Positions 1 to 50,385 of a stretch of 50,385 nucleotides of DNA are shown piece after piece. The stretch spans positions 1-50,385 of IMG/VR virus record IMGVR_UViG_3300024264_000053. The stretch is one strand, 5' to 3'. A model generated the notes under the pieces. It searched no databases. It saw only the letters and a list, made by a program, of their open reading frames with translations, and was not told the origin of the DNA. Origin of the DNA: a virus. The translations under genes were made by a program, and so were the position numbers. Position 1 is the first letter of the stretch. Every line of letters begins with the position of its first letter.

Positions 1-1
1 C

Positions 2-229
2 AATAAACTAGATCCGGACTTCTCTTTCTTTAACCTCGTCCCCTACGGCCACAATCTAGTGCTGGCTGGTTGGCTTCACAATCACTACAAAGATCATGGT
101 AGGAATATGCTAGGAAATATTAGAATAACACTATTTGGCACTGAGAACTATGATCTATATCACCAAAGAGATAAGTACCTATACAAAGTGGTTATAGACA
201 ATCAGCGCGGTGTCAGGGAGACTAAATAA
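2..229 (+). CDS. 3' end of an unidentified gene, probably tail or baseplate (partial)
   Basis: An open frame runs in from the left edge for 75 codons and ends with TAA at 227-229, the last base of which is the first base of the next gene's ATG. The visible part has a hydrophobic, aromatic stretch (NLVPYGHNLVLAGWLHNHY) followed by a mixed beta-like tail. The one-base stop/start overlap implies translational coupling with the next gene, and the baseplate genes that follow suggest a tail or baseplate role by position only. I compared it from memory with T4 gp53 and saw no match, so no product is assigned. The start lies outside the window. Confidence 0.6.
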   Translation, partial: NKLDPDFSFFNLVPYGHNLVLAGWLHNHYKDHGRNMLGNIRITLFGTENYDLYHQRDKYLYKVVIDNQRGVRETK

Positions 230-1866
230 TGCCTGCAAGTGTTTTACCAATAAGAGTCCCTAACCTAAGAGGCACGAGAGATCTTTCGTATTCCCTTGAA
301 ACAACAGGTCCAAGTTACGCCAAAATACTAGACGACCTTGACGATCGTTTGCGTGTAAACTTTGCAAACCTAGAAGGAGATTTTCCTAAACCTAGTTCTA
401 TTGCGCCAGACAAGGGAGTTATACAATATTTCTATCATGATGATGCCCAGTCAAATTTTCGTGACCAACGCATAGATAAATTTAGAGGACCTTACAAAAA
501 TAGACCAGAGGCTATGCCGCTCAAGGACTTACTCTTTAGGAAACTAGGGGCCAAAGGAGACTTTAAACTTACGGCGCCAGCAAATAACTCCTGGTCAGTA
601 ACTCTTGAGCTCGACGATCGCGAGAGATATATGCAAAACCTACCGGAAGAAGGACGTTTTACAATTTCACAGCCCGAAAGACCCGGATGGGACACCACTG
701 AATTTGGCGATGGCTGGGCCGATCAATATCGACTTTTTGGATCTCCGCTCGAAGTAAAGGGCAAATTACCACTACGGCTTGAATTCACTACAAATGCATT
801 ACGGATGCTTGATTCTCTTGAGCGTGACGATGACGGAGAGATAGTCCGCGGGCAACAATTGAAGACGATATATGTACCTCCAGGCGGCACTCTTACAATT
901 GAATATAACCTACAAGAAGACATTACCTCTGACCCGATACCCCCGCCGAACGAAGATATTAAATATCTTGCTGTCAACGCTAATAACGCTAGTTGGGAAA
1001 GGGGCCGGCCAACAATAGTTACATATAATCCAGTTTCACTAACTTATCAATTTGAAGATGACCCTGACGGGTATTCACGTAAACCACACGAAGACATAAA
1101 CATTTATAAACCCGAAGCAAAAATTAGAACAGTGGCTACGAATTATGACACAAACGAAGACGCATTTTATTATGATTACCAGGGTGCGAAGCTGTTCGAC
1201 GGCTTCATCGACGATGACATCGTCGTCAACGATGACCGCTTGCCGATCCCGCAATATACACACATAGGCTTCGACCCAAGGACATTCAAAATTGAAGATC
1301 CAAATCGACATTGGTACGAAATCGACCAGTGGGTTGGGAAGTCGGCATACTATCGCGGCGCTACCGAAACTGATGACTGGGAAACATCACTTCATAGTGT
1401 CGTCATGCGCACAGTAGCAAATGCAAATGCATTTCCCTACGTTGCAGGTGCAGGTACTAGAACCGTTAATACCTGGGAAGCCGGGCAACCGTTAGTAAAA
1501 CATTTTTGGTCCGCAGCAATGGTTAGTTTTGTACTTACAATGGCAGAACGGAGAGCACCTAGAACTCAGAGTGCACTAGACTATGCGCTATACGGTACTG
1601 AAGTAGATTGGAGAAGTTGGAAAAATGTACGAAAATGGGACATAGCAGTGTTTAAATTTAAAAATGCAAGCGGCGGCCACGTGGGTTTTATTGCTGACGT
1701 AGACTTATCTACAAACAAGGTAACAATCGTCGGAGGCAATCAAAGTAATAAGTTTAAAGAAACAGAATACAGAATCAACAGTGTAGATATGTACTTACTT
1801 ACAGTTAGACGCAACTGGCCTTGCACTATTAATGAAGCGTTGTTACCTGGAGCGCCACGGTCGTAA
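229..1866 (+). CDS. Tail/baseplate-associated protein with C-terminal NlpC/CHAP-like domain
   Basis: 545 residues. Residues 1 to about 390 are acidic and beta-rich with no family that I recognise. Residues about 395-535 resemble the small cysteine-peptidase/amidase fold of phage lysins (NlpC/P60, CHAP, TIGR02594-type): W427-S-A-A, a WRSW segment, a hydrophobic strand, GGHVGF with His484, then a GGNQSNK loop near 505. In lysins the residue after the Trp is normally the catalytic Cys; here it is Ser428 (codon TCC). Some related families, such as DUF2272 as I recall it, also carry Ser, so it may be a serine variant, inactive, or a binding module. Its place just before gp25 suggests a tail-tip role in piercing or binding the cell wall. 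Codon use is more GC-rich than in the downstream genes. Fold call moderate; activity unknown. Confidence 0.6.
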   Translation: MPASVLPIRVPNLRGTRDLSYSLETTGPSYAKILDDLDDRLRVNFANLEGDFPKPSSIAPDKGVIQYFYHDDAQSNFRDQRIDKFRGPYKNRPEAMPLKDLLFRKLGAKGDFKLTAPANNSWSVTLELDDRERYMQNLPEEGRFTISQPERPGWDTTEFGDGWADQYRLFGSPLEVKGKLPLRLEFTTNALRMLDSLERDDDGEIVRGQQLKTIYVPPGGTLTIEYNLQEDITSDPIPPPNEDIKYLAVNANNASWERGRPTIVTYNPVSLTYQFEDDPDGYSRKPHEDINIYKPEAKIRTVATNYDTNEDAFYYDYQGAKLFDGFIDDDIVVNDDRLPIPQYTHIGFDPRTFKIEDPNRHWYEIDQWVGKSAYYRGATETDDWETSLHSVVMRTVANANAFPYVAGAGTRTVNTWEAGQPLVKHFWSAAMVSFVLTMAERRAPRTQSALDYALYGTEVDWRSWKNVRKWDIAVFKFKNASGGHVGFIADVDLSTNKVTIVGGNQSNKFKETEYRINSVDMYLLTVRRNWPCTINEALLPGAPRS

Positions 1867-1882
1867 ATGGAGTAAATACAGT

Positions 1883-2326
1883 ATGAGCACACTAGAAAAA
1901 AATATCTATGCAAATCAGCGAATTACGTCTAATAAAGTAGAGTCGCCTGTAAAATCACGAGCATACAGAGGTATCTCTACTGTAAATCCTGAAAATAAAG
2001 GATTTACTTTGTATGACATTGCACTAATTAAACAAGATCTTATAAATCACTTTCATATAAAGGTAGGCGAAAAGTTAGAAAATCCCAATTTTGGAACTAT
2101 TATATGGGATTTATTGTACGAACCACTTACAGACGAACTAAAAAAAGCAATAGCAAACAACGTATCTACTATTGTAAATTACGATCCTAGAGTACAAATA
2201 GAAAGTGTGAGCGTAGACACATATGAAAGTGGGATTCTTATTGATTGTAGATTAACATACCTTCCTTACAATATCTCCGAATCTATGCAATTAAAATTTG
2301 ACGAAGATAACGGTCTACTATCTTAA
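1883..2326 (+). CDS. 25: Baseplate wedge subunit gp25
   Basis: 147 residues from the ATG at 1883, close to the 132 of T4 gp25. The signature of the gp25/IraD-like family is clear: a short helix (YDIALIKQDLINHF), a G-x-x-x-x-x-P-x-F-G-T turn, then WDLLYEPL, matching the conserved Glu-Pro motif, and a C-terminal strand ending in a polar tail. gp25 sits at the inner baseplate where the wedge meets the central hub and helps nucleate the sheath. The frame is open 17 codons further upstream to an ATG at 1832, but that would overlap the preceding gene and add a basic leader; GGAG at 1869-1872 fits the 1883 start. gp6 follows, as expected for the module. Confidence 0.9.
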   Translation: MSTLEKNIYANQRITSNKVESPVKSRAYRGISTVNPENKGFTLYDIALIKQDLINHFHIKVGEKLENPNFGTIIWDLLYEPLTDELKKAIANNVSTIVNYDPRVQIESVSVDTYESGILIDCRLTYLPYNISESMQLKFDEDNGLLS

Positions 2327-2352
2327 AATAAAGTACGCAGTTTTCCTAAACA

Positions 2353-2360
2353 AATAAATA
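2353..2360 (+). promoter_or_regulatory. Candidate T4-type late promoter before gp6
   Basis: AATAAATA matches the NATAAATA box used by T4-like phages for late transcription through gp55 and the sliding clamp. It lies 21 bases before the gp6 start, in a 55-base gap, with a purine-rich AGAGGAAAAG ribosome site between. Identified by eye from the motif and its position. Confidence 0.55.
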
Positions 2361-2381
2361 CTTTATAAAGAGGAAAAGTAC

Positions 2382-5300
2382 ATGTCAGCAACCGACAGAC
2401 AAAATAGACTGCTTCTAGCAGAGGATTGGAAGCGTATATATCAAAGTTTCCGTAACGCTGATTTTCAAAGTTATGACTTTGATAATCTAAGACGCACAAT
2501 GATTAATTATCTGCGTCAAAATTATCCAGAAGATTTTAACGATTACATCGAAAGTTCAGAATATCTTGCATTAATAGACTTAATTGCTTTCCTCGGACAA
2601 AATATTAGTTTTAGGATCGATCTTAACGCTAGAGACAATTTTTTAGAATTAGCAGAACGCAGAGAAAGTGTATTACGTCTGGCTAGGCTGCTTTCGTATA
2701 ATGTGAAAAGAAATCAAGCATCAAACGGAATGCTAAAATTTTCCGCAATCAAAACATCAGAACAAGTTACAGATTCTAACGGATTAAATCTTGCTGGTCA
2801 AACAGTTGTATGGAACGATCCTAGTAATACAAACTGGAACGAGCAATTTACAAAAATTTTAAATGCAGCTTTACCGGTAAACAACGTATTCGGCAAGCCA
2901 AATAAAAAAGACACAGTAAACTCAATACCTACTGAACAATATAGATTTAACGCAACTAACATAGATGTACCAATATACAACTTTAAAAAACCTGTGCAAG
3001 GCAAACAGTACCCATTTGAAGTTGTAAGCACAGATATAGAAGATAGTAATATCATTGAAGACGTTCCGATTGCAGGAAGCAACTTCGGGTTTATATACCA
3101 AAACGACGGCAAAGGTGCAGGCTCAAACAATACAGGATTCTTTGCACATTTTAGACAAGGTACATTAGATCAGGGCGATTTTACTATTACTACGCCTACT
3201 TCTAATCAAACAATTTCCATTGATACTCCTAACATAAACGACAGTGATGTTTGGTTATTTAAATTAGATAATAATGGAGCACAAGCAGAGTATTGGACAA
3301 AGATTGAAAATCTAGAAGGTAATAATATTATATACAATTCTGTTAATAAAAAAATAAGAACAGTGTATAGTGCATTAACAAGAGTTGACGATAGAGTAAA
3401 TTTAATATTCTCAGACGGAGTGTTTGGCGATTTACCTAAAGGAACTTTTAGAGTATATTATAGAACAAGCGCAAATCAAAGACTAACAATTAAACCTTCG
3501 GATATGATAGGTGCAAATATAGAAATTCCTTATCTGAGCAGAAGTGGGATTAAAGAAACGTTAACCATAACTTTCAATTTAAAATACACAATTAATAATG
3601 GTGCTACGAGTGAATCTAGTGAAAGTATAAAACAAAATGCTCCTGCTACATATTATACACAAAATAGAATGATAACAGCAGAAGATTATAACGTTGCACC
3701 TCTAGCAGTAAGTCAAGAAATTGTAAAATCAAAAGCAGTTAATAGAACTGCAAGTGGTATATCAAGGTATTACGATCTAATCGATGCAACTGGCAAATAT
3801 TCTAAAACTAACTTATACGGTGCTGACGGCATTATTTACAAAGAAGCGTTAACTTCAAAAACCGGATTTAGCTTTCAAAATCAAACCGATATTGAAGGAG
3901 TGATACTTAATGTAATTGAACCAATACTTAGAGATAGAAAACTTTTAAATTTTTATTATAACAGCTTTCCAAAGAGATTAGCAACAGATCTCGATGCAAC
4001 ATTTGTACAAAACACCCAAGATACAAACAGAAGCACAGGATATTTTCAAGATGCTGACGGAGTTTCGTATGCAGTTGGTGGATTCACTAATACTATATTA
4101 AAATTTGTTGCTGCTGGAGCAGTATGCAAATTTACAGCACCCGCTGGCAGCTATTTTGATAAAAACAACTATATAGTTTCGGGTACGCCTTCTGCATTGG
4201 GCGATAAGACCTACATTTGGACAAAAGTTATTTCAGTCAACGGTAACGGAAAAGAAGTTTCAGTCCAGGGAGTAGGTCCGATAGTATTTAATGATATAAT
4301 ACCGCCATCTGCTATCCTTACAGAGATTAAACCAAAGTTTAATACAGGATTAACTAACGATGTTAAAACTCAAGTAATAGACCAAGCATTTAATTACAAT
4401 ACATTTGGGTTACGATATGATGTTAATTCGGGTATATGGCGAGTAATAATTGAAAATAATCTAGATGTCACTGACACATTTAGTACAGGAAAAACAGGAG
4501 ATACTACAAATCAATCCCAAGACGCTAGTTGGTTATTGTTGTTTAATACTGACGGCGAAAATTATACAATAACTTATAGAGGGTTAAGATATCTTTTCGA
4601 AAGCGACGAAGAGATTAAGTTTTATTACGATAGCTCAGACAAGATATACGATAGTAAAACAGGAAAAATTATCAAAGATAAAATTTCTGTTTTAAATATT
4701 AATCCGCAAGAAAAAACAAATCTTCTTCCTTTTACAAGAAATTTTGATTGGGAAATAATTGCAGAATATCGAGACAAAGAAGGATATGTAGATAGTAAAA
4801 AAATCGAAGTTGGATTTTTTGATTCTGACGACGATGGAGTAGTAGACGATTTAGAAATATTTAATGAAATAGTTAACGAAAATAATAATCCAAATACAAA
4901 ATTTATTTTTCTTAAAAAATACATTGCACTAGATAGTGTAGAAGATTTTCGATACGTAAATCAAAGTCAAGAAAATATTTTAATATTTGACTCTGAAACT
5001 GCAATAGATCCTCTATCTTCCTACAATGCCGGCCAAGTCTTTTATTTTGTAGACAGCCAATTATTTAAAGTTTTAGCAAACGACGAACTTGCATTGTCTG
5101 CAGATTATAAAGCATACATCGGTCGAGACGAGTTAAAGTTTCAGTACATACATGCAGCAGATAACACTTCTAGAATTGACCCAAGCAGTAGCAATATTAT
5201 AGATGTATATTTCCTAACTAAGGCATATGACACTCAGTTTAGGCTATTCCTAGATGGTGCAATAGCATCAAACCCTTTACCGCCCAGTTCTGACAGTTTA

Positions 5301-5834
5301 TACAGAAACTATAACAACGACCTTGAAAAGATCAAATCTATAAGTGATGAAATAATTTATCATCCTGTAAAATATAAAATACTATTTGGTAGTTCTGCAG
5401 ACACAAGTTTACAAGCAGTATTTAAAATAGTAAAAAATCCTGATCTTGTACTTAATGATAATAATATCAAAACAAGAGTAATTACTGCAATTAATCAATA
5501 TTTTGCATTAGAAAATTGGGAATTTGGTGAAACATTTTACTTTTCAGAATTAGCTACATATGTAGTAAATCAGTTAGCACCAGATTTAGTTACCCTGGTA
5601 GTTGTTCCAGTACAAGTAGATCAGTCGTTTGGTAGCTTGTTTGAAATCAAATCAGAATCTGACGAAATTTTTATTAGCGGAGCCAATGTTGATAATATAG
5701 AAATAATTGACGGAATCACAGCTACGAAATTACAAGCCACTGGACAGATAATTACAACTGCATCCAGTTCTAACACAGGAGTAACAAGCAGTGCATTATC
5801 ATCTAGTTCTAATATCGGGGGCGTCGGTTACTAA
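2382..5834 (+). CDS. 6: Baseplate wedge subunit gp6 (long form)
   Basis: 1150 residues; T4 gp6 has 660. The first ~150 residues are typical of gp6 of marine T4-like phages: a DFDNLRRTMINYLRQNYPED helix, then YIESSEYLALIDLIAFLGQN and a LAERRESVLRLARLLSYN segment. The extra length is mainly between residues ~430 and ~900, a beta-rich, Asn/Asp-rich insertion that includes a DSDDDGVVDD loop (814-823) like a calcium-binding thrombospondin-3 or dockerin loop. The C-terminal part (about 1000-1110) returns to gp6-like sequence (FKIVKNPDLVLNDNNIKTRV, then a YFALENWEFGETFYFSEL stretch). gp6 dimers form the ring that joins the wedges of the baseplate. The start is supported by AGAGGAAAAG upstream; the stop overlaps the next ATG by one base. 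Confidence 0.88.
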   Translation: MSATDRQNRLLLAEDWKRIYQSFRNADFQSYDFDNLRRTMINYLRQNYPEDFNDYIESSEYLALIDLIAFLGQNISFRIDLNARDNFLELAERRESVLRLARLLSYNVKRNQASNGMLKFSAIKTSEQVTDSNGLNLAGQTVVWNDPSNTNWNEQFTKILNAALPVNNVFGKPNKKDTVNSIPTEQYRFNATNIDVPIYNFKKPVQGKQYPFEVVSTDIEDSNIIEDVPIAGSNFGFIYQNDGKGAGSNNTGFFAHFRQGTLDQGDFTITTPTSNQTISIDTPNINDSDVWLFKLDNNGAQAEYWTKIENLEGNNIIYNSVNKKIRTVYSALTRVDDRVNLIFSDGVFGDLPKGTFRVYYRTSANQRLTIKPSDMIGANIEIPYLSRSGIKETLTITFNLKYTINNGATSESSESIKQNAPATYYTQNRMITAEDYNVAPLAVSQEIVKSKAVNRTASGISRYYDLIDATGKYSKTNLYGADGIIYKEALTSKTGFSFQNQTDIEGVILNVIEPILRDRKLLNFYYNSFPKRLATDLDATFVQNTQDTNRSTGYFQDADGVSYAVGGFTNTILKFVAAGAVCKFTAPAGSYFDKNNYIVSGTPSALGDKTYIWTKVISVNGNGKEVSVQGVGPIVFNDIIPPSAILTEIKPKFNTGLTNDVKTQVIDQAFNYNTFGLRYDVNSGIWRVIIENNLDVTDTFSTGKTGDTTNQSQDASWLLLFNTDGENYTITYRGLRYLFESDEEIKFYYDSSDKIYDSKTGKIIKDKISVLNINPQEKTNLLPFTRNFDWEIIAEYRDKEGYVDSKKIEVGFFDSDDDGVVDDLEIFNEIVNENNNPNTKFIFLKKYIALDSVEDFRYVNQSQENILIFDSETAIDPLSSYNAGQVFYFVDSQLFKVLANDELALSADYKAYIGRDELKFQYIHAADNTSRIDPSSSNIIDVYFLTKAYDTQFRLFLDGAIASNPLPPSSDSLYRNYNNDLEKIKSISDEIIYHPVKYKILFGSSADTSLQAVFKIVKNPDLVLNDNNIKTRVITAINQYFALENWEFGETFYFSELATYVVNQLAPDLVTLVVVPVQVDQSFGSLFEIKSESDEIFISGANVDNIEIIDGITATKLQATGQIITTASSSNTGVTSSALSSSSNIGGVGY

Positions 5835-8800
5835 TGGCTTTTGAAAACAACCAAAACGAATATCCAGTACCAAACAGCAATAACAGCAACAGAAAGTCTG
5901 CGTCACTGTTGCCAAGATATTTTAGGACACCTGCAAATAAAAAACTATTAGCAAGTACACTAGATCAATTAACCCAGCCCGGTGTTGCAGAAAAACTTAA
6001 TGGTTATTTTGGAAGAAGAACAGCTAAAGCATTTCATCCGCAGGATAATTATATTGGAGAAGTTAATTCTCAACGGGAAAACTATCAACTAGAACCTGCC
6101 GCAGTTATTAAAGACAATTTAGACAATGTATTATTTTATAGAGACTACAACGATTTTGTTAATATAATAAAAAGTGTAGGAAGCACAATAAGTGACGAAA
6201 GTTTTTTAAATCAACAAGAATACTATTCGTGGAATCCTAGCATAGATTGGGACAAGTTTGTTAACTTTAGAGAATATTATTGGCTTCCTGCTGGACCAAC
6301 AAGCATAGATGTATTTGGAAGATCAAAAGAAGTTCAAAGTACTTTCACTGTAACTGTTGAACAACAAGATGATAATTTTGTATACAAATTTTCGCCCCCA
6401 GGATTAACACCTAACCCAACTGTGAAACTTTATAGAGGGCAAACATATCGTTTTGAAATTGACTGCCCTGAATACCCAATTGCATTTGCAATATCTAGAA
6501 GCTTTAAACCGGGTGATGCTATAGTTGTTAATACTTCAGAAGGTATTAGAGCAAATGGAGTTTTTGATGTCAAGCTCTACGACAACAGCGAATATGACAT
6601 TGGCGAATATATTGTTCCGCCTGTAGAAGGAGGAATTGTAGGCTTAGAAGATCCTGAAAATGTTAGTACATTGTTTAACAATGGTATTGTTGCTACTGAA
6701 ATAGGTGAAGACGATCAAACAGCTTCTACAATTTATGTAGAAAAGGGTGTCATAGAATTTACTGTACCGGACATAGCACCAGATGCGTTATACTATATAA
6801 GTAACACCGATATTAATACCAGCGGCGTTCTAAGAATTCTAGACATTGAAGAAAATTCAGAAATTAACGTTGAGGAAGAAATAGTAGGTAAAAAAACTTA
6901 TACCACAACGTCAGGTTTTGATTTATCCAACGGAATGAAAATTAAATTTGTAGGAGATGTATCTCCTGCAGAGTATAGCGAAGAAGAATTTTTTGTTGAG
7001 GGTGTTGGAGAAGCAATAAAATTAATTAACGTAAAAGATCTCGTTATACCCGGAGTTTATTCAGAAGACAAACCAGTTCCTTTCGATACAGATGCATTTG
7101 ATAGATTACCTTTTGCAAATGCTAATTCTTATGCAGGCGAAAAAGATTATATAACAATTAGTCGTGCAAGTAGAGATAGAAATCCTTGGTCTCGTTACAA
7201 CAGATGGACACATAAAAGTGTAATAGAAAAGTCAGCAGAACTCAACAACCAAACGCTAAGTCTAGATCAAAATTTTAGAGCAAAGCGGCCTATTATTGAA
7301 TTCGAATCAGGCATGAAATTATCTGATTTTGGAAGCTATGCGAAACAAGATATAGATTTAATTGATACTGTAACCCGAGATGCGTTTTCAAATATAGAAG
7401 GACAACCTGGATATAACATAGACGGAGTATCGCTAGTTGACGGAATGCGTATATTATTTGCTAGCGAAACAGATATTAGAGTAAGAAATAAAATTTATCG
7501 TGTAGATTTCATACTACACAATAATTCTAGACAAATTACACTTCAAGAAGTTGCTGATAGCAATCCGTTAGAGAACGAAACTGTACTAGTAAGAGAAGGC
7601 AACGTAAACAAAGGAACAATTTGGTATTACACTGGCACTACTTGGAATAGAGCGCAAATAAAAACAAAAGTTAACCAATGCCCGTTGTTCGATCTATTCG
7701 ATAAAGATGAAAATAGTTTTGCTAGCGAAGTTTATGAAAATACTACATTTGCCGGAAACAAAATATTCAGTTATGCCGAAGGTACAGGGACAGCCGATTC
7801 AGAATTAGGATTCCCACTCTCGTATCAAAACATACAAAATATAGGCGACATTGTTTATACTTTTAATGCGCTAAAGGATACATTTACATATACAATAAAT
7901 GGCATGGAAACTAGTCAGTGTACAGACATAGGATTTATTAAAAAGTATATAGATAGAACAACCTATGTATATACAAACGGATGGACAACGGCAGAATTTG
8001 AAAGTAAACAAAGTGTATTAAGACAATACTCGGCAACAACCGAGCAGCTTAATAATTTTGACATTGATACATATATTAATTCAAGTGTATTAACAGACTT
8101 GTGGTGCAGAGTCTTTGTTAATAACAATTTACAAAAAGAAAATGTAGATTATACATTTGACAAAACAGAGTTTAATGCAAAAATAGTTTTTGCAAGCAAT
8201 TTACAAGTTGACGATGTAGTGCTTATTAAAACTAGATCTTCTGCTAACAAAACAAGTGCAGGATTCTACGAGTTTCCAAGTAACTTAGAAAAAAATCCGT
8301 TAAACGAAAATATTAATTCTTTTACACTAGGGGAAGTCAACGATCATGTATCAACTATGATTGAAGATTTAAATAATTTTGAAGGAGAGTTTCCTGGAAC
8401 AAGTAATTTAAGAGATCTAGGCCAATTAGATGGATACGGTAAAAAGTTTATACAACATTCTGGACCGTTAAATTTAGGCCTATACCATATTACTAATAAA
8501 GAAGAAAATATTTTAAGTGCTATCAAATTTTCTAAAAATGAATATTCAAAATTTAAAAGATTATTTCTACAAACTGCAAACGAGTTAGGCTATGACGGTC
8601 CTGTTAAGCAGCATGTTGATTTAATATTAAACACTATGAATAAAGATAAGGTAGAAACTATGCCTTTCTACTTTAGTGACATGCTTGGGTATGCAGCAAA
8701 TACAAGAACAGAATACGAAGTTACTGACACAAATCCAGCGTATTTTGCACTAAACACAGCATTTACTTTAAATGCACCAAGTGCTATAACTGTGAACATA

Positions 8801-11800
8801 TATTTGAACAGTGTACAGCTATTAGCAAATGATCATTATACTTTTAATAGTGAAGGATTTTGCATTGTAGATGCTGGGCAGCAACCGGGCGACATTATAG
8901 AATTATACGAATACGAAAGTACCGACGGCGCCTATATTCCGCCTACTCCTACTAAGTTGGGATTATATCCTAAGTTTGTACCAGAAATATATGTAGACGA
9001 CACTTATGAAGTTCCTACAAAGGTTATTCAGGGTCACGACGGAAGTACCGTTAAAGCATACGACGATTTTAGAGATGATTTAATTCTTGAATTTGAAAGA
9101 AGAATTTTTAATAATTTAAAACAAGAATATAGAAGAGATATTTTTGATATTTTTAAATTACAAGCCGGCGAATTTAGAAAGCAAGGCGTAGATAAAAAAT
9201 ACATTGATGCTGGGTTACTAGCTGATTTTTCTGATTGGTTGAAATTAGCCGGAAGTCCGGACTATACTTCCGCAACAAATTTAGATCTCTCAAACTCGTT
9301 TAATTACGATTATAGACAAACATTATCGCCGGCCGGAAATCAATTGCCAGGTTACTGGAGATCAGTGTATAAACAAGCATTCGACACCGACCGCCCCCAT
9401 TCACATCCTTGGGAAATGTTAGGGTTTACAATTAAACCTTCTTGGTGGGAAACTTCTTATGGACCTGCGCCTTACACTAGAGACAATCTTGTAATGTGGG
9501 AGGATTTACAAGAAGGTATTGTACGAAAGCCCAATAAACCATTACGAGTAAGAAGTGAATTTAAACGCCCTGGATTATTAGGTTTTATTCCTGCTGATCA
9601 AAATGGTAAACTAATAAGCCCGATAGTTTCAGGGTATGCTCGAGGAAATCCTCAAAATTTTGGAAACATTATTTTTGAATTTGGAGATATTGCCCCTGTT
9701 GAAAATGCCTGGAGGAACAGCTCCGAGTACCCATTTTCCCTAATCAAAGCGTTTATTTTAACTCAGCCTGCTAAAACGCTAGGCATAACATTTAATCTTT
9801 CAAATATAGAAAGAAATAAAGCAGGACAATTAGTATTAGCAGATACACAAAAAAGAATAACTTTGAAAGATTTACAATTTCCTAATAGCTGTGAATGTTC
9901 TACTAGAACAATTACCTATGGATTAGTAAACTATATTTCTAATTACTTACTCGACAGTATTCCTAATTATTTTACATATATAGATCGAGTAAAAGCCGTT
10001 ACAAATCAGCTAGGATTAAAAATAGCAGGATTTACAGATAAAAATAAATTTCAGTTAATTTTAGATAGTAGATCTCCGTTAAACGAAACTAATATTTTTA
10101 TACCTGATGAGAATTACCAGATATTTTTAAACACCAGCTCGCCTGTAAACACAATTAGTTATAGCGGCGTGATTATAGAAAAAGTTACAGCCGGTTATGC
10201 TATAAGAGGTTACGATAATGAACAACCGGTTTTCCACTATAATAAACCTAATAAGTTTCAATCTGATGTATCTATTAATGTCGGCGGCATAACTGAGAGA
10301 TTTTTAGTTTGGACTTCCAGCCAAATATATCAGAAAGGAGCCAATGTTAGATATCAAAATAGATACTATAGAACACTTACTACCCACACTGCTACAGATG
10401 ATTTTGACAACTCTAAATTTGTTATTCTTGATAAGTTACCTGTAGTAGGCGGAGCGAATGCAACATTTTCTAAAAACTTTAGTCCTGCGGTTAGTACACT
10501 TTCTTACGGTGCACGTTTACTTACAGTACAAGATGTAGTTGACTTTTTATTAGGATATCAAAACTATCTTACTAGCTTAGGATTTAAGTTTGAATATTAT
10601 AATCAAGGGTTGTCTACAATTGAAAATTTTAATCTGAGTGCCAAAGAATTTCTATTTTGGACTACGCAAAATTGGAGTAGCGGAAGTGTTATATCTTTAA
10701 GTCCAGCAGCTACAGAACTAACATTTTTGCGTCCAGGATATGCTGTTGATAATGTAATTGACGGATTTTACGGGTACACAATACTAAACAGTGACGGTGA
10801 AAAAATACCAGAAGAATATTTGTCTATTAGTAGAGAAAGTAGCGAATTTAAACTTACTCTTGCAGGAACACAAGACGGCATTTATAATATTAAGCTACCA
10901 CTAATACAAACTGAACACGTCATTTTATTAGACAACAAAACGGTGTTTAACGATGTTATATACGACAAAGCCCCTGGATACAGACAAGAAAGAATTAAAG
11001 TTTTAGGTTATAGAACAGCCGACTGGACAGGATCTTTTGATATTCCGGGATTCATCTACGACGAAGCAAGAGTAACTGAGTGGAGTCCGTACACTGACTA
11101 TGCACTGGGGCATATTGTAAAGTATAAAGAATTTTACTACGCAGCGAACCAGCGTGTATTAGGTAGCGAGACATTCGAAACTAAAGCTTGGAGAATTTTA
11201 AATGAAAGACCAGAATCCAAGTTACTAACTAACCTTGAATATAAAACAAATCAGTTTGCAGATTTTTATGATCTTGATACAGATAATTTTGATGTAGAAC
11301 AACAAAAATTTGCACAACATCTTATAGGTTATCAAAATAGACAGTATCTGCAAAATATTATTAACGACGATGTAAGCCAGTACAAATTCTATCAAGGATT
11401 TATTCGAGACAAAGGCACAAAAAACTCTTTGACTAAACTTTTTGATGCACTAGGTTCTTTAAACAAGGAGAGTTTAGAGTTTTATGAGGAATGGGCAATA
11501 AAGCAGGGACAGTATGGTGCATCTACTAGTTTTGAAGAAGTAGAATATATGCTTGATGAAACTAAATTGAAATTAGATGCTCAGCCCATTGAACTAGTGC
11601 AGACTATACCCGATGTTGTAACAGACCAGGTATATAGAATTTTGCCAAGTGAAGTAGACTTAAAGCCCGAAGGATATGCGCATAGCAGTTTTCCAACAAG
11701 GGCAACTAATTACAACGAGTACATAAAATCTGCAGGATATGTTCACACGCAAGATGTAGCAGCATCAGTAACTACTTCGGGTGAACTTGTAGCACTATCT

Positions 11801-14800
11801 TTTGAAGATTTTGCATCGACTCCGTATGTGTGGGTCGGCATAGATCAAGACACTGACTGGAATGTTTATAAATTAATACCGACGACATTTAAAATTGTTG
11901 ACACCAGCAATCTTGATACTACTACAACTATTACATTTAATAAAACTGTTACAGGAATAGAAATCGGCGACATAGTTGGTATTTACAGTGCTGGATTTTT
12001 TGTAGTGAATTCTGTATTAAACAATTCAATTACAATCACAGTTGCATCGGGAACTGTTATTTTACCCGGCGCAGAATTGCTGTTTAAATTTGAAAGCGTT
12101 AGGAAAGCAACAATCGCCGACATAAACTTGCTCGCGGAAAATACTAGTATCGACGACGATCTTGTTTGGGTAGATAACGACGGCACTGATAATTGGAAAG
12201 TATATAAAAATTCCACAGTATATCAAACACCACAAAACATAGTTAATCCTAATGAGTTTGAATACGATAACGTAGAAGGGTTCGGACAGACTATAGCCGC
12301 TAGTTCTGATAATTTAACATTAGCAGTTGGATCAATTAACGTCGAGGTTTCTTCTAATATTAGCGGAGTTGTACATGTATATTCTAGAGACACTGAAGAT
12401 ACTGAGTTAGTAAGAATACAAACTATAACACCACCCGAAGACCATATAGATTCTATAACTGCTACTCAAAGTTTTGGCGAAAGCATTGCTATTAGTGTTG
12501 ACGGCGAGTATCTTGTAATAGGGTCACCTACAGCAAGCAATGTACTTACTAGATACAACGGCGAGTTTAGCGAAAACACTACATACCTAAAAAACGACAT
12601 AGTACAGTATAACGAACTACTTTGGGCTGCACAGCAAAAAATATTAGCATCAACTGAAAATATAATCTATAGCAGTTTCGATAGCTATGCGTTTGTAGCA
12701 AAGGATAGCGATAGTAGTGAAATTGCATTAATAGTAGTAGGCGATTATGGAATACCATCAACTTCGGTAGATCACTTGCTTATCAGAGCGCCTATAGACC
12801 AATATGAAGGAACAGATGTAGATTCAACTGCAACAGCAAACATAGGGGATTTTGTTGTTCTTAAATGGAATAATTATTCTGTTAATAATTTATCGTTAAC
12901 GTCTATACAGCCGTTTAACAATTTTTATTCTAGTTCCGTTACAGGTAGCTCGCTCACAGACAGCCATAAAATTTTACAAAAAGTTGATCACATATTTAAT
13001 ATAGAAAATTATCTAATCGAACCTACGATTGGCTCGGTAGTTAGTGTAGACGGAGCCACAGCCAAAGTTGTATATACTAAATCTAATTCTACATCCTTAG
13101 TGATTTATGTAAACGAAACCGTGGGCAATTTTGGACTAAGTGGCACATTATATGTTGATAACGATGTTGAAATAGGAAATTATGTAGAAGAAAATGCAAC
13201 TACTAATGAAAAACTTGGCGGTTATTGGAGGATAAGTTTAGAAAACCCAATAGACACAACAAACGTAGCTTCCCCACTATTTGAAAGAGGCAGAGGTCTT
13301 GTTTACCAGGATATTCTAAAAGAATCAACAGACCCGATTAATTATTACTATAATATTCAAGACTATCTACAACTAATTAGCCCGATTGATTTAAATGATC
13401 AGATTAGTTTTTTAACACACCTTTCTCATACAGGTAATAACTTTAACAATGTAGGAGATATTACTTCAACTTGGTGGCTAGCAAAAACTCCAAAGGTATT
13501 ATCTGATACACTACTAATAGGTGACGAAGTTAGTTTTTATATAGACGAAGCAGGTTCAGTCGATCTTACAAGCTCAGGATTTGATGTTGCTGAATATGCA
13601 GCTGAACCATTTACCTCTGTAAACGGAGTACACACAATTAAAGATTTATGGGACGGGTATATAGATATATCGTTTAATAATATCTTGTCAGTTAATGATG
13701 GAAATCCGTTTGAACCCTTACCAAAATATCAGTTCGATGCTGTTGGGAATCTTATAGAAAACTCTGTATTCGATATTGTAGAAGATCAAGATACTGGAGC
13801 AACAGCCGAAGTAATGTTTTATCAGCGCAAGTTTACTACTGCTCGAATTTATGTTAAGAATGTTTCGGGAACTTGGAGTTCTGGAGACAACTTCGGCAAT
13901 AGTACAAATATAATAAGAAAAGCAAATGTTTCGTTATTCCCAAGAAGCTACGAATCAGCAGCAATTCCTTCAGAAGTTGACAGACAGTTTGGCGAAGTAA
14001 TACAAACTTCAGTAGGCACTGCTGATGTAGGAAAATTAGTAGTGTTCGAAAATACCTTTAATACATCACAAGGTTTTGATCCTGCAAGCAGTACGTTTAC
14101 AACTGATCCTGCTATAATAGATCGAGAATATTGGTTCTATAAAGAAAACTTATCACAGAAAGGAATCTTTAGACCTGCTAGTATTCCTAATGCTGCTAAT
14201 TTAGAATGGAGACAGGTTTATAATATTCCCGTAACTAGTTTCCTAGGAACAACAAGCGGATTAATCAGTGAAGGAATGTTCTCAGTATACAAACGATCCG
14301 CAAGCGGAACATATGAATTAGAAAACAGCTTTGTATTGCCTACTAGGTCAAGTAACTCTAAATTAGGAAGTAACCTAAAGTTTGCTAGAAAAGGCTCAGT
14401 TGACTTGTTATTTGTAGGAGAGCAGGGCAATAGTACTACAACTAATTACGGTAAAATACATATTATTAAAAATGGTACAGACACCAGCGGCACTTACAGC
14501 TGGGAAATTACCAAAGATCAATCGTATAAAGGAACATATAGCCCATTAAGTAATTACAGAGAAACTGATATTGTTATTTTTGAAAATCAGCTGTTACAAG
14601 CAAAAACTAACATAGGGAATACAGAGGCAATTGATCTTAGTAACTGGACTGAAATTGATACTAATCTATCTAGACTAGGATATGTGCCACTAAGCAAAGA
14701 ATTAAAAATTACGGCAGACTCTACAATTTTTGATAGCATAGACGATATTACAAGTTTTGGAATTGACTTTGATGTTAGTGAAACTGGATCTGTGTTAGCA

Positions 14801-17800
14801 GTAGGATTAAGACTGACGCCCGACGACAGTACATCTACAAATGCTATAGGAATATACAGAGAAGTAGCAGGCAATTATATCTTTAGTCAAAAGATAAACG
14901 CTCCTGGTGCCGAAGCTATATCTTCTTTGAGTAATTTTGGTTCTACAGTGTCAATAAGTAGAGACGGAAAACTACTTGTTGTTGGTGAAAGTTTTAATGA
15001 CGATGTATTAAAAGATCAAGGAAAGGTGTATGTGTATACACAAACTAACGGATACTTTGAACTTACACAAACTCTTACTTCCCCAGGCAACGAGTACAAC
15101 GAACAGTTTGGTAAAAAAGTTAGTTTTGATGCTGATCAACTTGCAATATCGAGCATAAAGGGCAATTTAAGCATACCTACTACATTCGATAACAGTACTA
15201 CAACAATAGATAGTAGAACTACACACATAATAGATAATTTAAAAGATAGCGGTGTTGTATATCTATATGAAAGAATTAACAACGTATTAGTGTACGCAGA
15301 CGATATAATTTATGCTGACCAGGAAGATGATAAGCTAGTGAATTTTTCAAAAGCATTAGTTGCAAAAGGAAATCATCTTTATATAACCGCTCCTGAAATA
15401 ACAGACGGGATAGGAGTAATAGAAACTACTCGAAAAGAAGACAATGTATTAGTTACAAGAAGCACTAAGCGATTGTCGGTAAATTTACCAGTATACTTTG
15501 ATGCGTACAACGATTCTGCACTAAGTTTAGCTAATGCAGGACTTTTAGCAGATACGATTTATTATGTTAAAGAAATCAAAAACAATACTGAATTTACAAT
15601 AAAAGAAAGTTTAACTAGTACTATTGAAGTATCTTTAGATAACAATCAACACGCAGTGTTTAGGGTAAGATCTGTAGAAGCATATCAAGGATCAGTATTT
15701 GATTATCGAAAAGCACAAGATTCATTTACTTGGACAACTTATAGATCGCCTATAGCTACTGTAGACATTAATAAAATTAAACATGCATTTTTATACAATA
15801 CGAAAACTAATGAAATAGTTGAATACATAGATGTAATTGATCCCTTACAAGGAAAGATAGTTGGTATAGCAGAACAAGAATTAAGTTTCAAACTACTCTA
15901 TGATCCAGCAGTATACAATACTATTAACGATACATTAATTGAAGATATTACCGATGCATGGGGAGAAGAATATGTTGGCAAATTATGGTGGGATTTAAGC
16001 ACAGCTCGTTTTATTAATCCTTACCAAGATAATGCAATATATCAAACTAACTACTGGAACACACTCTATCCAGGAACACAAGTAAATGTTTATGAGTGGG
16101 TTGAATCAGCGTTGACACCAGAAGAATGGGATTCTCTTAGCGGCACTGCTGAAGGAGATGCAAACGGCATAACAGGAAATACAAGATCTGGTAGTAGTTT
16201 TTTTGTTAGACGACAAAAATATGACAACGTTGCTCGAAGATTTATTAATAGATACTACTATTGGGTAGAAAATAAAACAACAATACCGACAAAAGAAAAT
16301 AGAGCTATAAGCGCCCAACAGGTAGCAAATTTAATATCTAACCCGAGACAGCAAAGCTACAGATTCATGGCGCTGATATCAAGTGATCGTTTGGCATTAT
16401 ATAATTGTAATAATCTTTTATCAAATACAGATATTAGTTTGAATATACAGTACTGGACAGTAGACAATCAAGAACAAAACATACATAATCAGTATCAAAT
16501 AATAAGTCAGGGTCTAGGAACAAGTATTCCGGCTGCCGATATTGAAGAAAAATGGTTTGATAGTCTTGTAGGGTACGATAAATTTAATAGAATTGTACCC
16601 GATCCAGAATTAAGTGTTAAACAACGATACGGAAATCTTCATAAACCTAGACAAAGTTGGTTTGTTAATAAAACAGAAGCATTTAAGCAAGTAATTGATC
16701 GTGTAAATCTAATTCTACTAGAAAACACTGTAGTGGACGATTACAATTTAAGTAGTTTAGATTCTGCAGAAGCAGCTCCTACTACATTTACAAAATTATA
16801 TGACAAAACTGTTGAAACATATGATGAAATAATGTTAATTGGAACAGCAAATCTAAAACAAGCACAATTAAGTCCTGTAATACAAGATGGAAAAATTATT
16901 AGTGTAAACATAGATAATCCGGGTTACGGGTATAGAGTTCCGCCTACGTACACTATTGACGGAACAGGTGAAGATGCTGAATTTAGAGTTTCATTAGATA
17001 TTTTAGGAAAAATAACTTCAGTAGAAGTACTATCTTCTGGCAGTAATTATTTAGATAATACAACTATTACAGTAAGGAAGTATACAGTTTTAGTTGACAA
17101 CGATGTTAATTCTGCCAATAGATGGGCACTGTACGAATATAACGAAACAACCAAGACTTGGGCTAGAACTAGTACACAAAATTATGATGTAAAGGCTTAT
17201 TGGAATAATGTAAATTGGTATGCAACCGGATATACCGACTTTTCACCAATAAAACACGAAATAAGTAGTACTTACGAATTACCTAGTGTAAATGACAGAA
17301 TAGGTGAAATAACAAAAGTAAAAAACGTTGGTACTGGTGGTTGGTTATTATTAGAAAAAATAAACAATTTAGATACAGCTGATTATACTGAAAATTATAA
17401 AACAGTAGGTCGAGAAAATGGCACGATACAACTATTAAGCAGCTTGTACGATGAGACATTAAGTTCGCAATGGGTAAACGGAAACGAACCAGTTACAGAA
17501 CGCCGCATTGTATTGGAAACTATAAGAGATAATATATTTGTTGCAAGTTTACAAAATGAGTATAATCAATTATTTTTTGCAAGTCTGCGCTATGTATTTT
17601 CAGAACAACATAATGTTGATTGGGCCTTTAAAACTAGTTTTGTAAAAGCAATTCATAATGTAGGCGAACTAAGTCAAAAAGTTACATACAATAATGACAG
17701 TCTGTCAAGTTACGAAGACTATGTTCAAGAAGTTAAGCCGTTCAAAACTAAAATTAGAGAGTACAAAAGTGCATACGAAAAAACAGAGCCAACAAATTCT

Positions 17801-20800
17801 GTAGTAACAGACTTTGATTTATCGCCTGTTTATAATCAGAGCCGTGATGTTATAGAAACTAGTAACTCTATTATACAAAATAATACTTTAATAAATGTAT
17901 CAGAAGACCTTAACTTATATCCTGCTAAGTTCTGGAAAGATAACATAGGATACGAAGTAACTAGAGTAAGACTTGCCAATAACGGATCTGGCTACACTCA
18001 GGCTCCTGTTATATTACTAGAAGGCGGCGGCGGAACTGGAGCAACAGCACAAGCATTTGTTAGTCAGGGAAGAATTACAAAGATAAAAGTTACAAATTCA
18101 GGCAACGGATATCTTAGCGCCCCAAGAGTTGTAATTAACGGTAATGTTACTGATACTGGCAAAGAAGCATCGGCTTCGGCAATACTAGGAAACAGTGTTG
18201 TTAGAGGCATACACACTGTAAGTAAATTTGATCGGGTGTCTGGCAACTTTTACATTACTTCATTAAGTACTACAGAAACGTTTACGGGCAACGGAGCATC
18301 TACTAAATTTACTTTAAACTATCCTATGGACTTACAAAATATTAAGGTAGATATCTATGTAAACAATGTTCAGTCTTTAAGAAGTGAATATGCATTTTCC
18401 AACATACTAGATACAAATAAATCTTACGACAGACACTTGGGAACAATTGATTTTACAGATCCTCCTAGCAACGGCGCAGTAATAGAAGTAAGATACTATA
18501 AAAATATAGGAATACTAAATGCCCAAGATAGGATTAATTTATTTTACAATCCTACAACTGGAATGACAGGCAAAGATGTAGCTCAACTTATGGACGGCAT
18601 CGATTACGGCGGCGTCGAAGTTAAAAGTTTCGATTTTAACGTACCAGGCGGATGGGATACTGCTCCGTGGTTTGCAGATATCTGGGATACATACGATTCA
18701 ACTTTTGAAGATGAAATATTTAGAACAGATATTTCAACTCAAGTACTAGAATTAAACAATCCGTTAGAATCAGGAATAATTTACAATATATACCTTAACG
18801 GTGTTAGAATTGATGACGCAGAATTTGATGGAACTTCAGAACTGTCTAATCCAAATGCAATTGTACAAAGTATTACAGGTGCAGGACAGACTGAAATAGA
18901 TATTTCAGAGTCAGGATTAAACATTCCGGTCGGCGACAACGATTTATTGATTGTAAGAAAAATTACATCTGACGGAAGCTTCAAACCTGATCCTGCAAGC
19001 TATGACACACAACTAAGTGGTGGAAATCTTGCGTACTCAACTGCTAAAGGATTAGCCACAGAAGAAATTATTGTCGACGGCGATGGATTTGTTACACCTA
19101 CAACATCTAAAGGACCAGAAGAATTAGTTCCTGGACAATTAGTAGATTCTTTAGATTTAAGAGTTTATCAAAGAGTGTCGTCGGGTGGTTCTCAAATCTT
19201 TAGTCAAGCATGGACGAGTGATGGTGTTAAAGATACTTTTGATTTAGCAATAACACCTAACACACAAGAAGCTGTTTTTGTAAGAGTTAATAGACAAGCG
19301 GTAAATTCGTCAGAATATGCAATTAATTATACTAATAATACAGTTACACTGACTACGATTCCGCCTGTTAATAGCGAAATACATATTATGACAATGGGAA
19401 TTGCAGGAGACAAAATATTAGATATAAATGAGTTAGTAGGCGACGGAAGCACACAAGAATTCATAACTAATATCGACTATCAGGAAGGACTTAATTATTG
19501 GCTACAGATTGACGGTGAACCTCAAGAAATTGAATTATTTGAATCTGAAGAAGCTAGTAGCAAAGTAGGAATTAAATTTACACTAGCACCGGTTGAGGAT
19601 GCAGTTATACATTACGGAATATTTGTCAGCGAAGATGTAACCTACAGTCAAGTTAAACTTGACACGTTTAACGGCGATAGCAGCACAACATCATTTGAGT
19701 TAAGCGTAACACCATTTGAACAAACTCCTACTAATTATAGAGTGTTAGTTACATTAAATAATACTGTACTTAATCCTGGATACAATCGAAAAATTACAGT
19801 TACTGATGCAAGACAGTACCAGCTACAGTTATTCCAGTATCCGTTCTTATCGTTGTTAACTGAAGATCTTACAGTTTATCTAAATGGAGAGGAATTAGAG
19901 CAAAATGCACAATATACATTTGATAATCTAAATAGTATTGTATCATTAATTGGTGTAGGAACACCAGGAGATACATTAGAAATTTTTGTTAACAGCAGCG
20001 CTGATTATGTATTAGAGAATGCAACAATTACACTAACAACAGCACCGAACGATGTTGATATTGTAAAGGTACATCAATTTAGTAATCATGATTTGCAAAA
20101 TGTACAAAGATTTACGTATGAAAATATAAATCGCACTACACTAACTCCAGGAACACAAGATTATATTGAATACCATAATTTGTCAGCAGGTCTTATTAAA
20201 TTAAGAGGTACAGTAATAGATGCACAGTATGTTTGGGTAATTGTAAACGGAACTCAACTTACGCCTAGTGTAGACTATTATGTAACCCCAGATGGTGATT
20301 ATTTGAAATTATCTAAGAAATTGGACCCTAATGATATAATTGATATTGTAGAGTTTACTGCAAGTCCAATTGTAGAAAAATTCGGATTTAGACAGTTCAA
20401 AGACATGCTCAATAGGACTCATTATAAGAGATTGAATAGTAATGCAGCAACCGAACTAGCACAAAATTTAAACATATACGATTTAAGAATAGAAGTTGCA
20501 AACGGAGAAAACTTAGGCGAACCTAACAAACGAGACAACATTCCAGGAATAATTTGGATTAACGGAGAAAGGATAGAGTATTTTGTTAAGGAAGGAAATA
20601 CGTTGCGACAAGTTAGACGAGGCACACTTGGCACTGGCGTCGCAGAAGTACATCTAGCAGGTGAAAAAGTACAAGATCAGGGAGCAACAGAAACTATTCC
20701 TTACAAGGACGAAACTATTAGTACTGTGTTCACTGCTGATACAAGTACAAACCGTTATGTCTTAGATTGGATCCCAACAACTATAAACGAGTTTGAAATT

Positions 20801-21085
20801 TTTGTAGGAGGGCGCCGCCTAAGAAAACAATCAATAGATATGTTTAATCCTGACATTGCTTTAGATTCACCTGAAGGCGACGAAATAGTTGAACAAGAGG
20901 TTACCCTGGTATTAGAAGACGGACAAGCAGTTATAGATTTAACTGATGCACCGTCGGAGGGAACTAAGATAATAGTTATTAGAAAACAAGGAAAATTATG
21001 GAGCGACCTTGGTACTTCGCTAAGTAATGCTAACAACGATATTGCAAGGTTTTTACAATCAGCACCAACCGAGCTACCCGAATAA
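5834..21085 (+). CDS. 7: Giant 5083-residue baseplate wedge/tail structural protein (gp7-like)
   Basis: An uninterrupted frame of 15.2 kb, coupled to gp6 by a one-base overlap. Position after gp6 and the segment near residue 1853 (FYQGFIRDKGTKNSLTKLF), which resembles the DFYSTKGIEAS region of T4 gp7, suggest the wedge initiator gp7, which in T4 has 1032 residues. The order I see is: a conserved N-terminal helical region (about 15-160); beta-rich, Asn/Asp-rich segments; the gp7-like helical region (about 1790-1900); about 2150-3100 with recurrent FG-GAP-like units (GFGQTIAAS, SFGESIAISVDG, NFGSTVSISRDGKLLVVG, QFGKKVSFD), suggesting a beta-propeller; GYGYRVPP and GSGYTQAP/GNGYLSAP repeats (about 3696, 4053, 4091); more beta repeats; and a C-terminal region (about 4850-5083) ending near WSDLG. 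It probably merges a baseplate core with adhesin-like domains. Structural role likely; exact equivalence to gp7 is inference. Confidence 0.72.
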   Translation: MAFENNQNEYPVPNSNNSNRKSASLLPRYFRTPANKKLLASTLDQLTQPGVAEKLNGYFGRRTAKAFHPQDNYIGEVNSQRENYQLEPAAVIKDNLDNVLFYRDYNDFVNIIKSVGSTISDESFLNQQEYYSWNPSIDWDKFVNFREYYWLPAGPTSIDVFGRSKEVQSTFTVTVEQQDDNFVYKFSPPGLTPNPTVKLYRGQTYRFEIDCPEYPIAFAISRSFKPGDAIVVNTSEGIRANGVFDVKLYDNSEYDIGEYIVPPVEGGIVGLEDPENVSTLFNNGIVATEIGEDDQTASTIYVEKGVIEFTVPDIAPDALYYISNTDINTSGVLRILDIEENSEINVEEEIVGKKTYTTTSGFDLSNGMKIKFVGDVSPAEYSEEEFFVEGVGEAIKLINVKDLVIPGVYSEDKPVPFDTDAFDRLPFANANSYAGEKDYITISRASRDRNPWSRYNRWTHKSVIEKSAELNNQTLSLDQNFRAKRPIIEFESGMKLSDFGSYAKQDIDLIDTVTRDAFSNIEGQPGYNIDGVSLVDGMRILFASETDIRVRNKIYRVDFILHNNSRQITLQEVADSNPLENETVLVREGNVNKGTIWYYTGTTWNRAQIKTKVNQCPLFDLFDKDENSFASEVYENTTFAGNKIFSYAEGTGTADSELGFPLSYQNIQNIGDIVYTFNALKDTFTYTINGMETSQCTDIGFIKKYIDRTTYVYTNGWTTAEFESKQSVLRQYSATTEQLNNFDIDTYINSSVLTDLWCRVFVNNNLQKENVDYTFDKTEFNAKIVFASNLQVDDVVLIKTRSSANKTSAGFYEFPSNLEKNPLNENINSFTLGEVNDHVSTMIEDLNNFEGEFPGTSNLRDLGQLDGYGKKFIQHSGPLNLGLYHITNKEENILSAIKFSKNEYSKFKRLFLQTANELGYDGPVKQHVDLILNTMNKDKVETMPFYFSDMLGYAANTRTEYEVTDTNPAYFALNTAFTLNAPSAITVNIYLNSVQLLANDHYTFNSEGFCIVDAGQQPGDIIELYEYESTDGAYIPPTPTKLGLYPKFVPEIYVDDTYEVPTKVIQGHDGSTVKAYDDFRDDLILEFERRIFNNLKQEYRRDIFDIFKLQAGEFRKQGVDKKYIDAGLLADFSDWLKLAGSPDYTSATNLDLSNSFNYDYRQTLSPAGNQLPGYWRSVYKQAFDTDRPHSHPWEMLGFTIKPSWWETSYGPAPYTRDNLVMWEDLQEGIVRKPNKPLRVRSEFKRPGLLGFIPADQNGKLISPIVSGYARGNPQNFGNIIFEFGDIAPVENAWRNSSEYPFSLIKAFILTQPAKTLGITFNLSNIERNKAGQLVLADTQKRITLKDLQFPNSCECSTRTITYGLVNYISNYLLDSIPNYFTYIDRVKAVTNQLGLKIAGFTDKNKFQLILDSRSPLNETNIFIPDENYQIFLNTSSPVNTISYSGVIIEKVTAGYAIRGYDNEQPVFHYNKPNKFQSDVSINVGGITERFLVWTSSQIYQKGANVRYQNRYYRTLTTHTATDDFDNSKFVILDKLPVVGGANATFSKNFSPAVSTLSYGARLLTVQDVVDFLLGYQNYLTSLGFKFEYYNQGLSTIENFNLSAKEFLFWTTQNWSSGSVISLSPAATELTFLRPGYAVDNVIDGFYGYTILNSDGEKIPEEYLSISRESSEFKLTLAGTQDGIYNIKLPLIQTEHVILLDNKTVFNDVIYDKAPGYRQERIKVLGYRTADWTGSFDIPGFIYDEARVTEWSPYTDYALGHIVKYKEFYYAANQRVLGSETFETKAWRILNERPESKLLTNLEYKTNQFADFYDLDTDNFDVEQQKFAQHLIGYQNRQYLQNIINDDVSQYKFYQGFIRDKGTKNSLTKLFDALGSLNKESLEFYEEWAIKQGQYGASTSFEEVEYMLDETKLKLDAQPIELVQTIPDVVTDQVYRILPSEVDLKPEGYAHSSFPTRATNYNEYIKSAGYVHTQDVAASVTTSGELVALSFEDFASTPYVWVGIDQDTDWNVYKLIPTTFKIVDTSNLDTTTTITFNKTVTGIEIGDIVGIYSAGFFVVNSVLNNSITITVASGTVILPGAELLFKFESVRKATIADINLLAENTSIDDDLVWVDNDGTDNWKVYKNSTVYQTPQNIVNPNEFEYDNVEGFGQTIAASSDNLTLAVGSINVEVSSNISGVVHVYSRDTEDTELVRIQTITPPEDHIDSITATQSFGESIAISVDGEYLVIGSPTASNVLTRYNGEFSENTTYLKNDIVQYNELLWAAQQKILASTENIIYSSFDSYAFVAKDSDSSEIALIVVGDYGIPSTSVDHLLIRAPIDQYEGTDVDSTATANIGDFVVLKWNNYSVNNLSLTSIQPFNNFYSSSVTGSSLTDSHKILQKVDHIFNIENYLIEPTIGSVVSVDGATAKVVYTKSNSTSLVIYVNETVGNFGLSGTLYVDNDVEIGNYVEENATTNEKLGGYWRISLENPIDTTNVASPLFERGRGLVYQDILKESTDPINYYYNIQDYLQLISPIDLNDQISFLTHLSHTGNNFNNVGDITSTWWLAKTPKVLSDTLLIGDEVSFYIDEAGSVDLTSSGFDVAEYAAEPFTSVNGVHTIKDLWDGYIDISFNNILSVNDGNPFEPLPKYQFDAVGNLIENSVFDIVEDQDTGATAEVMFYQRKFTTARIYVKNVSGTWSSGDNFGNSTNIIRKANVSLFPRSYESAAIPSEVDRQFGEVIQTSVGTADVGKLVVFENTFNTSQGFDPASSTFTTDPAIIDREYWFYKENLSQKGIFRPASIPNAANLEWRQVYNIPVTSFLGTTSGLISEGMFSVYKRSASGTYELENSFVLPTRSSNSKLGSNLKFARKGSVDLLFVGEQGNSTTTNYGKIHIIKNGTDTSGTYSWEITKDQSYKGTYSPLSNYRETDIVIFENQLLQAKTNIGNTEAIDLSNWTEIDTNLSRLGYVPLSKELKITADSTIFDSIDDITSFGIDFDVSETGSVLAVGLRLTPDDSTSTNAIGIYREVAGNYIFSQKINAPGAEAISSLSNFGSTVSISRDGKLLVVGESFNDDVLKDQGKVYVYTQTNGYFELTQTLTSPGNEYNEQFGKKVSFDADQLAISSIKGNLSIPTTFDNSTTTIDSRTTHIIDNLKDSGVVYLYERINNVLVYADDIIYADQEDDKLVNFSKALVAKGNHLYITAPEITDGIGVIETTRKEDNVLVTRSTKRLSVNLPVYFDAYNDSALSLANAGLLADTIYYVKEIKNNTEFTIKESLTSTIEVSLDNNQHAVFRVRSVEAYQGSVFDYRKAQDSFTWTTYRSPIATVDINKIKHAFLYNTKTNEIVEYIDVIDPLQGKIVGIAEQELSFKLLYDPAVYNTINDTLIEDITDAWGEEYVGKLWWDLSTARFINPYQDNAIYQTNYWNTLYPGTQVNVYEWVESALTPEEWDSLSGTAEGDANGITGNTRSGSSFFVRRQKYDNVARRFINRYYYWVENKTTIPTKENRAISAQQVANLISNPRQQSYRFMALISSDRLALYNCNNLLSNTDISLNIQYWTVDNQEQNIHNQYQIISQGLGTSIPAADIEEKWFDSLVGYDKFNRIVPDPELSVKQRYGNLHKPRQSWFVNKTEAFKQVIDRVNLILLENTVVDDYNLSSLDSAEAAPTTFTKLYDKTVETYDEIMLIGTANLKQAQLSPVIQDGKIISVNIDNPGYGYRVPPTYTIDGTGEDAEFRVSLDILGKITSVEVLSSGSNYLDNTTITVRKYTVLVDNDVNSANRWALYEYNETTKTWARTSTQNYDVKAYWNNVNWYATGYTDFSPIKHEISSTYELPSVNDRIGEITKVKNVGTGGWLLLEKINNLDTADYTENYKTVGRENGTIQLLSSLYDETLSSQWVNGNEPVTERRIVLETIRDNIFVASLQNEYNQLFFASLRYVFSEQHNVDWAFKTSFVKAIHNVGELSQKVTYNNDSLSSYEDYVQEVKPFKTKIREYKSAYEKTEPTNSVVTDFDLSPVYNQSRDVIETSNSIIQNNTLINVSEDLNLYPAKFWKDNIGYEVTRVRLANNGSGYTQAPVILLEGGGGTGATAQAFVSQGRITKIKVTNSGNGYLSAPRVVINGNVTDTGKEASASAILGNSVVRGIHTVSKFDRVSGNFYITSLSTTETFTGNGASTKFTLNYPMDLQNIKVDIYVNNVQSLRSEYAFSNILDTNKSYDRHLGTIDFTDPPSNGAVIEVRYYKNIGILNAQDRINLFYNPTTGMTGKDVAQLMDGIDYGGVEVKSFDFNVPGGWDTAPWFADIWDTYDSTFEDEIFRTDISTQVLELNNPLESGIIYNIYLNGVRIDDAEFDGTSELSNPNAIVQSITGAGQTEIDISESGLNIPVGDNDLLIVRKITSDGSFKPDPASYDTQLSGGNLAYSTAKGLATEEIIVDGDGFVTPTTSKGPEELVPGQLVDSLDLRVYQRVSSGGSQIFSQAWTSDGVKDTFDLAITPNTQEAVFVRVNRQAVNSSEYAINYTNNTVTLTTIPPVNSEIHIMTMGIAGDKILDINELVGDGSTQEFITNIDYQEGLNYWLQIDGEPQEIELFESEEASSKVGIKFTLAPVEDAVIHYGIFVSEDVTYSQVKLDTFNGDSSTTSFELSVTPFEQTPTNYRVLVTLNNTVLNPGYNRKITVTDARQYQLQLFQYPFLSLLTEDLTVYLNGEELEQNAQYTFDNLNSIVSLIGVGTPGDTLEIFVNSSADYVLENATITLTTAPNDVDIVKVHQFSNHDLQNVQRFTYENINRTTLTPGTQDYIEYHNLSAGLIKLRGTVIDAQYVWVIVNGTQLTPSVDYYVTPDGDYLKLSKKLDPNDIIDIVEFTASPIVEKFGFRQFKDMLNRTHYKRLNSNAATELAQNLNIYDLRIEVANGENLGEPNKRDNIPGIIWINGERIEYFVKEGNTLRQVRRGTLGTGVAEVHLAGEKVQDQGATETIPYKDETISTVFTADTSTNRYVLDWIPTTINEFEIFVGGRRLRKQSIDMFNPDIALDSPEGDEIVEQEVTLVLEDGQAVIDLTDAPSEGTKIIVIRKQGKLWSDLGTSLSNANNDIARFLQSAPTELPE

Positions 21086-21088
21086 ATA
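21081..21088 (+). promoter_or_regulatory. Candidate T4-type late promoter
   Basis: AATAAATA overlaps the stop of the giant gene and lies 19 bases before the ATG at 21108. It matches the NATAAATA late box. Motif and position only. Confidence 0.5.
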
Positions 21089-21107
21089 CACTGTGAGAGA
21101 ATAAAAA

Positions 21108-21713
21108 ATGACTGATAACATCAAAGAGAACCAAGGTGTACTTGTACAAGGACACATAAAAATACATGATCCTACAAGCGGAGAAGTATTAATAGACAAA
21201 AGAAATGCTATTCATTATGAAAACATGAGTATAGCATTAGCCGAAAGTCTTGCAAATACAGGACAAGGATTTGTCTATGAAATGAGCTTCGGCAACGGCG
21301 GCACATCAGTTGACCCAACAGGCATCATAACTTACCTTACGCCTAACAGTACAGGCACTAACGCTAGTTTGTATAATCAAACTTTTACAAAAGTTGTAGA
21401 TGACAGAAGCGTTAATAATATTGATCCTGTAAGGAATAAGATTGAAACACGCCACGTAAGTGGCACTAACTATACTGACATACTTGTTACATGTTTGTTA
21501 GATTACGGAGAACCCAGCGGACAAAATGCGTTTGACACAGCAGAAGACGCTGATAATTTATATGTATTTGACGAACTTGGCTTAAAAAGTTATAGTCCTA
21601 ATGGTACAGGCAGGTTGTTAACACATGTAATTTTCCATCCTGTACAAAAATCGCTTAACAGATTAATACAAATTGATTACACAGTAAGAGTACAGAGTTT
21701 GTCAGGAATATAA
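21108..21713 (+). CDS. Virion structural protein of the baseplate/fibre module
   Basis: 201 residues, no signal peptide or membrane segment. It opens with a polar leader and HIKIHDPTSGEVLIDKRNAI, a beta hairpin, followed by a helix (MSIALAESLAN), a glycine-rich loop (MSFGNGGTSVDPTG) and a C-terminal beta region containing FDELGLKSY and a YTVRVQ strand. I know this kind of protein only as an unnamed structural protein between the large baseplate gene and the fibre genes of marine T4-like phages; it does not look like T4 gp8. Its place between the giant wedge protein and the first fibre suggests an attachment or adaptor role, which is inference. Confidence 0.7.
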   Translation: MTDNIKENQGVLVQGHIKIHDPTSGEVLIDKRNAIHYENMSIALAESLANTGQGFVYEMSFGNGGTSVDPTGIITYLTPNSTGTNASLYNQTFTKVVDDRSVNNIDPVRNKIETRHVSGTNYTDILVTCLLDYGEPSGQNAFDTAEDADNLYVFDELGLKSYSPNGTGRLLTHVIFHPVQKSLNRLIQIDYTVRVQSLSGI

Positions 21714-21724
21714 CGGAGGAATAA

Positions 21725-23752
21725 ATGGCTTATCAAGTTAGATTTACAGATAGTGCTAACAAAGGTAACTTAATTGTAGATGATAATACAATTAATCAAG
21801 AAACTAGTTTAGATATTCCAGGTAGACAAACTACTGCTTATGGAACAGCGATTGCTGAAAACTTTTTACACTTGCTTGAAAATTTTGCAAACACGACAGA
21901 ACCAAAAAATCCTGTAGAAGGGCAACTATGGTATAACAATTCAGAGGGCGTAAACCAACTTCAAGTTTACGATGGAACATCTTGGGCTTCAGCTGGCGGC
22001 CTCAAGAAAGCATTAGAAGAACCAGATGTAGCCAATTCAGTGGCGGGCGACTTGTGGGTAGACACAGGCACTCAGCAACTATATTTATTTTCAGGTTCAG
22101 GTTGGGTATTAGTAGGACCTGAATTTTCAGATGGTCTTAAAACTGGTGCAACCTCTACGCAGATTACAGGAGTAGACGATGTTGCACACACAGTACTTAT
22201 AATTGAAGTTCGAACTTATCCTGTTGCAATAGTTTCCATTGATGAATTTACACCTAAAACAACTATCGAAGGCTTTACTACAATCTATCCAGGAATAAAT
22301 TTAAGCACAAGAAACTTTGCAGCGGATGGCGCACCAAAACTTTTTGGTCCAGTTGAAAAAGCAGAAAATCTTATTGTTGGAGCTACGGTAGTTCCATCTG
22401 CTAACTTCTTAAGATCTGATCAAAGTAATATTGCTAATTTTCCATTAAAGATAAAAAATGACGGCGGATTAACAGTAGGGGTAGGAAGCCAATTACAAAT
22501 TGGAGTTGCAACTAATACCGGTATCATTCAAAATACAACCAACGGCGCATCTATTGATTTTAGAGTAAAAAATGACGAAGTAGTGTCGACGGTACTTACA
22601 CTTGATCCTAATCAACGAGTGGGAATTAATAACGCTGCTCCGCAATCTGAGTTTGATGTTGTAGGAAATACAATATTAACGGGTACTGTAGCAATTGAAG
22701 ATTTTACACAATCAACTTCTCTTGGAACCGGATCAATTACATCTAAAGGCGGAGCTAGTTTTGCAAAAAATCTTTATGTAGGAGGCACTGCTAGTATTGC
22801 AGGCCAAATGCTAACTGAAAATGTTATTCCTGATGTGAATAATGCTAGACAGTTAGGAACAGAATTATTACGCTGGCAAAGTGTATATGCATCCAATTTT
22901 TATGGTAATATTGTAGGAAATTTAACAGGCACAGTAAGTGGCAAAAGTTCTTCAACTGATAAATTAGCAAGTTCCACAACATTTAATATGACAGGCGACA
23001 TAACAAGTCCGGCATTTAGTTTCGATGGACAAGCTGGCGGCAGTACAAAAACCTTTACTACAACAATTAGTAATGGGTTTATTGCTAACAAAACTCCTAC
23101 AGGTATTACACAAAACGATGACGAAATTCTAATTAATAGAATTTCCGGAACAACAGGAGTTTTCAAGACTACTAAGGCTGCATTTTTATCAAGCGTTGCA
23201 GTAAATCCTCCAGGAGCAATAGTATCGTTTGCTGGAACAACAATACCAAATGGGTGGCTACTATGTAATGGTGCAGAAGTAGATCAACTTACATATCCTA
23301 CATTATTTGGTATAATTGAATTTACATTTAAAGATGCAGGTCTCTTGTCTGATTTAGGAGTAGCCAAATTTGCGTTACCAGATCTAAGAGGAAGATTTCC
23401 ACTAGGATTAGACAATATGGGAGGATCAGCAGCTGATCGAGTTACAGGTTTGCAAGCTAGCGAATTAGGAAACACTGGCGGCAGCGAAAATATAACTATC
23501 GAAGCAAACAACTTACCAGATCACGCACACTCGTTGGCAGCAGAAAGCGGAGATCAGTTTTATTCTATAAATGACACACCTATAGACGCCGCATCAGATC
23601 CTGCAGCTGTTGGTGTAGATGCTCCTGCAGATTCAGGAAATGGTCAAGGACTAGCTACTACTTCCGGCATGGTTGGCACTACTGGACAAGCAATAGATGT
23701 TTTAAATCCATTCTTATCTATTAATTATATTATATACACCGGAGACCTGTAA
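21725..23752 (+). CDS. Tail fibre protein with collar domain
   Basis: 675 residues, start set by a strong GGAGGA at 21715-21720. Residues 1-135 form a module repeated in the next two genes: a beta start (MAYQVRF), ENFLHLLENFAN, GQLWYNNSEG, then GDLWVDTG and LVGPEF. The middle is a repetitive fibre shaft with SIDFRVKNDEV and WQSVYASNFYGNIVGNLTG segments typical of phage fibres. From residue 497 there is a phage tail collar domain (GAIVSFAGTTIPNGWLLCNG, PDLRGRFPLG, then LPDHAHS near 600), as in T4 gp12 and many receptor-binding tips. It probably forms a trimer and contacts the host surface. Two paralogous fibre genes follow within three and 48 bases. Confidence 0.88.
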   Translation: MAYQVRFTDSANKGNLIVDDNTINQETSLDIPGRQTTAYGTAIAENFLHLLENFANTTEPKNPVEGQLWYNNSEGVNQLQVYDGTSWASAGGLKKALEEPDVANSVAGDLWVDTGTQQLYLFSGSGWVLVGPEFSDGLKTGATSTQITGVDDVAHTVLIIEVRTYPVAIVSIDEFTPKTTIEGFTTIYPGINLSTRNFAADGAPKLFGPVEKAENLIVGATVVPSANFLRSDQSNIANFPLKIKNDGGLTVGVGSQLQIGVATNTGIIQNTTNGASIDFRVKNDEVVSTVLTLDPNQRVGINNAAPQSEFDVVGNTILTGTVAIEDFTQSTSLGTGSITSKGGASFAKNLYVGGTASIAGQMLTENVIPDVNNARQLGTELLRWQSVYASNFYGNIVGNLTGTVSGKSSSTDKLASSTTFNMTGDITSPAFSFDGQAGGSTKTFTTTISNGFIANKTPTGITQNDDEILINRISGTTGVFKTTKAAFLSSVAVNPPGAIVSFAGTTIPNGWLLCNGAEVDQLTYPTLFGIIEFTFKDAGLLSDLGVAKFALPDLRGRFPLGLDNMGGSAADRVTGLQASELGNTGGSENITIEANNLPDHAHSLAAESGDQFYSINDTPIDAASDPAAVGVDAPADSGNGQGLATTSGMVGTTGQAIDVLNPFLSINYIIYTGDL

Positions 23753-23754
23753 GC

Positions 23755-25620
23755 ATGAGTTATAAAGTTAATAAAACCAACGGAGACCTACTAGTAGATT
23801 TACTAGATGGCACTATAGACGAGGATACTACGAATCTTACTCTTATTGGTAGGAACTATACAGGATTTGGTGAACTTTTAAATGAAAATTTTATAAAACT
23901 TTTAGAAAACTTTGCAAATGTAGATGCACCTGAATCAGCAATTGCAGGCCAAGTATGGTACGATACTACTACACAAAAATTAAAAGTATATAATGGTGAT
24001 AAATGGGTAGAAGCAGGATCTCCTTTTGTTCAAGGCGAAACACCGCAAATGGTTGCTGGCGATTTATGGATTAACAATTCAACTAACCAATTTCACTTTT
24101 ATGACGGAGAAGATCTAGTCTTAGTCGGCCCGGTGTATACAGCACAACAAGGAAAATCAGGATTTGAAGTTGCTTCTATTAGAGATACACAAAACAGATT
24201 AAGATCTATTGTAAATCTTTGGGTTGCTGGTTCATTAACAGCGGTAATAAGTAATTTAACATTTACTCCGCTACCTGGAGAGGAAATTACAGGTATTAGT
24301 GGCGATGTTCAAAAAGGTATAAATGTTATTGATAACCTTACTTTTAAATTTGTAGGAATTGCACAAAGTGCAGAGAATTTAGTAACTCCTGGAGGAGAAA
24401 TTCTTTCAACAGATAGTTTTATATCAGCAATAGCCGACGATGTAACTACGGGCGCACTTACAATTTCCAATATAAACGGATTAACTATTGGAGCCAGTAG
24501 TAACAACGTATCTAAAATTTCTGGAACAAACTTTATAACAGAAAATCAGCTTTTAGATCACAACTATAGAATAAGAGTAAGAAGTAGTTCGGCTGGCGAA
24601 GAAATAGTAGATGCAATTACAGTAGACACGGCAAATGCTAGAGTAGGTATTTTTAATGCAGCTCCCCAATTTAACTTAGATGTAACTGGCGATGCAAGAA
24701 TTACCGGTAATTTAACAGTTAACGGCACTACAACTACAGTTAACTCGACTACAGTTGAAGTAGGTGATAAAAATATAGAACTAGGATCAGTAGATTCACC
24801 TACAGACGCTACAGCTGACAACGGTGGTATCACACTAAAAGGAACAACAGATAAAACACTTAGTTGGTCTAACTCAACAAGTAACTGGACATCTAATCAA
24901 AGTTTTGATTTAACTACAGGAAATTTTTATAAAATTAATAACGTATCAGTGTTAAGTTCCACCACGTTAGGATCCCAAATTGAAAATAGTTCTTTAACAT
25001 CGGTAGGTACACTAACAAGTTTAAATGTTGGTGTGACAAATTTTACTGCAATAAACGACAATGTTATTACAACTACCGGCGCTGGCTTAGAAATTGTAAG
25101 CGACGGCAACATTCAAATTACAGGTAGTAAGCAAATTAAAGGTGTTGCTGATCCAACATTAGCACAAGATGTTTCTACAAAAGCATACACTGATGCAGCG
25201 GTGTTAGGCATTGACGTTGCTATTACACTAGACATAACTGGACTAACTGTAGATGACACACCGACTGATGCTATACATATTTTGTTAAACGACCTGTATC
25301 CTACTGCAGGAAGACCTAATGGAACAATAGCAAAAGTATACGCTGTTGAATATTCGTTTGTAGTTTCTGATGTTAATATTACTGTTTCTAAAAATAATAC
25401 AAATACAGGTACACTAGACTACGAAGAAGTAAATGTAATGAACACTGCTGGCACAGGTGCAGAAACAATTATGAGGAGTATTGCTGCTGCAAATCCGGCC
25501 GGCGGAACAGTTACTACGACAATTACAAGAACATTAAAAACATATGAAATAAGTTCACCTTTTGGATCACCAGAATGGACACATATATCTAACGGAACAC
25601 CTTCTGTGGTTATAGTTTAA
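23755..25620 (+). CDS. Tail fibre paralog, second of three
   Basis: 621 residues beginning three bases after the previous stop. The N-terminal 125 residues repeat the module of the first fibre (GRNYTGFGELLNENFIKLLE, GQVWYDTTTQKLKVYNGD, GDLWINNST, LVGPVY), so the three genes arose by duplication. The shaft has a DARITGNLTVNGTTTTVNST segment like those found in endosialidase-type and other fibres, followed by VEVGDKNIELGS and a QIKGVADPTLAQDVSTKAYT helix-like element that in other fibres ends the shaft. The C-terminal ~130 residues are beta-rich with no collar domain and no match I recognise. It is probably an alternative or additional adhesin on the same baseplate mount. Confidence 0.83.
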   Translation: MSYKVNKTNGDLLVDLLDGTIDEDTTNLTLIGRNYTGFGELLNENFIKLLENFANVDAPESAIAGQVWYDTTTQKLKVYNGDKWVEAGSPFVQGETPQMVAGDLWINNSTNQFHFYDGEDLVLVGPVYTAQQGKSGFEVASIRDTQNRLRSIVNLWVAGSLTAVISNLTFTPLPGEEITGISGDVQKGINVIDNLTFKFVGIAQSAENLVTPGGEILSTDSFISAIADDVTTGALTISNINGLTIGASSNNVSKISGTNFITENQLLDHNYRIRVRSSSAGEEIVDAITVDTANARVGIFNAAPQFNLDVTGDARITGNLTVNGTTTTVNSTTVEVGDKNIELGSVDSPTDATADNGGITLKGTTDKTLSWSNSTSNWTSNQSFDLTTGNFYKINNVSVLSSTTLGSQIENSSLTSVGTLTSLNVGVTNFTAINDNVITTTGAGLEIVSDGNIQITGSKQIKGVADPTLAQDVSTKAYTDAAVLGIDVAITLDITGLTVDDTPTDAIHILLNDLYPTAGRPNGTIAKVYAVEYSFVVSDVNITVSKNNTNTGTLDYEEVNVMNTAGTGAETIMRSIAAANPAGGTVTTTITRTLKTYEISSPFGSPEWTHISNGTPSVVIV

Positions 25621-25631
25621 TGAACAATAAG

Positions 25632-25639
25632 GATAAATA
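25632..25639 (+). promoter_or_regulatory. Candidate T4-type late promoter
   Basis: GATAAATA in the 47-base gap, 28 bases before the ATG at 25668. This spacing is like that of the other late boxes in the window. Motif and position only. Confidence 0.5.
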
Positions 25640-25667
25640 CTAAAAGTGCACACAGGGATTATAAATA

Positions 25668-26816
25668 ATGGCTTATCAGATTAACAAATTCGACACCAGT
25701 CTGTTAACTACTTTAGAAGACGGGACATTAGATCAAACAACTGATCTTAAACTTATAGGTAAAAATTACGCAGGATACGGAGAAATACAAAACGAAAATT
25801 TTGTATTCTTGTTAGAAAATTTTGCAGGAGCAAATCAACCTCCTCGTCCTATTGCAGGACAACTTTGGTTTGATACTACTAACAGCAAATTAAAATTTTA
25901 TGACGGCACGAAATTTAAGACTACTGGCGGAGCAGAAGTATCAACAGCAGCTCCGGTAGGACTAGTAACTGGGGACTTTTGGTGGGACTCCGATGACCAA
26001 CAGCTATACGCATATAACGGTGCTGACTACACATTAGTAGGTCCAACTAACGAGTTTTCTACTGCTGCTAATTTTAAGTTAGGGTTGTCTGTCGGAGAAA
26101 ATGACGAATTAGAATTACTTATTGATAGCGGTATTGCTACAATACAAAGTGATTTTGGTAACAATAGTAAAATACAATTCAAAGTAACCGATGACACTGG
26201 TAGCTTAATCACTATTTGCACAATTGATAAAAATGGATTTTTGCCCGCACAAGATGATACTTTTAATATAGGCTCCCCTATATTAAAATGGGCAAACGTT
26301 TATGCTACTACCTTTAACGGAGTTGCAACACAAGCAGAATCGTTAAGACTAGCTAGCACAGATTATTTTCCAAGTCTCGGTGCTACAAATAACACTGTGG
26401 CATTGCGAGATACAAACGGTGACATTACTGCAAATTTATTCAACGGTGTTGCATCAAGTGCTAAGTTTGCTGATCTTGCTGAAGTTTATGCTTCAGATAA
26501 AGAGTATCCAGTTGGAACTGTTGTTACTGTAGGCGGCGACGCAGAAATTAGAGCAGCAAAATTGAGTAATTTTGCTATCGGAGTAATATCAGAAAAACCT
26601 GCATACTTAATGAATTCCGAAGCTAAAGGACAAGCAGTTGGTCTTAAAGGTCGTGTACCAGTTAGAGTAAAAGGTCCCGTTTCTAAAGGACAGCCTGTGT
26701 ATGCATGGGAAGATGGAGTTGCTACTACTATAGCTTCAAACGGATTAGTAGGTATTGCTTTAGAGTCAAGCGATAACTCAGAAGAAAAACTAATTGAGTG
26801 TGTACTCAAAGTATAA
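25668..26816 (+). CDS. Tail fibre paralog, third of three, with a possible autoproteolysis-type C-terminal domain
   Basis: 382 residues. Residues 1-130 are again the shared module (GKNYAGYGEIQNENFVFLLE, GQLWFDTTNSKLKFYDG, GDFWWDSDDQQLYAYNG, LVGP). A short shaft leads to IGSPILKWANVYATTFNG, then from about residue 266 a compact C-terminal domain: FADLAEVYASDKEYPVGTVV, a GVISEKPAYLMN strand, GLKGRVPVRVKGPVSKGQPV and a final LIECVLKV. That order of motifs (A-E-x-Y, VIGV-type strand, R-V-P-V-x-V-x-G-x-V) resembles the peptidase G2/IMC autoproteolytic domain seen at the end of phage fibres, although I cannot point to catalytic residues with certainty. It probably forms a short fibre or a tip that matures by self-cleavage. 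Confidence 0.8.
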   Translation: MAYQINKFDTSLLTTLEDGTLDQTTDLKLIGKNYAGYGEIQNENFVFLLENFAGANQPPRPIAGQLWFDTTNSKLKFYDGTKFKTTGGAEVSTAAPVGLVTGDFWWDSDDQQLYAYNGADYTLVGPTNEFSTAANFKLGLSVGENDELELLIDSGIATIQSDFGNNSKIQFKVTDDTGSLITICTIDKNGFLPAQDDTFNIGSPILKWANVYATTFNGVATQAESLRLASTDYFPSLGATNNTVALRDTNGDITANLFNGVASSAKFADLAEVYASDKEYPVGTVVTVGGDAEIRAAKLSNFAIGVISEKPAYLMNSEAKGQAVGLKGRVPVRVKGPVSKGQPVYAWEDGVATTIASNGLVGIALESSDNSEEKLIECVLKV

Positions 26817-26819
26817 ATA
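26812..26819 (+). promoter_or_regulatory. Candidate T4-type late promoter
   Basis: TATAAATA, identical to the T4 late consensus, overlaps the stop codon of the preceding fibre gene and lies 29 bases before the ATG at 26849. It is the best late box in the window. Confidence 0.6.
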
Positions 26820-26848
26820 TATAAACTGCGCAGATTAAAGGATAGACT

Positions 26849-27754
26849 ATGGCCGTCGGCGATCCAATTACAGCTACTAGGTATAACAATTTACAAACTA
26901 GAATCGCAACTATTTTTGGTAATGGTTCAGGAACAGACGGGTACGGACAAAGTGTAGCAAGCGGTCAGGTAAGTGTGGGAGACACAGTTACAGCAGTGCA
27001 TATCAATGATATAGTAAATGATATGGTAAAAGCCAGAACACATCAACTTGGATCTTCGCCTACTACAGTGAGTACTGTTGCTGTTGGCGACCTGATTGCA
27101 GAAAATACTAGCACAAATCCAAATGGCACTCTTAAAGGCCTTGCAGACTTTGAAAGTTTAATGTCTGAAATTGAATCTGGCAAATTCTTAATAGCAGGCA
27201 GCCAATCAACTGCTGCAACAGGAATTAGTAATTCTAGCAGTTCTTCCTGGAACGGAACAAGAACGCACGAAGTTAGAATGTCATTTTCAAATTCTAACAC
27301 AATTCGACACTTTTTTAATAGTGGAGGCGAATTAAGAACATCTGCTTCTTTGACTGGCGGGTCTGGCGCAAAAGGTTCAGATTGGGCCACAATGCTATCT
27401 AACATGGGAACTATTAAAATGAACTATACCCAAACTACATCAACAGGCACTGGGTCAGGTTCATCTATTGGATTCTACGACTTATCTGCGTCTTATCAAA
27501 CTATTTTTACAAAATCTGGCAGCGGAGTTTATGCAGAAAACGACTATATTGTGCAAGCTCGTTCTTCGTCATCGACTACAGTAGATTTTAAAATTCTTTT
27601 CCAAGACGATGATGCCGGCGATCAAACAGGGCTAGGTCCTGGTGTTGATGAAAATGTTACTGGTACACTAGCTAGCACTGTTAGCTATCTCCGAGCTTCG
27701 GGTTCTAATGTTAGTGTTGCAGCACCTGCATTTTCTAATACAACTACATATTAA
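26849..27754 (+). CDS. Virion structural protein, last gene of the tail module
   Basis: 301 residues preceded by AAAGGA. It starts MAVGDPITATRYNNLQTRIA, and a similar GDTVTAVHINDIVNDMVKAR segment follows near residue 45, so the N-terminus holds an internal duplication of a VGD-I/V-T-A helix-turn unit. From residue ~110 the protein is Ser/Thr/Gly-rich and beta-like (HEVRMSFSNSNTIRHFFNSG, ILFQDDDAGDQTG). I know proteins with this kind of N-terminus only as unnamed structural proteins of marine phages. Its position at the end of the fibre run and its own late box fit a virion component, perhaps a small fibre or decoration. It is followed by a change of promoter type, which marks the end of the structural block. 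Confidence 0.72.
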   Translation: MAVGDPITATRYNNLQTRIATIFGNGSGTDGYGQSVASGQVSVGDTVTAVHINDIVNDMVKARTHQLGSSPTTVSTVAVGDLIAENTSTNPNGTLKGLADFESLMSEIESGKFLIAGSQSTAATGISNSSSSSWNGTRTHEVRMSFSNSNTIRHFFNSGGELRTSASLTGGSGAKGSDWATMLSNMGTIKMNYTQTTSTGTGSGSSIGFYDLSASYQTIFTKSGSGVYAENDYIVQARSSSSTTVDFKILFQDDDAGDQTGLGPGVDENVTGTLASTVSYLRASGSNVSVAAPAFSNTTTY

Positions 27755-27766
27755 GCCATACTTTCC

Positions 27767-27796
27767 TTGACAAACACTCTTTTTTGAATATATAAT
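27767..27796 (+). promoter_or_regulatory. Near-consensus sigma-70 promoter opening the accessory block
   Basis: TTGACA at 27767-27772 and TATAAT at 27791-27796 are both perfect hexamers, 18 bases apart. It lies in the 68-base gap after the last structural gene; AGGAG at 27813-27817 then leads to the ATG at 27823. I saw no other good promoter until the block ends near 42013, so this may drive the whole accessory cluster from host polymerase, probably early in infection, unlike the late-box genes before it. Confidence 0.8.
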
Positions 27797-27822
27797 ATAC
27801 ATATATATTCTTAGGAGTTCCT

Positions 27823-28173
27823 ATGGACGAGCGTCTATCTAAAGCACTTGAATTTTCGAATTATATGGTTACCCTCAATAACCAAAAGAGAATTCTTCAC
27901 GAACAATACAAACAAGACTTAGTTTACTACTACAAAGGCGGCCAGTTTTCGGTAACACAAGAACTAATTAGTTTTTGTCAAAGTCTTAATAACTTAGGAC
28001 AAACAGAAACAGTGCTGATCGACGACAATCGGCAACCTATTCAAATTGAATCTTTAGAAGATTTCTTGTTAGATATTGTAAACACATATTCTGATGCATC
28101 AAACAAATACTTGACAGAATATGATAATATTAAGAAAAACCGATCGGTTGAGGGTTTAGTAGAGCATGAGTAA
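27823..28173 (+). CDS. Conserved small phage protein, function unknown
   Basis: 116 residues, soluble, mostly helical, no Cys cluster or membrane segment. A helix (LSKALEFSNYMVTLNNQKRI) is followed by a YYYKGGQFSVTQELISF segment, a short loop with LIDDNRQPIQI, and a final helix (LLDIVNTYSDASNKYL). I recall similar small proteins among T4-like cyanophages but no function. It is the first gene after the sigma-70 promoter, with a good AGGAG, and its stop lies inside the ATGAGTAA that starts the next gene. The context would allow a cytoplasmic or virion role equally; I do not assign one. Confidence 0.75.
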   Translation: MDERLSKALEFSNYMVTLNNQKRILHEQYKQDLVYYYKGGQFSVTQELISFCQSLNNLGQTETVLIDDNRQPIQIESLEDFLLDIVNTYSDASNKYLTEYDNIKKNRSVEGLVEHE

Positions 28174-29023
28174 AGGCGTTCTAGTTTTTGCTAGAAACAA
28201 CAGTCAAGTAGATTATGTAAAACAAGCGTATTATCTTGCTAAGAGAGTACGAAAATATCTTGATTTACCTACAAGCATTATTACAGATAGTGGAGATTAT
28301 CTACGTTCTGCGTTTGATGATTGGGAAGATATATTTGATTATGTAATTGAGCCCGAATATACTAGTAACTATACGCTTAAACGATATCAGGACGGAACAC
28401 TTACAAATAAGCAATTAGAATTTAAAAACGATACTCGCACACGGGCACACGAGCTTACACCGTATACTGAAACATTGCTATTAGATAGTGATTTTATTAT
28501 TTCTAATAATGTTTTTTTAGAGTGTTTCAATCAAGAACACGATTTTTTAATTTACAAAGATGCATACGATTTAGCAAACTTTAGAGACTATTCAGAGTTT
28601 GAGTATATATCTGATACAAGTGTCGACTTTTATTGGGCAACCTGTGTATATTTTAAGAAAACTCGTTCAGTAGAAATATTTTTTAATTTATTACAACATA
28701 TACAAGAAAACTGGGGACACTACAACAGCACATTCCAAATAAATCGTAGCACATACAGAAACGATCACGCATTTAGTATTGCTATACACATAATGAACGG
28801 ATACGAGCAAGGAGATTTTGCTCACACAATGCCAGGAAAACATTTTTATACAACTGATAAAGATGTGTTAGTAGATATGAAAAATGAAAGTTTTTTATTT
28901 TTAGTAGAAAAAGAAGATTATCTCGGTGAATACACCCCTGTTAGATTTAAAAATCATAACATACACGTTATGAACAAGTTTAGTTTAAACAGATGTATCG
29001 ACAGGGAACTAGACAATGAGTAA
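28166..29023 (+). CDS. GT8-like glycosyltransferase family protein (first of a pair)
   Basis: 285 residues. A Rossmann-like N-terminus (MSKGVLVFARNNSQVDYVKQ), a strand-loop region (LPTSIITDSGDYL), and LLLDSDFII, where D107-S-D109 fits the DxD metal and nucleotide-sugar site of GT-A enzymes. This is followed by a strand of the type seen after DxD (FLIYKDAYDL), and a C-terminal part with HTMPGKHFY and NHNIHVMNK, possibly the His that completes metal binding. It resembles GT8-like proteins that use UDP- or related nucleotide sugars. It starts in an 8-base overlap with the gene before and shares its first 13 bases with the next gene, a paralog. Substrate unknown; it could act on host surface glycans or on virion proteins. 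Confidence 0.68.
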   Translation: MSKGVLVFARNNSQVDYVKQAYYLAKRVRKYLDLPTSIITDSGDYLRSAFDDWEDIFDYVIEPEYTSNYTLKRYQDGTLTNKQLEFKNDTRTRAHELTPYTETLLLDSDFIISNNVFLECFNQEHDFLIYKDAYDLANFRDYSEFEYISDTSVDFYWATCVYFKKTRSVEIFFNLLQHIQENWGHYNSTFQINRSTYRNDHAFSIAIHIMNGYEQGDFAHTMPGKHFYTTDKDVLVDMKNESFLFLVEKEDYLGEYTPVRFKNHNIHVMNKFSLNRCIDRELDNE

Positions 29024-29876
29024 AGGCTTCGTCATGTTAGCACAAAATTCAGAGTATGATTATGTTACTCAAGCATGTTTGTGTGCAATGAGTATTCATG
29101 CTACTAATATAGATGCTAAAGTTTCATTAATCACTAACGACCAAGTACCTACAGAATATGTAGAGTTATTTGATAAAATAATTGAAATACCATGGGAAGA
29201 ACACAAAGGAATATATTTAAATCATGCAGTAAGTGAACGCTGGAAGATATATCATGCTAGTCCGTATGAAGAAACTATTGTATTAGATACAGACATGTTA
29301 GTTCTGCAAGATATTTCTAATTGGTGGAAGTTTTTTGAAAACTACGAAATCTATTTTCCGGCAACTGTAACTACATATCGTGGAAAAAAGGTCACTAACA
29401 CATACTATAGAAAAGCGTTTATTGCGAACGATCTTCCTAATTTATACGTAGGGTTGCATTATTTTAAAAAGTGTGATCGAGCACACGAATTTTATAAATG
29501 GATAGAACTGGTTACAAACAACTGGGAATTATTTTACGGACAGTTTGTTAAAGAACATTATCCCAAGCATCCGTCCATGGACATTACAACGGCTATTGCT
29601 GCAAAAATACTGAATTGCGAAACTGAAGTTACAAACACTATAGTTAAGTATCCAAGTTTTACACACATGAAACCCTACATACAAGATTGGCATTACCCGT
29701 CTACAAAATGGCAAGAACGAGTTGGTGTATACTTAACACAAGATCTAAAATTAACTATCGGCAATCACATACAACGAGGTATATTTCATTATACTGAAAA
29801 AGACTTCGCTACAAAAAATATACTTGATAGATATAAGAATTACTTAGAGAAAAATAATGCAAGAACAAATTCCTGA
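29016..29876 (+). CDS. GT8-like glycosyltransferase family protein (second of a pair)
   Basis: 286 residues, paralog of the preceding gene: same MSKG start, the same ALLxxN-type N-terminal strand-helix (QNSEYDYVTQACLCAMSIH), and ETIVLDTDMLVL with D91-T-D93 in the DxD position. The DTD motif, the LYVGLHYFKKCDRAHEFYK element and a C-terminal HYTEKDFA with a His make the GT8-like assignment somewhat better than for its neighbour. The start lies in an ATGAGTAA overlap with the previous stop. A tandem duplication of a glycosyltransferase with divergent C-termini suggests two successive additions to one acceptor, but neither donor nor acceptor can be read from the sequence. Confidence 0.7.
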   Translation: MSKGFVMLAQNSEYDYVTQACLCAMSIHATNIDAKVSLITNDQVPTEYVELFDKIIEIPWEEHKGIYLNHAVSERWKIYHASPYEETIVLDTDMLVLQDISNWWKFFENYEIYFPATVTTYRGKKVTNTYYRKAFIANDLPNLYVGLHYFKKCDRAHEFYKWIELVTNNWELFYGQFVKEHYPKHPSMDITTAIAAKILNCETEVTNTIVKYPSFTHMKPYIQDWHYPSTKWQERVGVYLTQDLKLTIGNHIQRGIFHYTEKDFATKNILDRYKNYLEKNNARTNS

Positions 29877-30468
29877 GTTTATACACATAGAACAGCCTGC
29901 TTTAGACCCGTTCAAAGTTTACTTTGATTTAGACACTGGGCGAATACATGCTATTACTAACGAAAATTTAGACACAGACGAGTATTCCTATACAGAGGTA
30001 AGTTACGAAGATGTTGCTCCCTTAGTAAACGGTGAAGAACATTTTGACACATGCATTGTAGATTTTAATCCTAAACTTAAATTATACGAGTTACGTCGAA
30101 ACAGTATCGAACAAGATGTTTACACTGTTAGCGATTTAATATACAAGTGTCAAAGCTATCAAGATGCAGATATTCAAATAATACAGGATGTAAAAAATAC
30201 TTGTTGGAAATTTTTAATTTCAGAATCGTTAAGGCAAAGTTTAGCAGCAAACAATGTAAGTTTAAAATCGCAACTATCATTTAGCATAACAGAAGAAAAT
30301 AATCCAAATGTTCTTTATCGGTCTCTAACGTTTCCCTTTAGTCAGCTTGTGAATGAGTTTTATGTAATCAAAGATTTTAAAGAACAATACGAGTTTGACG
30401 GATTGCCTATTTCAGTGTATACTATAAAGAGATTCGATTCCTATTCGTACGAGGTTATAAATGAGTAA
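29857..30468 (+). CDS. Unknown protein of the glycosyltransferase cluster
   Basis: 203 residues, not recognised. Acidic N-terminal half with many aromatic strands (HIEQPALDPFKVYFDLDTGR, YSYTEVSYEDVAPLV), then TCIVDFNPKLKLYELRR and a C-terminal half with SLTFPFSQLVNEFYVIKDF. No transmembrane segment, no cysteine pattern, no catalytic motif. The start overlaps the previous gene by 20 bases and the stop lies within the next ATGAGTAA, so it is translated with its neighbours. The pattern of beta strands would suit a binding or adaptor protein, possibly a virion protein; this is inference only. Confidence 0.65.
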   Translation: MQEQIPEFIHIEQPALDPFKVYFDLDTGRIHAITNENLDTDEYSYTEVSYEDVAPLVNGEEHFDTCIVDFNPKLKLYELRRNSIEQDVYTVSDLIYKCQSYQDADIQIIQDVKNTCWKFLISESLRQSLAANNVSLKSQLSFSITEENNPNVLYRSLTFPFSQLVNEFYVIKDFKEQYEFDGLPISVYTIKRFDSYSYEVINE

Positions 30469-31366
30469 TAAAATAAGAATAGTAGACCAAGACATTATAT
30501 TTTTAAGCTACGATGAGCCCAATTGTGAAAAAAATTATGCAGATTTATGTTCAAAATTGCCTTGGGCAAAGCGTGTACATGGTGTAGAAGGGTCAGACGC
30601 AGCGCACAAAGCCTGCGCTGATTTATCAGATACAGAATACTTTGTAACAGTAGACGGCGATAACATTATTGATCCTGCATTTTTAAATCAAGAAATTGAC
30701 CTTGACGAATTAGGATTAGACAACGAATATGTTTTTAGCTGGTGCGGCAAAATTAATGTTAACGGACTAATGTACGGCAACGGCGGCCTTAAACTTTGGA
30801 CACGCAATTTTGTTCATAATATGCAAACTCACGAACATTCAACACCTGATGACGATAAAGGATTAGTTGAATTTTGCTTTGATGAAAAATACTATCAATT
30901 TAATGAAAATTTTTCTGAAAGTGTAATTAGTGCAACACCACATCAAGCATGGAGAGCAGGATTTCGCGAAGGTGTAAAGATGAGTCTTAACGAAGGAGCA
31001 AAGTCAGACAACATACAGAAAGCTTGGTGGCAAAACTACGAAAGATTGTTAGTATGGTGTTCAGTTGGCAATGATGTAGAAAACGGATGGTGGAGCATGT
31101 TGGGTGCTAGAGAAGGAGCATATCTAACAAACTGTACGGACTGGGATTATGTCAATGTTCGTGACTTTGAATACTTAAAGAATTACTGGGAAGAAAATTA
31201 TAATGCAGATCTAAAAGGACAAGCTGAAAGCAAGTTTGATCAATATGCAAAAGAACTTAGTAGTCAGTGTGGATTAGAAATAGGAACACTTGATAGTAAC
31301 AGTAGTAAATTTTTTAAACGTGTTTACAACAATTCGCCAAGAGTAGTAAGAACTAAAGGAAAATAA
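30461..31366 (+). CDS. GT-A-like protein with DGD motif, sister of the repeat protein's C-terminal domain
   Basis: 301 residues. N-terminal IIFLSYDEPNCEKNYADLC, a WAKRVHGVEGSDAAHKAC segment, FVTVDGDNII with D65-G-D67 as the DxD-like site, a YGNGGLKLW strand, and AWRAGFREGVKMSLNEG near residue 170. Each of these has a counterpart in the last 219 residues of the 1388-residue protein at 36667-40833 (VFISYNEIDAD, WVHGVKGIHQAH, WVVDGDAEI, YGYGGVKLL, WRSAFRECVKLTLN), so the two are clearly homologous. The fold looks like a glycosyltransferase of GT-A type. The remaining C-terminus (about 200-301) is Trp-rich and not shared. Starts in ATGAGTAA; the next gene starts directly after the stop. Confidence 0.68.
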   Translation: MSNKIRIVDQDIIFLSYDEPNCEKNYADLCSKLPWAKRVHGVEGSDAAHKACADLSDTEYFVTVDGDNIIDPAFLNQEIDLDELGLDNEYVFSWCGKINVNGLMYGNGGLKLWTRNFVHNMQTHEHSTPDDDKGLVEFCFDEKYYQFNENFSESVISATPHQAWRAGFREGVKMSLNEGAKSDNIQKAWWQNYERLLVWCSVGNDVENGWWSMLGAREGAYLTNCTDWDYVNVRDFEYLKNYWEENYNADLKGQAESKFDQYAKELSSQCGLEIGTLDSNSSKFFKRVYNNSPRVVRTKGK

Positions 31367-32773
31367 ATGGCATCAGAAACACAGAGGATAGAAAATACTA
31401 AACCTATTGTAGAAGAAGTAAGTCCTACATTTTGTTTAGCTAAATGGCATCATACTACAATATATTTGCACACAGGCGATACACACAGTTGTTATCATCC
31501 TTCTCCACATCATATTCCGAAGGAAGAAATTGCAGTAAATCCTAGTGCATTACATAATACTCTTGAGAAGAAACAAGAACGTTTTAAAATGCTAGTCGGC
31601 GAAAAACCTAAAGGATGCCAGTATTGTTGGAATGTAGAAAGTTTAAGTGAAGATCATATTTCAGATCGAATGATACGTAATGCTAGTATCTATACCCCGG
31701 AGCGGTTAAAAGAAATTACTAGCAATCCGTGGAATTATAATATTAATCCTGAATATGTTGAACTTGCATTTAGTAATGAATGTAATTTTAAGTGCGGATA
31801 TTGTCATCCGATGGCAAGTAGTTCTTACCACGCAGAAGTTAAAAAACATGGTCCTGTTCCTAACGTACAAAATCATAGTCTAGATGTTGATTGGTTTAAA
31901 CCAATGGCAGAAGATGACAACCCTTATATCAAAGCATGGTGGGAATGGTGGCCTGAACTTTCAAAAACGCTCAACATTCTACGTATTACCGGCGGCGAGC
32001 CCCTAATGCATAAAAGTACATGGAGGCTATTTGAAAGATTGCGGGAAGAGCCAAGAGATCATATCGAATTAAATCTTAACAGTAATCTTGGTATAACTCC
32101 TCGATTTGTTGATAAACTAGTTGATAATGTCAATGACCTAGTATCCAATAACAAGATTAAAAAGTTCAAACTATACTCTAGTATGGACAGTTGGGGCAAA
32201 CGTGCAGAATATATACGAACGGGACTAGATATCGAACTTTGGGAAAGCAATCTTAAAAAATATCTAACAGGCACAGGTGCACATGCTACAATGATGTGTA
32301 CATTTAATATTTTAAGTGTAACTAGTTTTACAGAATTTTTGCAAAAAGTCCTCGACTGGAGAAAAGAATTTTACGACCCTGTAAGACATAGAGTAAGATT
32401 TGATACGCCTTACTTAAAAGAGCCATTGCAGTATGACATGCACATACTTCCTAAAGAACACTTTTTGCCGTACTTCGATAAAATTTTAAAATTTATCGAC
32501 GATAATCGAGACGAAAACGACATGACTAAGTTTTCTGATTTAGAATATGAAAGATTTCGTAGAGTAAGAGACTACTTTGCTACAGTACAATACGATGAAC
32601 ACAAAGTAGAACAAGGTAGAATGGATTTTTATCACTGGTTTACCGAATACGATAAAAGGCGGAATGTAAACTTCTTAGAAACTTTTCCAGAGATGGAAAG
32701 CTTTTGGAATCTATGTAAAAAAACTATTGACGATAAAAATACAAACAGAATAGATGTAAAACAAATAGGTTAG
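31367..32773 (+). CDS. Radical SAM protein, twitch type (first of two)
   Basis: 468 residues. The radical SAM signature C-x3-C-x2-C is at C139, C143 and C146 (NECNFKCGYCHP); the GGE motif is at 209-212 (RITGGEP). Before the barrel there is a ~90-residue region with SCYHP (C42) and GCQYCW (C84, C87), which fits the N-terminal Cys-rich twitch region described for phage and marine radical SAM proteins annotated 'twitch domain-containing' and could bind a second iron-sulfur cluster. The C-terminal half (DFYHWFTEYDKRR, then NFLETFPEM) is shared with the paralog at 35116. Such enzymes cleave S-adenosylmethionine to start radical chemistry; substrate unknown. It sits among glycosyltransferase-like genes, suggesting modification of a sugar or peptide in the same pathway. 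Confidence 0.88.
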   Translation: MASETQRIENTKPIVEEVSPTFCLAKWHHTTIYLHTGDTHSCYHPSPHHIPKEEIAVNPSALHNTLEKKQERFKMLVGEKPKGCQYCWNVESLSEDHISDRMIRNASIYTPERLKEITSNPWNYNINPEYVELAFSNECNFKCGYCHPMASSSYHAEVKKHGPVPNVQNHSLDVDWFKPMAEDDNPYIKAWWEWWPELSKTLNILRITGGEPLMHKSTWRLFERLREEPRDHIELNLNSNLGITPRFVDKLVDNVNDLVSNNKIKKFKLYSSMDSWGKRAEYIRTGLDIELWESNLKKYLTGTGAHATMMCTFNILSVTSFTEFLQKVLDWRKEFYDPVRHRVRFDTPYLKEPLQYDMHILPKEHFLPYFDKILKFIDDNRDENDMTKFSDLEYERFRRVRDYFATVQYDEHKVEQGRMDFYHWFTEYDKRRNVNFLETFPEMESFWNLCKKTIDDKNTNRIDVKQIG

Positions 32774-32781
32774 GAACAACT

Positions 32782-34113
32782 GTGAACGAATTAAACTTTG
32801 TTTTTGAAGATATAAAAGGACATTTAAATTTTACCGAGTGTAAAGATTTAAACAACTCCGGTATTGCTAGATTTACTCCGAGTCCTGTTGCAACAAGTTG
32901 CATACGTAGTTTTAACTTAGACTGGAAAAATGTTGATTTCAAAATAACTGAAAATAACAGCAGTTCTAAACACGATGTTATTGTAATTCCAACCGGAGTT
33001 GCTCATAGTCCACCGAATTGGTGTGGTTATAAAGATTTAAACAAATGCTACGATGACGCAATGGACAAAACATTTAGCGTACTGTATTATCTTAAAGACA
33101 CGTACATAAAACGACTTCGAGACAAAACTGGATTTTTACTTTTAGATCAGACACACGAAGGATATCATGCTCCGTGGTTGTTTGATTGGTTCCACGATAT
33201 GTGTAAACATTACAGTGTGTCTCCAGAACAAATTATATACATAACTGGAGATTTAGATGTATCCTCTAAGTATGAAACTTGGTGCAAACAAAATTTAATA
33301 GACGAAAAATTAAAAGTTATGGGGTATCCTCATTTTGAACACGTGATACATAGAGAAATGTCTAATAGAGTAAAAAATAGAAAAAATCCTCTTGCTCCTA
33401 ATTTTGCCAAACAAATTATGCACAAAAAAAATAATGATATTTCTGTTTATAATTGTTTACAAAAAAGAGCAAGAGCACACAGAGCTTGGTTGTTTAGAGA
33501 ATTGCACGGAGCCAATTTGCTCAAAGACGGAATACTTTCCATGAACAAATTTGAAATTAAAAAATCTTTTTACCAAGGAAAAACCATATGTCAAGAGGAC
33601 TATGATAGATTTATAGATAAATTGCCTATTTTTCCTCCTGGGAACACTACTACTTACGAACAAGATACGTTTGAGTCTGTAATTGGCGGGAAGTATATAA
33701 CGGACTTAAATGACGAAATAATGTTAGATTCCTGGGTCAGTGTTATAAGCGAAGCTAGCTTTGCTGAAGACCAATGTTTTATAAGCGAAAAATCTTTTAA
33801 ACCTATTGCGTGTTATCATCCTTTCATTATTTACGGAAATAAAGGTAGTTTAAAAGCATTACACGACTTAGGGTATCAAACATTTAGTAAATGGTGGGAC
33901 GAAAGTTATGATATGTTAGATTCCTGGGAAAGATTAAACGCTATCATTAGTATCTTAAAAAGTTTACAAAAAAAATCTAGATCAGAGCTTTACAATATGT
34001 ACTGTGATATGCGTCAGGTATTAAAACACAATGCTCAAAATTTCAATACTCGATGCATTAATGTAAATCCAATTGTAAAAAATTTATTGGAGAATGTAAA
34101 TGTACCAACATGA
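32782..34113 (+). CDS. Glycosyltransferase-like protein (GTG start)
   Basis: 443 residues starting from GTG at 32782 with AGGAAC at 32772-32777. The last third has the pattern of Rossmann-type (GT-B/GT10-like) transferases: a strand (DSWVSVISEASFAED), ISEKSFKPIACYHPFIIYGN, where S-E-K followed by a small/hydrophobic stretch and G-N resembles the nucleotide-sugar site, then LKALHDLGYQTFSKWWDESY. I recall this C-terminal pattern in unnamed marine phage proteins. Upstream there is IVIPTGVAHSPP, LLLDQTHEGYHAPWL and a basic segment (YNCLQKRARAHRAWLFREL). Function likely transfer of a sugar; the family is not certain. It lies between the first radical SAM gene and the SGNH-like gene, which starts 14 bases before this stop. 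Confidence 0.6.
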   Translation: MNELNFVFEDIKGHLNFTECKDLNNSGIARFTPSPVATSCIRSFNLDWKNVDFKITENNSSSKHDVIVIPTGVAHSPPNWCGYKDLNKCYDDAMDKTFSVLYYLKDTYIKRLRDKTGFLLLDQTHEGYHAPWLFDWFHDMCKHYSVSPEQIIYITGDLDVSSKYETWCKQNLIDEKLKVMGYPHFEHVIHREMSNRVKNRKNPLAPNFAKQIMHKKNNDISVYNCLQKRARAHRAWLFRELHGANLLKDGILSMNKFEIKKSFYQGKTICQEDYDRFIDKLPIFPPGNTTTYEQDTFESVIGGKYITDLNDEIMLDSWVSVISEASFAEDQCFISEKSFKPIACYHPFIIYGNKGSLKALHDLGYQTFSKWWDESYDMLDSWERLNAIISILKSLQKKSRSELYNMYCDMRQVLKHNAQNFNTRCINVNPIVKNLLENVNVPT

Positions 34114-35119
34114 AATTAAAGCAATTAATCGAAGCTTAAAGAAAACTAGAAAAGCAATAGTATCATTCGGGTGTAGCTTTGTAGCAGGTGAAGGTGCAGT
34201 GTCTGTAGAAATATTGCAAAATTATAACTATATAGGTCGTCGAGGAGTACACGCTGAGATAAAGTTTACTAATCAAGCAGAAAAGGATGATTTTTTAAAA
34301 AAATATCCTCTCGTTACAGTACACTCAGACGGAAGTCTTCATTTAAGACAGCTAGAAAGAGAAAATGCGTTTGTCAATGTTTTATGCAAAAAGTATTTTT
34401 CGAAAGAATACACCCCTATAAATTTTGGCCTATCAGGCAACGGCAATAAGGCAAGCATAAGTCAAGTAAATTTTCTACCTAACATTAACTGGCATCTTAT
34501 TAAAGAATTAATAGTTGTATATATACCAACAGACCCTGCAAGAATAGGTTTTGTTAACGATCAATTTCAAGATCATGCTAGATTTATTACAATGTGGCCG
34601 CACCACAAAGCACATAAGTATTCAAGAGGAAAACTTTGGGATGGATATTGCGAATCTTTATATTCTGAGAAATTTGCTTTTTTAGAAGCTATCAACGATG
34701 TTTCTCATTTACGGAATTGGGCTAGTAATTTTAATTCTAAAATGATAATTTTTCCTGCCTTTAATAGTTACCGTAAAGAAAGGTTTGAAGAAGCTATACT
34801 AACTCAGGTTAGACGACATTATAAGAAAACTTCATTAATTTCAAATACAGTAGATAATTTTTCAGATAAGGACAGAAAAATTCAACAAGAACTAATAGAC
34901 AAACAATGGCCCTGGAGAAATATGTGGGAACCTGACGGGTACACAAATTGGGCACACCTTGTACAATGCGAATATGAGGATCCAACTATTGATTTTCATA
35001 CTTATGCCGGAACAGGAAGTCCTAATTATTGGTTTACATCCTGTATGCACCCTAGTTCAAAAGCCCACGATGATTTAGCACAGAGATTGTATAATTATAT
35101 AACAACGGAATTAAAATGA
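34100..35119 (+). CDS. SGNH/GDSL-like hydrolase or acyltransferase family protein
   Basis: 339 residues. Three of the four conserved blocks of the SGNH fold can be seen: IVSFGCSFVAGEG with Ser26 as the nucleophile, NFGLSGNGNKAS (108-118) with the Gly and Asn of the oxyanion hole, and a C-terminal CMHPSSKAHDDLA with His317. The residue usually three before that His is Asp; here it is Ser (FTSCMHP), so the catalytic pair may be incomplete. SGNH enzymes deacetylate or acetylate glycans and lipids; in a cluster of glycosyltransferases a role in O-acyl modification of the glycan is reasonable. Stop overlaps the next gene's ATGAGTGA by four bases. Fold likely, activity uncertain. Confidence 0.65.
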   Translation: MYQHEIKAINRSLKKTRKAIVSFGCSFVAGEGAVSVEILQNYNYIGRRGVHAEIKFTNQAEKDDFLKKYPLVTVHSDGSLHLRQLERENAFVNVLCKKYFSKEYTPINFGLSGNGNKASISQVNFLPNINWHLIKELIVVYIPTDPARIGFVNDQFQDHARFITMWPHHKAHKYSRGKLWDGYCESLYSEKFAFLEAINDVSHLRNWASNFNSKMIIFPAFNSYRKERFEEAILTQVRRHYKKTSLISNTVDNFSDKDRKIQQELIDKQWPWRNMWEPDGYTNWAHLVQCEYEDPTIDFHTYAGTGSPNYWFTSCMHPSSKAHDDLAQRLYNYITTELK

Positions 35120-36663
35120 GTGATTATAATAAAGCAGCTGACATAGCCGAAAAACAGCTTAAATTTATTAGTCCTACTATGTGTTATGCAAAGTGGGTCC
35201 AGACATCTATAAACCTGACCAGCGGAACGACACACAGTTGTTACCATCCTCCTATGCACTCTATAGATGTAGAAGAACTAACAGAAAATCCCAGCGCACT
35301 GCATAATACAAAGCAAAAGAAATCTGAGCGTAAACAAATGCTCAATGGCGAACGGCCCGAAGGCTGTGCATATTGTTGGAAGATAGAGGATGTAGACAGC
35401 AGAAGTGACAGGATATATCGTTCGGGGGAATACTGGGCACAGAATGCACGAGCAGATATTGCAGATGCAATTGACACAGGCAACATTACGCCAAGATATG
35501 TAGAAGTTAATTTTAATCAAGCTTGTAATTTTAAATGCAGTTATTGTTCTCCGCATCTAAGCACAACTTGGGAGGACGAAGTAAAGCAGTTAGGTGCAAT
35601 AGATGTACTAGATAAAACTGGCGCAGTTACAAAACATAATGACATAGATGCACTTAAAGAACAAGGAACAATGCCACTTAAAGTAGCACAAGCAGAAAAT
35701 CCTTATATACGAGCATTCTGGGAATGGTGGCCGGAACTGTACAAGAAGCTAGAAGTGTTTCGTATGACTGGCGGCGAGCCCTTAATGGATAGTAATATGT
35801 ATAAGGTACTAGACTACATATATAAACATCCTAACAACTGGTTAGAAGTAAGTGTAACTTCGAATATGTGTCCACCTAAACCGGAGCTTATGGATAAGTT
35901 CATTGAGAAAATGAAAAAGTTAGAAGAAATACAAATATGGGAAGATAAAGAACGTTGGAATCCAGGAAGTGGCAATAACTGGTATGTAAATATGGCGCTA
36001 AAAAACTTTGCATTGTTTGTAAGTGTCGACAGCGTAGGTAAGCAAGCAGAATACATACGTACAGGGCTAGACTTTGCTTATATGGATAATAATATAAAGC
36101 ATTTCCTAAATGAAACTGCTAATACTACTGTAACTTTTATTAATACTTTCAATCTACTCAGTGTACCGGGTATAAAGAGTTATTTAGAATATATATTAAA
36201 ATTAAGACAAAACTACAGAAGAGATGCACAAGGAATAAAGTATATTCCTATACACGATCCGTACAATACACACCCTGACTACGAAATACATCCCCGTCAG
36301 CGTATATGGTTTGATTTACCTGTTCTAAGATATCCGCAGTGGCAAAGCACGGAACTACTGCCAGAAAGTTACTGTGTATATCTTGAACAAGCTATCGAAT
36401 TTATGGAGCAAAATCCAGAGCAAGGTGACTTTGCAGGCTTTTATGATTTTGAAGTAGAAAAATTGCGTAGAAATCTAAATATCATGCAAGAAGGTAGTTT
36501 ACGTAACAGTACAACAGAAAAACGTAACTTTTATATGTTTTTTAAACAACACGACGAGCGTAGGAGTACAAACTTTGTAGAAACTTTTCCCGAACTAGCA
36601 GATTTTTACAATGCCTGCAAAGTCGACTATGAGAACGTTATCAGTACAAAACAGATAAAATAG
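35116..36663 (+). CDS. Radical SAM protein, twitch type (second of two)
   Basis: 515 residues, paralog of 31367-32773. C137, C141 and C144 form the C-x3-C-x2-C (NQACNFKCSYCSP); R216-MTGGEP-222 is the GGE motif. The N-terminal region again has SCYHP and a GCAYCW motif, preceded by TMCYAKWVQTSINLTSGTTH. Compared with the first copy it has an insertion around residues 160-190 (LDKTGAVTKHNDIDALKEQ) and another near 275 (IWEDKERWNPGSGNNW), so the two have diverged in their substrate-facing regions and probably act on different positions or molecules. The start is an ATGA overlap with the SGNH-like gene; the repeat protein follows three bases after the stop. Confidence 0.88.
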   Translation: MSDYNKAADIAEKQLKFISPTMCYAKWVQTSINLTSGTTHSCYHPPMHSIDVEELTENPSALHNTKQKKSERKQMLNGERPEGCAYCWKIEDVDSRSDRIYRSGEYWAQNARADIADAIDTGNITPRYVEVNFNQACNFKCSYCSPHLSTTWEDEVKQLGAIDVLDKTGAVTKHNDIDALKEQGTMPLKVAQAENPYIRAFWEWWPELYKKLEVFRMTGGEPLMDSNMYKVLDYIYKHPNNWLEVSVTSNMCPPKPELMDKFIEKMKKLEEIQIWEDKERWNPGSGNNWYVNMALKNFALFVSVDSVGKQAEYIRTGLDFAYMDNNIKHFLNETANTTVTFINTFNLLSVPGIKSYLEYILKLRQNYRRDAQGIKYIPIHDPYNTHPDYEIHPRQRIWFDLPVLRYPQWQSTELLPESYCVYLEQAIEFMEQNPEQGDFAGFYDFEVEKLRRNLNIMQEGSLRNSTTEKRNFYMFFKQHDERRSTNFVETFPELADFYNACKVDYENVISTKQIK

Positions 36664-36666
36664 TGT

Positions 36667-39600
36667 ATGTATGATATAATCTTTATTGGGAATAAAGCAC
36701 ACCCAAATTTTAGACAGCTTAAAGAGAGATTCCCTACAGCCAAACAGGCTGAGACATTTGCACAAGCCCGCAAGAAATCTCTTACCAAAATGTTTTGGAC
36801 TGTGTACGACGATGTATTAGTGTTAGACAACTGGGACTTTAGTTATGAAGCCACAGAATACGACAACGAATATATCCATGTGTTTCTTAATAAGGACGAT
36901 TATGACGGCGTAGCATTGCATCCTAAAAAACACGAGCCCGCCGAACGTGAAATAGAATACAGATATTATGTAAATAAAAAAGAAGTTGAGGTAGTAGCCA
37001 GCCAGCCCGACAGATACGATATATTTGAAATAGATAACTGGGAACAGTATCAACACGCATTACAAAATACCACAACTGAAATGTTTTGGATGACAAGTGC
37101 AAACATAGATACTTCAGATTTCAACTTCGGCATATACTTCAGTCATCGCAACAGCTACGACAGAAATCAAAATCATGCATTTGTACACCAAGTCGGCAAA
37201 GAAAAATTTTACAATGGTGTATTTCTATGTTCAAAAAACGTACCCTTTACTAAGCGTGAAGTAGAATATCGTTTCCCTGTAAACAAAAAAGAATGGGATG
37301 TAGTTGCTAGCAAACCTAAAACGTATGATGTATTTGAAATTGACACACATGAAGATTACTGTACTGCACTAGAGCAAACTACAACAGAAATGTTTTGGAT
37401 GACTAGTGCTAACCTTGACACATCAGAATTTGATTTCGATATATATTTTACACACGATAATGAATATGATAGAAAACAAAACCACGCTTTCATACATCAG
37501 GTAAACGGCGAGGATTATTATAATGGTGTTTTTCTTTGCAGCAAACATATACCTTTAAGTGCAAAAGAAGTAAACTACAGATTTCCTGTAAATCGTAAAG
37601 AGTGGAACATTGTTGCTAGCACTCCAGCAAAGTATGATATATTTGAAATAGATAGTTGGGAACAGTACCAACATGCACTTGAAAATACACACACTGAAAT
37701 GTTTTGGATGTCAAGTGCAAATATAGACACTAGTGATTTTAACTTCGACATATATTTTACACACGATAACGAATACGACCGAAGACAAAACCATGTATTC
37801 ATACATCAAGTAAAAAACGAAAATTATCGTAACGGGTTGTTCCTTTGTAGCAAACAGATACCTTTAACAAAAAGAGAAGTAGAACACCGTTTTCCTGTAA
37901 ATAGTAAAGAATGGAATATAGTTGCCAGTAAACCCACTAAGTATGATGTATTTGAAATTGAAACTTATGATGACTATCAGCAAGCACTAGAAAATACACA
38001 CACTGAAATGTTTTGGATGTCAAGTGCAAATATAGACACTAGTGATTTTAACTTTGACATATACTTTACACACGATAATGAATATGATAGAAAACAAAAC
38101 CACGCTTTCATACATCAAGTAAAAAACGAAAATTATCGTAACGGGTTGTTCCTTTGTAGCAAACACGTACCTTTAAGTGCAAAAGAAGTAAACTACAGAT
38201 TTCCTGTAAATAGTAAAGAATGGAATATAGTTGCCAGTAAACCCACTAAGTACGATGTATTTGAAATTGAAACTTATGATGACTATCAGCAAGCACTTGA
38301 AAATGCTCGCACTGAAATGTTCTGGATGTCAAGTGCAAATATAGACACTAGTGATTTTAACTTCGACATATATTTTACACACGATAACGAATACGATAGA
38401 AAACAAAACCACGCTTTCATACATCAGGTAAACGGCGAAAATTATCGTAACGGAGTATTCTTGTGTAGTAAGCATGTTCCGTTAAGTAAAAAAGAAGTAG
38501 AACACCGTTTTCCTGTTAACAGAAAGGAATGGGATATTGTTGCTAGTAAGCCTGTAGAATACGATAGATTTACTGTTAATACTTACGATGAATATAAACA
38601 AGCACTTACAAATGCTAGTACAGAACTGTTCTGGATATACCCGTCAAATATTGAGGTTGTGCACGGGTTAGACACATATTTTACACATGACAACGAGTAC
38701 GATAGGAAAATTAATCACACATTCCTGCATAACGATGGCGGCGAATATCTAAGAAACGGAGTGTGGCTTTGCAGTAAACACTTACCCCTAGGAAAAAAAG
38801 AATTAGAATATAGGTTTGTATTAAACGCCAAAGAGCATGAAGAAGTTGCTAGTAGGCGCAAATATTACGATAAGTTTTATATCAGTACCTATGAAGATTA
38901 CGAACGTGCTAGAGAAATCACTACTACTGATATGTTCTGGGTTATTTTTAACGATGTTCAAGAACTAGACAAGTTTGATTGGAATTTATATTTTCCGTAT
39001 AATCACATGCATGATAAAACAAATATGTTTGATAGAAATATTAATCACACGTTTCTGCATGACGACGAAGGTGAAACAACCAGAGGTGGAGTATGGCTTT
39101 GTTCTAAAGCAGTAGGACTAGGTAGGAAAGAAGTTGAATATCGTTATGTAGTAAATGCTAAAGAACATAATCAAGTAGCAAGTAAACGCAAATACTACGA
39201 ACGATTTTATATCGAAAACTTTGAAGATTACCAACGTGCTAGAGCTAGTAGCACTACTGACATGTTTTGGGTTATTTTTAACGATGTGCAAGAACTAGAT
39301 AAATTTAACTGGAAACTGTACTTTCCCCGTAAGCACATGCACGATACAGAAAACGAATTTGAACTAAACATTAATCATACCTTTGTGCACGATGATAACG
39401 GAGAACACACTTGCGGCGGTGTATGGCTGTGCTCAAAAGCAGTAGGACTAGGTAAAAAAGAAGTAGATTATCGTTATGTGGTAAATGCCAAAGAACATAA
39501 TGAAGTTGCCAGTGTTCGCAAGTACTATGACAAGTTTGAAATTAGCACCTATGAAGATTACGAACATGCACTTGCGTCAGCTACAACAGAAATGTTTTGG

Positions 39601-40833
39601 ATTGTGTTTAAAGATGTGAAACCCAAGAAAAATTTCAACTGGAATTTGTATTATTCTTACAAGCACATGCATGATGCTACTAATGAGTTTGACAGAAAAA
39701 TTAACCATACTTGGATACACCAAGACGGTGACGAACAGTTGCGTAATGGTGTGTGGCTATGCAGCAAGCATGTTTCTATAGGCAAACGAGAACTAGAATA
39801 CAGATTCCTAGTTAATGCTAAAGAACACGACGAAGTAGCAAGTACACGTAAATTGTACCAAAAGTTCGCTATTAGCAATTACCAAGATTATCTCAAAGCT
39901 CTTGAAAAATCACAATTGGATATGTTCTGGGCTACGCCAAAAGACGTATCTGTCACAGACAAAGAGATATTCAAAACATATTACCCTTACAAGCATCTAC
40001 ATGATGTAGAACACAAGTTTGATAGAGAAATCAATCACGTATACAAAAATGGTGAGTTTCAGGACGGTGTGATACTGTGCAGTAAGCATGCCAAAATATC
40101 ACAGCGAGAATGGGACTACGGATTTATAGTGAACAAGAAAGAAGTCCCAATTTCAGCTAGCAAGCCTAAGCCGTTTGATATTGTGTTTATTAGTTATAAC
40201 GAAATAGACGCCGATAGACGCTATATAAAGCTCTGTAAGCGTTTTCCTAATGCCAAGTGGGTACACGGCGTAAAAGGCATACACCAAGCGCATATAGCTG
40301 CTGCGAAGCTCTGTGACACCGGTATGTTCTGGGTAGTAGACGGTGACGCAGAAATAACAGACGACTTTGATTTTGATTTTCAAGTTCCTCGTTGGGAACA
40401 TGACATGGTACACGTATGGCGAAGTCAAAATCCAATTACCGGATTAGAGTACGGTTACGGTGGTGTAAAATTGTTACCAAAACAATTAACACTTGAGGTT
40501 GACGTAACTTCTACTGACATGACAACGAGTATTAGCTCTAAATTCAAAGCAGTACCTAAAGTAAGTAACATTACCAAATTCAATACAGATGCGTTTAGTA
40601 CTTGGCGTTCAGCATTCCGTGAATGTGTGAAACTCACTCTAAACGATGATACAGAGAGCCAAGAAAGATTAGAAGCCTGGTTGCACCCTGTCCCTAACGC
40701 AGATTTTAGACACGATGCTAAGAATGGTGCAGAACAAGGTAACGTGTATGCATTAGAACATACTAAAGATACACAGGCACTTGCCCTAATTAACGATTTT
40801 GATTGGCTAAAGGATAGATATGAAAGTAGATAA
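36667..40833 (+). CDS. 1388-residue tandem-repeat protein capped by a DGD-bearing GT-A-like domain
   Basis: Built from one module used about twelve times. Residues 2-116 are an N-terminal version (YDIIFIGNKAHP, MFWTVYDDV); ten repeats begin at residues 117, 220, 323, 426, 529, 632, 734, 844, 954 and 1064 (period 103, then 102 and 110); 1170-1388 is the full C-terminal domain, homologous to the protein at 30461. Each repeat has Y-D-x-F-x-I, D-Y-x-x-A, MFW, a D-R/K-x-x-N-H-x-F/W/V segment, an L/V-C-S-K strand and V-N-x-K-E. In the C-terminal domain the MFW is followed by D1225-G-D1227, as expected for a DxD glycosyltransferase; in the repeats the same spot reads SAN, PSN, FND, FKD or PKD, so they look catalytically dead. 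No signal peptide or membrane segment. Role unknown: perhaps glycan binding, a scaffold, or a polymer-length ruler. Start at 36667 lacks a clear ribosome site and follows the previous stop. Confidence 0.85.
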   Translation: MYDIIFIGNKAHPNFRQLKERFPTAKQAETFAQARKKSLTKMFWTVYDDVLVLDNWDFSYEATEYDNEYIHVFLNKDDYDGVALHPKKHEPAEREIEYRYYVNKKEVEVVASQPDRYDIFEIDNWEQYQHALQNTTTEMFWMTSANIDTSDFNFGIYFSHRNSYDRNQNHAFVHQVGKEKFYNGVFLCSKNVPFTKREVEYRFPVNKKEWDVVASKPKTYDVFEIDTHEDYCTALEQTTTEMFWMTSANLDTSEFDFDIYFTHDNEYDRKQNHAFIHQVNGEDYYNGVFLCSKHIPLSAKEVNYRFPVNRKEWNIVASTPAKYDIFEIDSWEQYQHALENTHTEMFWMSSANIDTSDFNFDIYFTHDNEYDRRQNHVFIHQVKNENYRNGLFLCSKQIPLTKREVEHRFPVNSKEWNIVASKPTKYDVFEIETYDDYQQALENTHTEMFWMSSANIDTSDFNFDIYFTHDNEYDRKQNHAFIHQVKNENYRNGLFLCSKHVPLSAKEVNYRFPVNSKEWNIVASKPTKYDVFEIETYDDYQQALENARTEMFWMSSANIDTSDFNFDIYFTHDNEYDRKQNHAFIHQVNGENYRNGVFLCSKHVPLSKKEVEHRFPVNRKEWDIVASKPVEYDRFTVNTYDEYKQALTNASTELFWIYPSNIEVVHGLDTYFTHDNEYDRKINHTFLHNDGGEYLRNGVWLCSKHLPLGKKELEYRFVLNAKEHEEVASRRKYYDKFYISTYEDYERAREITTTDMFWVIFNDVQELDKFDWNLYFPYNHMHDKTNMFDRNINHTFLHDDEGETTRGGVWLCSKAVGLGRKEVEYRYVVNAKEHNQVASKRKYYERFYIENFEDYQRARASSTTDMFWVIFNDVQELDKFNWKLYFPRKHMHDTENEFELNINHTFVHDDNGEHTCGGVWLCSKAVGLGKKEVDYRYVVNAKEHNEVASVRKYYDKFEISTYEDYEHALASATTEMFWIVFKDVKPKKNFNWNLYYSYKHMHDATNEFDRKINHTWIHQDGDEQLRNGVWLCSKHVSIGKRELEYRFLVNAKEHDEVASTRKLYQKFAISNYQDYLKALEKSQLDMFWATPKDVSVTDKEIFKTYYPYKHLHDVEHKFDREINHVYKNGEFQDGVILCSKHAKISQREWDYGFIVNKKEVPISASKPKPFDIVFISYNEIDADRRYIKLCKRFPNAKWVHGVKGIHQAHIAAAKLCDTGMFWVVDGDAEITDDFDFDFQVPRWEHDMVHVWRSQNPITGLEYGYGGVKLLPKQLTLEVDVTSTDMTTSISSKFKAVPKVSNITKFNTDAFSTWRSAFRECVKLTLNDDTESQERLEAWLHPVPNADFRHDAKNGAEQGNVYALEHTKDTQALALINDFDWLKDRYESR
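37015..40173 (+). repeat. Ten in-frame coding repeats, 306-330 bases each
   Basis: Unit starts at 37015, 37324, 37633, 37942, 38251, 38560, 38866, 39196, 39526 and 39856; the last ends at 40173. Copies 1-6 are close to 309 bases apart, later copies about 330. Copy 4 is a patchwork: 65 bases (37990-38054) match copy 3, 53 bases around 38056-38108 match copy 2, 59 bases (38107-38165) match copy 3 again and 44 bases (38168-38211) match copy 2. This suggests gene conversion or unequal crossing-over among copies. All changes keep the frame. Confidence 0.9.
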
Positions 40834-40963
40834 AGAAATTATCTGGCACTTTGTTTGCAAATTTTGTAAATGCTATTGGAGCATAGCAACAATGGAAGAA
40901 AAATGGAAGCCAGACAGATTGTACTGTCCTTTTTGTGGGAAACAAAATGAAAGTAGAACTTGA
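40820..40963 (+). CDS. 47-residue zinc-ribbon protein
   Basis: Starts at the ATG at 40820, overlapping the last 14 bases of the repeat gene, and ends at TGA 40961-40963 inside the next gene. It has two knuckles, C13-K-F-C16 and C36-P-F-C39-G-K, about 20 residues apart, the layout of a four-cysteine zinc ribbon; a further Cys is at 18. The rest is Trp/Lys-rich. AAAGGA at 40809-40814 is a good ribosome site. Small zinc ribbons bind nucleic acid or partner proteins. Overlap on both sides argues that it is translated with the cluster. Short length keeps confidence moderate. Confidence 0.7.
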   Translation: MKVDKEIIWHFVCKFCKCYWSIATMEEKWKPDRLYCPFCGKQNESRT

Positions 40964-41555
40964 AGACGTAATGTTCTGGATGGATGCTATTCGCAACAGT
41001 GATGATCAATATCGCACACTTGAAAGTTTTTGGAAAGGACAACTTCGCAGTAAAGTATGGCTGATAGAGAATCTTGCTCGCTACACAAGTCAATATCCTA
41101 GTAAAATAGTCGTACATGGTGGTTGGAACGGAGTGCTATCAAGTTTACTTTTTAACAGTGTCATTGCTATTAAACATATTACTAGTATTGACATAGACGA
41201 AACTTGCAAAGAAACTGCTCGTACTATCTGCAAAAATCAAGAAATGGAAGGCAAATTTATGGCGTTAACAGCAGATATGTGTAAGTTCGAATACAATGCT
41301 GACATAGTGTTAAACACCAGTTGCGAACATATTACACAAGAACAATATGAACAATGGCTCAGTAATGTACCGGATAATGCGTTAATTGTTTTGCAAAGCA
41401 ATAACTATAGTGAACTAGACGAACATATACGTTGTGCTAGCAGTACAGAAGAATTTATCACACAATCTAAACTAGACGTATCTTTTATAGATGAATTAGA
41501 ACTGCCATTGTATACTCGATATATGATTATAGGAAGAAAATGCAGTACGCACTAA
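40947..41555 (+). CDS. SAM-dependent methyltransferase-like protein
   Basis: 202 residues from the ATG at 40947; a GTG four codons upstream (40935) is also in frame, but GGGA at 40937-40940 fits the ATG. The class I methyltransferase core is seen as motif I (IVVHGGWNGVLSSLL, glycines near 58-62), the acidic end of strand 2 (TSIDIDETCKETA), LTADMCKFEY and DIVLNTSCEHI (motif IV position), then ALIVLQSNNY. It probably methylates a small molecule or a sugar of the same pathway, although DNA or protein cannot be excluded. The start lies inside the zinc-ribbon gene; the stop overlaps the next gene by 16 bases. Confidence 0.75.
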   Translation: MKVELEDVMFWMDAIRNSDDQYRTLESFWKGQLRSKVWLIENLARYTSQYPSKIVVHGGWNGVLSSLLFNSVIAIKHITSIDIDETCKETARTICKNQEMEGKFMALTADMCKFEYNADIVLNTSCEHITQEQYEQWLSNVPDNALIVLQSNNYSELDEHIRCASSTEEFITQSKLDVSFIDELELPLYTRYMIIGRKCSTH

Positions 41556-42013
41556 AAACGATTACTTTTAACACAATAAAGCCTATATGGGAACAAAATC
41601 TATGGAGCGGTCGTAATAGTAAAGTAAAAACTCACAGCTCTATGACTTGGCCCTTTGATAGCGATGTAGAATATAATATGGAAATATACAAATATCCTGC
41701 AACGTACTGGGCACTGCTTGTAGACAACGTCATCATCGGTGTCAACAGCGGACACAAAACTTCTGATAATCAGTATCGAAGTAGAGGATTATGGATCGAA
41801 GAAGAGTTCAGAGGCAAAAAAATGGGACAGTTTCTACTGAATGTTGCTAGTAGTCAAGCATTAGTGGAACGCTGTAACATGATATGGAGCATACCTAGAA
41901 AAAGTGCACTTAAAACATATCATCAAGCTGGATTTATAGGACAAGGTGATATATTTGCTACCGAAACAAGCGATGCAAATATTTACGCTAGTAAATTAAT
42001 TATTATAGGTTAG
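41540..42013 (+). CDS. GNAT-family N-acetyltransferase
   Basis: 157 residues. LWIEEEFRGKKMGQFLLNVA is the GNAT motif A, with the pyrophosphate-binding R91-G-K-K-M-G96, followed by a strand (MIWSIPRKSALKTYHQAGF) that matches motif B including the Tyr/His near the acyl site. The N-terminal half carries YWALLVDNVIIGVNSGH, the expected beta strands. GNAT enzymes move an acetyl group from acetyl-CoA to an amine; with glycosyltransferases nearby, an amino sugar is a plausible acceptor. This is the last plus-strand gene; it ends 11 bases inside the convergent fibre gene, with no terminator that I could see. Confidence 0.82.
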   Translation: MQYALKTITFNTIKPIWEQNLWSGRNSKVKTHSSMTWPFDSDVEYNMEIYKYPATYWALLVDNVIIGVNSGHKTSDNQYRSRGLWIEEEFRGKKMGQFLLNVASSQALVERCNMIWSIPRKSALKTYHQAGFIGQGDIFATETSDANIYASKLIIIG

Positions 42014-43505
42014 CAAGTACCCAAGATTTAAATGCTGCGTAATCTCCAGCACCATCTTGTAGAGCTGTTTTTAAATCTGCAACTTTTACATACCCTGGAA
42101 TTTCACCATTTACTGCATCTATTAAGATTGTAGAATCATCTGCAAACACACTACCAGTTATATCTCCTGTATACGACGAAGCTGTAATGGCGCCTTCGAG
42201 AAATAAATTGCCATCTACAAGGGTTACAGTTTTTTCGTCACCAGAAGCATCGTTAACGGAAAGTGTCAAAGCAGTTGGTATAGTAACAGCTCCTGAACTG
42301 TTAGTAGTTGCTGCTCCGACGGAGTATGAAAATATTGCTGCCCCTGGTCTGTAAGTTGTTCCGTCATGCCCTTGCCAGCTTAATCCACTGAACTGGTCAT
42401 ATTGAGCTATTGCAGTTGGTGTATCTACAGAACCTCTAGATACATTAAATTTTATCCCCCAAGACCTGTTAGATGTATCTGTATTTGTAAAGATTTTAAT
42501 ATAATCATCAGCTCCGCCACTGTCATTTGAAATGACAAGAGAGTGCGGAAATTGTGCGTTACCTACACGTATTTGTCTGCTGGTATCTAAAAGTAGCGGA
42601 GTTGTAACACTAGTTGTAGCTTCAAAAATTCCAGTTTCGATTGTATTAACAGTAAGTATATTTCCATCGATGTTATTAACATTTAAATTATTATTCGCAC
42701 TGTCAAACACTACAGTGCTTGAATCGGTAATAAGATCCCCTTGGAATCTACCGTTAAATTCTTCTGCTACTACAAGTTCTGCATTTACAATATTTGATTC
42801 TATGTTATTAACATTTAAATTATTAGTTGCACTATTAAACACTACAGTGCTTGAATCGTTAATAAGATCCCCTTGGAATCTACCATTAAACTCTTCTGCT
42901 ATTACAAGTTCTGCATTCAATATACCTGTAACAGTTGTATCAGTCGCTACTACATTTGTAAATGTACCAGTTTCAACTTCTAAATCTGTAAAATCAGCAA
43001 CAGCACCCGAAACAGTTCCTGCGTTAATTATATCTTCGCCGCTTGCCGCTAAACTGCTACTTAGTGCTACTGTATTTAATGATACGTTAGAAATAGTAGA
43101 AGTTGCACTATTAAACACTACAGTGCTTGAATCGTTAATAAGATCCCCTTGGAATCTACCATTAAACTCTTCTGCTGAAATTATTTCCGCACTAACCTCA
43201 CCACCAGTAATTACAGTAGTGCCGTCAGTAATAATACTAAAATTAGCAGTAGTACCTGATGCAATGTCTAACCCAGTAATGTCGTTGTTATTAGCATTTA
43301 AATTGTTAGATAATTCAGGTGAAGGATCATCAGCTAATGAACTAATACCACCGCCACCACCAGATCCTGTAACAAGTTTACCACCGGCAGTAGTACCATC
43401 ACCGACGTATAACAACTTAGTGTCAGTTGTATAAATTAATTCACCTTCTAGAGGTGTTATTACAAGCCGTTCAGCGTCAGTACCTCGTCTTAACCTTAAA
43501 GCCAT
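42003..43505 (-). CDS. Tail fibre-like structural protein with Mtd-type N-terminus
   Basis: 500 residues on the minus strand, AGGAG before the ATG. It begins MALRLRRGTDAERLVITPLE and continues ELIYTTDTKLLYVGDGTTAG, the pattern at the N-terminus of major tropism determinant-like and other phage fibres that anchors to the baseplate. A Gly-rich hinge (GSGGGGG) leads to a shaft with three copies of an AEEFNGRFQGDLI-DSSTVVF unit, then a C-terminal beta region (RGSVDTPTAIAQYDQFSGLS, YRPGAAIFSYSVGAATT) and a short helical end (YAAFKSWVLANL). It probably trimerises and binds the host. It is expressed from the opposite strand to the main fibre genes and faces the acetyltransferase gene. Confidence 0.8.
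   Translation of the reverse strand: MALRLRRGTDAERLVITPLEGELIYTTDTKLLYVGDGTTAGGKLVTGSGGGGGISSLADDPSPELSNNLNANNNDITGLDIASGTTANFSIITDGTTVITGGEVSAEIISAEEFNGRFQGDLINDSSTVVFNSATSTISNVSLNTVALSSSLAASGEDIINAGTVSGAVADFTDLEVETGTFTNVVATDTTVTGILNAELVIAEEFNGRFQGDLINDSSTVVFNSATNNLNVNNIESNIVNAELVVAEEFNGRFQGDLITDSSTVVFDSANNNLNVNNIDGNILTVNTIETGIFEATTSVTTPLLLDTSRQIRVGNAQFPHSLVISNDSGGADDYIKIFTNTDTSNRSWGIKFNVSRGSVDTPTAIAQYDQFSGLSWQGHDGTTYRPGAAIFSYSVGAATTNSSGAVTIPTALTLSVNDASGDEKTVTLVDGNLFLEGAITASSYTGDITGSVFADDSTILIDAVNGEIPGYVKVADLKTALQDGAGDYAAFKSWVLANL
42694..43176 (-). repeat. Three copies of a 75-base coding repeat in the fibre gene
   Basis: Copies at 42694-42768, 42826-42900 and 43102-43176. The last two are identical over all 75 bases; the first differs at several positions. 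They encode the FNGRFQGDLI-DSSTVVF shaft unit. The exact identity suggests recent duplication or gene conversion. Confidence 0.85.
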
Positions 43506-43536
43506 TCTAGCTACTCCTAAAAATATCTACTAATAG

Positions 43537-43544
43537 TATTTATG
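43537..43544 (-). promoter_or_regulatory. Candidate late promoter before the minus-strand fibre
   Basis: CATAAATA on the minus strand, 31 bases before the fibre ATG. A TTGACA (43543-43548) overlaps it with a weak TATTTT 17 bases on, so a sigma-70 reading is also possible. Motif only. Confidence 0.45.
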
Positions 43545-43569
43545 TCAAAACACAGATAAATTTCAAAAG

Positions 43570-43872
43570 TTATTTTTTCTTCTTTAAGAAGTACTTTGTG
43601 CGCTGTTGGATATCGTGTTTTACTTTATGTGTGTCGAGTTGGAAGTCTATATTATAGATTTCATCGGCATATTCGTCCATTAGCTCGTACAGAGTTTCAT
43701 TTACAGAATCTACAGAATTATTGTTACCCTCGAGTTCAATTATCCAGCTACTATTATTAGTAAAATTTACTTGTATAGCATGCAAATATTCAACAGGTAT
43801 AACTTCTAATTCAATGTCTTTAAAAACTTCAGGCCATAAATCAATAACATTTTGAGGAAGCTTTTTACTCAC
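43570..43872 (-). CDS. Conserved phage protein, function unknown (GTG start)
   Basis: 100 residues starting at a GTG (43872) that overlaps the end of the preceding gene. I prefer it to the ATG at 43908 because the sequence from it reads SKKLPQNVIDLWPEVFKDIE, as I recall for homologues in cyanophages, while the extension overlaps the neighbour by 44 bases and is only basic filler. The body has IELEVIPVEYLHAIQVNF, a beta strand pair with SSWIIELEG and a C-terminal helix (LYELMDEYADEIYNIDF) with a Lys-rich tail. No known function; a small baseplate, head or regulatory role cannot be told apart. Confidence 0.7.
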   Translation of the reverse strand: MSKKLPQNVIDLWPEVFKDIELEVIPVEYLHAIQVNFTNNSSWIIELEGNNNSVDSVNETLYELMDEYADEIYNIDFQLDTHKVKHDIQQRTKYFLKKKK

Positions 43873-44470
43873 TGACTGCTGTCTTACTCTTCTTCTTTGT
43901 AGGAACAAGCTCCTCAGCCTGGCGTCTCAATTGAGCGGCTTCCTTACTCAGCTTATCTGCTTGCGAGCGATAAGACTTTGCAAGATCCTCGTCTGAAAGA
44001 GGAGTATCTGAATGAACATTATCACCTACAATATCTTCAACACCTTCAGTAATTTCGGATTTAGTTTGTTTTTTTTCTGTTTTAGGTTTAACTGCTAAGT
44101 CCTCTATGCTTACACCTTGTTCTTTAGCAATCATTTCGTTAAGATCGTGTAAGTTTACAGTAGTTTGATTGTTAGGAACCATTGTAACAGTTTTTGTAGG
44201 CTGCATAGTTAATTTACCTTGACGATGAAACGCTTCTAGCATATTTCGACCATCGGGTAACTGTGTTCTTGCCATAGCATCTGCAAGTTCGTATGAACTC
44301 TGTCCGGTATCACTTTCTACAAGCTTTATTAAAGTGTCGTGTTGATCAGAATCTAAACTGTCTGAGTATACAACAAGACAATGGTCGGGGTCTTCCGGAA
44401 GCACTCGATATGCTACAACACATCTTCGACCGTTTGAAGACAATTTAGCTACATGTTTTAAATTTGTCAT
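43865..44470 (-). CDS. Conserved phage protein with C-terminal coiled coil
   Basis: 201 residues. Residues 1-90 form a compact alpha/beta region (HVAKLSSNGRRCVVAYRVLP, ALADAM-like helix ELADAMARTQLPDGRNMLEA). About 90-150 is polar and probably disordered (KPKTEKKQTKSEITEG). Residues 160-190 form a strongly charged helix, YRSQADKLSKEAAQLRRQAE, of coiled-coil type. Similar proteins occur in marine T4-like phages without an assigned role, as far as I recall. It lies three bases after a 79-residue gene and is probably transcribed with it from the late box at 44747. Confidence 0.72.
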   Translation of the reverse strand: MTNLKHVAKLSSNGRRCVVAYRVLPEDPDHCLVVYSDSLDSDQHDTLIKLVESDTGQSSYELADAMARTQLPDGRNMLEAFHRQGKLTMQPTKTVTMVPNNQTTVNLHDLNEMIAKEQGVSIEDLAVKPKTEKKQTKSEITEGVEDIVGDNVHSDTPLSDEDLAKSYRSQADKLSKEAAQLRRQAEELVPTKKKSKTAVSE

Positions 44471-44472
44471 AA

Positions 44473-44712
44473 TTATTCTCCTTTTTCGGGTGTTCCTTGT
44501 TGTGCCGCTACAGCATTTAAGAACATCTCTAGTTTGGTATATACCTGACCTACGGTCATCATTTCGTTAGGCTTAAATGAACCCCGTTGACTAGAAACAT
44601 CTATAATGGTTTTTATAGCTTGTAAATCTTGCACAGTTAAGTCAGGAGCTTGTTCGGCCGCTTCTTGTGGTGGTACTGCTTGTTCAACTGTTTGAGTAGT
44701 GTCATCGCTCAT
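44473..44712 (-). CDS. Conserved small acidic phage protein
   Basis: 79 residues. The N-terminal third is Gln/Ala/Pro-rich and likely disordered (QTVEQAVPPQEAAEQAPDL); the rest is helical, LQAIKTIIDVSSQRGSFKPN followed by MTVGQVYTKLEMFLNAV. GGAGAC lies before the ATG and a late box 35 bases upstream. I recall close relatives in cyanophages with no assigned function. The next gene follows three bases after its stop. Confidence 0.75.
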   Translation of the reverse strand: MSDDTTQTVEQAVPPQEAAEQAPDLTVQDLQAIKTIIDVSSQRGSFKPNEMMTVGQVYTKLEMFLNAVAAQQGTPEKGE

Positions 44713-44746
44713 ATTTGTCTCCTTGTATTAATATATATGCGCACTT

Positions 44747-44754
44747 TATTTATT
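44747..44754 (-). promoter_or_regulatory. Candidate late promoter
   Basis: AATAAATA on the minus strand, 34 bases before the ATG at 44712, in a 138-base gap. Fits the NATAAATA late box and the spacing of the others. Confidence 0.5.
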
Positions 44755-44786
44755 AGTATCTCTGTTCTGGAATATAACAACATGGC

Positions 44787-44849
44787 TTATAATCTGGTAT
44801 AGACAGCGTCTACCCAGTCCGTTCTTCCTTGATTAGTTTTATAACTCAT
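44787..44849 (-). CDS. Possible 20-residue microprotein
   Basis: An ATG at 44849 follows the stop of the preceding gene by one base and opens a 20-codon frame ending in TAA (MSYKTNQGRTDWVDAVYTRL). The composition is protein-like and the start is placed as for a coupled gene, but the length is too short to be certain and I see no good ribosome site. Confidence 0.25.
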   Translation of the reverse strand: MSYKTNQGRTDWVDAVYTRL

Positions 44850-44850
44850 A

Positions 44851-45126
44851 TTATTTGTATTTCAAATGTGGGCATGCTAACATAAACATGCTTAGTTCTT
44901 TTGGTTCTTCGAATCCTACTTTTAATACTTGATTTATTTTGTTGGATGAATCTACACCACTAGACCTCCCAACAAAATATCTTCCTTTAAGATTTTTTTC
45001 AATCCATTGACTTATAGCCGCATCTAAGTTATAAGAAAAGTCGACAGTAACATATTCAAAATAAACAGGTGCAATTTCTGTTTTTCTAAGGCCAAATAAA
45101 TTTAATGGATTTGGTTTTAAAATCAT
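44851..45126 (-). CDS. Conserved small phage protein, function unknown
   Basis: 91 residues, starting in an ATGA overlap with the metallopeptidase gene. N-terminal strand region (VYFEYVTVDFSY), a helix (LDAAISQWIEKNL), then GRYFVGRSSGVDSSNKI and a hydrophobic ending (LSMFMLACPHLKYK). No Cys pattern or membrane helix. Coupling to the VWA metallopeptidase suggests a related role, perhaps as a partner or regulator; this is inference. Confidence 0.7.
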   Translation of the reverse strand: MILKPNPLNLFGLRKTEIAPVYFEYVTVDFSYNLDAAISQWIEKNLKGRYFVGRSSGVDSSNKINQVLKVGFEEPKELSMFMLACPHLKYK

Positions 45127-46373
45127 GCTGTCTCGTAATGTACAGTTGTACCAAAAGGCGCTTGGATACTTTTATCTCTATTCGAATGAATTAAAAACAC
45201 AGTGTCACAGTAGCTTTCGTCACCCCAACTACCCCACGGATAACCGTCAGTGAACATGATAAACTTCTTAGGTTGGATGTCATTGTGCTTCATATAATCC
45301 CAACAGCAATCAAAATCAGTGCCACCGCCACCCATAATTTCGTACTCTGTTAAGTCCTCGCCGCCGTCACTGTGAAAGTCTTGTTCGTTGTACACCTTTG
45401 TATCAAAACACCAAAGTTTAATATTGTAATCTTTGTATTCATCCATAATGCCGTTTACTTCGCTGAGGAAATCTTTAGCTTGGTCATCACCGATAGAACC
45501 ACTCATATCTAATCCTATAGCAACATCAATAGTTTCATCAAAGTTCTGTCCGGGTAAAATAGCACCAGTATGCCAGCCTTTACGTGAAGGACGGCTAAAT
45601 GTAAAATCGTGTTTGATAATACTCTGAATTTGCTGGCGTAATATTTCACGCCAGTTCATTTTAGGCTCAGTAAGTTCTTTAATCATTCGTTGAATTTCAC
45701 CAGGCACATTTCCGGCGCCAGCGGCCTGAGCAGAACTCATCATATTTTCTTTAATTTCGTCACGAATTTTACGTAGGTCATCTTTGGAATGTGTAGGACG
45801 AGAGTCATTGCCTTCTGCATCCTTTTCGCCATCACTTTCCCAGTCGACATGTTCGTCTAGCAGTTGTCCTAATTGTTGCAGTTCTTCCTCGTCATATTTT
45901 TGTTCTAAGTCATCGTAAACTTCTTCAGACGTCCAATCTAGATATTTAAAGTCTTGATAGCACGGTACAAGTTTAGGAATATCACCGATTTTATCTCGAA
46001 CAAGAGTATTGTTTACAATGTAATCTGCCGCAACATTGTACAACATAGGATTACGATCTTGCCTACGTTCTAAGTGATCAAATACACAATGTAAAATTTC
46101 GTGAGCAATAACGAATTCAATTTCTTTATTACTCAGCGCATTAAAAAACTGAGTATTGTAGTAAAGAGTACGACCGTCAGTAGCCGCTGTAGGACACCAA
46201 TCATCACAGTGTTCGACACGCAGACGAGTTGCCATATTACCAAAAAACGGATGTCGAAGTAATAAGCCGATACGTGCAACAATTACTCGATCGTGTACGT
46301 CTTCACGCATTGTGGTTAGTTGTTCTGGCGTAATGTCTGGATTAGGTTGAAAACTTTTTGTTTCGATGCCCAT
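45123..46373 (-). CDS. VWA-domain metallopeptidase-like protein, partner of the MoxR ATPase
   Basis: 416 residues. Zinc-binding HEILH at 91-95 (EFVIAHEILHCVFDH) is followed by a second helix (YNVAADYIVNNTLV), as in the DUF2201-type putative metallopeptidases. The middle is acidic (CYQDFKYLDWTSEEVYDDLE). From 285 there is a VWA-like domain with D289-M-S-G-S293, a MIDAS metal site, and a FIMFTDGYPWG strand with a second Asp. This combination, next to a MoxR AAA+ ATPase, is a known pair in T4-like marine phages and in bacteria, where it is thought to act as a chaperone or assembly factor for a target complex. The target here is not known. It has its own consensus promoter, separated from the ATPase gene by a terminator. 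Confidence 0.88.
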   Translation of the reverse strand: MGIETKSFQPNPDITPEQLTTMREDVHDRVIVARIGLLLRHPFFGNMATRLRVEHCDDWCPTAATDGRTLYYNTQFFNALSNKEIEFVIAHEILHCVFDHLERRQDRNPMLYNVAADYIVNNTLVRDKIGDIPKLVPCYQDFKYLDWTSEEVYDDLEQKYDEEELQQLGQLLDEHVDWESDGEKDAEGNDSRPTHSKDDLRKIRDEIKENMMSSAQAAGAGNVPGEIQRMIKELTEPKMNWREILRQQIQSIIKHDFTFSRPSRKGWHTGAILPGQNFDETIDVAIGLDMSGSIGDDQAKDFLSEVNGIMDEYKDYNIKLWCFDTKVYNEQDFHSDGGEDLTEYEIMGGGGTDFDCCWDYMKHNDIQPKKFIMFTDGYPWGSWGDESYCDTVFLIHSNRDKSIQAPFGTTVHYETA

Positions 46374-46407
46374 AACTTATACCTGATCTTTGTAATGAAT
46401 ATACTAT

Positions 46408-46436
46408 ATTATAACAATATTTACAGTTATTGTCAA
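46408..46436 (-). promoter_or_regulatory. Consensus sigma-70 promoter before the VWA gene
   Basis: On the minus strand TTGACA (46431-46436) and TATAAT (46408-46413) are exactly consensus and 17 bases apart, about 35 bases before the ATG at 46373. Follows directly after the terminator of the ATPase gene. Confidence 0.85.
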
Positions 46437-46445
46437 ACAATTTAG

Positions 46446-46474
46446 AAAAAAAAGGACGACATTGCCGTCCTTTT
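46446..46474 (-). terminator. Strong intrinsic terminator after the MoxR gene
   Basis: AAAAGGACG (minus strand) pairs with CGTCCTTTT across a 7-base loop, followed by a run of T. The stem is nine base pairs with a GC-rich core. It sits between the ATPase stop and the next promoter and would end the ATPase transcript. Confidence 0.85.
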
Positions 46475-46489
46475 GGTAAAAATATATTA

Positions 46490-47578
46490 CTAGTTGCCTT
46501 GAGCAGCCTTAATATATTTTCCAAAACGCTCATGGAACTCATCAAAGCATTCAACTGCGTCAGGATCAATAGGTAATGAATATTGGGTGAGGGCCAATTT
46601 AATACCCATTACTACTAACTCTGTATCAAAGTTATCCATAGCAAACCGTAGGAAATTATTAACTCGGTCATCGAACTTTTTATCGTCTTTATCTGCAAGT
46701 TCTTTTAGTTCATAACAAAGCGAAACAGTTAAGGAATACATGGCACTGATTTCTTTACTGTCCATTTCTTTTACTTTTCCTACAAGTATGTCGGTAGGAT
46801 TAGGCAAGGTACTAGCCACTTTGCGGTGAGCCATAAATTTTACAGCAAGTCCTTCACCTACCGCACCACTAACTAAATCAGTAGTGGTGTTTTCGTCTAA
46901 GCCATCTTCTAATAATTCTGATACAAATGTCCACGAACGTGGAGTTGCAAAAGAACGACTAGATGATTTAGGATCGAAATCATATAAATCTTTTTTACTG
47001 AATGTAAGATATCCTACAACATCTGTGTGAATATTATTTTCTACAGCCCACTGGAACCAGTCATCAAATGATACAGCAAGTTCTAAGTGCACAAAACGGT
47101 TAGCCAACGGAGCAGGCATTCTATAAGTAACACCTTTGTCAGCATCACGGTTACCAGCCGCAACAATCATTACATTGTCGGGCAATTCGTATTGCCCAAC
47201 TCGGCGATTAAGAATAAGCTGATATGCTGCCGCTTGTACAGCTGGCGCTGCCGAGTTCATTTCGTCTAAGAACAATACAATGTTATCATACTTTTTTGCC
47301 ATTGCCGCATCAGGCAGTTCTGCAGGAGCACCCCATACCATAGTACCGGAGTTGCTGTCAAAATATGGAATACCCTTGATATCTGTAGGTTCCCAAAGTG
47401 ATAAGCGGATATCAATAAGTTTAGAATTTGTAAAACTGTCTGTAATCTGCTTTACGATATCACTTTTACCAATACCTGGCGGGCCCCAAAGAAAGATTGG
47501 ACGCATTTTTCTCATTGCATGGCTAATGCTAGACTTAGCGTTATTGGGAGTAATTTGCCGTAGTGTTGAAGTTTCCAT
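46490..47578 (-). CDS. MoxR-type AAA+ ATPase
   Basis: 362 residues. Walker A is GPPGIGKS at 32-39, Walker B is NIVLFLDEMNSA with D105-E106, followed by a sensor-like region NVMIVAAGNRDADKG and RMPAPLANRFVHLEL (arginine finger type). MoxR proteins work with VWA-domain partners to remodel or load metal and protein complexes; the partner gene follows across a terminator. The C-terminal helical lid runs to the end (KYIKAAQGN). AGAGGAAT precedes the ATG. Transcribed from a consensus promoter that lies at the 3' end of the upstream gene. Unusual in that ATPase and partner are transcribed separately. Confidence 0.9.
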   Translation of the reverse strand: METSTLRQITPNNAKSSISHAMRKMRPIFLWGPPGIGKSDIVKQITDSFTNSKLIDIRLSLWEPTDIKGIPYFDSNSGTMVWGAPAELPDAAMAKKYDNIVLFLDEMNSAAPAVQAAAYQLILNRRVGQYELPDNVMIVAAGNRDADKGVTYRMPAPLANRFVHLELAVSFDDWFQWAVENNIHTDVVGYLTFSKKDLYDFDPKSSSRSFATPRSWTFVSELLEDGLDENTTTDLVSGAVGEGLAVKFMAHRKVASTLPNPTDILVGKVKEMDSKEISAMYSLTVSLCYELKELADKDDKKFDDRVNNFLRFAMDNFDTELVVMGIKLALTQYSLPIDPDAVECFDEFHERFGKYIKAAQGN

Positions 47579-47625
47579 AGTATTCCTCTTAAGTTATCAG
47601 TGCCGTGTTTTTAACTTACAATACT

Positions 47626-47653
47626 ATTATAGCATCGTACAGGGATATGTCAA
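47626..47653 (-). promoter_or_regulatory. Consensus sigma-70 promoter before the MoxR gene
   Basis: TTGACA (47648-47653) and TATAAT (47626-47631) on the minus strand, 16 bases apart, about 48 bases before the ATG at 47578. The -35 box overlaps the stop of the preceding gene. Confidence 0.82.
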
Positions 47654-48036
47654 CTATTTTTCTGTTTATTGAGAGCTTTTGTAAGCCCGTATTTACGAAC
47701 ATCTCCCGAAAAAAGACTTAGTTCAACAGCTTTCTTTTCGTTCGTAACTACAATACCTTTCCTACTCAAGAAATACGGACAGTCGATAAAGTTATCTAAC
47801 CAAATTATAGTATTAGTAGTAAGTTCGAAATCTTGTGGATAAGGTATGTCGTATGTTTGTAAATTAAGTTCTTCTACAATAAATCGAAATCCTTCATCTG
47901 TTAAGCGTAGTCCTCCTTGCTCTTTTGATCTCGTATTTTGCCACCACAAGGAAAGATGTTCCTTTACGCTAACTTCGTTTATGCTTTTGTCGGATTGTTT
48001 GAGGAATATCTTGGTGTAAAGGAGTTTATTGCTCAT
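47650..48036 (-). CDS. Conserved small phage protein, function unknown
   Basis: 128 residues. LLYTKIFLKQSDKSINEVSV, then KEHLSLWWQNTRSKEQGGLR, a helix-turn pattern (RLTDEGFRFIVEELNL) of winged-helix look, and TIIWLDNFIDCPYFLSRKG followed by a basic C-terminus. The segment L-T-x-E-G-F-x-F might be a small DNA- or partner-binding domain, but I recognise no family with confidence. The start overlaps the upstream gene by 11 bases. Confidence 0.68.
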   Translation of the reverse strand: MSNKLLYTKIFLKQSDKSINEVSVKEHLSLWWQNTRSKEQGGLRLTDEGFRFIVEELNLQTYDIPYPQDFELTTNTIIWLDNFIDCPYFLSRKGIVVTNEKKAVELSLFSGDVRKYGLTKALNKQKNS

Positions 48037-48322
48037 TTTCGGTTACAAGTTCCCCTGAGGTTAACTTATATACAGCAAAGTCTTGACAAGAAAATAACTC
48101 GTTTAGTTTTTTTGCTAAATTGTAAGCATGCCCCGGATTACTAAAACTAGTTTTTTTGTATTTTGGACCAGGATAACTTGTTAGAGCATTAAGAGACTTT
48201 AAGTTAAAAGGTGCATCTTTATAAAACACAGCCCAAATTGCTTCTGCTTCTAGAACTTGTTCTGCTTTATAACTTTTTTTATTAACATATTCTAACAGTA
48301 TGTGCGGCTTTGGTCTGCTCAT
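48026..48322 (-). CDS. Conserved small phage protein, function unknown
   Basis: 98 residues with a basic N-terminus (MSRPKPHILLEYVNKKSYKA). YKAEQVLEAEAIWAVFYKD is helical, followed by PFNLKSLNALTSYPGPKYKK and NPGHAYNLAKKLNELF, a helix-turn-helix-like ending, and VYKLTSGELVTENE. Similar proteins exist in cyanophages as I recall, unnamed. AAAAGGA before the ATG and a late box at 48354 show it starts a transcription unit; the next gene overlaps by 11 bases. Confidence 0.7.
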   Translation of the reverse strand: MSRPKPHILLEYVNKKSYKAEQVLEAEAIWAVFYKDAPFNLKSLNALTSYPGPKYKKTSFSNPGHAYNLAKKLNELFSCQDFAVYKLTSGELVTENEQ

Positions 48323-48353
48323 TATACGTAATCCTTTTAATTAACTACGTATA

Positions 48354-48361
48354 TATTTATC
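48354..48361 (-). promoter_or_regulatory. Candidate late promoter
   Basis: GATAAATA on the minus strand, 31 bases before the ATG at 48322, in the 44-base gap. Same motif and spacing as the other late boxes. Confidence 0.5.
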
Positions 48362-48366
48362 TTTTT

Positions 48367-48606
48367 TTACCAGTTATCCCCACCGTCAAGTTTAATATCA
48401 ATAACTTCGTTACTGTCTTTTGTTTGACTGGTGAGAATTTTTTCTAGATTTCCGTTTAGACGTGTCATAACCATACCTAGTGTGTAAGCTAAATTTTTAG
48501 CAGACACTAGATCTAATTTAACTTCTTTTGCATGCGAATTATCAGCAGCCTTAACTTTTTGAATAAATTGCTGAATTGCTATAGTATTTAACGGTTCATT
48601 TTGCAT
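48367..48606 (-). CDS. Conserved small phage protein, function unknown
   Basis: 79 residues, helical: TIAIQQFIQKVKAADNSHAK, LVSAKNLAYTLGMVMTRLNG, then an acidic end (VIDIKLDGGDNW). No cysteines, no membrane helix. The start overlaps the upstream gene by 11 bases. I recall comparable small helical proteins in marine T4-like phages but no function. Confidence 0.7.
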   Translation of the reverse strand: MQNEPLNTIAIQQFIQKVKAADNSHAKEVKLDLVSAKNLAYTLGMVMTRLNGNLEKILTSQTKDSNEVIDIKLDGGDNW

Positions 48607-49069
48607 TGACTTTACTCAATTGTTGACGCATTTCTAATTCAGTTTTGAACGGTCCGCAATTTTCATAACGTTCAATTGTAATCAATTTAGGACAAAAACT
48701 TTTAACCCATCCTTTATCAAAGTGTATGGTATAGAATCCAGCACAATACAAACTTTTACTTTTTGTACTTTTTGTAAAAAGAGGAAGTTTCTTTTTTACA
48801 TCATACATAATATTATAAGGAGTACAACTTGTAGGATAACCGTATACTTCCGAATCTGTTTGTGTGAAAGAGTTTTCTTTTGAACTGAATACAATATCAA
48901 CGTTGTAGCGTTTGTTTAACTTAGATAATGTATTAAAAATCTCTGTACCGTTTTTTGTGTTAAACAGAAAGGCTTCGTCAGTTAAAGACAAAGTACCTAA
49001 TCTTTTACCTTTATCTTCCACAATCCAAAACTTGTTATCAAGTATTGTTTTTGCTTCAACTTTCTTCAT
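48596..49069 (-). CDS. Conserved phage protein, function unknown
   Basis: 157 residues, basic. DNKFWIVEDKGKRLGTLSLT is a strand-rich opening, then LTDEAFLFNTKNGTEIFNTL, and a central SEVYGYPTSCTPYNIMYDVK with a Lys/Ser stretch (FTKSTKSKSLYCAGFYTIHF). The end has CPKLITIERYENCGPFKTEL. Four cysteines are scattered and do not form an obvious metal site. The start is an ATGA overlap with the exonuclease gene, so the two are translated together; a nucleic-acid role is possible by context only. Confidence 0.68.
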   Translation of the reverse strand: MKKVEAKTILDNKFWIVEDKGKRLGTLSLTDEAFLFNTKNGTEIFNTLSKLNKRYNVDIVFSSKENSFTQTDSEVYGYPTSCTPYNIMYDVKKKLPLFTKSTKSKSLYCAGFYTIHFDKGWVKSFCPKLITIERYENCGPFKTELEMRQQLSKVNAK

Positions 49070-50073
49070 AGTTGTTCCTCAAGGACTTTGGTTTGATATT
49101 TTGCATTTAGCGGTTCTGCATACAGTTTAGCATTTTGAGCAATACGTTGCATATCCCATTTTGCACAAAATTTTAATAATTTAACTCCAATTTGGCCTAC
49201 ATCTTTTGTTATTGCTTGTTCTGCAATAGTGCTATTGATTATGTCTCTAATATCTGCAGGTTGTGCAGTTAAATCGCACAATACAACATTACGCTGATAG
49301 TCGTCTAGCACACGATGCTCTACACCTTCATGATCAACCCAGCGCTGTAGCATCATGTTGTTCCAGTTGAAGCCTTTTGTTTCTTTGTCTTCGTATGCTT
49401 CAATAAGGCCTACTTTGTTTTTAGTGCCTTTCTTACGTACACCTGGATATGCACTAAACACATTGTCACTAGTGTCGCCACGCATACACTTCTCAAACAA
49501 CATAAATGCAGGATCAGGTGCAGGCTTAGCCTCTTTTGTTTTCTTGTCTATAACATGTGCACCTTTGTCGTCAAAGTAGCCTTCGTGTGTAATTGTAGTG
49601 TTACTAACACCGTTGTACTGTTTTACATTGGGTGCAATAAGTTGTGCAAAGTCGCCGTCAGTGCTAATAATAACATGATTGTCATTAGGGTGTGCTTGTA
49701 CCCAACCTGCAATAAGATCATCTGCTTCTAGTTGTGGATGACGCATAACAGTACAGTTAGTCTTGTTGCTAACAAAGTCTTTAAACTCGTCGAAGATCTC
49801 CCAAAATACTGTATCTTCTTCTTGCTGACTAGGAGTCAGCGCATCACGAGTTTCTTGACGGTTACGCTTGTAGGGTTCGTAATAGTCCTTGCGCCAACTA
49901 CGTCCTTCTAAACAAAATACAACATGACTAGCATCAAAGTCTTGCCATGCTTTTTTAATCGAATTAAGAGTGATATGTAGAGCCATCCCAACCTTTGTGT
50001 CTAAGTCACCACGCACAACATGCCGAGCACGGAAGAATGTGTTAGCTGTATCTACTAGAATGTAAGTTGCCAT
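49066..50073 (-). CDS. rnh: T4 RNase H-type 5'-3' exonuclease
   Basis: 335 residues; T4 RNase H has 305. The FEN-type metal sites are visible: LVDTANTFFRARHV (D8), HPQLEADDLIAGWV with the acidic triad E-A-D-D, ISTDGDFAQL and CMRGDTSDNV in the helix-hairpin region. These enzymes remove RNA primers and flaps from lagging-strand fragments during phage replication. N-terminal residues are complete. The promoter upstream is the best sigma-70 match here, consistent with early expression. The stop overlaps the next gene's start. Confidence 0.92.
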   Translation of the reverse strand: MATYILVDTANTFFRARHVVRGDLDTKVGMALHITLNSIKKAWQDFDASHVVFCLEGRSWRKDYYEPYKRNRQETRDALTPSQQEEDTVFWEIFDEFKDFVSNKTNCTVMRHPQLEADDLIAGWVQAHPNDNHVIISTDGDFAQLIAPNVKQYNGVSNTTITHEGYFDDKGAHVIDKKTKEAKPAPDPAFMLFEKCMRGDTSDNVFSAYPGVRKKGTKNKVGLIEAYEDKETKGFNWNNMMLQRWVDHEGVEHRVLDDYQRNVVLCDLTAQPADIRDIINSTIAEQAITKDVGQIGVKLLKFCAKWDMQRIAQNAKLYAEPLNAKYQTKVLEEQL

Positions 50074-50102
50074 TAGTTTGCCTTTGTGTAATTTATACTA
50101 CC

Positions 50103-50131
50103 ATTATAGCGCCAGATCTGGCTTGTGTCAA
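50103..50131 (-). promoter_or_regulatory. Perfect consensus sigma-70 promoter before the exonuclease
   Basis: On the minus strand TTGACA (50126-50131) and TATAAT (50103-50108) with the ideal 17-base spacing, 29 bases before the ATG at 50073. Confidence 0.88.
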
Positions 50132-50137
50132 GCATTA

Positions 50138-50385
50138 TCAATCCCATAAATTTTCATACCACTTGCCAAACAATGTAAATGAATTTGTAAGGCGTTCTTG
50201 TGTTTCGTTTATGCAAGCCATGCATACTGGATCAGCAAAGTTTGAACATTTATCACGACACATGTCTCCAGCATTTATTTCTTTTGACTTGTGTCCAAAC
50301 GCCCAGATCATTTCGTCTAGTATATCATCCCACTCTTGTTCTGTCAAGTCTGCTGGATGACCGTGTTGAGTTGCTTTTAATTGTA
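50138..50385 (-). CDS. 3' part of a conserved phage protein (5' end beyond the window)
   Basis: The frame stays open from the stop at 50138 to the right edge of the window, so the gene is cut. A TTG at 50347 could be taken as the start, but the reading continues naturally upstream (ATQHGHPADLTEQEWDDILD), as I recall for cyanophage homologues. The visible 82 codons contain LDEMIWAFGHKSKE and a cysteine cluster, C-x3-C then C-x2-C (CRDKC, CMAC), that could bind a metal. Function unknown. Lies upstream of the exonuclease promoter. Confidence 0.7.
   Translation of the reverse strand, partial: QLKATQHGHPADLTEQEWDDILDEMIWAFGHKSKEINAGDMCRDKCSNFADPVCMACINETQERLTNSFTLFGKWYENLWD

Follow-up and report, generated by a model that had tools for sequence, protein, structure and literature searches.

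The window, i.e. the whole 50,385-nt stretch of viral DNA analysed here (IMG/VR record IMGVR_UViG_3300024264_000053), carries a T4-type tail region with genes for gp5-like, gp25 and gp6 proteins, a 5083-aa virion protein and fibre or collar proteins. Large phages, SCTP-2 and PA5oct among them, have gp6 relatives with about 38% identity, and relatives with 47–60% identity occur in 14 of 22 contigs (up to 330 kb long) that bear the gene family described below; the source is a large virus of aquatic bacteria. The same stretch holds a cluster of glycosyltransferase (GT) and accompanying genes (Table 1), among them one uninterrupted frame for a protein of 1388 aa, here called the array protein, which consists of an N-terminal module (N-module), ten tandem repeats (R1–R10) and a C-terminal domain (C-domain).

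Table 1. Positions of the array gene, its parts and the surrounding cluster genes in the window
Feature	Position	Strand	Basis or remark
Ser/Thr-rich (28%) fibre-like protein, candidate acceptor	26849..27754	+	Conserved neighbour of GT genes
Small conserved cluster protein, 116 aa	27823..28173	+	Conserved gene order
GT8-like glycosyltransferase a	28166..29023	+	Sequence reading; conserved order; no family above threshold
GT8-like glycosyltransferase b	29016..29876	+	Sequence reading; conserved order; weak match to phrog_1903 (unknown function)
C-domain homologue of 301 aa with its own DGD	30461..31366	+	33% identity to the C-domain, E = 9.6e-22
Twitch-domain radical SAM protein (NF033640)	31367..32773	+	E = 1.5e-92
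Twitch-domain radical SAM protein (NF033640)	35116..36663	+	E = 1.1e-93; 3 bp upstream of the array gene
Array glycosyltransferase gene, whole	36667..40833	+	ATG to stop, open frame; relatives in many viral contigs
N-terminal variant module (aa 1–112)	36667..37002	+	Motif YDD; hhalign, AlphaFold2 secondary structure
R1–R10, ten tandem pseudo-GT-A modules (aa 113–1166; 102–110 aa each), DxD absent	37003..40164	+	Alignment, DNA tandem repeats, motif table
C-terminal GT-A-like domain (aa 1167–1388, 222 aa), putative catalytic, DGD and GYGG loop	40165..40830	+	Foldseek; DxD in 69/69 relatives
Methyltransferase-like protein	40935..41555	+	Pfam Methyltransf_25 below cut-off; often downstream of the array gene

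The layout given in the initial annotation, ten tandem repeats between a variant N-terminal copy and an intact C-terminal copy, was exact in its coordinates, and the resemblance it reported between the C-domain and the separate 301-aa protein was confirmed. At the position of the DxD motif the N-module has YDD, R1–R5 have SAN, R6 has PSN, R7 and R8 have FND, R9 has FKD, R10 has PKD and the C-domain has DGD; our motif table thus agrees with the earlier readings of the repeats. DNA identity is 87–88% for the pairs R3–R4 and R4–R5 and 56–77% for the remaining adjacent pairs, and Tandem Repeats Finder delineated two blocks, at 37258–38549 with a period of 309 bp and at 38788–39569 with a period of 330 bp. 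An assembly artefact was rejected because the array architecture is shared by many independent assemblies.

To compare the modules, we used hhalign profiles built from relatives (216 repeats, 30 N-modules and 45 C-domains). The repeat and C-domain profiles aligned with a probability of 97.9% (E = 3.5e-13, 62 columns), the N-module and C-domain profiles with 99.5% (E = 2.8e-23) and the repeat and N-module profiles with 99.9% (E = 2.7e-32), against a maximum of 1.4% for 20 column-shuffled controls. These values support descent of the repeats and the N-module from the same domain as the C-domain, of which they would be degenerate GT-A-type copies. The correspondence between repeats and C-domain reported earlier holds for a part of the domain, as the alignable portion spans about 62 columns (C-domain columns 44–111). 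The N-module, which retains all early elements, is the link between repeats and C-domain.

Structure prediction with AlphaFold2 gave models of high confidence for R8–R10 together with the C-domain (pLDDT 90.1) and for the N-module with R1–R4 (pLDDT 92.8). In these models the C-domain and the N-module share the element order beta-alpha-beta-alpha-beta(MFW)-beta onward, the N-module keeping the beta1-alpha1-beta2-alpha2-beta3 order, while by alignment each repeat begins at the second strand, so that the first beta-alpha unit is absent and the later half of the fold is retained. The top PDB matches found by Foldseek for the C-domain-containing model are GT-A enzymes (K4 chondroitin polymerase, E = 1.1e-5; WrtF; ppGalNAc-T), and the C-domain is accordingly predicted to adopt a GT-A fold. 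For the array-only model the best E-value against GT-A structures is a weak 4.2e-2, although GT-A or nucleotidyltransferase folds account for almost all of the 50 highest-ranking matches to this model, which include the PBCV-1 capsid glycosyltransferase and LH3. Because this match is weak, the putative GT-A fold of the repeats is supported mainly through their profile link to the C-domain; the comparison of folds proposed in the initial annotation thus came out clearly for the model with the C-domain (E of about 1e-5) and weakly for the array by itself.

Alignment columns separate the two kinds of module sharply. The DxD motif is intact in all 69 C-domains (39 DGD, 30 DAD) and occurs in none of the 327 repeats and none of the 41 N-modules (0/368 together). 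The C-domain alignment further contains a near-invariant GYGG, at a place plausible by sequence for the G-loop, and invariant acidic residues D118 and E153, candidates of which neither was assigned as the xED motif. No conserved histidine was found in the C-terminal part of this alignment, where GT-A cores carry a metal-binding histidine, a residue lost independently in several GT-A families (PMC7185993). The repeats have near-invariant positions of their own: H58 (100%, the beta5 histidine), G72 (99%, a G-loop-like glycine), R54, E86, K96 and S103. In GT-A proteins, donor binding involves mainly the early half of the fold and the DxD motif, and acceptor contacts lie in the later half. Since the donor side is what the repeats have lost and the later half is what they have kept, the pattern of loss suggests that the modules retained an acceptor-side function.

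The modules were initially described as dead, which fits the loss of DxD in every one of them, but not decay, given the strength of purifying selection. Where computable, dN/dS between repeats is 0.06–0.26, several pairs being saturated at synonymous sites, and most differences between repeats are synonymous. Pseudogene decay is thereby excluded, and the repeats appear to be non-catalytic yet functional. In a module tree, read without support values, N-modules from different viruses cluster together, as do the last modules before the C-domain (window, L003, L005 and L136), whereas internal modules multiply within lineages; R6–R9 from the window group in one clade, with a single module of L003 next to it. 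Copy number thus seems to vary through lineage-specific internal duplication, with the first and last modules conserved.

Searches of Pfam, PHROG and NCBIfam returned no match above curated cut-offs for the array protein or the C-domain, and whole-protein Pfam and PHROG matches were discarded as below cut-off or uninformative. A search of the PDB by sequence found no solved relative of the C-domain profile. A partial PDB sequence match to an exodeoxyribonuclease (E = 6.4e-4, query positions 877–1020) was backed by no other result and was not accepted as an identity. None of these four libraries has a family for the architecture, and a literature search for arrays of repeated or inactive GTs turned up no comparable case. 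As far as these libraries and the literature searched reach, no array of up to sixteen pseudo-GT modules joined to a single domain that retains its DxD has been described.

The architecture is not unique to this virus. IMG/VR contains at least 133 sequences related to the C-domain and at least 207 related to the repeat, and in complete non-redundant proteins the same C-domain is preceded by 0, 1, 2 and up to 16 modules (the N-module counted), making the array a widespread family of uncultured phages. Hence, of the earlier proposal of a new architecture without a known counterpart, the absence of a described family covering the array stands, and the idea of a single oddity does not. Wherever an array is not cut by the contig end, a C-domain comes next, in the same ORF or the following one; at five loci the array is split across two ORFs overlapping by a few bases. 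Among named phages, the array protein, the C-domain of locus L060, the 301-aa protein and the radical SAM protein had no match, while the gp6 query, run as a control, retrieved 94 records. Bacterial genomes in GTDB yielded no repeat, and the C-domain was found by itself in three MAG contigs. By structure, BFVD contains two matches over more than 600 columns each, A0A6J5LK21 (E = 3.8e-33) and A0A6J5L5L5 (E = 2.8e-29), which apparently belong to the same family; these proteins of uncultured Caudovirales phages, with 804 and 1076 aa compared to the 1388 aa here, are uncharacterised and have no assigned function.

Two types of neighbourhood can be distinguished. In the first, represented by the window, the recurring gene set comprises the fibre-like protein of the 26849 type, the 116-aa protein, two GT8-like proteins, a 203-aa protein, the 301-aa DGD protein, NF033640 radical SAM proteins, the array or C-domain protein and the methyltransferase. 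Homologues of the 26849 gene lie upstream of the 27823-type gene or GT8a in related loci, a radical SAM gene adjoins the array gene at four further loci, and stand-alone C-domains with 0 modules are present within the full cluster. The C-domain is fused with a radical SAM-like protein at two loci, as judged by sequence reading, and with a 30461-type domain at three. In the second lineage, which has 8–16 modules, the order is a giant S74 fibre gene (product of 2716–3939 aa), a small ORF, a GT of 191–204 aa and the array gene, followed by gp15 on the opposite strand. The GT gene is immediately upstream of the array gene in 16/16 contigs, and most partner genes of the first cluster are missing nearby.

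We interpret the array protein as a glycosyltransferase of a phage host-recognition cluster, in which the pseudo-GT array would serve to hold the acceptor or to scaffold partners, a reading to which we assign a probability of roughly 0.5 and for which we infer catalysis, acceptor binding and acceptor identity. The C-domain would be the catalytic GT-A-like unit, its DGD binding metal and nucleotide-sugar, and the N-module and ten repeats would line up as a long, non-catalytic row. This row probably keeps the acceptor, or partner enzymes, repeatedly close to the single active site, so that each encounter with a repetitive or long substrate would allow many modifications. As acceptor, the best candidate would be a phage fibre, another virion surface protein or a glycan on such a protein; glycosylation of fibres or virions is indicated because two different neighbourhoods both hold fibre genes and other GTs. 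A host-recognition cluster with the same ingredients, GT8 and radical SAM genes, has been described in pelagimyophages (PMC7029224). Repeated acceptor binding by the array is possible and is the reading we prefer.

Proximity to fibre genes is no proof that fibres are the acceptor, and modification of the host surface is a serious rival. The phage might alter the host LPS O-chain or another glycan and so exclude other phages, the array binding a long polysaccharide that the C-domain extends or decorates. GT8-type genes of the same region in pelagimyophages were read as modifying the host O-chain (PMC7029224), several GTs are present in the cluster, and the multi-module model has its best structural match in K4CP, an enzyme that polymerises a polysaccharide. 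Against this, the window showed no recognisable genes for nucleotide-sugar or O-chain synthesis, and the long-array lineage has just one other GT beside the array, between fibre and neck genes; we regard host-surface modification as a tentative alternative. It is rather unlikely that the array, instead of binding an acceptor, serves partner enzymes (the radical SAM, GT8 and 30461 proteins) as scaffold or chaperone, or assists the folding of the fibre. The fusions of the C-domain with radical SAM-like and 30461-type domains and the conserved gene sets would fit such a role, for which COSMC, a pseudo-GT chaperone of T-synthase, provides a precedent (PMC7185993), but the longest arrays occur where most partners are missing from the neighbourhood and C-domains with 0 modules exist in the full cluster.

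The initial annotation had also offered a role in setting glycan length. A ruler or spacer, in which the length of the glycan or fibre depends on the number of modules, would agree with the wide variation of copy number by internal duplication and with a positive trend between module number and fibre length (7 non-independent pairs, rho = 0.73, p = 0.06). This trend is weak, its pairs are not independent and the exceptions are clear, as 8 modules accompany fibres of both 2716 and 3793 aa while 9 and 16 modules go with near-equal fibres of about 3900 aa; a ruler is therefore not supported and appears improbable. Least probable of all is a non-enzymatic virion component using the GT-like modules as lectin-like receptor binders, a role that would suit a gene lying in the tail-fibre region of T4-type genomes, given that the DxD is kept in all 69 C-domains, that enzyme-like genes flank the gene and are in some cases fused with it, and that no fibre or baseplate adaptor domain was found in Pfam or PHROG.

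Parts of the design have counterparts elsewhere. Single inactive GT domains beside active ones are already known. The GT-A enzymes that best match the C-domain-containing model, E. coli K4 chondroitin polymerase (2z86), WrtF (9omn) and ppGalNAc-T, share the DxD with the C-domain, whose GYGG may correspond to their glycine loop, but have no counterpart to the many DxD-less modules of the array. The accessory (AC) domain of LH3/PLOD3 is a similar case: GT-like but non-catalytic, it lies in tandem with an active domain, and a role in recognising substrate or partners has been suggested for it (PMC6082870). LH3, however, has one such domain, against eleven modules in the array protein and as many as sixteen in relatives, and the modules of the array protein are only about half as large as its C-domain. 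COSMC (C1GALT1C1) is likewise a pseudo-GT; it has lost DxD and xED and serves as chaperone or scaffold (PMC7185993), but it is eukaryotic and a single separate protein. The PBCV-1 capsid glycosyltransferase (2p72, 2p73), a viral GT-A protein among the best, albeit weak (E = 0.09–0.2), structural matches of the array model, consists of a single domain; its described target is the major capsid protein.

A design with 0–16 copies, often near tail-fibre genes, suggests a machine for sugar-coating or surface recognition with an adjustable non-catalytic arm. It is conceivable, if doubtful, that the family represents a new class of processive or multi-site phage glycosyltransferases, in which a rod of half-domain pseudo-GTs, growing and shrinking through internal duplication, would present the fibre or glycan acceptor to the one catalytic domain and the number of modules would tune the density or reach of the virion sugar coat. 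Proteins with 0–16 modules on the same C-domain offer a natural series for measuring the role of accessory pseudo-enzyme modules, and the family points to an unstudied glycan system beside the tail-fibre genes of large aquatic phages.

The C-domain, the DGD-bearing and putatively catalytic end of the array gene, has a radical SAM-like protein joined to its end in two contigs (L065:3478-5406 and L068:5998-7929), and a CxxxCxxC motif can be read in the radical SAM-like part of both fusions. Judged by sequence, the fusion is a direct link between a sugar transferase and radical chemistry. In two further contigs, the array is interrupted and shared between two frames (L010:3346-6696 and L063:275-4688), suggesting a frameshift or an assembly error. 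Within the window, array repeats R8-R9 (39298-39726, aa 877-1020) match an exodeoxyribonuclease structure, PDB 3w2x, in phmmer (E 6.4e-4), probably by chance or composition.

Other genes in the window
Feature	Position	Context	Basis
GT-B-like protein	32782-34113	within cluster	EKSFKPI-type motif, sequence reading
SGNH-hydrolase-like protein	34100-35119	within cluster	GCSF motif, sequence reading
Virion structural protein, single 5083-aa ORF	5834-21085	after gp6	PHROG phrog_10938 match
MoxR-like AAA ATPase	46490-47578	- strand	sequence reading
VWA-like protein, adjoining MoxR-like AAA ATPase	45123-46373	- strand	sequence reading

The GT-B-like and SGNH-hydrolase-like proteins gave no family match above threshold. 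The 5083-aa ORF is very large for a baseplate protein, and the MoxR-like/VWA-like pair spans 45123-47578.

Cluster genes also occur in contigs binned as bacteria. The 335-kb contig PBPT01000016.1, from a Neomarinimicrobiota MAG, holds genes for a radical SAM protein, a GT and a stand-alone C-domain, and may be a large phage or misbinned. A Bdellovibrionales MAG contig (L160:1368-8675) carries the genes for the fibre-like protein 26849, the small protein p27823, the GT8-like GT8a and GT8b and the DGD protein, together with a DGD-C fusion; since the genes downstream resemble pheT, pheS, trmD and rplS by their sequence, the phage cluster may be present here as a copy on the chromosome.
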